Shown: piece by piece, positions 1-64,000 of the stretch
Position numbering within the stretch: the first letter of the stretch is position 1
How the letters are laid out: each line of letters opens with the position of its first letter
Assembly (NCBI GenBank): GCA_027475525.1
Contig: JAMWFC010000062.1
Coordinates: 310,001 to 374,000, forward strand
DNA length: 64,000 nt
Direction: 5' to 3'
Source: Macrolepiota albuminosa
Taxonomy: Eukaryota > Basidiomycota > Agaricomycetes > Agaricales > Agaricaceae
Position numbers and translations under genes: made by a program
Notes under the pieces: generated by a model
What the model was told of the DNA's origin: nothing
The model's database searches: none
Seen by the model: only the letters and a program-made list of their open reading frames with translations

Positions 1-3000
1 CTGAAGGCTGGCTCCTCGAGGCTGCTGGAAGTAATATTATGTACGATGAAAAACGTCCCAACGTCCTCAGGTATGAACGAACGCACCTAGTTTCTCTAAA
101 AAATGATAAGATTGACGCAAGGACTTAGGTGGTGGAAGGACATTAGCAATCGCGATTCTTGGCAAGGAATTAAAGATGGTGTCGTTGGACAGAATACCTG
201 AATAGGTCATTCATTCAGATACATGACTCCCCTTTGGACCATTCAATGTATCTGATGCTCAAATCAGATCTTTTCCATGCAAAGACATTATGAACAATCC
301 CAGTTCGTAGCAGAGAGTTAGATCTCGTGTTGTCAGGTATAGTATCCCGTTAGACCATCATTAAAACACATGTCTTCCTTTCTGAACAAATGAATGTACT
401 TCCTACAGACGTATCTGATGCTCAAACTAGGCAGAATACAAAGAGTATTTATTGTTCAAACAGAATGCATAATCAGAACATCTATCTCCAAAAGCATGCC
501 TTCTGTCTGAGCTTATGAACCGATGTATCTAACGTTCAAATTAGGATATACGGATACATCACAATGAGATACCTCACCCAACCATGTCACGAGAACGTCC
601 GACAGTACTCATTCATATAAGCATAAAAACTGTCCAGCTGACCCCCAAATTCATCCCGGTGGGCTTTGAGCGGACTCGACTCGATACCTTCTCAAAATAC
701 GCACGAATCCGAGGAACGCTTAAAGCGCTCAATGTCACAAGGGGAGGGGGCACAGAAACGCTGCTCTTGCATGAGCTCCCCTACCTATCTCACGTGGCCA
801 CCCACGCTCTTCCTCCAACTCGTCTCACGCCTGTCGATCTACAGGTTTTTCAGAAACTGAAGTTGACGACGGATTTCCCAAGCAGATCCCAGATCCAATC
901 CAGTCATAATACAGGCGCGACAAATCTGTAAGAACATATCGTTGGCCCCACTGCCTTGGCTTAGTTTGCGTGTACTGCGAGGACATCGCGAGATACCTGG
1001 AGTTGGTGTACATTGCAACTGTTGTAGAATATCTTCCTTCCGATGATTTAATCGGAATTTTGATACCAGATCGTGATAGCACACCTTTTTTTCTCAGCGC
1101 GTCTTCGGAGGGAACGACACACGCTGTCCAGGTGTGTGAAGATCGTATGCCGCCCATAGGCCAGGAAGGTTGAGACTGTTGTGAGTGATTGAAAGAGAGA
1201 ATGCGGAAGGGCTCAAACTCAGCATTGGCGCGGTGATTGAAACTGTGCGTATGATACAAACATTCCACGACGAGACTTAGAGCTTAAAGGTTATTAAAGT
1301 TTCGATGCAGGGTTTCCTTGCTGCCATCCCCAGGATGATGCGCGCATGAATAGCTCAGCGACCCCACGATAAAGAATCAAAGTTGGCCGATATTGTGGCT
1401 TGCAGCGATAGAGCGAGCCGTATACACGGGAACGAAAGATTAATGTTGACGGCCACTGCAACCGAGATAGCAAATTCAATCGAGTTTTTTCTCTCTATTT
1501 TTTTTTTCATTTTTATTATATGGATAGCCACAGTGATTCAATATTACACAGGCCGTGGTATGCGGAGGTAAAGTAAAGGTAAAAGTTCCCATGGCTTTTT
1601 TAGTTTTTTTTTTGTTGTCGATTGTGATTAAATCTCGTTTGCAGCTCGAGATCTGGAGCTCTCCGGGACGCGTTGTGTCGAGGGTTTTGACTGCCTATGT
1701 CGTCACTATTTCCTATTTTACTTCTACCTACTTGATTACTAATGCACGATTTTCTCGGCTTACCTCAGTTGTTTCCCATATTGTTGGTTACATCTGAGGT
1801 ATGCATTGTTATTAAACCCCACTTATACTTATAACTAATTTACTCTACAGTTATTACTTACGTCTCTATTATAACACGTTGGGCGTTGGATATACGAGAC
1901 GCACGAGACGCACAGAAGCTCCGCGTTGCAGGATGAAAGACGATCAGGATGATTCATGCATGGATGACTCAGCGCGCGTCCCTCCGATAAGGGATCAGGA
2001 TGTCGATCGGCATTATCCTTTTCTCGCCTTTTTCCTATTTGTTTAAAGAAAAATGCATCGTGGGTCATCATATAGATGGCGGCACGATTCAGCAGAGGTA
2101 AATAAGTAAAACCACGCTCAGAAAACTTTGATGATTTGTCAAAGCCAGCTTGCCCAGAAGTAGAAGGGAAGAAGGGCAGACGGGCGCGTTAAGAGAGTAG
2201 AATTGGAGAAGAATAAATAACAGAAATCACAAGCATTCAAGAATCAAGATGCGCTCGCTTACTGCGAAAAGAAGTGGAAATGTAATTTGAAAATGTCTTG
2301 AAGACGACGGCGGCGACCACCGGGAGGGGCATCCGTGCGTTGATAATAAGTAATCGGGGAAGAAAGAAAATCCGGAAAGCTATACCGTGAGTGTGACCTC
2401 ATGCGCAATCAACGGCTGATTCAGAGTAGACCAACGGCACCACTACTCAGTTCAGATCAGTTCAATGCACTGCCACTCTCCAACGCCCACGGCTCCCGGT
2501 GGTTTCGCCTCACGAGCTCATTTACAGCGATTATGCAAGCGCTTTACGAAAAAGAGAAAACAGTGTGTACACACAAGTTTTCGATCGACACACTTCACGA
2601 CTTATGTAGTCTAAAGCAGTGCCAGCTTGTCTTACGTGCGGCATGTTCGTGATCGCGACCCACCATGACGCGACGCGTTAATTCATGGTTCGAAGAAGGG
2701 TCCATCTGATGACGTAAGCTCAGAACTCTTCCATCAAATTTCAGGTCCATTCTAACAAGTTCACCGTCTCGTCCCTCCGTCCGCTTGCTCGGGAAAGAAG
2801 AAAATTATCTCTCTTCGGCACTTGGTTTCCCATGATACATATCGGAACTTTCTTTGGAGCTCTGACTCCATTCTTACATACTCATTTGAACCCGAACTTG
2901 AAATGTATTGTCGCGCGGAGGTTGACAAGGTGACACGCTCTAACTGGCGGGTCTGAGAGGCGGAGGGAAGACGCGAAGCCCGCGCTGAAACTCTAGCGGG

Positions 3001-3262
3001 GAGGAAAGATTCTGGCCTTGATCTGCTTGTGGTTTTCCATGCCTGGCGGTCGCCATGGATCAAACTTCTTTGCTTCCAAAGTGCTTCTCGTCCCTGAATT
3101 GTTTGGCGCGAATAGCCCTTAGCCGTGGCGTACACAGAACCCTCTTTAATTGCTCTTTCTCTGTAACAGCGTTGTCTACCCGTCTCTCCCGCTCGCAATG
3201 AACGACTCACATATTGTGTACGGACCTTCTTCCTATGTATACGTTTTCATGGAAGTCTGATC
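1..3262. other. No supported gene
   Basis: Open frames here are short and overlap on both strands without recognisable motifs or splice patterns. A short motif close to GTATCTGATGCTCAAA recurs near 247, 410 and 523 in diverged form. I see nothing else that can be supported. Confidence 0.5.
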
Positions 3263-4645
3263 ATGGTTTGGCTTCTTAGTGATCACCTTCCTGGAGAGAT
3301 CGACGTGTATCCAATGTCGAGCATCGAGCTCTTCGAACGCGCATTCGTGAGTACAGGCCCTGCATCACCAATCGCATTAAATATTCTACATGATACACAG
3401 TGTACCAACTTTTCATGCTGCAACATCCTCTTCCCCGATCTCCACGCCCTCCTGGATCACTACGACGCCACCACCGCTGCACACTCGCACGACTGTTTTC
3501 CCGCACCCCTCTCATTCTCATACTCCCCCGCGTCCTCCCCGCCTTCCTCTCCAAGCACACACAATAGCACCCCCACAGCGTCCCCTCCCCACCGTCGCTC
3601 CGTGTCTCTGGCGTGTCCCAACGCAGACGCCCCTCCCAGCCCAATCCTTCTGAATTCGCATCTGAACATGAGCCTTAGCCTGAGCCTAAATCCGACTCTG
3701 GCCCAATACCCCATCGTTCCCGGCCTTGTACCGATGGTCCACCCGTCAATCTATCATCCAGATGCTTCCGCACTCGCAGACTACCCCACCTACGAGCACT
3801 GTTACGACACCGCGACGCGGTACCTCGCAAGTGCACGTGGGTCCGACGCCGAGTCTTCCGCGCCGCTGAACAGCCAGAGTCCGGGTCCGGGTCCGGGTAT
3901 CGGGATCGGGAGTATTGGAAAGGGTGAAGGTGGCGCGGGCAAGACCCGTCGTAGACGCTCGTCTTTGTCGTCTTCTCCTCGATCGCTGTCTCAGTCCTCG
4001 TCTTCTTCCGATGCTAGTGTGCCGTCCCCGACGAAGAAGAAGAAGAAAGGAAAGGCTGACCCTGCAGGTGCTTCGCTCCCTGGGACGAGGAGACGAAGAC
4101 GGAGTCAGAAAGCGTATCAGTGTCCTGTATGTTTTCCTATCTTTTTTTCCCCTTCCTCATCTCTCGTATCCATCGAAATTCTCTTATCTTTTTTTTTTCT
4201 TCAATCGCTCATTTTTTTCCTTCTCATTTGTATTTTATTTTTCAGCTTTCAGTATATCTTATCTTTTTTTTTTGCTTCCTAGGTTCCAGGATGCACTAAA
4301 TCATACCTAAACCCAAACGGGCTCAAATACCACCAGGAAAAAGGAAAATGCAAGATTGAGTTACCAGTCGAACACTCTTCCCCCGTTTCTGTCGCCGACG
4401 CGGCGAGTAGTACGGATATGGGTATCAAGCCCGGGACCGCGCCCGTGCCAGTGCCAGTACCTTCTGGCCCTCCCACAGTGGACCACCACGAACAGCAACA
4501 GCAGGTGCGAATACACCACCCCCAGCCAAGACACGCGGTCCTGCAATGGTCGCCATCAACCGTCGAGAAGCATCGTTCCAGCGAGCTTGATTCGGAGTCG
4601 GAGCTAGAGTCAGGGCTGGAGTTGGAGTTGGTTAGGGATTCATAA
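3263..4645 (+). CDS. SFP1-like C2H2-type zinc-finger protein
   Basis: Three exons are inferred: 3263-3346, 3401-4126 and 4283-4645, giving 390 aa. The first intron (54 bp, GTGAGT..ACAG) is a multiple of three with no stop, so a plain ORF reads through it and adds 18 false residues. Removing it gives a finger-like segment that starts CTNFSC and continues to a histidine pair (about residues 29-57). The second finger (about 267-292, CPVPGC..YHQEKGKC) is rebuilt only by removing intron 2 and has a C2HC-like end. Between them lies a Ser/Pro-rich low-complexity region with basic runs (KKKKKGK, RRRRR) that could be nuclear localisation signals. Two widely separated fingers are the hallmark of fungal Sfp1-like regulators, so a nuclear DNA-binding role is likely; targets are unknown. 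The start at 3263 is the first in-frame ATG; an extra upstream exon cannot be excluded. Confidence 0.75.
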
Positions 4646-6187
4646 GTTCGGGATTGGGCCCGTGACGGGCGCGCGGAGGTCTGATTGCAATGTGGTGGTT
4701 TTTATTTTATTTTATTTTAGTCGTGTTGTGGATGGAGATGTCCGTTGGTTTCTGTGGTATAGTTGGTGGTTGGTTGTATAAATTTGTATGTACTCTTGTA
4801 CATATATTCGTTATACTAATACGATAGCTAGACGCTTTGAGGTGTTGACCAGTGGAAAGTGGGTATCTGGACACTAGTGAATAAGAGGCACACGACCTCC
4901 GGCCCGCGAGTTCACCGCGTCTCTCCTACGTATATGTAACTCCGTCCATAATGCATTTCAATCATTCTATCGGACCGCGATCTTTGCGTCGCTTCTAGTG
5001 TTACCCACAACTCCGATCCTTGGGAAAGTCGCGTCTGTATATGCATATGGGGATGGGGGTAGGATGGGATAGGAGTTTAGTATAGGACGGGGATTGATAC
5101 TGATGCAGATGGACGGACGACTCGGAGGACTTCTCGAACTTACCGCAGTTGGATTATTGAATTACATTTACATTTACATCACCGTCCACGGCTCCGATCG
5201 CCACCCACCCCTTGTCTACTTCTCGTTTTCGAGGATTTTCTGATTCCAGGTTTTCTGAAGGCTGACGTAGGTATGGCCATGGGGTTGTTTGTCAGTAGAT
5301 TATGGGTCATAGATCTAACCTTGTTGGTGCGGTGTCATCCTGGATTTCAGTGAACGATTGATTGAGATTGATTGAATGAATGATGGTTTAAGCTCATTTC
5401 ATTAACGATCGCGATAGACATCTTACCATTGTTTCCTCGTTTGTCTCTTAGAGAGCCTTGTATGATGTGATAGATATCCTTACATGCCCACGACTGATAC
5501 TGAATCGTCGTCGTCGTTTGCACACCGCAGCGGCTTTTACCACAGCTCGCTACTCACCTATGCCTCACTGCTCCGGAAATGATGTCGTCAGAGTTTAGTG
5601 CCGTATGGGCAAGGAGCCGCAAAATCGGTTCAAATGCCGTCGCGTGTATATGGCTCCCGGAGATCGCCGGCCGTTGGGAACTTTCTATGGACGGAATATT
5701 GTCGGTAGATATCTGTATCAATGGTCGAACGAATTTAGTGAGGGGTTTTTTTTTAATTCTTGCCAATTGGAGAGCCATTCTGACGCAGGGCTTTTCTCGA
5801 ACGTAAGTGGTCCAGGCTGGCGAAGATTACCGCCCAAGAGCCTTAATTATGTCTTAGTGATGCAAAAAAATGTAGCTCCCGTATTGAGTGTCCTCCAAAC
5901 AATCTATCCACATAAGTGGATAATCTTGCTTCAAATCATGCGGAATAGAACCATCTTCTTCCTTCAGTAAACTGACATTGAACTGAGGGGTGAGTCAACT
6001 ATACTTACATCTGAATCAATTTATACTGACATAACTATCATAGATAAACTCACTTATTATCTATCAGGTATTTATAGTATTGAACTGAGGATAAACTAGT
6101 TATCTATCAGAAGTAAAAGTCTCATAGCTAAAAGTACTAAACAAAAAAATAGTATGACTAATTGATATCTCCTGTGGTTAGCTACAG
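4646..6187. other. Intergenic, no supported gene
   Basis: Short overlapping frames around 5554-5970 have no family signature, and AT content rises towards the end. It presumably holds the 3' ends of both flanking convergent genes. Confidence 0.5.
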
Positions 6188-7345
6188 TCAGACATCATGA
6201 GCAGACATCTGTACTAATACCACAGTCTCATGTACACCCACTACTGACAATGGACCGTTGATTAGAGCAATTGTTAATGCAGGGTAGACAAACTGCATAA
6301 GAGTTGAAAAGTGCAAACAATAGAGAAAGTAAAATACACACTGAGAAGCATATGTAGATTTCTACCAACACCGTATATATAGCATTTTTCAATAAAGAAA
6401 TAGCTTCAGGTCTACTACTTGTGAAAATAACCCCAAGATAAATGATCTGTAAGGATAAGTTATTGTCTTTCACAAATATGGGACTTTTTCTGATTCCAAC
6501 CTGGAGAACAGCATAGGCAGCTCCAGCATCTACAAGGAGGTATAGGAGATGCCATGATCTAAATGACTGATACTGGTGGATATTGATGTTTTTGCGTAAG
6601 AATTTTATGTGAGACCTGGAACTTGTTTTAAATTCAGCATTGATGTTAAGAAAAGTTGGAAGCAAACCATAACATCCTTCCAATAAAAAATGTTGCAGCA
6701 AGATTGGTCAAAAGTGATAAAAGTACAGTTACAGATTGTGGAATTGTTATCATCACAGGAACTCCAGATGTATTTGATGTACTCCATAGGTGAGTTGACA
6801 AATATACGATTGTGAAAACTGTTGGATTATCTGCTCAAACAAAATAGCAGTCAAGAGAGTTTCGGAGCTGCATACCAAAAGTAGCCAGCCATAGGCCTAT
6901 TGAGATATACATTGCCCAGCGCTGCTTTTCAAATATGACCCATGCCCGCCATATAATTAAAGCATCATTCATGATTGGCTAGGCCATTACACTAGTTACT
7001 AAAAAACCCTCAAATTTGGAAGTGATAACTCACAGGAATGCATTCAAGCCAGATATTCAAAATAGAGCCAAAGTCTGATATGCCCTTAGGATCATTTCCA
7101 GCAATTAACAACAGATTCTCAATTGCCTGTCCCAGCCGGATTACTGCATGTGTTGTGAATGCAACAACACCTAGGCAAATAGTTGCTAATTGCCATCTGG
7201 AATGCCATGTTTTAATCTGATGCCTGGTATACTTGTGAATTAGAATGAAGGTACTTGTCAAACTTGTGTCATACTTAGCAGAAGAGCAAGCAACTGTGGC
7301 TACAATTGGTATCAAGACACCTATGAAAGATTCAATGTTGACATA
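6188..7345 (-). CDS. Multi-pass membrane protein of an agaricomycete-type family (5' end unresolved)
   Basis: Reading down the minus strand, exons are: an N-terminal exon to 7034, then 6978-6876, 6818-6668, 6615-6501, 6446-6342 and 6292-6188. All junctions have GT..AG ends, introns of 49-57 bp and matching phases. A further possible 51-bp in-frame intron lies near 7270-7220. The joined product has several hydrophobic segments with the signatures IIWRAWVIF, SLLTNLAATFFIGRMLW, VDAGAAYAVLQ and YPALTIALINGPLS, spaced as in the many uncharacterised about 7-TM proteins of Agaricomycetes. The first exon is not settled: the frame stays open upstream of 7315 but has no clear ATG. It looks intact rather than broken, since every junction restores the frame. 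Function is unknown; a plasma-membrane or endomembrane location is inferred. Confidence 0.6.
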
Positions 7346-9203
7346 GACATCAAAAGATCTGGTGTACCATAACAGAGAAAGACAGTGGCAATTTGTGGAA
7401 GCTGCATAAAGAGATAAAGATCTCCTTGAATTAGGAAATTCTGTTCATTGGACAACAAGCGTACAGATACTACACAGCACATAATATGAGCAGAGTATGG
7501 TGGAAGTGTATGAATCAAAAGTTCACCTTTAGTTGAATCGACTTTGAACATAGTTGAACAGGCTCTAGTGGAGGAACTTGAGTAATTCAGGTAAATCAGT
7601 AATATCACAATGCCCTGAATATATACCCTAGATACTTGACCAGTGCCTGAAATGAAAAAAATTCAAGTGGAATCATCATCAACATTCATATCAGCAAAAA
7701 CGTCTAAGGACCATTGCGACTGTGTGATCTCAACCTGAGACTGATGGACAGAGAAACAAAATACAAGGCACGTCTCATCTGTGAGATCACATCCCCCTTG
7801 ACTGGCCTTTTTCGAACCTTGCGCAATCTAGCACAAGAGATATGCATAAACAAGTGACTGTGAAAAATCTGGGAGGGGTGGAAATGAGAGCCCACGTTAG
7901 AAATTATAACTTTCAGTTTTGAATCAGGACTCAGCATGCCGCAGACCAGACATGTACTTTGTGTATCTATCCATGTATACCAAAAGCGGTAAAGGCCAGA
8001 TTTTTTGCTGAACAAATACCATGAAGATGCGGGTGAAACATAATCATGATGCCATGGGTGAGAGTAAAAAACCCAGGAAAGAGACGAACAACATAGCCTG
8101 GCTTCTAAAATCAAAGGAAGTGGCGACCGTGGAGCCCGTATAAGAGATTTGGTACTCCAGAGTAACACAGATCCGACCTTGGTGGATCATGTAGGGGCTG
8201 TTGCAGAGTGATCACGGACTCCTGGCGGCAATCAGTGGGGCTAGTTGTTTCTCTTGTGAACTATGTCCTGCGCAGTGACCAGGGTAGTGTTATTTAGAGA
8301 TAATATGATTGGAAGCGCATGTGATACCAGGTAGACTGTACAATACTCATATAGTGATCATGAGACAACTATTCATGTATAGGCAACGCAATAGAATAAT
8401 CGCCAGTCTGCGGTATAGCCGGATTAGCTGAAAATAATGGAAATAAATGAAACGGCGACAAATTCGCCTCCCTTTTAGAAATGGTGATCATAAACAGGTA
8501 ACCGTGAAATCGCCATGTTTGATGCTCAGTACCTTCGAACAATGGTAAATCGGCTTTGGTGAACTCAAAGTTGGAAGAAAGGAAAGGAGATTGGTTCGTA
8601 CAGCTCATAAGACACCTCGTCTGTGACTGCACAAGTTGGTTTTGTCGAGAGGTTACGCTTTGAACCTGGGGTGACATATTGTATACAACACCTACAGTTG
8701 AGCCCTGAATTAGTCCTGAATTTGCGATTAGGATGGCCAATATCTTGCGTCTATCGTCAGTACAGGGCTATGAAAAGTGTAGTCAGTATGATGGAGATGT
8801 GTATTGTAAGTTTTGAGTCTCTCCAACGGTTTGAAACAGTCAAGGTTCAAGTCAGGTCCATCTTGTCACTGCAGAATTTGTGTGATGTCTTTGAATGTTG
8901 GTTTCGTTCGACCAAAACAGTAATGACCGAGAGTCCGTTATGTTCATGTACATATGGCAGCGCCAGTGAAAGATTATTTAGCAGAAGCTAGCTTGTGTCA
9001 AGAATGACTTTCAGTTAAGTTATCTTTCATTCAACACAGATTTCGAAATGATGATGAAATGGATGGAAATGGATGGAAGATGCTGTTGACTATTATTTGG
9101 ACGGTTGGACATTGTTCGCGTCCCCATAGTTGAATTGAACGAACATTCATTGCAATGCTGCACCTATAACTTGACTCTGTCCAGCTACCTCTAAAATCAA
9201 ATC
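7346..9203. other. No gene recognised; two minus-strand open frames
   Basis: Minus-strand frames at 8168-7704 (about 154 codons) and 8740-8369 (about 123 codons) have no motif I recognise and no convincing splice pattern joining them. They may be chance frames or remains of the upstream part of the neighbouring membrane-protein gene. Confidence 0.4.
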
Positions 9204-12200
9204 ATGGTAAGTCTCTATGTTAACCATTCATGGTACATTATTGACAGACTTTAGGCAACTTTTGGGCGAAACAGACAATCAATCGCCGATATCCAGCAGC
9301 AACTTCAAGAATTCTTCACGAACCACCCGAAAACTCAATATAATGACCAAGGAGAACCAGTTATACCAGCAGATAATCTCGTAGATGTATTCGATGCCTT
9401 TGAAGACCTATATCAGGGCGTCAGGCTGCTCGACGGCGACGAAACGATCCTCTTCCAAAACTTTCTCAAGCAGAACCCCGGTCTTCAATGCACACCAGCT
9501 ATTCTAGTGCAATATATAGCACAGAAGACGCGACATAGTCCACCACACAGTCCAGCGACCACTGATGACGACAATGAACGCGGGCGCTCAAGCGACCGCG
9601 ATGAGGGCCGACTGCGATCATCGAGTAGTGATTCGAATTGGTCATCGACGGGAGGGCCACAGACACCATTGTCTGCAAGGTCACCATTTGATAATGAGCG
9701 ACGCCAACGTTCTACGCCGCTCGCGAGCCATGCGCCCTCGAGCTGGTCGACGAAGCGACCTACGCCTGCTAATAGACGCAAGAGCGACGCGGGGAGTCGG
9801 AGTGATTCCGAGGTGAATAGATTTAGTTTCTAATTAATTCACGATAATAACGCGTCTTAGTTTTCTACCAGCCCTAACGCATACGGGCGTAACTCAGGGG
9901 GACGAATACGCACGCCTTCGAACCCAACCTCACCAGCCATGTCTCCACCCCTTACCGGCACATTCTCTCCTACCTCTTCCGTCTTCAACAGACCTCCCTC
10001 TCGACCGCACTCACGTGCACAATCCCACTCTCAATCCAACTTCAGCAACTTCGTCGACGACAACGATGACACAATTGATGCGAGCCCGTTATACGACTAT
10101 CGGGGGCGGCGGAATGACGATGCGTTCTTGAAATCCATCTCGTCGCTCCCTATGCCCCGAGGGGACGACTCGGACCCGGATGACGAGGAATCATCGCTGG
10201 GGCTCGTCGTAGATCGCACGGTGACGAGCTCGACGGCGTCCATGGAGCCCATGGATCGGCTGGACGCTCTGCACAGGGCGAATGAGGATCTGAGCAGGAA
10301 GCTTAATGATGCGGAAAAGACGCTTCAGAATAAGCTTTTAGAACACGAGTCGGAGCTTGAGGAGATGCAGAGCCGGTTGGAGGAGATGAGGACTGAGTTG
10401 AATGCAACGAAGAGGGAGGAGAAGGAACTGAGATCCAAGGAGGTACGTTCGTGTTCCTTTCTGAATCTTAGCTCTATTGTTGTTTCGTGGAGCACATACT
10501 GACCAACCTTATGTTAGAGGCAAAACATGACACAGATTGCGCAATTGGAGCTCGAGATCGCGAAAGTTACAAAGACCTTGGAACATGCTCGATCTACATA
10601 CACGAGCTTACAACGACAATACCAAGAACAGTGTTGTACGTGTTCTCAAGTGTCCCCATGAACTACACTTGACCATTCCCTCCCCTCATAGCCGCCTCCG
10701 AACGCTATCGTGACGACCTACGCCAGCGCGAAGAGGTCATCCGTTCTCTGCGTGACGCCGCCTCCCTCCACGAGATGGAAACCGCCAAATGGGCGAATGA
10801 GCACGAGTCATACGAAGCCCGTATCTTGCTCCTCGAAGACGAGCTCTCGATCGCGCATCAGGCACACGTCCAGCTCGACGAGCAGAAGCAGGAGAATTTA
10901 CTGTTGAAGGAGACGATTGATCGGATGCGGTTCGATATGGATGAGATGAGGCATAATATCGTTGTTTCGCATGGGAATGGAAGCGGGCAGGCGAGCGCGG
11001 CGAATACGATGAGCAGGAGTCTTGGTGCTGAGTTGGCGAAGATCAAGGGTGCGTGGGTCATGGATGAGGAAGAGGAACAGGAGGTGGAAGGGCAGGTGCT
11101 GGATGATAGTGTGGAGGAGGGGGAGGAGACGGAGGGGGAAGATGTCGTTCAGACTATTATCACGAGGACGAAAAGGGTGAGTTTGTATCCTTGATTTGAG
11201 CACCAGCCGCTGATTCTTCGTGTCTTCAGAAAGTAGCAAGTCGGGCAAATAGACTAAGTATTGAAACTCGAACATTCGAAGAAACAAAAGAGTACTCGGA
11301 CAGCTCATGCCAATACGATCCCCACTATTTCTTTACGACGCACCACACACAGACCGAACCTGAGCCTAGAACCATCCGCGTCTCGCTCAGCACACAAACG
11401 GACGAACCGCGTCTGTCGACTTTTGCGATACAGACCGAGTCCGAGCCCGTTCCCATTCCACGTATAATGGCAGAGATGGAAGTGCAGACTGATGATGTCG
11501 AGGATGAGGAAGCGGAGGCCTCTGGGTCCGTGTCCCCAGCGGCCGAACAAATCGAAAGCCTCGCGTCGTCGTCATCCACCATCGTCCCTTCGACACCTCG
11601 AGCGCGTCCACAGACTCTCGAGCTGCAATCGAACGACCAGCCGCCTGCGTATACATATGACCAGCTCAACTCCGAGCGGGAGTGGACCGGGGGCACCTTG
11701 GTAGAGATACTGAAGAAGTATCATCCCGGCGCCAAGATCCCGTTCGAGCCGGAGCCCATGGATGGCGGCATATCGCCTGAGGCGGTCGAGGAGTGGAAAG
11801 CGTTAAAGGAGGAGCTGGGTGTGGAATGTCTCGTCATCGACAAGGTCATCGAGCAGTCCCAGACCCCGCGTACTGCGTCCAAGACAAAACACCCTCACCA
11901 ACGACGGAGCACAAGGGCGAGTCGGTTCTACAACATCTACAACACCTACGTCTATGGCTCCAAGGGCCCCTCCTCTCCTTCGTCTTCCCTTCCTCTGCCT
12001 TCTACGTCAGCAAGCATCGCCATATGGATCGGCGCGTCGGCACTCGTCCTGCTAGCCGTGAGCCCGTACTTGGTTCCGCAGTACGGAGTCGCGGTCCCCG
12101 GAGGGCCTACGTACTACGACCGCGTCGCGTGGAGCAGTTTCAACTCGATGCAGGCTGCCGGTGAGGGATTTTCGCCGGACGCGTATGGGGCTGGGGGAAC

Positions 12201-12273
12201 GTCTGTGTGGTGGAGTCTTCTTGGAAGGGTAGGCGGCGGCGCGGCGCGTATTGCTCGTGGGTGGCCCACATGA
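9204..12273 (+). CDS. Coiled-coil protein with C-terminal membrane anchor (KASH-like architecture)
   Basis: Six exons: 9204-9206, 9255-9812, 9861-10442, 10518-10635, 10692-11176 and 11230-12273, giving 929 aa with all phases consistent. The first exon is just the ATG followed at once by GTAAGT. The N-terminal ~90 residues form a compact helical-looking domain (DVFDAFEDLYQGVRLLDGDE). A Ser-rich linker follows, then long heptad-type coiled coils (about residues 290-560), an acidic stretch, and one strong hydrophobic segment (IAIWIGASALVLLAVSPYL, about 843-864). A tail of about 65 residues follows it. This order fits a protein anchored by its C terminus, with the coil in the cytoplasm. KASH proteins of the nuclear envelope (Kms-like) have this layout, but the match is in architecture only and the role is an inference. 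It converges with the kinase gene downstream. Confidence 0.75.
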
Positions 12274-13046
12274 GGGCATACACATATATGCTTGCTTTTT
12301 CCCTTCAGACGCATAGGGGCTTCCTTTGGGTCTGTCAAATATGCTTTTCGCCCTTCTTTTTTTTCGTTCTTTATGCTTCGACTGCTTCGCAGGGTCCCAC
12401 TCCACTGTTGACTATGCGCATTAACCAATTTATTTATACATTATGCAACCTGCAACCCACGCATTCGTTTTTTGTTCGATTTGTCTATACTTGCCTATGA
12501 TGATGATAACCTCCGACACCACACAGTACATACATCATTCCCCATCTTCTGCTGTAATACCCCCACTCACGATCATGTAGCATACGACTAGCCTTTAATC
12601 TCGATGCACTTGATGCTTCTCATGAAACCTCCCATTGGGCTGTATGTCTAATACTTCCTAAGTATATGGTTGGTTACTCCTTGTATTGAATGACAGTGTT
12701 GTACAGTGCGGACACGTAGTGTCGTCCGTCGTCTAGCGATCGATAGGCAGGAGACTAATAATACTACGTCTAATTACAGTCCTATGAAAAAAAGGAGAAG
12801 AAACGGTTCAAGATGGAGTATGAGATGAAAGATGGATGGGGGGGGGGGGGTTGAGCCCCTCTATGGTGTCGTGTTTTTAATGATGAGGAGTGAGGTCATG
12901 ATGAAACGGGGTGGTGGGGTAGGATTTGAGGGAGAGATGGAATTGAGAGAAGGGGTCATGTCGTAACTAAAAGAAATCAATCGTCCCGAAAAAAAAAGAA
13001 GGATGAAAATGTAGTCGGTACGTAGCATCCAATCGTGTATCACGAA
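12274..13046. other. Convergent intergenic region with a G-run
   Basis: Lies between the 3' ends of the coiled-coil gene (+) and the kinase gene (-), so it should hold both 3' UTRs and polyadenylation signals. A run of 12 G occurs at 12839-12850. No gene is supported. Confidence 0.6.
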
Positions 13047-16000
13047 TCAAGCATCGTCAGCCGGCACATGGTGCGACAGCCGTTTTCGAGGCGAAAACAC
13101 GACTCCGTGCTCCTGCTCCGAGTCGTCGTCGTCGTCGTCCTCATCAACATCCTCCTCCCGTCCTTTCTCGGACCCAGACGCCTCATCAAAATCCAACTCC
13201 CCATCCTCGTCATCGCTAACACTCGCCCTCACACTCGTATTCTCGCCCAACCACCCCTCTCCACCAACACTCGCAATCGTGGACGAGTCCTCATCAAAAT
13301 ACGCCGGGCCAAACCTATCGCTCGTTCTCCTCCTCATAAGCCCGCCACCGCCACCACTCCCATCCTTGTCGTTCGGACTTGCGCTTGACAGCGACGTTTC
13401 GTTGTCCCCCTCCCTCTGACCCTTCTCATGCTCGTCCCCCTGGTCCTGGTCCTGGCCTTCCTCATCCCCAACAGCACCTTGGCCACCCCGACCTGGGAAT
13501 CGACTAGCACCCAAATCCATCGAAAGCCTCGAAGGCGTCCTCGGCACATACATCCCCGCTGCCACACCAGGCCTCAAGAACCCATAAGACGCACCACTAA
13601 CACCCGCACCGGGCTCGTCGCCCTGTCCCCAGCTCGCAGCGCGCCGCTCAGCCGTGATCGTCCCTTCCGTCCCTTTCCCCTTCCCTTTCCCCTTAGCAGT
13701 CCCATCTCCCTGTCCATGTCCATGGGCGTCGGCCTCGGTGTCGCTCCCGCCCCCACCCCTGCCGTGGTGCCGCTGGTAATGCCTCAGCACCTCCTCGCTC
13801 CGCCGCGTGATAGTGATCGTCCCGTCCGTGGTCGTGCGTGAAAACACAGGCGCGGCGACGCTCGCAGTGGCGGGTGTCGTCGCTGTCGTCATCCTCGGCG
13901 CCGCCGCCGGCATCGTCGTCGGCGACCGAGAAGTCGCCGTAGACGCAGAGGCAGACCCGGAGGCGGAGGCGGAGGCGGGAGAGAACTTGTTAGGCCTCCA
14001 ATGGCGCACCGAAAAGAAATTCGAGAACCGCGCGCGCGGTCGGTCGCGAGTGTGATTGTTATCGATGGGTGTGTTCGTGCTCCTGCTGGTGGTGGGACTA
14101 GTGCTCGTGCTCGTGCTCGTGCTCGTAGGCGTGGCAGCCGTGGTGGTTGGACTCGTCGATGTGGACGTGGACGCACCGCTATGGCCCGTCCGTCCCTTCT
14201 TGGCACTCACATGGGCGTTGCTGCTGCCGTTGCCGCCACCGGCGTCGTGGCGTTCGCGTTGCTGCTGGTATTGGTGGTGGTCCGTCGTACTCACCGACTC
14301 CGCGCCAGCACTCAACAGCGACCCAGACCCCCTGCGGCGGAAAGGTATGGCGCTCGTGCTCCGACTCGCACTCGCGTTCGCGCCCGCGCGCCCCGCGAGC
14401 GGCCAAGGCTCCGTGGACTTGGGCCGGACGCCGACCTCGCCTCCAACCCCGCCCCCGCGCTCGTGCCCGTGCCCGTGCTCCGGCTTGCGGTGCTTCTGCT
14501 TGCCCTTGTCCCGCTTTCCGTGGTACGCGTGCGCGAGCTCGTCGTCGTCGTTGGGGGAAAACCTCGCAGCGACACTCTGGTGCCGCCTCAGACCTGCCCG
14601 CATGCCCGCATGTGGATCGGACATCACAACGCCTCGCTGGCTGGCCTCTTCATCGCGTTCCGCCAGCGAGGCTTCCCTGTTACTGTTATTATTATTGTTG
14701 TTGTTGTTGTTGGCAATGGCGTGAGAGTGGTGTTCCCGGGTGCGCCGGAACAGCGACGACACGCGGCGGGCGACAGAGTTCCAGTTCCACTGGAAGCGAA
14801 TGACGGACATGGCGTCGGACGTCTCGTCCGCGGACACGTCGATCTTGCCCTTTGGCAGGGTCAGCCGGAGCCACTGGGCCGGCTCGGCTATGTCCTGGAG
14901 GAGCCACGGGTGGCGCTAAAAGAAGGGGAGGCGCGTGGGTGAGCGTTTGCCCGGCCCGGGAAGCGGTGAGTGGACGGCGTACCTTGACTTGGTCGAGGGT
15001 GATGCGGGACTTTGGGTCCTTCCTGAGAAGACGGTCGAGGAGACAGACGAGGGTGGCGCCGGGCGTGTGCTCGTCGCGGGGGCGGCGTCCGCCCGTCGGG
15101 ACGCGGTCGGCGCACATGGTGTCCTCCACGGCCCAGTCGAGGTTGCAGATGGAGTTGTAGAGGCTCCATTCTGTGCCGGCGGCTGCTGGGTCGGCGGCGA
15201 ATGGGGTTTTTCCAAAGAGGAGGCAGTAGAGGGTGACGCCGAGGGCCCAGACATCGATGGATTTGGTGATGGGGGGCCGTATGACGGGGTCGTGCGGAGA
15301 GAACGGGCGGCCGGGCGTCGCAGGGTCAAACGAGGGACCTGGAGAGGGGTCGTTTGTGTGCTCGTAGACTATTTCAGGGGCTAAGAAGGACGGTGTGCCC
15401 GCGCGCTTTGTGAGATCAGAGTCGTCGAGAAGAATGTCCTCGGGGTCGTCTCCCTCTGCGGCACCCGCGGCTGCGAGACGCTGGGCATAAGAAAAGTGTG
15501 AGACGCCAAAGTCGGCGATCTTGACCTGACAGCGGTCCTGGGTGTAGAGGAGGTTGGCGGGCTTGATGTCGCGGTGGATGATGCCCTGGTGATGGACTGG
15601 AGTGTGTCAGCAGAGACCACGACACGAGAACCACACAGCAGACATACGATACTCGAGACCGAGCACGGCGTCGCGGACGATGCGGCGTGTCTGGTCATAA
15701 CTGAGGATGGGCTGGCCGTGCTCATTGGACCACTTGACCTCGCCACCGGCAAGGTACTCCATCACTGACGAGAGCGTCGTGAGCAACGGCGTCGAGAACG
15801 ACAATGGCGTGCTCACCCATGTAGATCTTTTCCTTTGAACGGTCGTCGATGACCTCGTAGAGGCGGACGACGTGGGGGTGGCGACACTTCTTCATGATGG
15901 CGATTTCCTTGCGGATCTTGGCCTCGGTGGTGCCGAGACGGTCGACGAGGGGCGTGTGGGCCGACGAAGGGAGGCGCTGTTGCCTGAGCTTGCGGAACTG

Positions 16001-16295
16001 CTTTGCGCGCGGGTTGTCGCGCTTGACAGACTTCATTGCCTGTGCCGAGATCAGCGGCGACGGTGACGACGACGACGGTGGAACACACCACTGGGATGCG
16101 GCGGTCGGCGTGGCCATGGGGCAGCTTGGGGTTCAGCTGGTAGCAAAGGTAGACCTCGCCGTGGTGGCCGTCGCCGATCTTTGCATGGCGGGTGTAGTTG
16201 TTGAGCATAGGGCGTCGGGCATCGTCGACATAGGCGTCGAGGCGGTCGGTCGTGACGACGACGACGGGATCAAACGGCGCGCTCACTCTCTCCAT
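13047..16295 (-). CDS. CaMKK/Sak1/Tos3-type serine/threonine protein kinase
   Basis: Five exons on the minus strand: 16295-16089, 16039-15817, 15764-15648, 15596-14983 and 14915-13047, giving 1009 aa; every junction restores kinase motifs. Visible are the Gly-rich loop IGDGHHGEVYLC (about 40-51), lysine in AMKSVK (72), HRDIKPAN (190-197), DFG (211-213, in KIADFGVSHF), GTPSFLAPE (249-257) and DVWALGVTLYCLLFGKTPF. The DFGVSHF and DVWALGVTLYC signatures are typical of CaMKK/LKB1-like kinases; the fungal members phosphorylate the activation loop of Snf1/AMPK. That substrate is inferred here. The catalytic domain ends near 390 with a DPKSR..HPWL segment. The tail of about 600 residues is low complexity, with an Asn run (GTT/ATT repeats near 14683-14712 on +), Ser/Thr-rich and acidic parts, probably disordered. 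The ATG at 16295 is the first in frame. Confidence 0.85.
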
Positions 16296-16990
16296 GGCCG
16301 CATCGACCAAACTCTTATTTTTTATTTTTATTTTTTTTTCCAGATCTAACAGTAATGACCCCGAACACTCCTACCCACAAACGCACTTGTCTTCTTCTTT
16401 GACGCTCGCCATCACCTGCACACTCGTCAATGCCCCATCTCCATTCTGCCTCACTCCACTTACCATTTCCGCATGTTGCCCACAGCCCTGCGTGTCCAGT
16501 CAGCACACATCGTCCACCCATTGACAAGCAGACTCACCGTCCACGTCGTCTTCCCGCATGTACTGCACTGCACCAGACGGCACACATCCACCACAACAGA
16601 CTCGCTTGCTTGGACCATACCTGCCAAATCTATCCTCAGGGTCAGCCCTTCCTTCACACGTCGTTCACACTAACTTTTGCTTCGATGATGAGTGGAGTCG
16701 GCAAGAAGCGTTTTATCGGATCTTCATGTCCGGATGGCGATATCATCCACGATAATTAATCAATCCGACAGCCGCGGAGTGGGCAAAAAAAAGTATTGTC
16801 TTGACCTAGTTCTTGGCATTGCAAGCTCCACTTTCTATTCCCATTACTCTATCTGGTGATGTGCCTGGTGGTCTGTCTCATGATGCTTCTAGTTTTGTAC
16901 AAAGCACTATGTTGAATTTCTTATATTTCTTTCATGTTTTTGACATTTTCAACTACTTTACAGTGCAAAATACTTAGAGGCAGCCTCTTA
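16296..16990. other. Upstream region of the kinase gene
   Basis: Probable promoter and 5' UTR of the kinase gene. It contains a T-rich run near 16316-16340 (A-rich on the coding strand). Small plus-strand frames (16430-16759) show no motif. Base composition turns strongly AT-rich from about 16.9 kb, which marks the approach of the Helitron remnant. Confidence 0.5.
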
Positions 16991-19900
16991 AAGCTGGGGT
17001 TAGTTTTTGAGTTTTGGACCAGGAAAATAAAGATTAGGAAGGAATATAGGTAGAATATGCATAAAAATGAAAAAATTAATATTTTGCTTATTATATAATT
17101 AAAATTTAGATTTCAATTGAAAAAAAAATCAATATATAACAAAATCTAGCTATTGCAAGGTCTAACAAGTATATAGAACAAGCAAAATAGCAAAAGCTGA
17201 AGATTTTTTTTATATGGCTCTTCTACAGTAAAAAAAAATTCTTAGTAGTGTTGTTACTATTATTTTATTTAGTATAATTAGTATGTTTATCTATTATTAA
17301 ATATGAAATTCAGAGTCATAAAGATTTTTAAAGAGTTCGATTTAAAATCTAGATTGAAGATATTAAAAAATTTCAGAAGTTTAAATCTTGGAATAAGATT
17401 TAGTTTATACAAAAACACTAAATCTATATTAATTCCAATAGTTTTCAGATTTTTCTAGATTAATATAACATTTTTAGATTTATGAGTGCCAAAAGGTTGA
17501 TTATTAGTATTTTGCACTGTAGATCCATCAATTCTACCAGAACTGGTGTGCAAATGATAATCTTGCATGTGCTATTATTTTGACTGCACTAATAGCCTAT
17601 GAACAATGCTTATAATTCAAGCTTATAAATGTTTTATCAGAAAAACATCTATTTTTTAAGTCAGATGCTTGTTTTTAAATTAGATTACACCTATTGATAC
17701 TGCACTATTTGAGTTGCCTATTGATGCTTTGAAGAAGAGAGCAAAGCATTTATGTGTTGCATTGCATAACTCTATCAATTTTTCTAGCTCAAATAGTATT
17801 TATTTAAAAATATCTGTTTTTCAAGTCAGAGTATTGTTTTTAGATCAGATTATATCTATTGATGCTGCACTGTTTAAACCACTTAATTGATGCTTTGATG
17901 ATATTTAACAGACAAAACATTTATGCATTACATTGCATAAAATTTATGAAAAATGGTTGTTTTCTATCTGAGATTATTACTATTATCACATGCTACATCT
18001 GTATAATTGGTATAAACTATAGCCATGTTAGTAGTGGCAACTTATAAAGATTCTATTAATCTTTCTGACTTAGTCAATATTTATTAAACAAAATATTTGT
18101 TTACTGAGTCAGAGCATTGTTTTTAAACCAGATTACATTTATTAATGCTGCACTATTTGAGCTACTTTGATAACATCTAACAGACAAAATATTTATATGT
18201 CACATTGCACTAAATCTATAAAAAATAGTTGTCTTCTATTTAAGATTATTACTATTATTACATACTATATATATATAACTGATATAAACTATAACTATGT
18301 TAATAGTGTAAAGTAAAATAGTATAAAAGAGTAATTGAAGAATTGTTCCTGTTTGCATTGAAGCAGCTTCATTTAGATATTGAATCCATTTTGCATTATC
18401 TTCTAAAAATCATAGGCATTGCATGTTTTTTTATAAGTTCTATATTCAATGCTATTAACTGTTTTCAATTCAATTTATAATATAGCATTCATTATAACAG
18501 TTAGAAGCATTTGAAAATAAAATCTCTTTCTTTGAAAAGATAAAGTAAAATGTATTTTTCTAATTGCATATCTTTTTTGTTAATTTTTCCAACTTTATGT
18601 TTTTGCTTTATAAACAAATTTTATAGAAAAATTTTGATAAATAGTATTATTATTTGGAAATTTTTGATTAGCTTCAAACTAAGCAGTCAAAGCAGTTTTT
18701 CTTAAATTTTCTTCAACAGCAATAGCTTTTAAAGATTTATTATTTTGATAAAAAACTTCATGTTAATCTTTTAAATGCATAGAAAAACTATAAACAGAAG
18801 GCTTTTCAGCATGTGTATTAAATTTAAAAATATGCCAGCATGCTGAGATATATTAAGCATTTAAATATTCTTTAATTTTATTTCTTTGATTTGGCTCTCT
18901 GAAAATTTTTAATATAGTATAATTATATCTTTTATAAATATATTTGATTGCTTCAACTAAAATATATATTTTGACATTGATGTAATATTGATCTTTTGCT
19001 AAAAAAAATAAAGATTATATGATATAACATTACAATTATTATAATGATGACCATTTTTTATAAAATGACAACTATTGTTAAAGTCAAGCATAATTGAAGA
19101 TATTCATTATCACTAAAATAAATTGTTTTTCAAAATTCTTTTAGATATTTTTAAAACATTGTCTATTTATTATATATTTAGTATCTGGCTTTATATTTTC
19201 ACATAGACCATGAACCATATTTATAGTAATAACTTTATAAAGTTCAGGCTAAGCGACTGAATCAGAAATTTGAGCTAAAATCATAGAATCAACTTGTATT
19301 GCACTTTTAATTAATTTATAAAGAAATATTGATATATGCATATATAATAAACATCTTTTCTGAAATTCAATAATATGCACATGCACTACTGCATTTTTAA
19401 AAATACCATCTTTAATTTCTTTTAAAATAGTATTTTCTTTAATTCAAAAATATGTGCAACAATATCAGATTGATCAGCAGCTATTTATTTTTTTCATTAA
19501 TAATAGGTTCTTTTAAAAGAGCTTCTTGAATTAGAAGCAGGATATAGGTAGGCAAATCTGTCGAGCTCTATATCAGTAAAGAAAAAAAGTAAGATAAAGT
19601 AAGAATAAAGCTTGGCTTAAAATATATATACAATATCAACAAAGAAACAATGATGCCATTGTAAATTTTATGACAAAGCAATGTGATATAGCCAGTAGAC
19701 ATAATACAATGCATAGAGAGTTGATCAAGGATCATGTCACTTACATAGACTTTGATTAAAGGCCTTTGATTATTTCATTTTTGAAAATATTTACAAATAG
19801 CTATAAAATCTTAAAAAAGTTATTGCATTTATTTTTCACTTCTAATATGAGATATAGGAAGAATAACATGGTAGCTTTAATGTCATCATTTTTTATCTTT

Positions 19901-20427
19901 AGCAGAAGTATCAACAACACTTTGATATACTTCAGCTCTAATTTTTTTTTATTATGTCTAATTTAATTAAGTTTGGTTTGTTCAATTGAAGTTTATGCAT
20001 TAACAACATATTGCTGGAATAATTTACTACTCTACAGCAAAATAGTATTAGCTTCTGAAATTCTTTATTGAAGCCAATAAATATAATAAGTAGTTTCAGT
20101 AATATATTCTGTTCTGTGCTGACTTTGTAGTTCAGACTAAGAAAAAATATTTAAATGAAATCTATATTTTCTAGTTAAAAATATAAGTGTATAATATAAT
20201 GGTGTATATGCTGAGTGTAAATGACTAATTTGTTTTAGCTGACTACTATGCAAATGCAAAATTATATCTTGATGATTAGAATGTTCCTTCAGAACTATCT
20301 CTAGGAATAATAGCAACTACTTCTTGTTTATTTGAATTGTTATATCTTCTATAATCTCTAAAATTAGCTCAAAGTTTGATCTGAATTTTTTGTGGCTGAT
20401 TTCCTGAAACATCTTTCATAACTTGAT
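16991..20427 (-). pseudogene. Helitron replicase-helicase remnant, middle and C-terminal part
   Basis: A very AT-rich stretch whose minus-strand translation, read across many stops and frame breaks, follows a Helitron protein. Recognisable pieces in order are a segment like VILPISHIRSE, AADQSDIVAHIFELKK, the Helitron_like_N signature VHVHIIEFQKRC (the usual GLPH follows as CLLY here), a segment MVHGLCENIKPD, SVYSFSMHLKD, KTALTA with FEANQKFPNN, and HFTLSFQRKRFYFQMLLTV before the helicase part. Towards 17 kb the match fades and I cannot place the helicase Walker motif or the 3' hairpin end. Many stops are TGA or TAG where Trp, Gln or Arg would be expected, so decay was mainly C:G to T:A. The reading frame continues on the far side of the LINE. 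Confidence 0.75.
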
Positions 20428-20439
20428 AAGCTTGTTTAT
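20428..20439. repeat. Left target-site duplication of the LINE
   Basis: AAGCTTGTTTAT, identical to 26625-26636. Because the right copy follows the poly-A tail, its left edge could shift by a few A. Confidence 0.9.
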
Positions 20440-20610
20440 GGACCGCTTTTGATCTTAAACCATCACCTGCACACCGTGGGAACTCGAACAGCACAGGCTC
20501 GAGAGAACACGGAAACAGGGGAAAGGCAGATTAGAAGTAGATAAACTTTTCGCTTTTCGCTTTTCACAACCTCTACACTACGTGTAAGCAAACATCGTCA
20601 GCAAAGAGAG

Positions 20611-22434
20611 ATGCCACCGGGTAGCGGAGGAGGTGGGCAACCCAAGCCACCCACGCAGCCGCCACGCGTCACAAGGGCGTCGGCCAACCAGGAGCTGAAA
20701 GTCAACTCAGTAGACAGCGCAAGGGAATGGCTATGTGGAAACGGCTACATAGGAGCACCAGCGAGCAGCATAGACGCCGAAGTACTGAAACTGGCATTGT
20801 TTCAAATGTCGCGTAGGACGGACATAACCAACGAAGTCAGGGAGGGAGTGAGAGCGGTCGCATTCGGGCTGGAGTGCATGACGGCCAGGGAAACGGAGAA
20901 GGGAGTGACGGAGGCGGTGGAGAGAGCCATGGAGGGTTACAAAGAGGCTTTGGAAACACTGGCGGAGGCGTCGGTGAAAACGATCAAGGAGATGGCGGAA
21001 TTGGTGAAAGACAGAGCAGACAGAGATGAAATGGAGGAGGGTCAGGTGGAGGAGGTAGAGGGAAGGAAAGAGAGGAGGCGCACAGGGGGGGTTGAAGGGG
21101 GAGGGGGCCCGACATACGCGGAAGCGGTACGACGAGCGGAGCAGGAAGACATGGTGCAACGCGCTCGCAACAAGGCCCGCCAACTGCTTGTCGATTTCCC
21201 AGAAGGGAGCTCGGCCGTAAAGGACCTCTCGGAAAGAGAACTAATTGCGAAGGCAGCAATGGCGAAGGAGCTCATGGGCGTGGCGGGGCTCGACGCCCCC
21301 AAGGTAGAGTTCATTTCTGCTCGTAAACTGAAGAACGGAGGGGTTCTTTATGAGCTCAACGATGCGGAAGCGGTGTCTTGGCTGGCACAGGCAGACGTCA
21401 AGACACTTTTCCTAGAGAAAATAGGGGCCGACGCAAAGGTCAAGGACAGAACATACGCAGTGTTTGCCGAGTTCGTACCCACCGCCCTCGGCGACACACC
21501 CGAGCAAAGACTGGCAGAAATAGAGGAAGCCAACGGGTTACAACCGGGCGAACTGGCGGGAGCCAGGTGGGTTCGTGCCCCTCACACTAGAACTAACCCA
21601 GCGCAAAAGGTCGCACACCTGGTAATCTCCTGCAGCACAGACAGAGGAGCGAATAACATCATTCGCAGAGGGCTCGTTGTAGAAGGAAAGAGAGTCCAGG
21701 CTCGGAAAATGGACCATGAGCCTCGGCGCTGTTTGAAGTGTCAGAAGTATGGTAAGGGTCACCTAGCTGAAAACTGCCCACAGGAAAAAGAGACGTGCAG
21801 CCGATGTGCAAGGGACCACAAAACCAAAGAGTGCAGAGTGACAGACCCCAAGGAGTTCACATGCGTTAACTGCAAAGCAAATGGTATGCGACACGACCAC
21901 ACGTCGGCAACGAGAACGTGCCCAATCTTCCTAGAGGCCAAGGCACGTTTACAGAATAGGACACCTGAGATGAAGTTCAAGTATTACCCCACTGAGGAAA
22001 CATGGACATGGGCACGCACCAATGACGCCAGCGAATTCAGGACGGCAAGCCAACAACGAGGCCCGTACAGTTCGACAGGGCCAGGCAGCTCCTTAGAGGG
22101 AATCACCGCGAGAGGCGAGGGACTAGGCAGACTAGCAAGAGGAGTGATGGGGCGAGAGGGGGGTGGCGCGAGGCAGCCAACAGAAGGCGGTGGGGGAGCC
22201 CACGCAAGCCCCCAGGGTAGCCAGAGGCCCATGACTCAGACCAAGCTGACACATTTTAGACGGAGTGACCTCACTGCAGACGCACCAGGGGACCAGTCAG
22301 GCACACAGGGTGCAGACAAGGGGCACAACCTGCTCGTTAAGTCGAGAGAGCTGGACAACAGGATTGACGACCTCATGGAGGAGCTCACTGCACACAGGAA
22401 GGAATTGAGAGAAGCGTCTCCAGCTTCTCAATGA
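20611..22434 (+). CDS. LINE ORF1, gag-like nucleic-acid-binding protein
   Basis: 607 aa. Starts at the first ATG after the 5' UTR. The N-terminal third is rich in charged residues with possible helices, then a Glu/Gly-rich linker. Near residues 370-450 lie cysteine/histidine knuckles: CLKCQKYGKGHLAENC (CCHC), CSRCARDHKTKEC, and a third starting CVNCKANG with later H and C. This is the usual layout of Tad1/I-type ORF1 proteins, which bind the element RNA to form the RNP. The stop codon overlaps the ORF2 start in ATGA, so ORF2 may be made by termination-reinitiation. No frame damage is seen. Confidence 0.9.
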   Translation: MPPGSGGGGQPKPPTQPPRVTRASANQELKVNSVDSAREWLCGNGYIGAPASSIDAEVLKLALFQMSRRTDITNEVREGVRAVAFGLECMTARETEKGVTEAVERAMEGYKEALETLAEASVKTIKEMAELVKDRADRDEMEEGQVEEVEGRKERRRTGGVEGGGGPTYAEAVRRAEQEDMVQRARNKARQLLVDFPEGSSAVKDLSERELIAKAAMAKELMGVAGLDAPKVEFISARKLKNGGVLYELNDAEAVSWLAQADVKTLFLEKIGADAKVKDRTYAVFAEFVPTALGDTPEQRLAEIEEANGLQPGELAGARWVRAPHTRTNPAQKVAHLVISCSTDRGANNIIRRGLVVEGKRVQARKMDHEPRRCLKCQKYGKGHLAENCPQEKETCSRCARDHKTKECRVTDPKEFTCVNCKANGMRHDHTSATRTCPIFLEAKARLQNRTPEMKFKYYPTEETWTWARTNDASEFRTASQQRGPYSSTGPGSSLEGITARGEGLGRLARGVMGREGGGARQPTEGGGGAHASPQGSQRPMTQTKLTHFRRSDLTADAPGDQSGTQGADKGHNLLVKSRELDNRIDDLMEELTAHRKELREASPASQ

Positions 22435-25400
22435 TGGAGAACGCAATGAACAATGAACAGCGCAAGAGAGACCGACTAACAATCTGGCAACAGAACGTAA
22501 ACAAGTCGCTGATAACCCAACACGCAGTACTAGCGGCGATGAATGATGATATTGACATTTTATGCTTACAGGAACCATACTACGACTTCAACAAGAAGTC
22601 GCGCGCCACGCAAAAGTGGCGACCAGTTTACCCGAGAAATCACAAAGAAAACGAAGCGCAGAAATCAAGGACGGTAATGTTAGTTAGCAGGCGACTAGCT
22701 ACGGATGCATGGACAAGGCTCAACGTAGAGAGCGTGGACGTGGTGGCGATCCGGCTGGAGACAAGTGAGCGCACATTGCGGATATTCAATATCTACAATG
22801 CAGGCGAGCACTCAGGAAGCTTGAGGGCGGTAGAGCGATTTATCAACAGCGCAGAGGGCAGGAGGACCCGAGGCAGAAACTGCGCAGACATATGGGTGGG
22901 GGACTTTAACAGGCACCACCCCATGTGGGACGACCCGAGAAACGGTCACTTGTTCACGCGCCAGAACTTAAACGCCGCTGAGGATCTCATCAATTTGCTG
23001 ACGGCAAATAGAATGGTGATGACGCTCAGACCAAGGGTGCCTACACTTGAGGCCAAGAATACAAAGAACCTAACCCGCCCAGACAATGTTTTTGTAACTG
23101 ACAGTTTGCAAGACAGGATTATCAGATGCGAAGTTCAGAGGCACGACCAATGCCCGCGAGCTGACCATTTCCCCATCGTCACCACGATCGACGCAAAGGC
23201 AGACGAACACGAGGAGGAGGTCGGGTGGAACTTCCGGAAGGTGGAGTGGGACGAATTTGAGGAGGAGCTGGGGAGACAACTGGAGGGCATACCAAGGACG
23301 AGGATTGGGACAAAAGAAGAGATGGAGGAGAGGCTCGGCGACATCATGGACGCACTGACACGGACGGTGGAGGCGAAGGTGCAACGGCGGAGGGGGTCAC
23401 CGTACACCAAGAGGTGGTGGAGCGAGGAGTTATCGAGGATGAGAGCGAGGGCACGGAAACTGGGGAGGGAGTCTTGGAGGAGGATAGCGGACGCCAACCA
23501 TCCCATACATGAGGACTTTCGGAGGGCTAGAAACGACTATGGACAGGCAATAAAGGATGAAAAAAGGAGGCATTGGGAGGAGTGGCTGGAGCAAGTTGAC
23601 ACGAAGACAGTGTGGGATGCGAAAAAGTTTGTGACGGCAGCACCGACAGATGGAGGACGCACGAGGATACCGGCTTTGCAGGAGACAGTAGAGGGCAGGA
23701 CGACGGAGGTGGAAGAAAACAGGGAGAAGGCCAGGCTTTTTCACAAGGCGTTCTTCTACGACAGGCCAAACGACGTCGACACCCACCGAGGCCACCAATA
23801 TCCCCCCCCAGCCTTTGAGTGGACCCCAGTAACAAACGCAGAAATCTATGCTGCCGTCGCAAAGCTGAAGCCGCACAAAGCTCCTGGCCTCAGTGGCATA
23901 CCCAACATCGTGATAATGAAGACGAAGTACACGCTGGTACCATACCTAGGCCCCGTGTTCAGGGCAACATTCACGTGCGGGGCATACCCAGAAAGGTGGA
24001 AAACTTTCAAAACGGTAGTGCTGAAGAAGCCAGGGCGAGACAACTATGGTGACCCAAACTCTTATCGACCTATCGCGCTACTCGACACAATCGCCAAGGT
24101 ATTGTCAGCGTGCGTAAAGAACAAGCTGGCATATCTGATTGAGAAGCACGACATCCTACCGAAGCATCAATTTGGTGGGAGGCCAGGACGCTCCACGACC
24201 GACTCCCTACACAAGCTCACGACGTTTGTGAAAGGCGCTTGGCGACGCAAGAAAGAGGTGGTGGCCCTCTTTCTAGATGTCAAGGGGGCCTTCCCCAACA
24301 CCGTGCCAGAGGTTTTAGCACACGAGATGAGGAAACGAGGAGTTCCGAACGAGGTGGTGGGATGGTTTGAGGCGAAGCTGAGTGGGAGGAAGACCGTGAT
24401 TACCTTCGACGACTACACATCGGCCACAATCCCAGTGGAGAGCGGACTCGACCAGGGATGCAACACATCCGGACTCTGCTACAACTTTTACAATGCCGGC
24501 CAGATAGAGGGTGCCAGAGAGAGGGAAGGAGAGCTAGCGACATCATTTGCAGACGACACGGTAGTGGCAGCGGAGGGGCGCAACATGGAGGAAGCGGCGA
24601 GGAAAGTGGAGGACTTAATGGAGAGAGAGGGAGGGCCAGGAGAGTGGGCGGTGGAACACTTCTCGTTGTACGAAACAAGAAAGTTTGTGGGTGTGGGATT
24701 CTCAAGGAGGAAGAAGAGGAATAGACAGAGAGGAGGAAAGTCGGAGCCCGCACAACGCCCAAGCATAACGGTCGCAGGTATCGACATTCAAGTCAAGCCG
24801 GTCCACAAATTTCTGGGGGTGCTAGTGGATCAGGAACTACGATTTCGAGAACACGCAGCATACGCACAGGGAAAGGGCACAGCAGTACTGATGAATACAA
24901 AGAGGCTGGTGAAAGTGAGAGGAGGAATGAGAGGGGAGTTTGCACGGAGGATATATGAAGCAGTGGTGGCCCCAACGATGCTGTATGCGGCGGACGTATG
25001 GTGTACTCCAGATGTGGTGGTGAACGGGCGGACAGTGGAGGGGTCGAAGGGAGCGAAGGCCAAGCTGGCAAGGGTGCAGAGGATGGGAGCCCTACAGGTG
25101 ACAGGAGCCTTGAGGTCAACACCGAATGATCTACTTGAAGCCCACGCTGGGCTCCTCCCCATGAGCGTACGGGTGCAGAAGATCTGCGTGAGAGCAGCCG
25201 CACGCATAGCATCCATGCCGGAGACGCACCCCCTACACAAGGTGGCCCGCAGGGCAGCGAGGTTTGTCAAGAAACACCGCGCACCACTACACTACATCCT
25301 TAAGGCACTCGGCGAAGACCCAAGGGAGGTGGAGAGGATAGACATAGTGAGGAAGCCACCTGGGTGGAAGTGCCCTGTCGAAGTGACGATCGACAGCTCG

Positions 25401-26396
25401 GTGGACGAGGCAGTGAGGAGAGAGTGGAGCAACGAAGCCGACATACGGGTATACACAGACGGATCGGGGCACAAAGGGAGGATTGGAGCGGCGGCAGTGC
25501 TGTACAGAGGATTTGAAAAACCGAAGGTGGCGAGGAAGTGTTTGGGGAGGCAGGAGGAACACACGGTCTTCGAAGGCGAATGCGTAGGGCAAGCGCTGGG
25601 GATGGAGTTGCTAAGGAGGGAACTCACGGGAAGGAGGATAGTGCGGACAGCAGCGGTTGGAACGGACAACCAGGCAGGCATGCTGGCATTGCGGGACCCA
25701 GGACCGGGAACAGGGAGATACCTTATAGATGAGGTGCTGAAAGGAATCCAAAGGATCAGGTCGACCGGTTCGAACGTGGATATCGGAATATTCTGGACTC
25801 CTGGACATCAGGGGATACCCGGGAATGAACGAGCAGACAAGGAAGCTAAAAAGGCGGCAGAAGGCAATGAAACGGGCACGGCGGGACTCCGTTTCCTAGG
25901 CAAACCACTGCCGAAATCCAGAGCGGCCATACTCATGCGACACAAAAGAGAGTGGCGAAATTCTACGGAGCAAAAACTGTCACAGTCCCCCAGATTCATG
26001 AGAACCAAAGCCGTAGACCCCAACTGGCCCAACGCCGCCAAAATCCTCACAACGCTAGCCGACTTACCGCGCAAACACGCTTCACTCCTGGTGCAACTAC
26101 GCACGGGGCACTGCCCACTCAACGCCTACCTTCACCGTATACAGAAAGCCGACTCACCAATCTGCGCTTATTGCGGGAACGCCCCAGAAACAGTCCATCA
26201 CTACCTACTAGAATGCCGAGCGCATGACGACAGCAGACGAAGCATGAGCAAGGTGGTGTACCCGGGCCCGAAGGCGATGAGCATCCTACTCAGCGACCCC
26301 AACGTCATAACAGTGCTGTTCACATATATCCACGCGACCAGACGGTTCGAACGATCATTTGGAGACCTATCCTTCACCTCAGTCGAAGCGACATGA
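22431..26396 (+). CDS. LINE ORF2: AP-type endonuclease, reverse transcriptase, RNase H
   Basis: 1321 aa. The endonuclease (about 1-230) shows IWQQNVNKS, CLQEPYYD, VGDFNRHHPMWDD and ADHFPIVTTI. The reverse transcriptase (about 470-790) shows KPHKAPGLSGIP, YRPIALLDTIAK, FLDVKGAFPN, SGLDQGCNTSG and the catalytic FADD near residue 705. RNase H (about 1000-1135) has YTDGSG, FEGE, GTDNQAG and ERADKEA, so all four acidic residues are present. A C-terminal CAYCGNAPETVHHYLLEC knuckle is near 1244. Together these give target-primed reverse transcription at a nicked site. The frame is -1 relative to ORF1. FADD in place of YADD and GLDQGC in place of GLPQGS are group variants rather than damage, as far as I can judge. 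Confidence 0.92.
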   Translation: MMENAMNNEQRKRDRLTIWQQNVNKSLITQHAVLAAMNDDIDILCLQEPYYDFNKKSRATQKWRPVYPRNHKENEAQKSRTVMLVSRRLATDAWTRLNVESVDVVAIRLETSERTLRIFNIYNAGEHSGSLRAVERFINSAEGRRTRGRNCADIWVGDFNRHHPMWDDPRNGHLFTRQNLNAAEDLINLLTANRMVMTLRPRVPTLEAKNTKNLTRPDNVFVTDSLQDRIIRCEVQRHDQCPRADHFPIVTTIDAKADEHEEEVGWNFRKVEWDEFEEELGRQLEGIPRTRIGTKEEMEERLGDIMDALTRTVEAKVQRRRGSPYTKRWWSEELSRMRARARKLGRESWRRIADANHPIHEDFRRARNDYGQAIKDEKRRHWEEWLEQVDTKTVWDAKKFVTAAPTDGGRTRIPALQETVEGRTTEVEENREKARLFHKAFFYDRPNDVDTHRGHQYPPPAFEWTPVTNAEIYAAVAKLKPHKAPGLSGIPNIVIMKTKYTLVPYLGPVFRATFTCGAYPERWKTFKTVVLKKPGRDNYGDPNSYRPIALLDTIAKVLSACVKNKLAYLIEKHDILPKHQFGGRPGRSTTDSLHKLTTFVKGAWRRKKEVVALFLDVKGAFPNTVPEVLAHEMRKRGVPNEVVGWFEAKLSGRKTVITFDDYTSATIPVESGLDQGCNTSGLCYNFYNAGQIEGAREREGELATSFADDTVVAAEGRNMEEAARKVEDLMEREGGPGEWAVEHFSLYETRKFVGVGFSRRKKRNRQRGGKSEPAQRPSITVAGIDIQVKPVHKFLGVLVDQELRFREHAAYAQGKGTAVLMNTKRLVKVRGGMRGEFARRIYEAVVAPTMLYAADVWCTPDVVVNGRTVEGSKGAKAKLARVQRMGALQVTGALRSTPNDLLEAHAGLLPMSVRVQKICVRAAARIASMPETHPLHKVARRAARFVKKHRAPLHYILKALGEDPREVERIDIVRKPPGWKCPVEVTIDSSVDEAVRREWSNEADIRVYTDGSGHKGRIGAAAVLYRGFEKPKVARKCLGRQEEHTVFEGECVGQALGMELLRRELTGRRIVRTAAVGTDNQAGMLALRDPGPGTGRYLIDEVLKGIQRIRSTGSNVDIGIFWTPGHQGIPGNERADKEAKKAAEGNETGTAGLRFLGKPLPKSRAAILMRHKREWRNSTEQKLSQSPRFMRTKAVDPNWPNAAKILTTLADLPRKHASLLVQLRTGHCPLNAYLHRIQKADSPICAYCGNAPETVHHYLLECRAHDDSRRSMSKVVYPGPKAMSILLSDPNVITVLFTYIHATRRFERSFGDLSFTSVEAT

Positions 26397-26624
26397 CCTG
26401 CCATACATTACTATACACTACTGACTCAGATTATCCCATACTTACAGAAACGCCTTAAAGGGGCATAATACGGAATCGAGCCCAGTTCCGGGCGCAACCT
26501 TAACACAGTAGAAGTTGACATACAGACGACAGGATAACTACGTACAGAATGTAGAATAGTCAGGATCCCGACATAGGGCACAGCCCCAGCGGGACAGAGG
26601 AAATAAAAAAAAAAAAAAAAAAAA

Positions 26625-26636
26625 AAGCTTGTTTAT
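26625..26636. repeat. Right target-site duplication of the LINE
   Basis: AAGCTTGTTTAT directly after the poly-A run; identical to 20428-20439. Collapsing the two copies joins the Helitron frame without a break (LYKQAYQVMKDVSG). Confidence 0.9.
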
Positions 26637-27214
26637 ATAAACTAATATATGAATTGACATGCCAAATAATATTTTGCAAGATTGCCATAATTGCTAGATC
26701 TAATTCAAGATTATTATATTGTTGTAAAGCTAATTATTCATTATAATCATAAAAATATAATTGTGCATATATAGGATTATAACCTTCAGTAGAAAGTAAA
26801 GCACCTGTAAGATGATGAAGTTCTTTATTAATTCAAAAACTATATGGGCCTAAAGCATTTGTATTAATTTTTACATTTAAAGAAGTAAATGCAAATGCTG
26901 CATTATATTGACAAATATGTGCTTTAAAAGCTTGAGAAAGAAGATGGTGGTTATATAATAAATTAAGAAGTTTATGTGGAGCATTTTTTTATTTAAATAA
27001 AACAATTTGACCTTGTAAGCAATATATGCCAAATTTTGGATTATTTTGAGTAGATTTATTAAATTTTTCAGAATTAAAATTTAAGCTTAACAATGTGAGC
27101 ATGAAATATTCATAGATTCAATATTATGCTTTTCATGTTCATTTATATAAGGTTGTTTTCCTTATAAAAGCAAAGCATTTCTTTGTTAACCTCAACAATT
27201 TGGTCTTTGAACTG
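26637..27214 (-). pseudogene. Helitron remnant, N-terminal domain segment
   Basis: Minus-strand translation from about 27130 down gives segments typical of the N-terminal part of basidiomycete Helitron proteins: a cysteine pair region (SCSHC), NPKFGICCLQGQI, AFKAHICQYNAAFAFTS, ELHHLTGALLSTEGYNP and YAQLYFYD, with several stops in between. It connects directly to the segment left of the LINE once the LINE is removed. The last five bases (27210-27214, AACTG) are the left target-site duplication of the LTR-like insertion. Confidence 0.75.
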
Positions 27215-28997
27215 TGTCAGGTTCCACTGAATTGGGGGCTTTCTGGGAAAGCAACACCCTTACAAGGCGGATTTGATCTACGGATACTCAGGTGTCTGGA
27301 ACTCTGGGGCTAGGACTCTGGGGTTCAAGACACAGACCAGAGGGTTCTTTCGGAGAAGGGGACTTGATCCAGGAGGTTGGGATTAAAGGCTGTGGGTTGG
27401 GTAGGGGTCAAGTCGAGAACCAGAGGTTCTAAGACGAGACCAGGTTAATAAATTGTGAGTTGTGAAGTACCAAACTCAGAGCATGTGGTTATTCAAGCGT
27501 GCCAGTCAAAGCGTGCCAGTCAGCGCATGCCAGTTAGCACGTACCAGTCAAGCAAAGGGCACGCAACAATTCAAGTTAATATCAAGACTAGCAAAATACA
27601 ACGGGGAGCTATGCTATAAGTACTATGGGGCTGGGTCCAGATTCCTGGGATCTTAGGATGTCTGGGTCAAGTTTTAGGAGGCATTGAGTAATGGAGGGGA
27701 CTGTATACCATGATCGTGCATGTGGGGCATGCAATGATGAGCTCCCATTATAAATGACCACGGATAGCGCCAACACAAGCACCTCACATTGGCACATTGG
27801 TACCACCAGGAGTGGCACATCTTAGCGCTCTAGGGGCTAATTTTTGCATATTTTTATGTTAATAACTCGCAGCTGGAGCCTCTAATTACTCCAGGACCAC
27901 TCTTTATAGCACCATCTATTCTTAGCACCCCTCTTGACACCTTGCCACTCACCCTTCAGGGCCATACACAGACACAGACACTTGGCACCCATGATGCTCT
28001 TAGCTGGTGGCAGTAGGAATGATAAAGTATTTTATGACAGACAGCTTGGAGTTTCACCTTAGCACCTGACATTGCTTAGCTTCTTGCCGACTCAGACTGA
28101 CAGCATGATTGTGGATTTTTTCACCATATAGTTTAATTCATGGCATTCACTTACATATAAATACTTACTTTTTGTTAGTAGTACACCATCAATTTGGCAG
28201 TAGGGATTGTATCCCAACATTTTGGTCACTCTATACAACAGACTACCTTTTGTTGACTGTGTCAGCAAGAGGACTCTGCTTTAGTTCTCTCTCACTCTTT
28301 CTGTCTGCAATCTTTTAGTGCCTTGCAACTACAGCAAGGCATTTGTGCTTAGATCTGCTAAGCAATCTCGTCATTTTATCATCTCTTTTAGGTGCTAATA
28401 CTTAGCACCTTTTAGTGACCCTTTACAGTGTCTCTTAGCGCCTTTCCTTGGCAACTCTCTCCTGCACTCCTTAGCACCTTTCCTTGGTGACTCTTTTCCA
28501 TGCCTCTTAGCACCTTTTCTTGGTGATTTTTAGCATCTCTTGCCATATTTTTGGGCCTTATATAAGCGCCAATCACCCCTTTTCCTTACCACCAACCTCT
28601 TGCCTACTGTGCGTTCTCTGGAACCTGTCTGGGACTCTCTCTCATACTTAGCATGCCCAAAGCTATATTGACTAAGTAGCTATACTAGTAATAGTGCACC
28701 TTAGCACAATTTTGGCGTCATTAGCGATCAATTGGCGTGGAGGGAGTTGTGATGCATAATGTGTGATGTCTGAAAGGGAGTAGCATGATCCAATTGTTGA
28801 TTGTGGTTTGATGGCGGTGAGTTCTGGGGTCTGTGATGCAGGGCTGTTGGGGGTGCTGGGCGATGGCAGTCCTTGATGCATATGATGGTGGCTTCGGTGG
28901 TTGTGATGGCCGGGGTGCATTTGTAGGGCCGGAGGGGGGTCCTGGATAGGGTCCCAGGGGTGTCCCGGGGTGGTCCCAGAGGGGAGAGGTCATGACA
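27215..28997 (+). mobile_element. LTR-like insertion (solo LTR or short non-autonomous element)
   Basis: 1783 bp of clearly less AT-rich DNA within the Helitron. It starts TGTCAGG and ends CATGACA, a perfect 5-bp inverted TGTCA/TGACA terminus, and is flanked by AACTG on both sides (27210-27214 and 28998-29002). This is what a solo LTR of a Ty3-type element leaves. Its part from about 28315 to 28725 resembles the 3' half of the LTR of element A (shared pieces such as GTGCCTTGCAACTAC and GCGTTCTCTGG, and GGCGTCA at the end). No protein-coding frame is supported inside. About 275 bp follow the A-like part, so it is a different LTR family or a chimera. Confidence 0.7.
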
Positions 28998-30370
28998 AAC
29001 TGGTTGATTTTCAACTTCAATTTTTTATAATATATTCTGTTCTTTTAGTATATGTATTGCAGGATTGTAATTATTTAAACTCTGTTCTTCAAGATTATTT
29101 ATATTTTGCATAGATTCTTCAAAGTATTCAAGAGGATTTTGCATTAATTGATTCCAAGCTGCTTGAATATTTATCAACTCAAGATCTTCTTGAAAAGCAA
29201 GATTTTGCTGATCGTGATTATTAACATCATTAACATTTTCTTCTAATTCAGCTACATGTTCATGTCCTCAGAAGTGCAAGATTTTTTGAGCTACAGCTTC
29301 ATTCAAAAGTCTATATTCTGAATCATAATTCATATTTGCTTGTTGAGCTCTTAACTCAGCTATAGCAGCATTTTGAGCTTGTCTTTGTATTTCATCTTGT
29401 CTTAATCTTTCTTGTTCTTGTAAATTAGCTAAAATTCTCTGTCTTTCTTGCTTTTGTGCAACAGCTAATGCTTGTTGTTGTGATAATGCAAGAAGTACTT
29501 GCTATCACTCAGCAGCATTTCTTTGACTTTCTTGCTCATAAATATAATTCAATCTTTGTTCCTGATTAGATGCCATTTCTTTATATGCAATATCTCCTTG
29601 TGTTAAATTATTAAGTGCAGGGATCTGCATATCTACTACATATATCATGTAATGGACCTCTAAGTCTTGAAGAAGAAGATGTAGAGATAGCATTACTAGT
29701 AAAACTAAGAGGTATAGACCTAGATACAAACTGTATATTTAAATTAAAAGATTGCCTAGCAGATGGAATATTTGCAATAGGAGCAGGAAAAATAGATGTA
29801 AATGTAGACTGAGCAAGTTGATTAATTTGTCTTTGTTTTCTGTTTCTTAAAGGTACAGGTGCAGGTGGCACATGTTGAGGAATAGGATTCTGCAAAGGAG
29901 CATTCCAACCTTCAGGTAAACAAGTCTCAGGTATATTAAAGGAAAAAGGATCATTGACAGCAGCTGGCTGTCTAATAGGAATATCAAATCTCTCAGAAGT
30001 TTCAGGAGCAGTAACTACAGAATTAGAAGCACAACTATTTTGTGCAATTGGCTCAAAATGAAGACTTTGAAAAACAAGCTGCTTTTTATAAGCTTGATAA
30101 AAATATTCATTATTGGCCTCAAGTTTTTCATAGTCTTAACATGGATCAGCAATCATATACTTGATTTCTACAAGCTAATTTCTAGGATGATAGTGGCATT
30201 GCTAATAATAATGATATTTCTCAATTTCAAACTATGGAAAAACTTATCCTCTTGTTGCTAAAGCAGTTCAAAGCTTTCAAATTATACAGCAAAACAATCT
30301 TGTAACTAAAATTTTACAAGCATCACTTACCACGCAGGAAGATGCTATAAGTACTCAAGGACGCCACGTA
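28998..30370 (-). pseudogene. Helitron remnant, N-terminal extension
   Basis: Minus strand, reading from about 30370 down: a Pro-rich part (QNPIPQHVPPAPVPLRNRK, about 29880-29820), then a Gln/Glu/Ala-rich part likely to be coiled coil (EQERLRQDEIQRQAQNAA near 29400, NNHDQQNLAFQEDLELIN near 29200). It is broken by stops and at least one frameshift near 29640. Stops in the Gln-rich part are TGA and TAG, consistent with C:G to T:A decay. It lies directly upstream of the Helitron N-terminal domain once the LTR-like insertion is removed. The 5' end of the Helitron is not resolved. Confidence 0.6.
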
Positions 30371-30715
30371 CATCAGACGATGTAAGGATAACAAAAAACT
30401 TCCATGATCACAATACCTCTTCATGGGAATGTCCATGCATTTGAACGAATCTTGCGCATGACACATTTCCCTAAGACGCTACGTATGCATCAGGCGAGAA
30501 ACACGAGTAGCATTGGCGGCATGGTAATCGACATTGGAAAAAGTTCGAGCACAGCCAAAAGTTGGTCGAAAGCATCAGTGCCTCCAAGACTATTCAAGGT
30601 ATTTAATGACAGCTTTTGTAATTAAACTCAGTAAATTCCGTGCCATACATCGAGTCAAGTTGGACCCGATGAGCTAAATGAAAATAAATGAAATAAACCT
30701 TTCGTTCACCCTTTC
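30371..30715. other. Intergenic
   Basis: Base composition returns to normal. It probably holds the 3' UTR of the UPF0014 gene; nothing else is visible. Confidence 0.5.
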
Positions 30716-32048
30716 TCAGCGCGCTGCGAACGGTGAGATCGACGTCCGCGGAGTAATCAACATCTCCCTTTCTTCCTCTCCTCGACTCACACGACGAAAT
30801 CCACGCGCATGTTTCCTGTTCTTAAACTTCATATAGAGATCCTCAGCCAGCGAAATAATCTGCTTTCCCAACCACGTCCTCGCCCTCCACAACACAAAAG
30901 CCTTGTCTTCGATACGGTCGGGGCGGATTCGGTGTTCCATGTCGACGGTGACCATAATTACGGCGATGGCAGCGAAAAACGAGGCCAACGCTGTTGCAGA
31001 GGATATCATAAACATAATGATCATCTGGAGATATGCTGCTTGATCGACAGGGGCGCCTCCAAGGAGTGCACCAGTCATCATCCCTGGTATGGATATCATT
31101 CCTATAACACTATTGAAGGGGTCTGGTCGGGATGGGAAAGCGGATATGGGAAATGTCCAAACCTCATTTGATTGACGACGGGCGTAAGCGCAAGACGAAG
31201 GGCTTCACGAGCAATAGTATTGCATGCTTCCATTCGAGAGGCGCCAAAAGCCAGGAGTAATTCAACTTTATCTCTATTCTCCCTGTAAATGGCAATCCAT
31301 GAACGAAGCGTGTCATCAGTGATGACAAGAAACCCACTGCAGTTCCTTTAGTACATAGTTGACAGCAATTACAATCGCAGAGATCGAGCTTCCACACAGC
31401 ATACCGACTACGGGTACTGCAGAGGTCGTCGTCGGCATGCTATAAATAGATCCCAAGTTTAGATGCTTACTATAGTTTATAGGCGACCAAAACGGTTGAT
31501 TTGACATCGCAAATCGCGACCCGAGTATTGAAATAGGTATCGTCGAACCAAGCATCCCGATTAACATTAAAGGGAACTGAAGATATCATATTTTCTCACT
31601 GTACATGCAATTGAAGGCAGAGCAAATTACCATATGTTGATGTCGTCGTTTTGCCTTGTTGGCGACTGTACATGTAAGATAATCTATAATAAACATGTGT
31701 TCACAGTGGGATTCAAGCAATTCCACTGACCGATTTCAAACGTCCCCAGAAGGTTTAGCAACACTTCCAAGGGACGAGTCATGGGATCGTTCCAGAAAGC
31801 TGCAGAATGAACTAGGACCTACATGCGATGCCTGCAACCGCCCACGGATTCTCCGCCGAAAACACACCATGAAGAAGGACAGCCATAATGGCGAGCTGGA
31901 CCACACATCTTATGGAAGCTGTCAAGAGTCCCCTTTCAATACCCAGACCAAAGTAGGCTGAAACCATGACATCAAAGAGAATGAACGTGAAGGCTAGGGC
32001 GATGTGACCCCATCCTAGGAGCGCTGCGGGCTCAGAAATATCAGCCAT
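30716..32048 (-). CDS. UPF0014/FetB-like multi-pass membrane protein
   Basis: Seven exons on the minus strand: 32048-31823, 31763-31731, 31665-31631, 31576-31471, 31416-31338, 31282-31163 and 31109-30716, giving 330 aa. Phases agree at each of the six introns (53-65 bp). The joined protein shows the family signatures LLNLLGTFEIVANKAKRR, PVVGMLCGSSISAI, ENRDKVELLLAFGAS, LTPVVNQM and SVIGMISIPGMMTGALLGG, across about seven membrane segments. Bacterial members (FetB/YbbM) are permease partners of an ABC ATPase linked to iron export; the role of fungal members is not established, and no ATPase gene is nearby. The intron at 31470-31417 is 54 bp and in frame, so a naive ORF would retain it. Intron 2 has an alternative acceptor 18 bp upstream. 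It is divergent from the galactokinase gene. Confidence 0.88.
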
Positions 32049-32392
32049 GGCGTAGGAATGAAATAAGAACAGGAACCAATCATAGTATGAGGGAATACAA
32101 CTACCGTATCTATTTATAGAAAAAAAATGAGCAAGCCTCCGACGCACGTTCCCTCACTTATTTTCACTCTTTGATGTACATAACAGACTTATATTGCTCA
32201 TACGTGCAACATTCCATATAATCGCTGGCACAGTTTTCAGTCTTGGAGCAGATTTCGTTCCAACTCTGGGTCACATGGCCTGTCAACGCTTTCGCGGATA
32301 CACCGGCGCGGTTTCACTAATCCGGACTTTGGTGTGTTGGAAATTGAGCCTTGTATCCTGAAGATCACACTTCCATCTATCAACAAAGGTTA
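32049..32392. promoter_or_regulatory. Divergent promoter region, UPF0014 gene and galactokinase
   Basis: Only 344 bp separate the two start codons, so both promoters and 5' UTRs must lie here. I cannot identify specific binding sites with confidence. Confidence 0.6.
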
Positions 32393-34533
32393 ATGGCCGC
32401 TGAACGACCTATCCCCGTTTACACAAATCTTAAAGACCTATATCGGAATCTGGGGACATCGCTCAATCATGCTGTGCGGTGGAATCATCTTGCGGAGGAA
32501 TTTGAAAGGAGATTTGGACGTAAGCCTATGTATATCGCTAGAGCTCCAGGACGCGTTAAGTGAGTTTCAATAATTATATGAATGCGTTCATCTTCCTTCT
32601 TAACTCTTCCCAAGCTTAATAGGTTCCTACAACATTCCATCCATCACATCGACACTTGCTGATATATTATCGCTTAAGGCGAACACATCGATTATGCACT
32701 CTTCGGAGTGCTTCCCGCCGCAATTGAGCGCGATATTCTGATCGCATGCGCACCGCGGCTTGATCCAGTATCTTCTGTGTCAAATACAGAACAAGTGCCG
32801 GGAAGTGTGACCGCTGAAAATCTTCAGACTAAATACACTCGGCAAAGCTTTTGTCCCGGCCGCAGGCCATCAGTGTCACAAGAGATTGAGGAAGATAAAG
32901 TGCACGTCGAAGCTTGGGAGTTGGACATAAATACCAAGGAACTTAGATGGGAGAGCTACGTTAAGGCGGGCTATTACGTGTGTTTTCATCAGCATCTCGT
33001 CTTTTTATATCGAAAACTGAAGCCATCTTACGCATTAGGGGGTATTGAACAAATATTTTCCTCTATCAGACTATTCAGAATCGCCAGTCCCAGTGGACCT
33101 CCTCTTCACAGGAACAGTCCCAGCCGGTTCTGGTCTGTCGTCCAGCGCAGCCATGGTCGTTGCAAGTACCCTTGCATTCCTAGCAGTTAACGGAAAGGTA
33201 TTTCAGCTTTTATAATCTGCGTAATTTGCGTCAATGTCTTGCCTTTACAGCTCGACAATCAATCCATTTCCACCCAACTGACGAAAGGCGATCTCGTCAG
33301 AATAGCTGTTGAGAACGAGAAACGCGTTGGTACGCTATTTGAATCTTCTCAATTATGATAGCACAGTAGATTCAACTGATAAACGTTCGATCGCAGGTGT
33401 CAACAGTGGAGGGTGAGGCTCATATTTCGGCCGTTCATCCGCTTATTCATTACTTGAACTCGGCGACAGAATGGATCAAGCAGCATCTGTGATTTCTGAT
33501 GCCTCCTCCGCACTGTACATCACTTTCTTCCCAAAGCTCGAAGCTACAGCAGTCCCACTTCCCTCTGGCTCCGTCTTCGTGTGTGCAAACTCCCTTGTCG
33601 TATCAGATAAAGCAGTAACTGCGAAGCGGAACTACAATCTACGTGTCGTTGAAACCCTCGCAAGTGCCCGGATCCTTGCGCGAGCTCTTGGACTACCCGT
33701 TAATAAGCAGGAGCCCGTTACTCTCAGGGAAGTTGTTGGAAGATTTCTGGGAGAGAAGGAGGGGCAGGAGCTTAGTATTGATGCATTGCAAGAGGGGTTG
33801 GGACGCATGATGAAGGAAGTCGAGGTCTTGAGACCTCAAGGTGCTTCGGATGATGGTCAACTTGGCGTAACATTACAAGAGATGATTGCGATGTCGGGTT
33901 TGTCCAAGGATGCTTTCTATGACGTTTATCTGTCGTGGGTCGAAGGTACGTCCATAAGTATTGGGTTTGAATTGATTTTGTTCTAAATAAAAGGACGCTA
34001 CTTAGTCGAAGCGACACATTTCCAGTTGTACAAGCGTGCCAAACATGTGATTTCTGAAGCTCTCCGTGTTCTGCAATTCCGACAGACATGCTTTGAAGCT
34101 AGTGGTATCACAGCGCTTGAGAGGCTGGGTCGTCTGATGAACGAATCGCAGACCAGCTGCGCCGAACTCTTCCAGTGCTCGTGTCCCGAGTTAAATGAGC
34201 TCACTCAGCTTGCAAGGGAGGCGGGTGCTTTTGGAAGCAGGCTTACTGGTATTCGTTGCTTTTTCGCTCTCTTCACTGATTATTTGTTGATAGTCCTCAG
34301 GTGCAGGATGGGGCGGATGCACCGTGTCACTTGTCGCAGAGGACAAGGTTGCCACATTCATTGAACAACTCAAGAATACGTACGCGCCATACAGGGGCTT
34401 GGAGGGCGAAGCGTTGAATGAAGTAATTTTTGCAACGAGACCGAGCAGTGGTGCCTGTGGTGAGCTAGCTTTCATTACACACTTGGGATGAGGTTGAATT
34501 CAGGCCTTTCCAGTATACAAGTTTGGGGACTAA
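32393..34533 (+). CDS. GAL1: Galactokinase
   Basis: Ten exons: 32393-32559, 32615-32622, 32679-32977, 33039-33197, 33251-33329, 33397-33412, 33470-33945, 34006-34248, 34301-34459 and 34514-34533; 541 aa. It phosphorylates galactose with ATP, the first step of the Leloir pathway, in the cytosol. The galactokinase signature APGRVNLIGEHIDY (about 51-64) is recovered only by including the 8-nt exon. The GHMP ATP-binding motif GTVPAGSGLSSSAAM is at 183-197 and GSRLTGAGWGGCTVSL at about 478. The galactose-site stretch VNSGGMDQAAS depends on a 16-nt exon. The end, SSGACVYKFGD, is typical of the family. ATG 32393 gives MAAERPIPVY, a usual start. All key motifs are intact. Confidence 0.95.
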
Positions 34534-35804
34534 AGGTTTAAAGACACAAGAATATTCGAGACACAGTTACCTTCAGGAATTTTATACTCTTCAAGACGGG
34601 GTTCGTTAATAAGGGTTCTTTAATAGCGGTACAACAGTCATTGGGTATCCTACTTACCCAACAACGTGAGGATGATCAGTAGCACCGAAGTTAGAGAACT
34701 GCGCTTTGAACCCTCTTCACTCATCGACGCCTTTATTGCTCTAGTGTTTAGGGGTTAACGTTTAGTGCTCAGCCATCATTGCAATATTCACTGTCGTGAG
34801 TGGAACTCCATTGACACTAGCCAAGGAGTCACCTTTTGGATCCGGTTTCCATTGGCCATGCGTTCTTTATGCAACGGAATGGTCTGAGGAAAGTGACCGA
34901 AGGATTATTTTAAAGGTCGACAAACCTCACAGCGCGCGGTAATCAAGCTTTTCTTGAAAAAAGACGATTTGTGTTTGACTCGCGATTGGTCGTATCTAGT
35001 ACCGATTTTGTGCTGGGAGATAGAAATCACCGGAAAGGATTATTTCAAGGATTAGGACCTGCTGCCGAGGTGCAGTTATTAGACAAAAGCAGGCGGCATC
35101 AGGGAGCGGAAACCAATTCGAGAACGAGTATACAGTGGTCATACCATCAAAAATTTCCAAAGATTTCTCAAGAGATCCATTTGGAACAATAATCACAGAG
35201 AAGTTAACGGGCCAATGAGTGGGGCTTCATCTATCAGACATGCTCTATTTGTGTGAAACTTCAGGGCAACGGCATGTCATCGGAGAATATGATATCTATC
35301 TTCAGAAGTTCCACAGGTTCCCCGGCCAGGTTAAGCCAGATTTACGTATTTGTAGTCGAAACCAGCCGACGCCGATCGCAGAAAAAGACATAATTTTTTG
35401 AAATTCATAGCCGTACTAGTGTGGTCGCCCCAACTAGAAACCCAGCTGTGGATACTTGGCATCAAGAAGACCCGTTCCACATAGGACGAAGCTAACCATG
35501 CCCGATACTCCGGGCCGTGAGATAAGCAAGTGTTCACTGCATGGGTCAATCATGGATAGCAACCCAGGATTAGCCGAAGGGATGGAAAGTCCGTGAGGGA
35601 TACAAAGGAATTCAAGAAAGGGTTCAAAGTCATTCAACTGCAAGAGTATCTCAGCAGGACAAGTCTCAAGAGTTCAAGTTGATTTAGAACCAGTGCCGCC
35701 GGGATGATCAGTTGTTGCCAACACGTGATTGATTAAGTCCTGCCAACCTTTACTTATCTCCTACTCTTCACACCGTCTCATTTCGCGATCAAGTTACAGC
35801 TGTA
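34534..35804. other. Intergenic, no supported gene
   Basis: Small frames on both strands (for example 34971-35192 and 35549-35331) have no family signature. It contains the 3' UTR of the galactokinase gene and the promoter of the WD40-like gene. Confidence 0.5.
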
Positions 35805-37909
35805 ATGGCGAGGTATCCTCCATTGCTGCTTTCGACAGCACCGACAGCTATTGTTCCGACTAAGGTCGTCATTCCGCATGTGTGAGTCTCATTCGATTGC
35901 AGTTTCTTGGGCTGACATTGGAGGGAATAGTCAATTGCGGGACCTCATCATATGTCCTCGAGAAAGGGGTCGAGTGAACTACATTCAACACAATTCCATC
36001 GTCGAACACAATCTCAACACGCCTGAGTCGGTGAGTCGTAATTTTATTCAACTATGGTTTCATTAGTAACGTCTGCCTTAGATGCCCCAGCTTCTTGTCA
36101 AGCTTCCCTTTCAACCGAATACTCTAAGCTCTCTTCCCATCGAAGGAACAGATGACACGCTTCTCGCAGCCGGTGGACAGAGGGCCGAAATTCATTTGTC
36201 TTACCATTCGCCGCTCCGACCAAACGCTCCTGTCTGGCACAATGAAGCCTCGATATTTGGGGATATAAATAATTCCGTTCTTCTCACTTCAATGAGCCTT
36301 ACGAAGTCCAATGAAAGCAGCATAGAACCTCGACTTTGCATCAGTAACAACAATCATAGGGTTAAGCTCTATAACGTACCTTTAAGGAGTTTTCCCAAAA
36401 CAGGTATCGATGAAGTCGGATGCATGGAATTCAAGGTTGCAATAAATCATTGTGCGTCAACTTACATCTGACCTTGTTACTGTTGTCATGAACGCAATGT
36501 ACAGCTTCAATTTCGCCCGATGGCCGGACGATCATATCTGTTGGCGACTCAGCCAAAGTGTACCTCCATCGCATGACGGGTGGTGATGACATCACTTTTG
36601 CACGCATTGCCACTTTAAAGCTTCCGTCTCCTACCATAATGCATATGGATTATACCACAGTACCATTGACAGCATCGTTTTCAACCGCGTTCTCGTCAGA
36701 TGGATTAAAGTTCGCGGTAGCATCGCAGGAGGGACTTCTCGCTGTCTGGGATGTCAGAAGTACCAAACCTTTGAAGATTTTTCAGACGGAAAAGTCAAGG
36801 ATTCCTTCAGCTAATGGTGGTGTCTCTGGCTGGTCAAGTGATGGAGACGGGATATATGAATGGCCAGGACTTTTCAAAGCACCCGACTGGAGTGTAAGGA
36901 GTGTGAAGTTCGGAGGATCAGGGGATAAAGAACTGATGACTTTTACCGAGGTGAGTTACGTTCATGGCTACTATTCTTCTGTTTCTCAGTGCATCAACAG
37001 CACACTTCGTTACTCCACGTCGTAGATGCGAGGACATTTGAAACCGAGGAAATCATTCAAGTACCCGCCTTTCGGGAGCCATCATCGCCAATTCCTGTGC
37101 CAGCTCCGGTTGCGCGATCTCAGTCTCATCTCTCATCGCCCCCATACCGAGTACATCGGCCCTCTATCATTAATCATACCCACCGCATACGTTCTCGACT
37201 CAACTCCACGACACCTTCCGTACAATCCACTTCCGACAGCCGCTCGCGGGTCCACGTTCTCCGTGCTCTCAGCGACACTTCATCCTCCTATTCTGCACCA
37301 AGTGTCATCTCCGACTCAACCTGGCGGTCACTTGGCATGAGCGATTCGACTGCCACGGTCAGTCACCAAGACGGCGATGTCGAACATAACGACATCTCTG
37401 CTATTTTTCCGTTGAGAGGTCCCATCAATGATAATTACGTCACGCAGACGTTCCTTGGATCACGTGGATTTAGGGTACGCCGGCAATCCGGTGCCTCACA
37501 TGAAGAAGAGGACGATCCCAACACCGGCTCGACTCATGGCGATTACGAGTACACCCTACGCCCGACCTACATCACCGTCAACAGCCGACGAGGGCATGAA
37601 GATGATGTCGAAGTGGATGAGCTGGAGTCGGACTGCGTCTCTTCCTGCGCCCCGTCGCGATCATCTTCTCCGAGCCCATCCACCCATAGACCTAGTCCAA
37701 CTGGGTTAGCTTCTCCTACGCTCCATGCCATGAGCTCGCAAGATTGCGCGAGGCTTGTGCAGCCAGTGTATCCGGAGGATCTGGACATTGCGGGGATGTG
37801 CTTCGATCCGAGCGGGAGACATGTTTATGTTGCTTCTACGGAGAGTGTCGTTGAGTGGACCGTGCACGGTGCAGAAAAGGGATGGTGGGCTGGAAGTCAA
37901 TGGAGATGA
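35805..37909 (+). CDS. WD40-like protein (DUF2415-type)
   Basis: Five exons: 35805-35881, 35931-36030, 36082-36451, 36505-36950 and 37001-37909; 633 aa. Beta-propeller-like strands with WD features run from about residue 40 to 410: SISPDGRTIISVGDSAKVYL, FSSDGLKFAVASQEGLLAVW with WDVRS, and APDWSVRSVKFG. The stretch HTSLLHVVDARTF follows the last intron. A long Ser-rich, acidic linker (about 400-570) interrupts the fold, and DIAGMCFDPSGRHVYVAS with a closing EWTV near the C terminus looks like the final blade. This layout matches fungal DUF2415 WD-repeat proteins, whose function is not established; the family call is from memory of its pattern. The donor at 36950 must pair with the acceptor at 37000, since the nearer CAG at 36989 would give an early stop. 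Confidence 0.7.
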
Positions 37910-39465
37910 AGAAGATGCTTGTGTTTTTTTTTTTCCCACCACCGTTTGAAGTTTGCGTTGTTTGTTGACGGCGCATTCGTCTACGCTGGTGCATGATCGG
38001 TCCTCTTGCGGAGTGCTTTCTGGCTCGCTTGGGCTCATCTTATTTTTCCTATCAATGTACAACTATCATCACGTTCATTGTTCATCTTTTCACGACACAC
38101 GGACACTTGCGTTTATCTTTCGCTTGTCATAGTATCTATTCCGTTCATGACACCACACCTGTATTAGTATAATAACAGTATAGCCATTCAAAATTCTTGT
38201 AGTCTAGGTGCCGCTGTCCCACTTTTTTCTTGATACTCTGTGGGAATGAGGGCTGTACATAACATGATGTCAATGTCAGAGTTTCTTGTGCATCCGTATA
38301 TACGTACGATAGCTGCCATTTTTGTGAGGTCGACACATCTTAGACAATTGCGCCACATTAAAGACGTTAGATAGGTAATTCATGCAAGCTCAAGTATTGT
38401 ATCAACCACGGCAGAAGAAAGCATAAGTCACACAGCCACAGGATTCTCATTTGAACTGGAAAAAATGACAAAGAAATGTGTCATACCATTTCTTTGGCAA
38501 CTTTTTGCCTTAGAAAAAGGCATTTTTCCATTGTCTCAAACCTGTTTTTGTAAGGGTGACCTCTGGAGGCTGTGGCTTAGTCACACAGCTGGCAGAGGGA
38601 GTTCCAAAGAGAACAAGTCTAGAGATTCCTTATGTCAGGTTGGACACTTCTGGGGCTTCTGAAGCATGGGAAACAACTGTACAGTACAACAAAACCTTAA
38701 AAACTCAAAAATTGCCTAAACAAACAACTGTGCAAACAAGGCAGGAAAACTCTGGACTTTGGAAGTCAGAAAGGCAAACTCTGGCTTATATAAGCAGTCT
38801 GGAAGTGGTGCTGAAGGGCCCACACTTGTCTGAATGATAGCTAAAGAACCAGAGCACCTCAAAGGCTGAGAATAGTACTAACAGATAGTGTTGAGAGAAT
38901 AGAAACAGCAAAATGAGAGAATGATAGAAGAAATGAGGAAATGCATGAAAGGAGAGTGAAGGGATAGGGAGTGAAAGAAGGAAGAAATGAGGAGTCCCCT
39001 GACAGAGAAACATCTGTTAGAAACAGGTCATGTGACTTCCAACAAGTGTTTCTCTGGAAAAACTAAAAGTATAAATTGAGAAATAGTAAAAAAACACTTA
39101 TTGTGTTTTTTTATGTGTTTCTTGAGCTATTTTTAAAAATTTTCTTTCTCTATTTCTTAAGAAATACACAGGGAACACAAATTGTGTTTCTAAACTGTTT
39201 CTTAGAGAATATGGCACATGTATCTTTTGGTTTTTCTAAAGTTACCTTTGTAATTTTTCTATCAAATGTTTTTCAATAAAATTTCTTTGTGTTGTTTTAA
39301 AAAAATAAATTGGAAAAACATGATATATTTCTAAAAAAAAACCAATTAGAAATTCTCTAAATATTTCTCAAGAAAGATCAATTAGAAACACTGTCATGTT
39401 GATGAGTGTGGCACTGATTATATGACAAGCACACACTGATCTTCTTCCTCATTGGTCTGGTACAC
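37910..39465. other. AT-rich intergenic or repeat-derived DNA
   Basis: After the WD40 gene the sequence becomes AT-rich with long T and A runs (39070-39400). Repeated themes such as GTGTTTCT and TTTCTTAAGAAA suggest an old repeat or MITE, but no terminal repeats could be fixed. No gene is supported. Confidence 0.4.
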
Positions 39466-40193
39466 TCACGTGCAGCTGATGCAGCAATAGGCAACAATAT
39501 ATTGGTTTATGCAGTACATGAAATGTGTTAGTAATAACAAAAGAAGGCGCTCACATAAAAAAATTAAATGGCAGGGGAAATCAAGAAAAGCTTTCATTGA
39601 AAATAAAAGAACAGCCAATGCAAAAATGATGATGAAAGGAATGATTATATAGGGATGAGAAGCAATTACAATAGAAAAAATAGCAATGCAGCTAGTGTAA
39701 ACAGTGAAGGTCATAAAGATAGCTGTAACAAGAAAAATAAAGACAAAGCTTGGAGACAAGAAGTTCAGCATGATTGATGGGCATAAGATTTTAAGGATAT
39801 CTGGCATTACAATGTAGATGATGGCCAATGCTGTTGTAATAGATGATGACATGCCACATAACTCGATCATATACATAGCAAACCTGTTAACAACATATTT
39901 TCCTTGAGGTAATGCTATGGCAGCCATCATTAAGCTGCAAAATGTCATGAAAAGTTTGGTAATAGACTTCTTCAGGCAAGTACTAATACACTTAAGGCAA
40001 TTGACTTTTCAAGAGAAATTATAAAAACAGCACAATGATAGCAAAAATTATAAACTACAAGCAAGTATTTGACATAGTAGGCCCAGAACTTATCCATGAT
40101 CCTAACCTGCTCATCTTCTATTTCTGGTCTTTCTAAATGAAATATAAAGCTCCAAATGTGGAGCAAGGCCAAAATGGAAAAGATAGCAGGCAT
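39466..40193 (-). other. Unrecognised hydrophobic open frames, possibly a decayed membrane-protein gene
   Basis: Two minus-strand frames (40193-39972, about 73 codons; 39948-39466, about 160 codons) encode strongly hydrophobic segments, for example ITTALAIIYIVM and FIFLVTAIFMTFTVYTSC. They could be exons of one gene or remnants. I could not find a family or a convincing splice path. AT-rich DNA gives hydrophobic codons by chance, so this is weak. Confidence 0.25.
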
Positions 40194-40934
40194 GTAAGGT
40201 GGTAGTAGTTGTGTGGTGTGAAAGCAGGAAATTCAAGACGTGTGTATATTAATCCTTAGTTTTTGCAGAGCAGATCAACTCTGACTGGCTACTATTCTCC
40301 TTCATCTGATCCTCAGCTGCCCCAGGACTCCTCTTACAATTTAAACTACAACTGCGCAAATTGAAAAGAGAAGGAAAATAGTTTTGTCTAGTTAGGCACA
40401 CCAAATATTACTGATCATTATAATCCACTATGTTCGACTCAGAGTTCTGTAAATTGTTGTTCAACTCCAGATTCAAGACATAAACCAGCATTGATATTAC
40501 TTCCATCTTCATTACTACCGTCAACTTCTTCTCAACCATTCACCATTTATATGCAACCTATTTTGCCATTTGTTTCATTGGAGCAGTTAGAGTCTGAACC
40601 TGACGACCCACAATTTGACACAACTGCAGCATCAGATGCAAATTCAGATGTGGACCTATTTGGTTTCTTTGCACTTGAGAACAAGCTAAAGATCTTTTGT
40701 AGGAATCAACAATGCACCAAGCCTGCTCCTTCTCCATGAGTTCAATTAGTAGCCTCAGACTTCATGAATCCTCCTACACCTTCAATAAGGTGCAATGAAC
40801 GAGAAAATACAATATCACCTATCTTCTTTGGCAAAGATAATTCTGAATCAGATACAATATTGCACATGCCTCTTAATGCAGTTTTCAAGAAGGAAAAGGA
40901 AAGGGCCGTTGATTATGCCCAAATCAGGCTAGAG

Positions 40935-41285
40935 GCATGCACTATCACTAGTACAGCTACTTAGTCAATATAGCTTTGAGCATGCTAAATATGTGAGAGA
41001 GTCCTAGACAGGTCCCAGAGAACACATGGTAGGCAAGAGATTGGTGGCAAGGAAAGTAGGTGATTGGAGGCATTTGTGTAAGACTCCAAAATGCAATATG
41101 AAAGCACTAAGAGTTGCTAAGAAATAGTGCTAGGAGATATGAGAAAGTCGTTAAGGAAGGTGCTAAGAGGTGCAAAAGAGAGTTGCTAAAGGAAAGCACT
41201 CAGAGGTGCAGGAAAGAGTTGCTAAGAGGTACTATATCTTGCAGAACTCCTGCTAAAGACTACATGACAAAAATTGCATGTCAAA
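40935..41285 (-). repeat. Fragment of the LTR-like repeat, inverted relative to 28310-28725
   Basis: The reverse complement of this stretch aligns by eye with the 3' part of the LTR-like insertion at 27215-28997. Both share TGCACTAT/ATAGTGCA, GCTACTTAGTCAATATAGCTT, a diverged TCCCAGAGAACACA (CCAGAGAACGCA), and the TTGCTAAGAGGTGC-type repeats. It is diverged and has no termini, so it is an old partial copy. Confidence 0.55.
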
Positions 41286-43999
41286 GAGCCTACTGAGCCT
41301 ATGAGTAGTAGTATTAATATGGATGCAAAAGTATGTTCATTTCATAAATCTACAAAGCTAACTTTGACTAAGATAGGAATAGGATTGACAGGTGCAATTA
41401 GATTACTTCAAGAAGCTAGAAGACTATTAGTTGAAGAAAGAAAACATTTACATTATTTGAAAAGGAGTTGTTGACGCTCTTTGTGGCAACTAAATAGATG
41501 CTTCATTTTGACTCCCCATCTTATAATTTCCCTTGCTATGCTTTTGGAGCTGTTTTGGCAGCTTTTATCTGGGGAAAAATCAAGCACATGGCTCAAAATT
41601 GAAACTACTTTGCTGATCTTTGGTACTATGTCTCTTAATGTATTTGGTATAATGCTTATATATTTATTGAGCTCCTGGTTTGTCACTATTAAAATCTCCA
41701 CTGATGTCAATATAAAGTTATTTAATTGCACTGGAGTATATTTAAACCATGTTGAAAGATCACTCACCTGCAACAGGTTTAGATTAATCTTTGAACTAAC
41801 AAAGGAGATTCATAACTTACCAGGTCATTGAAATCAAGACCATAAAGTTTGTTGATATACTTGTCAAATACTTTCTTCCTTATTTTCTTTATTTCATTCT
41901 ATTCTTCATTATTGGTAGCCACCTTGAGCAAGGCGGTGCACTTTGAGATGCTATTTGCCCTTGTTTTCATAGTATGTGGCACTAGTGATGTGATGACACA
42001 ATCAGATGAAAAATTGGAGTACATATTTGTCAATGACATGGTTAAGATATAAGCAGATCTTAGGACTTGGAGTGTAGAATGCAGACCACTCCTTGTTATC
42101 TTTGAAGGTCAGCTGGTACTGACATGCCAATTGAATGAACCTTGGCATGAAAAGATGATGCATTTTGCATGTATGGCATGCAATGCAATATCACAGGCTA
42201 ATTTGAGATATCTATTTATATGCCAAATAAGGTGCTTGAGCATGAGGGCAAAGTTGAGGATGTTAATATTTGTATGTTGCAAACAAAAAGAGATGTTGCA
42301 AAAAGAAGACAGACTAGAGAGTGCATCACATTTGAGAAAGATGTAAACTTTGTGAGTCTTCAATGACATTACACCAAAAAAGCCACAATACAAAAATCAA
42401 CCAACCTGAGCAATACTGAACTAACGGATATCCAAACAGAAGCCACCACTAAAATATTAGAGAGGATTAAGAGGGAGTAGGAGCTAGATTTGCATGAGAG
42501 CATGCTTAAGCAACTTTTGAATATATAAAAAACACCATGAACATAGTTCTCAGGAGAGCAACAAAACACCCTCTAACTGTAAAGCCAAACATCTTGAAGT
42601 ACATATTATATATTCATCACCTTCCATCATGTACTAAAACACAAATTCAAAAGATTATATACAAAAAGATCAAAACAATATCATTTGTAGACTTTCAATA
42701 AACAAAGCGGATACTTTCTTATGCCAATCTTACTATAAACATTAGATGTTGACCTCTGATGGTCTCTATTGCTTCATTTTAAGTGAAATCTTTAGTGTTT
42801 GCATGGCTGATACTTATAAACAAAATGTCTAGTTTTATGTACTAAGAGAGATACCAGTAGTTATATTTGAAGAAATGCAATCGACTTTTTGAATGTTTTC
42901 TGTAGTCTGTATTTAGTGTTTTAGTAGAGTAATTAGTACACATGTTAGTTGACTCATCAGATATAATAACGGAGCTATATAGATACATGCTATTTTTTGA
43001 GGCTTCATTGGAGGCCTAAAGATGCAGTAATTGAGGCAAAAGATTAATTCTTCAGAAAAGGAAGACATGTTGAGTTCATTTGAGTGTTGTTGTTTTTAGC
43101 ACAAAAAAAAACAAAGAAAAGAAATTACAATAACATCACATACAAAACTACGAGGCTGCAGTCAAAACTTTGCAATATTGGAGACGGTGAAGTTGAATTA
43201 CCAGTCTACAATAGAATATGCTAATATTATGGTGACTTGCAATACATGTGCATGCATGATTGTAATTGTGGCTGTGCATAAGTTGACTTGTCAAGCACCT
43301 GCACTGCTACACAGCACTGCCACATACTATGAGGCTACAACTGAAACTTTGCAATATGATAGATAGTCAAGTTGAATTACAAGCATACAAATAGACTATG
43401 CCAAAACATTTCACCAAATATGAGGCAGCTAAATCTCAGATTGAGGGTTGAGAGTGACTTGCAATTGTATAGCAAGGCTTTGAAACCAGATATCACTGTA
43501 GAAGTTGAGAGGAAGGCAAGCTACAATGTCATGCAATGACTATGATGTATGATCATTGTTGCTGATGCATTGGACTCATGGTCTGGTGCCAGTGCATGGG
43601 TTTCCATATGAGTTTGTTGTAGTCCTGTGGCTATCAATAAAGCAGAGAAGGCTTGTGACAGGTAAGGCATCACAACAGTATGTGTTATATGTTGTACAGG
43701 AACTTGCTTTGTACTGTACTATATGTATCTAGTAGAGTCTGCTATATTATAGCAGAGCAGTCCCCACAGTGCTGTAGAATACAGAGCTATGGACATGTTA
43801 CAATGTGCTGTATGACATGGTCTAGTAGATTGATAAAAGGCAGGCACACATATATGCATGCAGACCTAGTAAATGCCAGTAGACACTAGCAGATGTCAAC
43901 GTGCATCAGTGGCCATTAGCCCATGAGGGAAAACCTCCATTGGTGGATGTTATGGCATGAATAAACTTTTCTTAAAGTTCTCTACTTCTCTTCTCTTTT
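41286..43999. other. AT-rich region, no supported gene
   Basis: Several frames encode hydrophobic stretches (41481-41831 and 41849-42052 on +; 42393-42109 on -) but no family is recognisable. A diverged direct repeat of about 70 bp lies at 43144 and 43323 (shared ACTTTGCAATAT and AAGTTGAATTAC). Confidence 0.35.
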
Positions 44000-44153
44000 C
44001 CTTCCTCCCTACAATAACTTAAGGCTATTCACCTCTCCTTCCCTCCTTTTTCCACCTCTGATGCCAGCATACATCTCCTTCCTCCCTACAATAACTTAAG
44101 GCTATTCACCTCTCCTTCCCTCCTTTTTCCACCTCTGATGCCAGCATACATCT
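44000..44153. repeat. 77-bp tandem duplication (two copies)
   Basis: Positions 44000-44076 and 44077-44153 are identical, starting CCTTCCTCCCTAC. It has the same period as the duplications in element B and may be the same assembly error. Confidence 0.9.
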
Positions 44154-44171
44154 ATAAAAGGGCCCTGCTGA

Positions 44172-44300
44172 CCTATGCAGGCCTATGCAAGCCACCAGCA
44201 GACATCTATGCAGACCTACATCGACCGACTCAAACCTATGCAGGCCCATGCAAGCCTGTGCAGAGCACCAGCAGATATCTGCAGAGGCTTACATAGGTCC
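44172..44300. repeat. Diverged tandem repeat, about 63 bp
   Basis: CCTATGCAGGCCTATGCAAGC at 44172 recurs as CCTATGCAGGCCCATGCAAG at 44235, each followed by a CCAGCAGAYATCT segment. Degenerate minisatellite. Confidence 0.6.
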
Positions 44301-44539
44301 ATGGAGGCTGGTTGGACTAAAGAAAAAGGTAACTCTTCATGTCTGCTAAATGCCTATGGGGAGAAATTGAACTCTTGGCCTTGGAAAAGCCTCTAGCAAC
44401 AGAACGCACTGATGATTTAACTATTGCACCATAAGTCTGTTATTAATAAATAAATCAAAGGTCAGATAACACAATGAATGGCTGCTCACCTACGTCCCCA
44501 CAGGTCCCTGTATAGATATTTTGAGGTAGAAGGGGGGTG

Positions 44540-44770
44540 GCATACCTCCCAAAAGAGTTTTTATGGCTTGAAAGAAGCATTGGCATCATTTGCCATCAGC
44601 TGGCATTTGTCAGAGTTTGTTGGCAGCCATTGGAACCCACTAGCATCTATTGGCATCTATTGTATATTTGTTGGCATCTGCCAAATATCCACTGATATCT
44701 GTTGGCATTTATGGGAATCTGTCAGCATTTACAGGAATCTGTCAGCAACCCCTGGCATTGTCTGGCATCA
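44540..44770. repeat. Degenerate TGGCATYT minisatellite
   Basis: Many spaced copies of TGGCATCT, TGGCATTT and ATCTGTCAGCA without a fixed period. It lies just upstream of the 5' LTR of element A. Confidence 0.5.
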
Positions 44771-44863
44771 GGGCAGGAGAGAAGGAAAGAGGGTGCATGG
44801 ATATCCGCCACATGGAGTGGTGTCTCAGAAAGCATGGAGGGTGGCAGAAGAGGATGAAGATGG

Positions 44864-45801
44864 TGATAGGACCCTATACAGGATCAGCGCATCAACGGCA
44901 GGCGACGGCAACGCGGCACCGACTCAAAATACCTTAGCGCGCGCTAATTATCCAATTTGGGCAATATTTGACGGCCGCGCACGGCAAGAAGCAGATCCAA
45001 TCAATGATAGCGCCGACGGCAGCAGGAATGACAACTGACAGATGGCATCAGTCACTGATGACAGCGCTTAGCGAGAAGCTTGATGATCTATCAAAAACTG
45101 ACGGACAGCTTGGCGTTTGACCTTGGCGTCTGACACTGCTTACCGTCTCGATTTGGCGCCCAACGTCGCTTAGGTGTTCTGACAGACAGAAGGGTGATGG
45201 ATTGATGGTTTAGTACCGCGATCTGCCGCCTGGTGGCGCCAAGGGTCCTCAAAGGACGGTAGGGATCTGAAACCGTTGGAGCTACCCCTATGAAATTTTC
45301 CAGTTTACCGCACTTTGGCGATGGTTGGTCACTGGCAACGGTGAACTCCTTGTAGTATATATATTACTTACCGACTTGTACATACACCATCAGACGAATA
45401 GACCAGAGTTCACTACTCCCCTTTCTTCAGTCTCCCTTACGCCCAGAATTTTATTTACGGTTGGCAACGTCAAACTCATCGGCAGTTGCAGACGCTCGCC
45501 AACACTCGACACCCTCGTGCCTTGCAACTACGGCAGGCATTATCGACACTTAGACTTCGCTAAGCATACCATACTCTTGCCGCTTACCTTTGCCGTGTTC
45601 ACTTACCGCTTCTTCCTAGGCGCTTTACCTTAGCGCTTTACACTTGCCGACACCCGTTACCGACTTTTCCCCTTTTTCACAGACGCGTTCTCTGGGACCT
45701 GCCCGGGACTCCTCAAATCACTTATAACGCGCCCAACGCAAACTCTTGGTATGGTAACACTTTAGTTACATTTGTTCCTGACCAAACTTTGGGCGTCATC
45801 A
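44864..45801 (+). repeat. 5' LTR of element A
   Basis: 938 bp, starting TGATAGGACCC and ending GGCGTCATCA, a TGAT/ATCA terminal inverted match. The start is fixed by the same 45 bp at 55189 after the polypurine tract; the end is inferred from the nearby primer-binding site and the same pattern in element B. The base run before it is GATGG. Confidence 0.85.
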
Positions 45802-45804
45802 AAT

Positions 45805-45821
45805 TGGAGCCCACCGCGAGG
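45805..45821 (+). other. Primer-binding site of element A
   Basis: TGGAGCCCACCGCGAGG, starting 3 nt after the LTR and beginning TGG as expected for pairing to a tRNA CCA end. The same 17 bases lie at 56434 in element B. The tRNA was not identified. Confidence 0.7.
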
Positions 45822-46184
45822 GATCTCTAGGGCAGAATTCCGCCAGAAACCCGTCTTCAGCGTAGGCGCCGCCTGCTAGACCAGTCGGCAGAAGGCATAG
45901 CTCCTTCCCACCCATCAACTCCACAACCACCTGGTGCCTTACCGGGTCTCTCTCTCGCACAGGAACTACAGAACGCCACTGTAGACGCTTTTCCTGATCT
46001 CTTCCCGCATTCCCTCGATTATAGTGCCGACGACCCCTTAGCGTCGCCCTTTACTTTGCCGCAATCAGTTACCCCCATCACTCCTTTAACACCGCTTTCT
46101 CAATTCGCCATTTCGCTTACCCCGTCACCAACCTCTAGAACTCCTTCCCCACCACCGCTAACTGAACTCGCCAACACAGTCGCT

Positions 46185-48479
46185 ATGGAACAACAAGTCC
46201 AGCGCATGCCGCCACGCAACCACTTCTCGGCACCGAAATGGGACGAGTCCAAGCCACGGGAGCTCTCTCAGTATTTCAAGGAATTAGAGTATTTATTCAG
46301 GGACTGTAACATTACCGACCACACGCAGATGAAGGAGTACGCGGCAAGATACGTATCGTATGACACGGCAGAGACGTGGACAGGTTTGACCGAGTTTGCC
46401 GCCTTTGTTCCTGCCGCCCCACCAGCTCCAGCTCAAGGCGCTTCGTATGAGGACTGGAAGACGGCAGTAATCCAGCTGTACCCTGGCGCAGAGGAGGCTA
46501 CCCGATACACGGTAAACGAGCTGCAGAAACTAGTACAGGAATCTTTCAACAACGGCACTTCTTCTCTTGGCGCATTCTCCACGTATTACCGCGAGTTCCA
46601 GAAAATCGCTAGGTGGCTTCTGCAGAACGGCAAGCTCTATATTAACGAGGAGCGTCGCCTATTTCAGCAGGGCATCCCGACTTCACTGTGGACTCGTATT
46701 GCTCGTCGCCTAGAGATAGTTCATCAGGCCCATCACCCTGACGAGCCCTATAATGTTGCCGACGTCTTTGAAGCCGGTAAATGGGTTCTTAAGGGGACCG
46801 ACACTGGCGTTGGTATACAACGCGCTAGGACGAGCCCACCCCCTGAGCGAACTAACGGTATCATTCCCATCCCGCCTCCTGCTGCCGACTTCGTTAAGAA
46901 AGAGGAGCTCAATGCTGCTATTACCGCCGCTGTCGCTTCCGCTATGACTCGTATTGAAACTATGATCACCACCAACCTCACCGCTAACCGACCCGCTAAC
47001 GTACCCGCACCTGGCCCTTGCCACTTTTGTGGAGAAATTGGCCACACCATGACTAGAGGACGTTGCGCTACCCTTGAGAATTATATTCGGCAAGGGAGAA
47101 TCCGAAGGGCTATCGACGGCAAGATAGTTTTTACCTCTGGCGCCACCATCCCCAACTACCCAGATAAGAAGTCCTTCCAGGAGCGGGTAGATGAATGGCA
47201 TAGACGCAATCCAGGACAAATCGTTACCGGCACGCTTTCTGGCAACGCCAACCCCGACCCTGACCAGGCGACTCAACAGCAAATGATCCACGAGGTCCTA
47301 CATTTCGACAGCGTTGGCGACCGCCCTACCTTCTCGTGGGAAGAGCGAATTGCTAAGTTACAGCAGGAGCTGGATTCGCTTAAGAATCAGGTGTTTGATG
47401 GGGTTGAAGTTAAGCAGCCCAAACAGCCTCTTAAAGGATACAAGCCAATGCCTCCCGCTAGCAAGCTACCGACGCCTGCTCCTGCCCCTGCTCCTGCTCC
47501 AGAACCATCGTCGTCTGCTACTGTTCCTGAACCGCCTTTGCCGCCTCTCCATCCCTACTCAGGGATTCCCGACCGATACCATGCTCCCGCACAACGAAAC
47601 TTTGCTGCTCCCGAGAAACGTCCTGAAGGTGGTTACCGACCTACTGCGCCAATTTTCGACATAGAGAAATCGAACCACGTCTTTAACCGCATCATGAAAA
47701 CCGCCGTCACCTTGTCAGTAGAAGAACTTTGCAGTATTGCTCCCGACGTCCGCAACCAGGTCAAAACGGCAGTCACTCCTCGACGACCCTTGGCGACAGC
47801 CATTGCCGAAGTTGATGAACTCGACGACGCGCTTCCTGGTTTTTCTGTTACCATCGATGCTCCCGACACCGATGAAACTCTTGCCGACCCCATCGCTAAC
47901 GCCACTTCTGTGGACCCAGTGGAGACCTACCTTAGGTCAGTGGACCATGGAGAGGACCCCGCCATCCTTACCATCGCTCAAGAATCGCACGCTATCCGCT
48001 CAGTTGCGCTAACGGTAGACAACAAGCACGAGGTAGAGGCAATCGTGGATAGCGGGTCTCAGATTATTTCTATGGCAGCAGAAGTCGCTAACGATTTGGG
48101 TCTCATTTATGACCCTACTGTTATATTAAACATGCAGAGCGCTAACGGTACCGTGGACAGATCCCTAGGCCTCGCCAAGAACGTGCCGTGCACCCTTGGC
48201 AACATCACCTTTTACCTCCAAATACATATCTTGTGCTCCCCGGCTTACGACTTATTACTCGGCAGACCCTTCGACGTCTTGGCACGATCAGTCGTCAAGA
48301 CAGTTACCGACGAGGAAACGACCCTCACAATTAGCGACCCCAATTCCGGAATCCGACGAACGGTGCCAACGTTCCCTAGGGGACAACAAAAAAGCGCCCT
48401 CGCCAAGCCACCGGAGTTTACCGACCAACACGCCAACGAACAACCCTACCGGTGTTTTCACAAACCATCGAGGAGGTGA
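46185..48479 (+). CDS. Element A gag-protease polyprotein
   Basis: 764 aa from the ATG at 46185; the frame is open upstream to 46056 without another ATG, and element B conserves the same MEQ start. The N-terminal half is a gag capsid region (RMPPRNHFSAPKW, FKELEYLFRDC). A CCHC knuckle CHFCGEIGHTMTRGRC lies near residue 280, then a coiled segment and Pro-rich linkers. The aspartic protease near the C terminus has the DSGS active site (EAIVDSGSQIISMAAEVA) and the closing LLLGRPFDVLA. The stop at 48477-48479 overlaps pol in the -1 frame (GTGA). Confidence 0.88.
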   Translation: MEQQVQRMPPRNHFSAPKWDESKPRELSQYFKELEYLFRDCNITDHTQMKEYAARYVSYDTAETWTGLTEFAAFVPAAPPAPAQGASYEDWKTAVIQLYPGAEEATRYTVNELQKLVQESFNNGTSSLGAFSTYYREFQKIARWLLQNGKLYINEERRLFQQGIPTSLWTRIARRLEIVHQAHHPDEPYNVADVFEAGKWVLKGTDTGVGIQRARTSPPPERTNGIIPIPPPAADFVKKEELNAAITAAVASAMTRIETMITTNLTANRPANVPAPGPCHFCGEIGHTMTRGRCATLENYIRQGRIRRAIDGKIVFTSGATIPNYPDKKSFQERVDEWHRRNPGQIVTGTLSGNANPDPDQATQQQMIHEVLHFDSVGDRPTFSWEERIAKLQQELDSLKNQVFDGVEVKQPKQPLKGYKPMPPASKLPTPAPAPAPAPEPSSSATVPEPPLPPLHPYSGIPDRYHAPAQRNFAAPEKRPEGGYRPTAPIFDIEKSNHVFNRIMKTAVTLSVEELCSIAPDVRNQVKTAVTPRRPLATAIAEVDELDDALPGFSVTIDAPDTDETLADPIANATSVDPVETYLRSVDHGEDPAILTIAQESHAIRSVALTVDNKHEVEAIVDSGSQIISMAAEVANDLGLIYDPTVILNMQSANGTVDRSLGLAKNVPCTLGNITFYLQIHILCSPAYDLLLGRPFDVLARSVVKTVTDEETTLTISDPNSGIRRTVPTFPRGQQKSALAKPPEFTDQHANEQPYRCFHKPSRR

Positions 48480-51400
48480 TTGGCGACGATCACGGAGATG
48501 TGGCGCTAACGCTAGAATATGACTATTCAACTGGTCTTGTAAATGTTATGTCTACCGCTTTTCTTGACAAAGATGTTTTAACTACTACCGACGCAGAACC
48601 TCCCCAGAAAAGTCAAAACATTACCAACTCCTCTCTTGCCTACTTGTACCTTACCGCTTCCGAATCTTTTCAGAATATTGCGTCTACAGATACCTATCTC
48701 ACCACTCTTCCTGGAGCCTCGTCTCCTGCCGTTCTTGGACTTACCGCTCCTCAGGCTACAGTTCCCCTTTCTACCTCTGTTTATAACCAGGCTAACGCTC
48801 CCAAAAGGAAAGGGGTTCAAGTTAAAAAGAAATATAAGCCAGTTGCGCTTAAAACAAAACCCATCGCTACGCACTCTCCCGAGACTTTCAGAATTGAGCG
48901 CCAGATCATTGGTGACCCTCTTGCCGACATACCGACTTTATCACCAAATCCGCCACCCTTTCAGCCGACAGGACGTTTTACCGAGGAACGCCAGCAGCAG
49001 TTCGCCAAGGAGCACGACACAGGATTTTTGACCAAAGATGAGTTGAACGTCCTTACCGATCTTGTCGCTAAGCAAGACAAAGCCTTCGCCTGGGAGGACT
49101 CAGAATGCGGCAGCCTACGTACAGACTTCTTCCCGCCTGTGGTGATTCCGACCATTCCTCACGTGCCGTGGACTGAGCACAACCGACCGTTACCGCCTGG
49201 GATCGAAGCCGAGGTCTGCCAGATCATTAGGACCAAGATACAGGCTGGCGTCTACGAGCCCTCCAATAGTTCTTACCGCTCTCGTTGGTTTTGTGTCCTC
49301 AAAAAGAACGGCAACCTACGTATAGTCCACAGCCTTGAGCTGCTGAATAGAGTTACAATACGACACTCTGGCGTACCGCCTTTTCCTGACCACTTTGCCG
49401 AGTCCTTTGCCGGGCGTATCTGTGGCGCCACCCTTGATCTCTACGTTGGCTACGATGAACGCTTGATACACCCTTCTTCCCGCGATCTCACTACTTTTCA
49501 AACTCCATTTGGCGCTTTGCGCCTAGTCACCTTACCGATGGGCTGGACAAACTCAGTCCCCATATTCCATGACGATATCACCTTCATCCTCCAACCCGAG
49601 ATACCGCATAATGTCTTTAGCTTCATAGATGACGTTGGCGTCAAAGGCCCCAAAGACTGGCGACTCGTAAACGGCTTACCGGCGACCCATCCCGACAACT
49701 CCAACATTTGCTTAGCGCTATGGGAGTTCTTCCAGCTGCTCAATCGAGTTCTCCAACGTATGAAGTATAGCGGTGGTACGTTTAGCGGTCACAAACTCCT
49801 CCTTTGTGCGCCAAGGTTCAAAATACTCGGTCACATCTGCACTCCCGACGGTCGCGTTCCCGACGAGTCTCGCTTAGCACTCTTGGAGCGATGGGGCCCT
49901 TGCCGCGACTTATCTGAAGTTCGCGCCTTTCTTGGCACCGTTGGCGTTCTCAGGATATTCGTCAAAAACTTTGCCCATCGCGCACACGCCCTTAACCGAC
50001 TCACCCGCGCCAACGAGCCCTTCGAATTTGGGCCAGACCAGGTCACTGCCCAACGCGACTTAGTAAAAGCCCTACAAGACGCCAAGCCCCTAGTCCCCAT
50101 CGATTATACCTCTGCCGACCCTGTTATCTTGGCGGTGGATACCTCGTACATTGCCGTTGGTTACTTCTTGTGCCAGTGCCTTACCGACAATCGGAAACAG
50201 CGACGCTACAACCGCTTTGGGTCGATCACGCTAAACGACCGAGAGTCTCGCTACAGTCAGCCTAAGCTAGAGCTCTATGGACTCTTCAAAGCCTTCCGGT
50301 CGCTAAAGATGTATTTGATTGGCGTGCGGAACCTTATTGTTGAAGTCGACGCTAGGTACATCAAAGGCATGCTGCAGAATCCCGACATCCAGCCATCCGC
50401 TAGCATGAACCGGTGGGTAGTCGCTATCCTCATGTTTCACTTTGAGTTGGTACACGTCAAGAGCTCTTTCCACGGCCCAGATGGACTCTCTAGGCGACCA
50501 CGGCAGCCTGGCGACCCGGTAGTGGACCCTCAGGCTGATAGCGATTTCGAGGACTGGATCGACCGCTTACATGGTTTCGTGCACCTCATACAACAGCCAA
50601 TCCCCCTATTACGACGGCAACAGCCTACCAGCATCCTGTTACATCCCATCGTCCCTTACCGCCCCGAGACCTTTAGCGCACCCCTCACGTTCTACACGGC
50701 AAGCATCCTTAAACAAGACTTGCCGCCAGTAAAAGTCGTACAGGAACCCCAGTCGCTAAGAGAAGACAGCAGAAACCTGACCTACGATGCCGTCCCCCGA
50801 TCCGCCAAGGCAAAGGCAGAGGACAGTCGTCTGTTAATGGTTGAACAATGGCTACAAGACCTTAAGCGACCCCCAGACCTTACCGACGAACAATACGCTA
50901 CCTTTATCCGCTATGCTACCCGCTTCTTCTTTACCGACAACCGACTTTGGCGACGAAATCGAGATGGCGCTCACAAGCTGATCATCAAGCCAGAAAGTCG
51001 CTTACGAGTCCTACGCGCCATGCATGACGAGCTAGGACATAGAGGTCTGTACGCTACTCGAGCTTCTCTGTTAGAACGCTTCTGGTGGCCACACGCTAGT
51101 GCCGACATCGCCTGGTACATCAGGACTTGCCACCTCTGCCAAATTCAACAGATACGCCAAGTGCTCATTCCGCCAACCGTTGCAACGCCAGCTCCACTCT
51201 TCAGCAAAATCTACGTCGACACCATGCATCTGCCTAAGTCTGGTCGCTACAAGTACATCATTCAAGGTCGTTGCTCGCTAATCCACTGGCCTGAATTTCG
51301 AATGCTCCAAAGAGAAAATACCGACGCGGTCGCCAAGTGGCTATTTGAGGACGTCATTTGCCGTTGGGGAGCGCTAAGAGAAATCGTCACGGATAACGGT

Positions 51401-52192
51401 GCACCCATTATCAAAGCGCTAACATATCTTGCCAAGAAATACAACATTCACCACATTCGAGTATCTGGCTACAACAAACGCGCCAATGGCCTGGTAGAGA
51501 GACCCCACTTTGACGTTCGGCAAGCGCTCTTCAAGGCAGTCGATGGCGACGAGTCTCGTTGGAGCGAAGCGACCTATTCAGTGTTCTGGTCGGAAAGAGT
51601 TACTATTCGTAAGCGCATGGGTTGTTCTCCCTATTACGTGGCTACTGGCACCCATCCGTTACTCCCTGCCGACATTATAGAAGCGACCTATCTTCAGCCA
51701 GCACCCAACAGTATCTTAGTGACTACCAACCTTATCGCCAGACGAGCTATTGATCTCCAGCGAAGGAAAGAAGATTTAGAGCGACTCCACGAGATAGTCT
51801 TTAGCGCCCGTCGCCAAGCAGCCCTGCGATTCGAAACCAAGCATAGCGCCACTATCAAAGATTACAACTTCCCGAGAGGAGCGCTAGTGCTTATGCACAA
51901 CTCCAAAATTGAAACCTCATACAATAAGAAAATGCGCCCGCGCTATCTGGGACCTTTGGTAGTTATCTCTCGTAACCGTGGAGGCGCTTACATGCTCTGT
52001 GAATTAGATGGTTCAGTACTGCATCGACCTGTTGCCGCTTTTCGCCTATTACCGTATCTCGCCAGGGAACAAATTGACTTGCCGCTTGAAGCGCTAGATA
52101 TCGACACCGCCAAGCTGAGAGAACTTGAAGAAACCGAACTATTGGACGATGATGACTTGCCGACTTTAGTTGAAGAAGAAGAAAACGATTAG
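48452..52192 (+). CDS. Element A pol: reverse transcriptase, RNase H, integrase
   Basis: Open frame of 1246 codons; the exact start is unknown because it is probably made by -1 frameshift at the TGTTTTC site near 48453 or by restart at GTGA (48476). The RT spans about 230-480, with RSRWFCVLKKNGNLRIVHS, ATLDLYVGYDERLIHP and the catalytic FIDDVGVKGP near 390. RNase H has VILAVDTSYIAVGYFLCQC near 560. The integrase has an H..H..C..C domain (LGHRGLY, CHLCQ near 860-900) and the catalytic residues in YVDTMH, VTDNGAP and the glutamate of ANGLVERPHF, with about 34 residues between the last two. The C terminus (RYLGPLVVISRNRGGAYML) is a usual integrase tail. No damage is seen. Confidence 0.92.
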   Translation: MFSQTIEEVIGDDHGDVALTLEYDYSTGLVNVMSTAFLDKDVLTTTDAEPPQKSQNITNSSLAYLYLTASESFQNIASTDTYLTTLPGASSPAVLGLTAPQATVPLSTSVYNQANAPKRKGVQVKKKYKPVALKTKPIATHSPETFRIERQIIGDPLADIPTLSPNPPPFQPTGRFTEERQQQFAKEHDTGFLTKDELNVLTDLVAKQDKAFAWEDSECGSLRTDFFPPVVIPTIPHVPWTEHNRPLPPGIEAEVCQIIRTKIQAGVYEPSNSSYRSRWFCVLKKNGNLRIVHSLELLNRVTIRHSGVPPFPDHFAESFAGRICGATLDLYVGYDERLIHPSSRDLTTFQTPFGALRLVTLPMGWTNSVPIFHDDITFILQPEIPHNVFSFIDDVGVKGPKDWRLVNGLPATHPDNSNICLALWEFFQLLNRVLQRMKYSGGTFSGHKLLLCAPRFKILGHICTPDGRVPDESRLALLERWGPCRDLSEVRAFLGTVGVLRIFVKNFAHRAHALNRLTRANEPFEFGPDQVTAQRDLVKALQDAKPLVPIDYTSADPVILAVDTSYIAVGYFLCQCLTDNRKQRRYNRFGSITLNDRESRYSQPKLELYGLFKAFRSLKMYLIGVRNLIVEVDARYIKGMLQNPDIQPSASMNRWVVAILMFHFELVHVKSSFHGPDGLSRRPRQPGDPVVDPQADSDFEDWIDRLHGFVHLIQQPIPLLRRQQPTSILLHPIVPYRPETFSAPLTFYTASILKQDLPPVKVVQEPQSLREDSRNLTYDAVPRSAKAKAEDSRLLMVEQWLQDLKRPPDLTDEQYATFIRYATRFFFTDNRLWRRNRDGAHKLIIKPESRLRVLRAMHDELGHRGLYATRASLLERFWWPHASADIAWYIRTCHLCQIQQIRQVLIPPTVATPAPLFSKIYVDTMHLPKSGRYKYIIQGRCSLIHWPEFRMLQRENTDAVAKWLFEDVICRWGALREIVTDNGAPIIKALTYLAKKYNIHHIRVSGYNKRANGLVERPHFDVRQALFKAVDGDESRWSEATYSVFWSERVTIRKRMGCSPYYVATGTHPLLPADIIEATYLQPAPNSILVTTNLIARRAIDLQRRKEDLERLHEIVFSARRQAALRFETKHSATIKDYNFPRGALVLMHNSKIETSYNKKMRPRYLGPLVVISRNRGGAYMLCELDGSVLHRPVAAFRLLPYLAREQIDLPLEALDIDTAKLRELEETELLDDDDLPTLVEEEEND

Positions 52193-52624
52193 AAAAGAAT
52201 ATTATTGATAAGCTCCTTTTTCTATTACTTACCTTACTTATCTTTCTTGCCGAGACTTACTATACTATATTCAACAGACATTTCTTTACATAGTCGAGTC
52301 GCAGCGCTAGCGTGTCGCCAACGCTTAGCGCCTTGCGCAACTCTCGCCAAGGGTTTTTCGCTATGATGATCTACTGAGTGTTTCCCTTTTTCCTCAAAAT
52401 TTGTCTAAGTCCCTCACATACTATTGCTCTTGCTAAAACCTACCTTAGAATACTCTTGCCGCTTGCCTTCTCTTTGCTTTACTTTCTTTGCTTTCTGAGG
52501 CTGCGCTAACTCAGACCAGGGAACTTATCATTTCACTTCAAAGCAAGGCGGCAAAATCGATATTCAGTCGGTAACAAAAACAAAATATTATTTACATAAA
52601 TGGCCTATCTACGCTAAGGTCCGT
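52193..52624. other. Spacer between convergent pol and antisense gene
   Basis: Should hold the 3' end of the antisense transcript. AT-rich at its right side (near 52570-52600), no coding frame. Confidence 0.5.
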
Positions 52625-55020
52625 CTATTCGCTAACGTCGTCCATCGAAAGGGAGTCGTCTGTCACAGGCAAGGAGGAATCGCGAAGAGGAAGGAGGTCG
52701 CCAGGCAGAATATTGTTAGCCGTTTGCCAGGCCAGGGCGGCTTGGCAATCTGCTTGGTAGTCGCGAAGGACATGTAGACTTCGACCCAAGTTAGAGTAGC
52801 GCAGCCTTAGCGCCATCAGCTGCCCGCAAACCCGTTCCCGCTCCCGACTCATTGTGGCCTCCATTGTTGCCGCCCTCTGGGAGTACCTCTCCAGCACATC
52901 GCGAGGATTAAGCGCTATTACCAGGTAAACGAGGTCTTGTCCCAGCCACTGGAAAGTGTCGCCAGTGACCGTCGGCTCCGGCTGAGGGGTCCAAGCAGGA
53001 TTGACCCTGGCAATCACGGGGCGCCTAGGCTTCAGTCCTGCAACGTCCTCAGGGTCTGATACCTCCCAGGGGGCCATGTTGCCGTAGGGAGGCAGCCAGT
53101 GCCACTCTGGCTCCTCCCTGGCGACTCCTTCCGCTCCCTCTCCTTCTTCCGCTACCGCCTCCTTGGCAGGGGCCTCTTCCTCGTCACCTTTGCGCTGGGT
53201 CGCCAAGGTCTCGTCTGGCTCCCCCTCCGCGTCCTCGTCACCAGCCATAGCCATAGGGCTTCCCGCTCCCCTTGCTGCCATTGCCGAGGGTTCCACCTCC
53301 TGAGGCTCTTCCCTTGGCGGCGGGTCCACTACCGCGTCGTCCTCATCGGCAGCAGGCAGAGAAACCCCCCTCAGGTGGATGGGGGAAAGTAACTTGCTAG
53401 GCCCGGCTTCAGTGTCCCTCGGCGGCAGGCGGCTGGCGGCAAGCGCTTTCTCCAACTCCTCCATCTCCACGTCTCCAGGGGTAGAGGGAGGAGACTCCAC
53501 CCGCGCACGTTTGGCCTTGCCCTTCCCCTTGGCAGGGGAAGAGACTTGTCGTTTTGAAGGGACCGTAGTCCCTTGGCGCTCACCGGCGCCACGGTTGCCG
53601 ACGGATTCGTTTTCGTCCCCTTGACGCGTCGGCAGCGCCAGGGAACTCTTGCTGATGGTTGCCGCGTCTCCAGCGGCCTTCTTCTTCCTCTCTCCTTCTA
53701 CAAACTCACGAGCCCGCTTAACAAGGACGGCGCGCTTGAAGGTGCGCTCCACTACTGCGTCTGGGGCGCCACCGCGTTCTCGACTCTTGGCGCCATCCAA
53801 AGTGCAAGCCCTCTTCAGCGTACCGCACCGGTAGCAAGGCTGGCCACCAGTGGGGTACCAACACCCCTCTGGGTCGTTGTCGGCCCAGCACTTGTCGCAC
53901 TGCAAGAATGTCAGCAAGAGCGGTAAGGAAAGCTATAGTACTTACCGCTCCTTGGGAGTCTTTGAACTCCCGCCTTGCCGCTGGACTTGCCGTCTTCTTA
54001 TCCTTCATCTCCGGCAAGACCACTCCCGCTTCCATTCCCTCATCCAAAACCGCCTCATCTCGTCGCGCTACCAGCAAACCCTTCAGCTCGGCATCGCTAA
54101 AAGAAGTTTGCGTTGGCACCTGCCAACTATTTGGTTAGCAGGGAAGGTACCTTGGCATAATAAACTCACCGTGTAACGAGGGGCGGCAGCCTTACGAGAC
54201 TGAGAGTGGGATAAGCGGCAGTCGCCAGCGGTAAGAAACCTCAAACTTACCTTCTTTTTCAAAGTCTTGCCAGGCTTGACCGGAGAGCCCGATTTGCTTG
54301 CCGGCAGTGCAGGGCTCTGGGCACTACCGGCGCGGGAATCCTTCACATCAGACATCTGCCTCCTGGCAACTGGCGACTTCTCGCTAGCAACCAGGGACTC
54401 GCCAACGACCTCTCGCTCCTCCAACGCCTTGGTCCTCTCCTTGGCGTCACGGGAGGCCTCTTCCAGCACACTCTCACAAATAGCCGCCATCTCAGCATCC
54501 ACCTGCAAATTAGCAAGAGGCGCTAACACCTCTTGTTTGCTATGGGGAGACAGATCAGACCACAGCTAAGTTAGAAATCAAAAATCAGAGATACTTACTC
54601 AGGCACAGGAGCGCTTACCGTCATCGGCAAGGCGCCAGAGAGGATATCCTCCAACTCGTCCTCAATGGTAGGGACAGGAGGAGGCGCCTAAGGACCAATC
54701 AGCTAGCGACACGGCAAGGACTAAAAACCACTTACAAAACGAGAAAACAGCGCTAACCAGTTGGCGCCACGATTGTCCACGTACCGCGCCCAGCACCACT
54801 CCCGCACTTCGATTTCTCTGTCCCAGCCGACGCCAAGGACACGAACTTCGTACCAGCGCTCTAATAACTTCATCACGGCAACAACCAAGTTTGGAGGCGC
54901 CTCCACGCCCACACCCTCGATGCGCTTGATAAAGTTGTTGGCCTTAGCGATGTAGGAAGAGGCAGCGTCTTGAGCCTCGCGAGATGGAACGGGGGGTGGA
55001 GTTGGAATACGGAAGGACAT
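52625..55020 (-). CDS. Antisense spliced passenger gene in element A, six-cysteine Zn2Cys6-like protein
   Basis: Six exons on the minus strand: 55020-54736, 54687-54619, 54565-54251, 54190-54170 (21 nt), 54119-53946 and 53899-52625; 712 aa. All five introns (46-60 bp) have GT..AG ends and all exon phases are 0. The N terminus (about 1-100) is helical with a WYEVRVLGVGWDREIEV segment. A charged coil follows near 125-180. The last exon opens at residue 289 with CDKC, then cysteines spaced C-x2-C-x8-C-x8-C-x2-C-x6-C, close to the fungal Zn2Cys6 cluster (normally x6 in the first loop). A basic KGKGKAKRAR stretch may be a nuclear signal; acidic and Pro-rich linkers and a C-terminal coil follow. 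It lies wholly between pol and the 3' LTR and converges with pol. A DNA-binding or regulatory role is inferred only. Confidence 0.72.
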
Positions 55021-55179
55021 ATTTTAATTTTGAGCGCCAGGAAAAAGATGGGGAGAGGAAACGAAGTCCAAACTCACGCGCCAGGACTATAAACAAAATC
55101 TCAAGAACGCACGGACCACTTGTCACAAAAGCGGTAACAGTAGCCTTATTTGGTGACTGAGGACAGTCAATTTTTCAGT

Positions 55180-55188
55180 TGGGGGGAG
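55180..55188 (+). other. Polypurine tract of element A
   Basis: GGGGGGAGA immediately before the 3' LTR start TGATAGG, the usual plus-strand priming site. Confidence 0.75.
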
Positions 55189-55233
55189 ATGATAGGACCC
55201 TATACAGGATCAGCGCATCAACGGCAGGCGACG
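55189..55233 (+). repeat. 3' LTR of element A, first 45 bp
   Basis: Identical to the start of the 5' LTR (TGATAGGACCCTATACAGG onward) up to GGCGACGG, where element B begins. Confidence 0.88.
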
Positions 55234-55537
55234 GTGATAGGCTTCTACTCGGACTGAGCGCATCAAGGGACATTATAGGCCGACCAACACTTGACACACT
55301 AAAGGCTCTAGCGACCAGCCTTGGGTACAGAGCAGCCCTAGCGCGGGCGCTCTATGGCAAGACTTATCCATTCATCTCAATCACCAGCATCAGCCCCTCA
55401 GCGCACTCCACTCAGTTACTTTGAAGACCAAGAAGACTCAGGACTCATAGCGCTAGCATAACGGTGGGAGGGGACTCTGACCAAACCCCGATCAGTACTG
55501 GAAGGAGTTAGCAATTGGCGCTGTCAATCACCGAGGC

Positions 55538-55691
55538 ACCTCAATCAGAAGTCTAAAAGAATCAATGACGATGAGACAGGATACACGCAGACCCAACATT
55601 TAAATCTATCAAAAACCTCAATCAGAAGTCTAAAAGAATCAATGACGATGAGACAGGATACACGCAGACCCAACATTTAAATCTATCAAAA
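55538..55691. repeat. 77-bp tandem duplication in LTR B
   Basis: Base identity at offset 77 from 55538 to 55614, exactly 77 positions. Confidence 0.92.
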
Positions 55692-56087
55692 TATGGTACA
55701 ATGTTTAGCGCCGGAATTAGCGCTCACGGCGTCTGTCGAGGATTCCCCGACCATACCCCGGGATGGCATGGCCAATTAAATTACATCAAAAAGTGAGCAA
55801 ACTCGTACCACTTCTAAGTAGTTTTAGAGTCGCCGTTGGTCGCCGTCACCCATGCGCTGCAGGTCGCCGTTGACAGGTGGCCGTTAGCTACAGTCACGAA
55901 GAGAGGCGCTAATTGGTAGCGCCGTCAATGGACTTATTTTGGAAATAATGTAGCGCATAGTATAAAAACTAGCTACTTGCCATGTATATAACAACGAATC
56001 GTAACCTCTTGAGCACCCAGTTACACTTAGCGTTCAAATCGCGCTAGCGTTGCCTGACTTTGCCACCAAGTTTGGCGCTAGCTTCGT

Positions 56088-56242
56088 CTATCTCGTCTTC
56101 GTCGTTTACGGTGCCACCTACGGGCACGCTACGCTGCGCTATTCGTTTCTTTCTCTATAACTTCCTATCTCGTCTTCGTCGTTTGCGGTGCCACCTACGG
56201 GCACGCTACGCTGCGCTATTCGTTTCTTTCTCTATAACTTCC
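56088..56242. repeat. 77-bp tandem duplication in LTR B, one mismatch
   Basis: Offset 77, 78 positions matched except one A/G difference (GTTTACGG versus GTTTGCGG). Confidence 0.9.
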
Positions 56243-56433
56243 CTAAACTACGACGCTTACCACTTGCTAGGTAGCATCCGAGGCGCTATCGTCTAGCGCA
56301 TCGCCCTATCACCTCTGCTCGAGCACACCGGGACCCTGCCGGGACTCCTCACAAACCCGTACGCCAGGCGCTGGAGACGGCGTTGTACTGCGTATACGTC
56401 CAGCGCACCCAACCACAGTTGGCGTCATCATTT

Positions 56434-56450
56434 TGGAGCCCACCGCGAGG
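56434..56450 (+). other. Primer-binding site of element B
   Basis: TGGAGCCCACCGCGAGG, identical to that of element A and 3 nt after the LTR. Confidence 0.7.
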
Positions 56451-56551
56451 GGTTCTATTGAGGCAGAATTCCGCCGGAAACTCGAGCCCAGCGACAGCGC
56501 CGCCTCCTATTGGAGAGCGCGTTTGAACAAACCTTAACTGAGTCACCACAC

Positions 56552-56705
56552 TTACCAGGCGCGCTACCGAGGCAGACTTTAGATCAGGAGCTTGAAGCCG
56601 CTCCAGATAGCTTGGCTGAAAGCTTCTTTTACCAGGCGCGCTACCGAGGCAGACTTTAGATCAGGAGCTTGAAGCCGCTCCAGATAGCTTGGCTGAAAGC
56701 TTCTT
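56552..56705. repeat. 77-bp tandem duplication upstream of gag B
   Basis: Identity at offset 77 from 56552 to 56628, exactly 77 positions. Confidence 0.92.
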
Positions 56706-57259
56706 CCATTTTCCCGACCGTTCGAATACTTAGCAGGTGAAAACCATACACCGCTTACTCCTTTGGAAGAGCTGTCTAGGTCATTATCGCCAGAACCTAG
56801 CGACTCAGAATTACCCAAGCCAGTACCGACTACAACTACGCCAAGCGAAACTACCACTAACACTACTATTCCCACCACGACGTCGACACCAGCTAGTATG
56901 GAGCAGGCAAACACACCGCGTATGCCGCCAAGAAACCACTTCTCGTCGCCAAAATGGGACGAGACGAAACCTCGCGAGCTAACACAGTATTTCCGAGAAT
57001 TGGAATATTTATTACGCGACTGCCGAGTCACCGACAACACACAAATGAAAGAATACGCCGCCAGATACGTTTCCTACGACACCGCGGAATCCTGGACGGG
57101 ACTGGATGAGTTTCAAGGATTAACACGAGAGGCGGTGCCAAGGGCGTTTACCTACGAGGAATGGAAAAAGGCGATCATTAAACTGTACCCTGGCGCTGAG
57201 GAATCCACGCGCTATACCGTCCTTGAAATCCAGAAACTGGTACAGGATACCTTCGCAAT

Positions 57260-57414
57260 GGGCATTTATACACTAGGCACGCTATCTACTTATTATCGAG
57301 ACTTCCAGCGAATTGCAAGATGGCTAGTGCAGAATGGGGCATTTATACACTAGGCACGCTATCTACTTATTATCGAGACTTCCAGCGAATTGCAAGATGG
57401 CTAGTGCAGAATGG
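57260..57414. repeat. 77-bp tandem duplication in gag B
   Basis: Identity at offset 77 over 78 positions (one may be chance). Confidence 0.92.
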
Positions 57415-57648
57415 CAAACTCTACAGGAACGAGGAACGGCGCTTGTTTCAACAAGGCATTCCACATCACTTTGGACTCGTATAGCTCGTCGCTTAGAAAT
57501 TCTTAAGTCCGACCACCATCCTGAGGAACCCTACGATATAGAAGACGTCTTTGAAGCAGGTAAATGGATACTGAAAGGCACGGATACTGGCATCCCCTTC
57601 CAGCGACCTTCTAGCACTGATAACGGAGGAAAGGCGCCACCTGTTGCG

Positions 57649-57803
57649 GCGCCCGCACCTAGCGCAACTAACAATCAGGGAGGTTTTGTCAAGAAGGAGG
57701 ACCTGGAAAACGCAGTCAACACGGCGCGCCCGCACCTAGCGCAACTAACAATCAGGGAGGTTTTGTCAAGAAGGAGGACCTGGAAAACGCAGTCAACACG
57801 GCG
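57649..57803. repeat. 77-bp tandem duplication in gag B
   Basis: Identity at offset 77 over 78 positions. Confidence 0.92.
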
Positions 57804-58189
57804 TCGCAAACGTTATGAGCAAATTGGAAACGTTAATCTCGACTAGCCTTAATGCGCCACGAGGTAATATGCAATCCGGCCCTTGTCACTTCTGTGGTGA
57901 GGCAGGACATACGATGACTCGCGGACGCTGCGCTATCCTCGAACAATACCTGCGCCAAGGAAGAGCACGCCGAGGCGCCGACGGGAAAATAGTCCTACCC
58001 TCCGGCGCTAACATCCCTCTATATCCTGAGCACCGAACCTTCCAGGGGCGAATTGATGAATGGCATCGACGTAACCCTGGGAACTTAGCAACGGGCAATC
58101 TCAATAGTACGGCCGCAGCGGAGGCAGAAACAACTCCACAACAGGCGCTAATCCATGAAGTACTCCAGCTTAACGCTGTTAGCGAGCGA

Positions 58190-58343
58190 CCGACGTTGTC
58201 ACGAGAGGAGAGGATCGAGACGTTGGAAAGGGAGCTAAAGTCGCTAAAGAATCAGGTTTTCGATGGCCGACGTTGTCACGAGAGGAGAGGATCGAGACGT
58301 TGGAAAGGGAGCTAAAGTCGCTAAAGAATCAGGTTTTCGATGG
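58190..58343. repeat. 77-bp tandem duplication in gag B
   Basis: Identity at offset 77 from 58190 to 58266, exactly 77 positions. Confidence 0.92.
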
Positions 58344-58753
58344 GTCGAGATTAAAAAGAGCAAGCAACCGTTGAAAGACTATAGACCTTCAGGCGCTACG
58401 ACCGATCCAGCACCTGCAAAGCCTTCGAATTCCAGTATCAACGACGACACACCTGATACGGCCAAAGCGCCAGCTAGCACGGAACCGCCACTACACCCGT
58501 ATTCAGGACTTGCCGGTAACTACGCTCCGCCTATCAATCGAAACTTTGGAGCGCCAGACAAGCCAGCAGGAGGCTACCGACCAACGGCACCAATCTACGA
58601 CATAGAAAAATCTAAGCAAGTATTCGATCGTATTATGAAAAGTCAAGTCACGATGTCGGTAGGGGAGCTATGCAGTGTGGCGCCAGACGTCAGGAATCAG
58701 ATGCGTACAGCGGTAACCCCTCGACGGAACGTAGCTAACAATGTAACGGCGGT

Positions 58754-58907
58754 GGACGAATGCGACGACGCGCTACCTGGATTCGCGTACATAACCGAGA
58801 CGGTCGCGTCGGAAATCAAAGAAGAGGCCGGGACGAATGCGACGACGCGCTACCTGGATTCGCGTACATAACCGAGACGGTCGCGTCGGAAATCAAAGAA
58901 GAGGCCG
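58754..58907. repeat. 77-bp tandem duplication in gag-protease B
   Basis: Identity at offset 77 from 58754 to 58830, exactly 77 positions. Confidence 0.92.
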
Positions 58908-59653
58908 CCCACCTAAAGAAGCTACGTCCATTGACCCGGTCGAAACTTACCTTAAGTCGCTAAGATCTAGCGACGATCCCGCCGTCCTCACTGTAGCCCA
59001 AGACTCTCACGCGATTCGCTCGATTATGTTGACAGTTGATGGAAAAAGCGAGATAGAATCTATAGTGGACAGCGGATCACAGATTATTTCAATGGCTGCC
59101 GACGTCGCTAACGAGCTTGGCATCATTTACGACCCGACCATCATTCTTAATATGCAAAGCGCTAACGGCACTATTGATCGATCCTTGGGAATGGCTCGTA
59201 ACGTGCCATGCGCTGTTGGCGATCTTACGTTTTACCTTCAAATACACATTCTTAGGTCGCCTGCGTACGACTTATTATTAGGGAGGCCCTTCGACGTCTT
59301 AGCCCGATCAGTAGTCAAGACGACGTCTGAAGACGAAACGACGCTAACTATTAGCGACCCTAACTCGGGCGTCAGAAGAACGGTACCAACGTTTCCACGG
59401 GGGAAATTCCAGAAACCGGGACCGAGAAAGCGACCTTACGTTAGCGACGACCCTTGCGAGTGTTTTCCGGCGCCATCGAGGAGATGAGTGATGAGGATCA
59501 TGGAGATGAAGCGCTTATCTTGGACTATAACCATCGGACTGGGCAAGTAAACTTTATATCCTATACCCCTTTAGCCCATGAAATCTTGAATTCTTCTTCG
59601 TCGCTTACTAGTGACGCGTTATCCTACTTATACCTCACTGCGTCAGATATTAC

Positions 59654-59807
59654 TGAAAACCTTTCAACAGACACTTATTTCGTTTCTACTCCCGACTCTA
59701 AAGAATCTTTGATATCAGGTTTCGCTAGAATGAAAACCTTTCAACAGACACTTATTTCGTTTCTACTCCCGACTCTAAAGAATCTTTGATATCAGGTTTC
59801 GCTAGAA
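59654..59807. repeat. 77-bp tandem duplication in pol B
   Basis: Identity at offset 77 from 59654 to 59730, exactly 77 positions. Confidence 0.92.
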
Positions 59808-60099
59808 CCATGACTCTATTTATAATACGTTTGCTAACAATAGTACCCCTAAGCGCAAAGGGGTTCAGGTCAAGAAGAAATATAAACCCGTAGCGCTTAA
59901 AACAAAACCGGTAGCAAGCGCCGTACCCGAGGAATTTCGCATCGAAAGAAAAATAATAGGCGACCCTTTGGCTACCCTGCCAAAACTCGATCCGAATCCA
60001 CCACCCTTTGAACCAACAGGACGATTTACAGAAGAACGAAAGGCGCTATTTCTTAGCGCCCACGATACCGGCTTCCTCTCGACGGAGGAAATGAACGTA

Positions 60100-60253
60100 C
60101 TAGTCGACATCATGCAAAAACAGAATGAGGCTTTTGCATGGGAGGACTCAGAACGCGGTAAACTTAGAACTGACTTCTAGTCGACATCATGCAAAAACAG
60201 AATGAGGCTTTTGCATGGGAGGACTCAGAACGCGGTAAACTTAGAACTGACTT
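60100..60253. repeat. 77-bp tandem duplication in pol B
   Basis: Identity at offset 77 from 60100 to 60176, exactly 77 positions; it creates a TAG stop at the junction. Confidence 0.92.
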
Positions 60254-60821
60254 TTTCCACCAGTGGTCATCCCAACCATACCGCACGTACCCTGGACTGA
60301 GCATAACCGACCCATACCCCCGGGCATCGAAGCCGAAGTCTGCCAAATTATTCGCTCCAAGATAGCGGCAGGTGTATACGAGCCTTCTAATTCGGCCTAC
60401 CGCTCGAGGTGGTTCTGCGTACTAAAGAAAAACGGGAAGCTACGTATAGTTCACAGCCTAGAACCGCTAAACAAAGTCACCATTCGTCATTCAGGGGTAC
60501 CGCCATTTCCCGATCACGTCGCTGAATCTTTCGCGGGACGAATATGTGGCGCTACCCTGGATTTGTACGTAGGCTATGACGAGCGCTTAATCCATCCTTC
60601 CTCTCGCGACTTGACGACATTTCAAACACCGTTTGGGGCGCTACGACTAGTCACACTTCCTATGGGATGGACAAACTCGGTACCGATATTTCACGACGAT
60701 ATTACGTTTATCCTACAGCCCGAAATACCCCACCATGTGCTCAGTTTCATAGACGACGTAGGAGTTAAAGGCCCGAAGGATTGGCGATTGGTGGATGGCA
60801 AGCCCGAAGTTCACCCGGAAA

Positions 60822-60975
60822 ATCCTAATATTCGCATGGCGCTATGGGAATTCTTTCAACTGGTTAACCGAGTACTTCAGCGCATGAAGTATTGTGGCAT
60901 CCTAATATTCGCATGGCGCTATGGGAATTCTTTCAACTGGTTAACCGAGTACTTCAGCGCATGAAGTATTGTGGC
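60822..60975. repeat. 77-bp tandem duplication in pol B (RT)
   Basis: Identity at offset 77 from 60822 to 60898, exactly 77 positions. Confidence 0.92.
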
Positions 60976-61592
60976 GGACGTTTTCAGGGCACAAGCTCGT
61001 TCTTTGCGCACCGCAGTTTAAAATTTTGGGGCACGTTTGCACGCCAGAAGGCAGGATTCCAGAAAAGAGCCGATTAGCGCTGTTGGAGAAATGGGGGGTC
61101 TGTCATAACCTCTCGGAAGTTCGCGCGTTCTTGGGCACTGTAGGGGTGCTGCGCATGTTCATACACCATTTTTCTCATCGCGCAAACGCCCTTAATCGCC
61201 TAACCCGTTCAGGGGTCCCCTTCGAATTCGGACCCGATCAAATCAATGCCCAGAAGGACTTAGTAAAGGCGCTACAGGAAGCGAAACCATTGGTACCCAT
61301 TGACTATACTACCGCCGATCCCGTTATACTTGCTGTTGACACATCATATATCGCCGTTGGCTTCTTCTTATGCCAGTGTGATAGCGCGAACCGGAAAATC
61401 AGGCGCTACAATCGTTTCGGATCGATTACCCTTAACGACCGAGAATCGCGCTACAGTCAGCCCAAGCTAGAGTTATATGGCTTGTTTCGATCGTTTCAGG
61501 CGCTGCGCATGTACCTCATTGGGGTACGAAATCTCATTGTCGAGGTCGACGCACGATACATCAAAGGAATGCTTCAGAACCCTGATATTCAA

Positions 61593-61747
61593 CCGTCGGC
61601 CAGTATGAACCGCTGGGTAGTAGCGATATTAATGTTTCACTTCGAGTTAGTACACGTCAGAAGTGCATTCCGTCGGCCAGTATGAACCGCTGGGTAGTAG
61701 CGATATTAATGTTTCACTTCGAGTTAGTACACGTCAGAAGTGCATTC
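61593..61747. repeat. 77-bp tandem duplication in pol B (RNase H)
   Basis: Identity at offset 77 over 78 positions. Confidence 0.92.
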
Positions 61748-62469
61748 ACGGGCCGGACGGATTATCTAGGCGACCCAGACAACCGGAAGATGAAGCGCTA
61801 GACGATAGCGACAACGATGTATTTGACGATTGGATCGATCGATTGCATGGTTTCATGCACATCATTCAGCTGCCTATTCCGGCGCTTCGCGAAGACCAAC
61901 CAGTTTCAAATTGGCTTCACCCTATTGTTCCGTACCAGCCCCGACCATATCAGGCGTCATCAACTTTTTACACGGCCAGTATCTATAACGTCGCTAAGCC
62001 ATCTAACGATCTAAAGATAGTCGAGGAACCAAGACCCTTAAGAGAAGACAGTCAGAACCTGCCATATTCGGCGGTACCTCGAAGCGCCAAAGCTAAGTCA
62101 GAAGATCAGCGGGTGGACCAGGTTAGGAAGTGGCTACAGGATTTGCGACGACCATCAGACCTTACGGATACGGAATACGCCACCTTCATTCGATACGCGA
62201 CGACCTTCTTTGTAGTGGAAAACCGACTTTGGCGACGAAATAGAGATGGCGCCCACAAGCTAGTAATTAAACCGGACAATCGAATTAGAATTCTACGCGC
62301 TATGCACGATGACTTGGGACACCGTGGACTCTACGCAACAAGAGCGAACCTTTTGGAGCGCTTCTGGTGGCCTCAAGTTAGCGCCGATATTGCGTGGTAT
62401 ATTCGCACTTGTCATCTCTGTCAAATCCAGCAGACACGTCAGGTTCTTATTCCCCCAACAGTAGCGACT

Positions 62470-62623
62470 CCAGCGCCGCTATTTGGAAAAATATATATCG
62501 ACACCATGCACATGCCCAAGTCAGGGCGCTACAAGTATATCATTCACCAGCGCCGCTATTTGGAAAAATATATATCGACACCATGCACATGCCCAAGTCA
62601 GGGCGCTACAAGTATATCATTCA
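62470..62623. repeat. 77-bp tandem duplication in pol B (integrase)
   Basis: Identity at offset 77 from 62470 to 62546, exactly 77 positions. Confidence 0.92.
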
Positions 62624-63428
62624 GGAAGGTGTTCCTTGGTACATTGGCCGGAGTTCCGTATGCTCCAACGAGAAAATACAGACGCTATAGCTAAGTGGCT
62701 CTTTGAGGACGTTATCTGCAGATGGGGAGCCCTTCACGAGATCGTCACAGACAATGGAGCGCCGATAGTTAAGGCGCTCACTTATCTTGCCAAGAAGTAC
62801 AACATTCAACACATACGGGTTTCTGGTTACAACAAGCGCGCCAACGGAATCGTAGAAAGGCCTCATTTTGACGTTCGACAGGCGCTATTTAAGGCGGTCG
62901 ATGGTGACGAAAGTCGCTGGAGCGAAGCGACTTATTCGGTCTTCTGGTCGGAAAGGGTTACCGTACGAAAAAGGATGGGTTGTTCACCCTACTACGCGGC
63001 GACCGGCACCCATCCACTCCTCCCGGCCGACATAGTGGAAGCTACTTACTTACAGCCACCCCCGAATTCGATACTATCTTCCACCGACATGATTGCTAGG
63101 CGCGCTATAGACTTACAGCGACGCATGGAGGATCTCGAGCGCTTACACGAAGTAGTATTTCAAACTAGACGACAAGCTGCGCTACGATTTGAAAGCGAGC
63201 ACAGCGCCACGATTAGAGACTACAACTTCACCTCTGGCGCCCTCGTACTAATGTGCAACTCAAAGATCGAAGTTACCCATAACAAAAAGATGCGACCTCG
63301 GTATCTGGGACCCCTAATAGTGGTTTCCCGCAATAGGGGAGGCGCCTATGTACTCTGCGAGTTGGACGGCTCAGTTTTGCATCGACCAGTAGCGGCGTTT
63401 CGACTCATCCCCTACTTAGCGCGGGAAC

Positions 63429-63582
63429 ACATTCCCTTACCTTCGTCGGCGCTGGACATTGACACGGCTAAACTACGAGAACTGGAAGAAACGGAGTTAG
63501 TGGATACATTCCCTTACCTTCGTCGGCGCTGGACATTGACACGGCTAAACTACGAGAACTGGAAGAAACGGAGTTAGTGGAT
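63429..63582. repeat. 77-bp tandem duplication at the pol B 3' end
   Basis: Identity at offset 77 from 63429 to 63505, exactly 77 positions. Confidence 0.92.
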
Positions 63583-63767
63583 GATGACGAGACCCTGTTG
63601 ACGACGACGAAGAACAGTAAATGAAGGCGAAGGACGAGGCGCTAGGTGTTAGCGCCCCCGTTAAGTAAACTTAGGTCATGTTTCCCTTTCGGAAGGCATA
63701 TTGGATGGCATAAATAGCTATGGTACAGGCGAGGACACAAAATCAACTACGGCTACTACGTTACGAG

Positions 63768-64000
63768 CTACGCTGAAGAAGACCGGCGACGAGAACCTCG
63801 GACTCGCTCCCTGGGCCGCCTAAAGGAGGGAGGACCGCCTGAAGGAGGAAGAGGGGCGCCTGGTGTAGGCACCGGAGTGCTCGAAGGCGGCGCGTTGCGA
63901 GGTACGGCGGGAGGAATGCAGGATGAAGGTACTGGAGCGCTAGGAGTTGGCGCAGGAGGAAAGGCGGCGCGTTGCGAGGTACGGCGGGAGGAATGCAGGA
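63768..64000 (-). CDS. Possible antisense ORF of element B, C-terminal part
   Basis: A minus-strand frame open from the window edge to TAG at 63770-63768 encodes a Pro-rich end (PPAVPRNAPP, PTPGAPLPPSGGPPSFRR, RERVRGSRRRSSSA). Its place just after pol and its orientation match the antisense gene of element A, but the residues do not resemble the C terminus of that protein. Compositional bias could keep such a frame open by chance, and the duplication at 63884 lies in it. Confidence 0.3.
   Translation of the reverse strand, partial: LHSSRRTSQRAAFPPAPTPSAPVPSSCIPPAVPRNAPPSSTPVPTPGAPLPPSGGPPSFRRPRERVRGSRRRSSSA
63884..64000. repeat. 77-bp-period duplication, cut by the window end
   Basis: Sequence from 63884 recurs at 63961 and stays identical for the 40 bases available. 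Confidence 0.88.

What the first reader, a model, noticed from the sequence alone, without database searches (positions are those of the whole stretch)
55538..64000. Fourteen tandem duplications, all with a period of exactly 77 bp, in one retroelement
The direct repeats at 55538, 56088, 56552, 57260, 57649, 58190, 58754, 59654, 60100, 60822, 61593, 62470, 63429 and 63884 all have offset 77 and match over 77-78 bases (the last is cut by the window end). Only one mismatch was seen in all of them. They have unrelated sequences and irregular spacing, and each coding one breaks the frame. No mutational process I know gives one fixed length at many unrelated sites. The simplest explanation is an assembly in which graph edges overlapping by k=77 were joined without trimming, inside a repeat that the graph could not resolve. 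Element B then would be intact in the genome and wrongly read as a pseudogene.
Basis: partly seen in the sequence, partly recalled or inferred. Interest (0 to 1): 0.88.

Follow-up and report, generated by a model that had tools for sequence, protein, structure and literature searches.

The report
Assembly error duplicating 77-base stretches
The fourteen 77-base repeats are real in the sequence file, but they are very probably an error of assembly or correction software that recurs in many parts of this probably fungal genome assembly, not a biological feature.

Summary
Confirmed: 14 tandem duplications of 77 bp lie in element B (one with a mismatch, one running past the window end), and a fifteenth at 43999. 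No other offset from 1 to 3000 gives an exact run of 40 or more. They are very probably an assembly artefact, and not confined to this element: 39 units lie in 20 arbitrary 10-kb stretches, in 13 of 20. In 78 of 87 comparisons another copy of the element has no unit near B's site, in 8 one in another register, in 1 the same unit. B's two LTR matches differ in length by 77+76. The base after B's units is polymorphic among five copies at 8 of 14 sites, against a mean of 0.45-0.70 at other offsets, as a k=77 de Bruijn branch point predicts. By majority of relatives, 21 of 27 comparable units also lack one base, always to the right in contig orientation on either strand. At three sites oppositely oriented copies carry mirror-image units at the same place, within one base. 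Whether B is intact remains untested.

The parts
55235..64000 (+). element B: Ty3/Gypsy-type LTR retrotransposon, continuing to 69629 (window numbering); plus-strand frames inside the window are 364 aa or less
55235..56430 (+). 5' LTR of element B as bounded by BLAST, 1196 bp, with two 77-bp units; the matching 3' LTR lies outside the window at 68587-69629 (1043 bp), no unit in it
55538..55691 (+). tandem unit 1; net +77 against unit-free relatives, no base lost
56088..56242 (+). tandem unit 2, one mismatch; the second copy carries a base not seen in 13 relatives' matches; net +76
56552..56705 (+). tandem unit 3; net +76
57260..57414 (+). tandem unit 4; no base lost; the base before the unit differs from all six placed unit-free relatives
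57649..57803 (+). tandem unit 5; net +76
58190..58343 (+). tandem unit 6; net +76; mirror-image unit in L035, its site one base apart
58754..58907 (+). tandem unit 7; net +76
59654..59807 (+). tandem unit 8; net +76; mirror-image unit in L035 at the same site
60100..60253 (+). tandem unit 9; net +76
60822..60975 (+). tandem unit 10; net +76; five other places in the assembly carry a different base after the unit's end
61593..61747 (+). tandem unit 11; net +76; L034 has a unit two bases out of register here
62470..62623 (+). tandem unit 12; net +76; mirror-image unit in L035 at the same site; L036 carries a unit over the same 77 bases
63429..63582 (+). tandem unit 13; net +76; a homopolymer a few bases to the right is one base short; no branch base found in the assembly
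63884..64000 (+). tandem unit 14, cut by the window end (first copy 63884-63960); like unit 13, but read by eye only, as could not compare it
43999..44153 (+). fifteenth 77-bp tandem unit, outside element B; the closest other copy in the assembly (98%) spans 76 bp less; eight more distant matches (74-82%) span the query at about full length

Best explanation
The 77-bp units are an artefact of a software step with k=77. Shown by calls: one unit length over 294 kb of this assembly; nearly all comparable copies of element B have no unit, or a unit in another register, at B's sites; in B the unit ends at a base that differs between copies at 10 of 14 sites; most comparable units also lack one base within about 55 bases to the right; the side follows the contig, not the element's strand. 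Inferred: a short-read de Bruijn step (assembly, correction or polishing) walked each contig from left to right and, at an ambiguous position, wrote out the whole junction 77-mer where a single next base belonged. In a minority of cases (LTR sites, 57260) it only left the 77-base overlap untrimmed. The program is not identified. The confidence given is for 'artefact of a k=77 step'; the exact form is less certain (see the first two rivals, which are variants of it).
For: One offset. Not local: 39 units in 20 arbitrary 10-kb stretches, 13 of 20 hit. Of 87 placements of B's 14 units in 12 other loci of the family, 78 have no unit within 155 bases, 8 one in another register, 1 the same. The two LTR matches of B are 1196 and 1043 bp, difference 77+76, pieces otherwise 98.5-99.7% identical. 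The base after the unit is polymorphic among L032-L036 at 8 of 14 sites; 20,000 random-offset draws reached at most 5; one more site, one. Right-hand loss in contig orientation: 21 of 27 comparable units by majority of relatives, none left-hand, 6 without loss: 11 of 13 in B (plus strand), 10 of 13 on minus-strand loci, 0 of 1 in L005 (plus). Of four pairs of units from opposite contig orientations, three are mirror images at the same site (two exact, one a base apart) and one covers the same 77 bases with the loss on the other side. Away from a copy's own units, 0 of 631 bins of 60 bp show a private one-base loss. In 4 of 5 imperfect units tested (of 11) the first copy agrees with all or nearly all relatives and the second carries the private base; the fifth had no relative.
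Against: 63429 and 63884 have no other next base in the assembly by exact search with the last 24 and 29 bases of the unit; a nearby homopolymer is one base short instead, and L033:3876 looks alike. Outside B the base after the unit is polymorphic in only 5 of 14 comparable units (few relatives each). The base before the unit is polymorphic at 0 of 14 sites, so only one kind of branch is seen. L036 has the same unit as B at 62470. For the 43999 unit eight distant matches span the query at about full length. 49 further bins had mixed lengths among relatives, mostly 76-77 and some 1-2 bases. Mismatch positions in imperfect units are unexplained. 8 of 35 listed units had no relative to compare. 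No reads were available.
Confidence: 0.9

Rival explanations
1. One reading: de Bruijn edges overlapping by 77 were concatenated without trimming, inside repeats only.
For: Exact 77 in 73 of 84 units; units in B end at branch bases; 6 of 27 comparable units show no lost base.
Against: 21 of 27 comparable units lack one base on the right; one unit with its left flank found no second match in the assembly; the base before the unit is polymorphic at 0 of 14 sites.
Confidence: 0.2
2. The raw long-read consensus had one-base deletions, and a k-mer polisher inserted the preceding 77-mer instead of the missing base.
For: A homopolymer near some units is one base short; the loss is always to the right in contig orientation; the first copy agrees with relatives and the second carries private bases in 4 of 5 tested.
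Against: No private one-base loss away from a copy's own units in 631 bins; in B the lost base is a polymorphic one at 9 of 14 sites.
Confidence: 0.4
3. Real 77-bp tandem duplications made by a cellular process such as replication slippage, template switching or a mobile unit.
For: None beyond the sequence itself; L036 shares one unit with B, which could be read as descent.
Against: One fixed length at unrelated sequences; the side follows the contig and not the element strand; two LTR matches of one element differ in length by exactly the units; units end at paralogue-polymorphic bases.
Confidence: 0.01

Closest known systems
False duplications in genome assemblies, 'homotype' and 'heterotype' (Ko et al. 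2022, PMC9516828; title, abstract start and passages seen)
   Same: Sequence present once in the genome appears twice in the assembly and misleads annotation.
   Different: The passages seen describe haplotype or read-error duplications, often with gaps between the copies, not a fixed unit of k bases beside a lost base.
k-base overlap between neighbouring edges of de Bruijn assembly graphs (recalled; largest k of 77 is a common SPAdes setting, from memory)
   Same: Junction sequence of exactly 77 bases that ends at a branch base.
   Different: Here the overlap stands twice in the final contig, and mostly one base is missing.
Ty3/Gypsy LTR retrotransposons of fungi (one of 120 listed homologues of element A's pol names an organism, Mycena chlorophos)
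   Same: A pair of matching LTRs in B; protease, RNase H and integrase zinc-binding domains in the related element A.
   Different: Nothing unusual was seen in the element itself; many of its frame breaks fall in the units.

Membership tests
k=77 de Bruijn junction artefact | one fixed unit length throughout the assembly | tested here: met
   294 kb of 100.1 Mb sampled: 61 runs of 50 or more at offset 77, 3 at all other offsets from 20 to 1500
k=77 de Bruijn junction artefact | unit ends at a base where copies differ | tested here: met
   B: 8 of 14, two more, not at 63429 and 63884; other loci 5 of 14
k=77 de Bruijn junction artefact | pure overlap, no other change | tested here: not met
   6 of 27 comparable units only; 21 of 27 lack one base as well
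k=77 de Bruijn junction artefact | absent from reads | not testable with these tools
   no reads held
software artefact in general | side follows the contig, not the biological strand | tested here: met
true tandem duplication or minisatellite | shared by descent among near-identical copies | tested here: not met
   1 of 87 placements has the same unit in the same register; the duplicated junction at 60822 occurs only in B by exact search
Ty3/Gypsy LTR retrotransposon (element B) | two near-identical LTRs | tested here: met
   as bounded by BLAST
Ty3/Gypsy LTR retrotransposon (element B) | pol domains in Gypsy order | tested here: inconclusive
   integrase zinc-binding domain in one of two B fragments scanned; RNase H then integrase zinc-binding in the related element A, where no reverse transcriptase family was listed at E 0.001

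The most novel reading that the evidence does not exclude
The full signature (exact k-base tandem unit, a lost base beside it, always to the right in contig orientation) is a general, undescribed software fault that also sits in other public assemblies, where it would create false frameshifts and pseudogenes by the thousand, and it can be detected from the FASTA file alone. No other assembly was examined here.
Probability: 0.3. Interest if true: 0.5.

Novelty: not a real feature. Interest (0 to 1): 0.2.

Why it matters
If the 20 stretches were representative (they were picked at round coordinates in contigs known to hold the element, so this is rough), 39 units per 200 kb would mean some 20,000 units and about 1.5 Mb of false sequence in this 100-Mb assembly. 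A net gain of 76 or 77 bases shifts any reading frame it falls in. Gene models, pseudogene counts, element ages and structural comparisons made on this assembly would be wrong in part. A plain scan of s[i]=s[i+d] over d shows the fault at once.

Tried and rejected
A biological cause was rejected on the contig-orientation tests and the single length. An artefact limited to element B was rejected. One search gave net lengths, but its side assignment is not valid because it was anchored on the left only, anchored on the unit, replace it. I first took L035 to lack single bases without a unit at three of B's sites; one search showed that these are L035's own mirror-image units. The base seen after the unit at 60822 could have been the first base of a second copy; one search found the duplicated junction only in B, so it is a variant. 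Literature: five searches of the held PMC library about the artefact (15 of 32 listed, 20 of 81, none) showed no title or abstract start that describes a fixed-length k duplication; two searches for this assembly returned no paper. Of PMC9516828 only passages were read; the other papers were seen as listings only. The species could not be named.
Full report
What is there. The window is bases 310001-374000 of contig C16 of an unnamed 100.1-Mb assembly in 129 contigs. It holds two related Ty3/Gypsy-type elements. Element A (frames 46056-48479 and 48452-52192) has long open frames with protease, RNase H and integrase zinc-binding domains and no 77-bp unit. Element B runs from a 5' LTR match at 55235 to a 3' LTR match that ends outside the window at 69629. 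One of the 120 listed homologues of A's pol protein names an organism, the mushroom Mycena chlorophos, so the host is probably a basidiomycete (inferred).

The observation. Offset 77 is the only offset from 1 to 3000 with exact runs of 40 or more in the window. There are 15 such runs, the 14 reported and one at 43999. The last reported unit is complete in the neighbouring stretch.

Not local. In 20 stretches of 10 kb, chosen at round coordinates on 14 contigs, there are 39 units in 13 of 20. Over 294 kb, exact runs of 50 or more number 61 at offset 77 and 3 at all other offsets from 20 to 1500. Of 84 units found in the window and 34 loci (L002-L036 without L001), 73 are exact. Of these 73, 43 match no further than 77 bases, 20 by one more, 6 by two and 4 by three to six, as chance extension would give (inferred). 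A unit in L019 and its left flank found no second match in the assembly; only the last part of the query did. A 98% copy of the L029 query spans 77 bases less, and the closest copy (98%) of the 43999 query spans 76 less. Against this, eight more distant matches (74-82%) span the 43999 query at about full length; that stretch also has a 37-38-base periodicity.

Comparison with relatives. For the first LTR unit, 40 of 1177 candidates were scored: 34 match only from the second copy on, the window itself and five others match from base 1, the five at 88-94%. Of those five, L002-L005 were fetched and carry 77-bp units of their own nearby, in other registers where could place them (L002, L003, L005). 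B's 14 units were placed 87 times in 12 other loci of the family: 78 have no unit within 155 bases, 8 have one in another register, and 1 (L036 at 62470) has the same unit. The five longer copies L032-L036 carry 0, 1, 2, 4 and 3 units. Within B itself the 5' LTR match is 1196 bp and the 3' match 1043 bp. The difference, 153, is 77+76, which is what the two units in the 5' LTR measure against other copies. LTRs of one element start identical (established knowledge), so this is an internal control.

Branch bases. A de Bruijn junction k-mer ends where copies differ. Among L032-L036 (three to five usable per site; copies with a unit of their own nearby dropped) the base right after the unit is polymorphic at 8 of 14 sites. 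The mean at other offsets is 0.45-0.70 of 14, and 20,000 random-offset draws gave at most 5. At 60822 five further places in the assembly carry another base and are not copies of the duplicated junction. At 62470 the variant shows. At 63429 and 63884 exact search with the last 24 and 29 bases of the unit found no other next base except B's own junction. The base before the unit is polymorphic at 0 of 14 sites. For units outside B, with few relatives each, the base after the unit is polymorphic in 5 of 14.

Lost base and direction. Anchored on the unit, 27 of 35 listed units could be compared with unit-free relatives; 8 could not, and units within 60 bases of a locus end were left out. By majority of relatives, 21 of 27 lack one base within about 55 bases to the right in contig orientation, 6 lack none, and none lacks one to the left. 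The votes were split at L035:125 (3 to 1, counted as no loss) and L036:2114 (3 to 1). B, on the plus strand, shows it in 11 of 13; minus-strand loci in 10 of 13; L005, on plus, not. Away from a copy's own units, 0 of 631 bins of 60 bp showed a private one-base loss; 49 of those bins had mixed lengths among relatives, mostly 76-77 and some 1-2 bases. Four pairs of units from opposite contig orientations were mapped to one coordinate system. Three are mirror images on opposite sides of the same site, two exactly and one a base apart; in the fourth, L036 carries the same 77 bases as B at 62470, with its site on the other side. A cellular process cannot know in which orientation a contig is written to file; software can.

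Imperfect units. Of 11 imperfect units, five were tested: in four the first copy agrees with all or nearly all relatives and the second carries the private bases; the fifth, in L002, had no relative. In those four the second copy is therefore the false one (inferred). In five of the 11 the mismatch lies 16-20 bases from the left end, with no explanation.

Mechanism. Most likely a k=77 short-read graph step, run left to right on contigs, wrote the junction 77-mer in place of the next base at ambiguous positions (inferred). Two rivals of the same kind, plain untrimmed overlap and a k-mer polisher acting on one-base deletions, each explain part: homopolymer cases favour the polisher, polymorphic-base cases the graph. 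All three are artefacts of k=77. The program is unknown.

Consequence for element B. Of nine plus-strand frames of 150 aa or more in B's part of the window, six end inside a unit, so its frame breaks cannot be taken as biological. Its intactness cannot be asserted either. In the unit-free piece L032 the frames reach 865, 760 and 451 aa, against at most 364 aa in B's part of the window.

Noticed in passing
   Followed up: partly
window 20611-26396: A two-frame non-LTR retrotransposon: a 607-aa frame with no Pfam match, then a 1321-aa frame with endonuclease, reverse transcriptase and RNase H domains; no 77-bp unit in it.
   Followed up: partly
window 46056-52192: Element A, a relative of B (69-77% DNA identity in the blocks), has long open frames and no 77-bp unit although it lies about 3 kb from B.
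   Followed up: partly
window 55190-55234, 44864-44908; contig position equivalent to window 73407-73451: 45 bp directly left of B's 5' LTR match recur exactly at 44864 and at 96% beyond B's 3' end, so B may sit in another repeat.
   Followed up: no
L033:3876, L036:1135, L036:2114, window 63429 and 63884: At these units a homopolymer several bases to the right of the unit is one base short, instead of the adjacent base being lost.
   Followed up: partly
window 56088, L002:380, L014:7714, L030:6139, L035:6075: Mismatches between the two copies lie 16-20 bases from the left end in contig orientation in these five of 11 imperfect units.
   Followed up: partly
L012 (C107:500001-510000): An AT-rich stretch (33% GC) with a PIF1-type helicase frame, perhaps a Helitron, carries three 77-bp units.
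   Followed up: no
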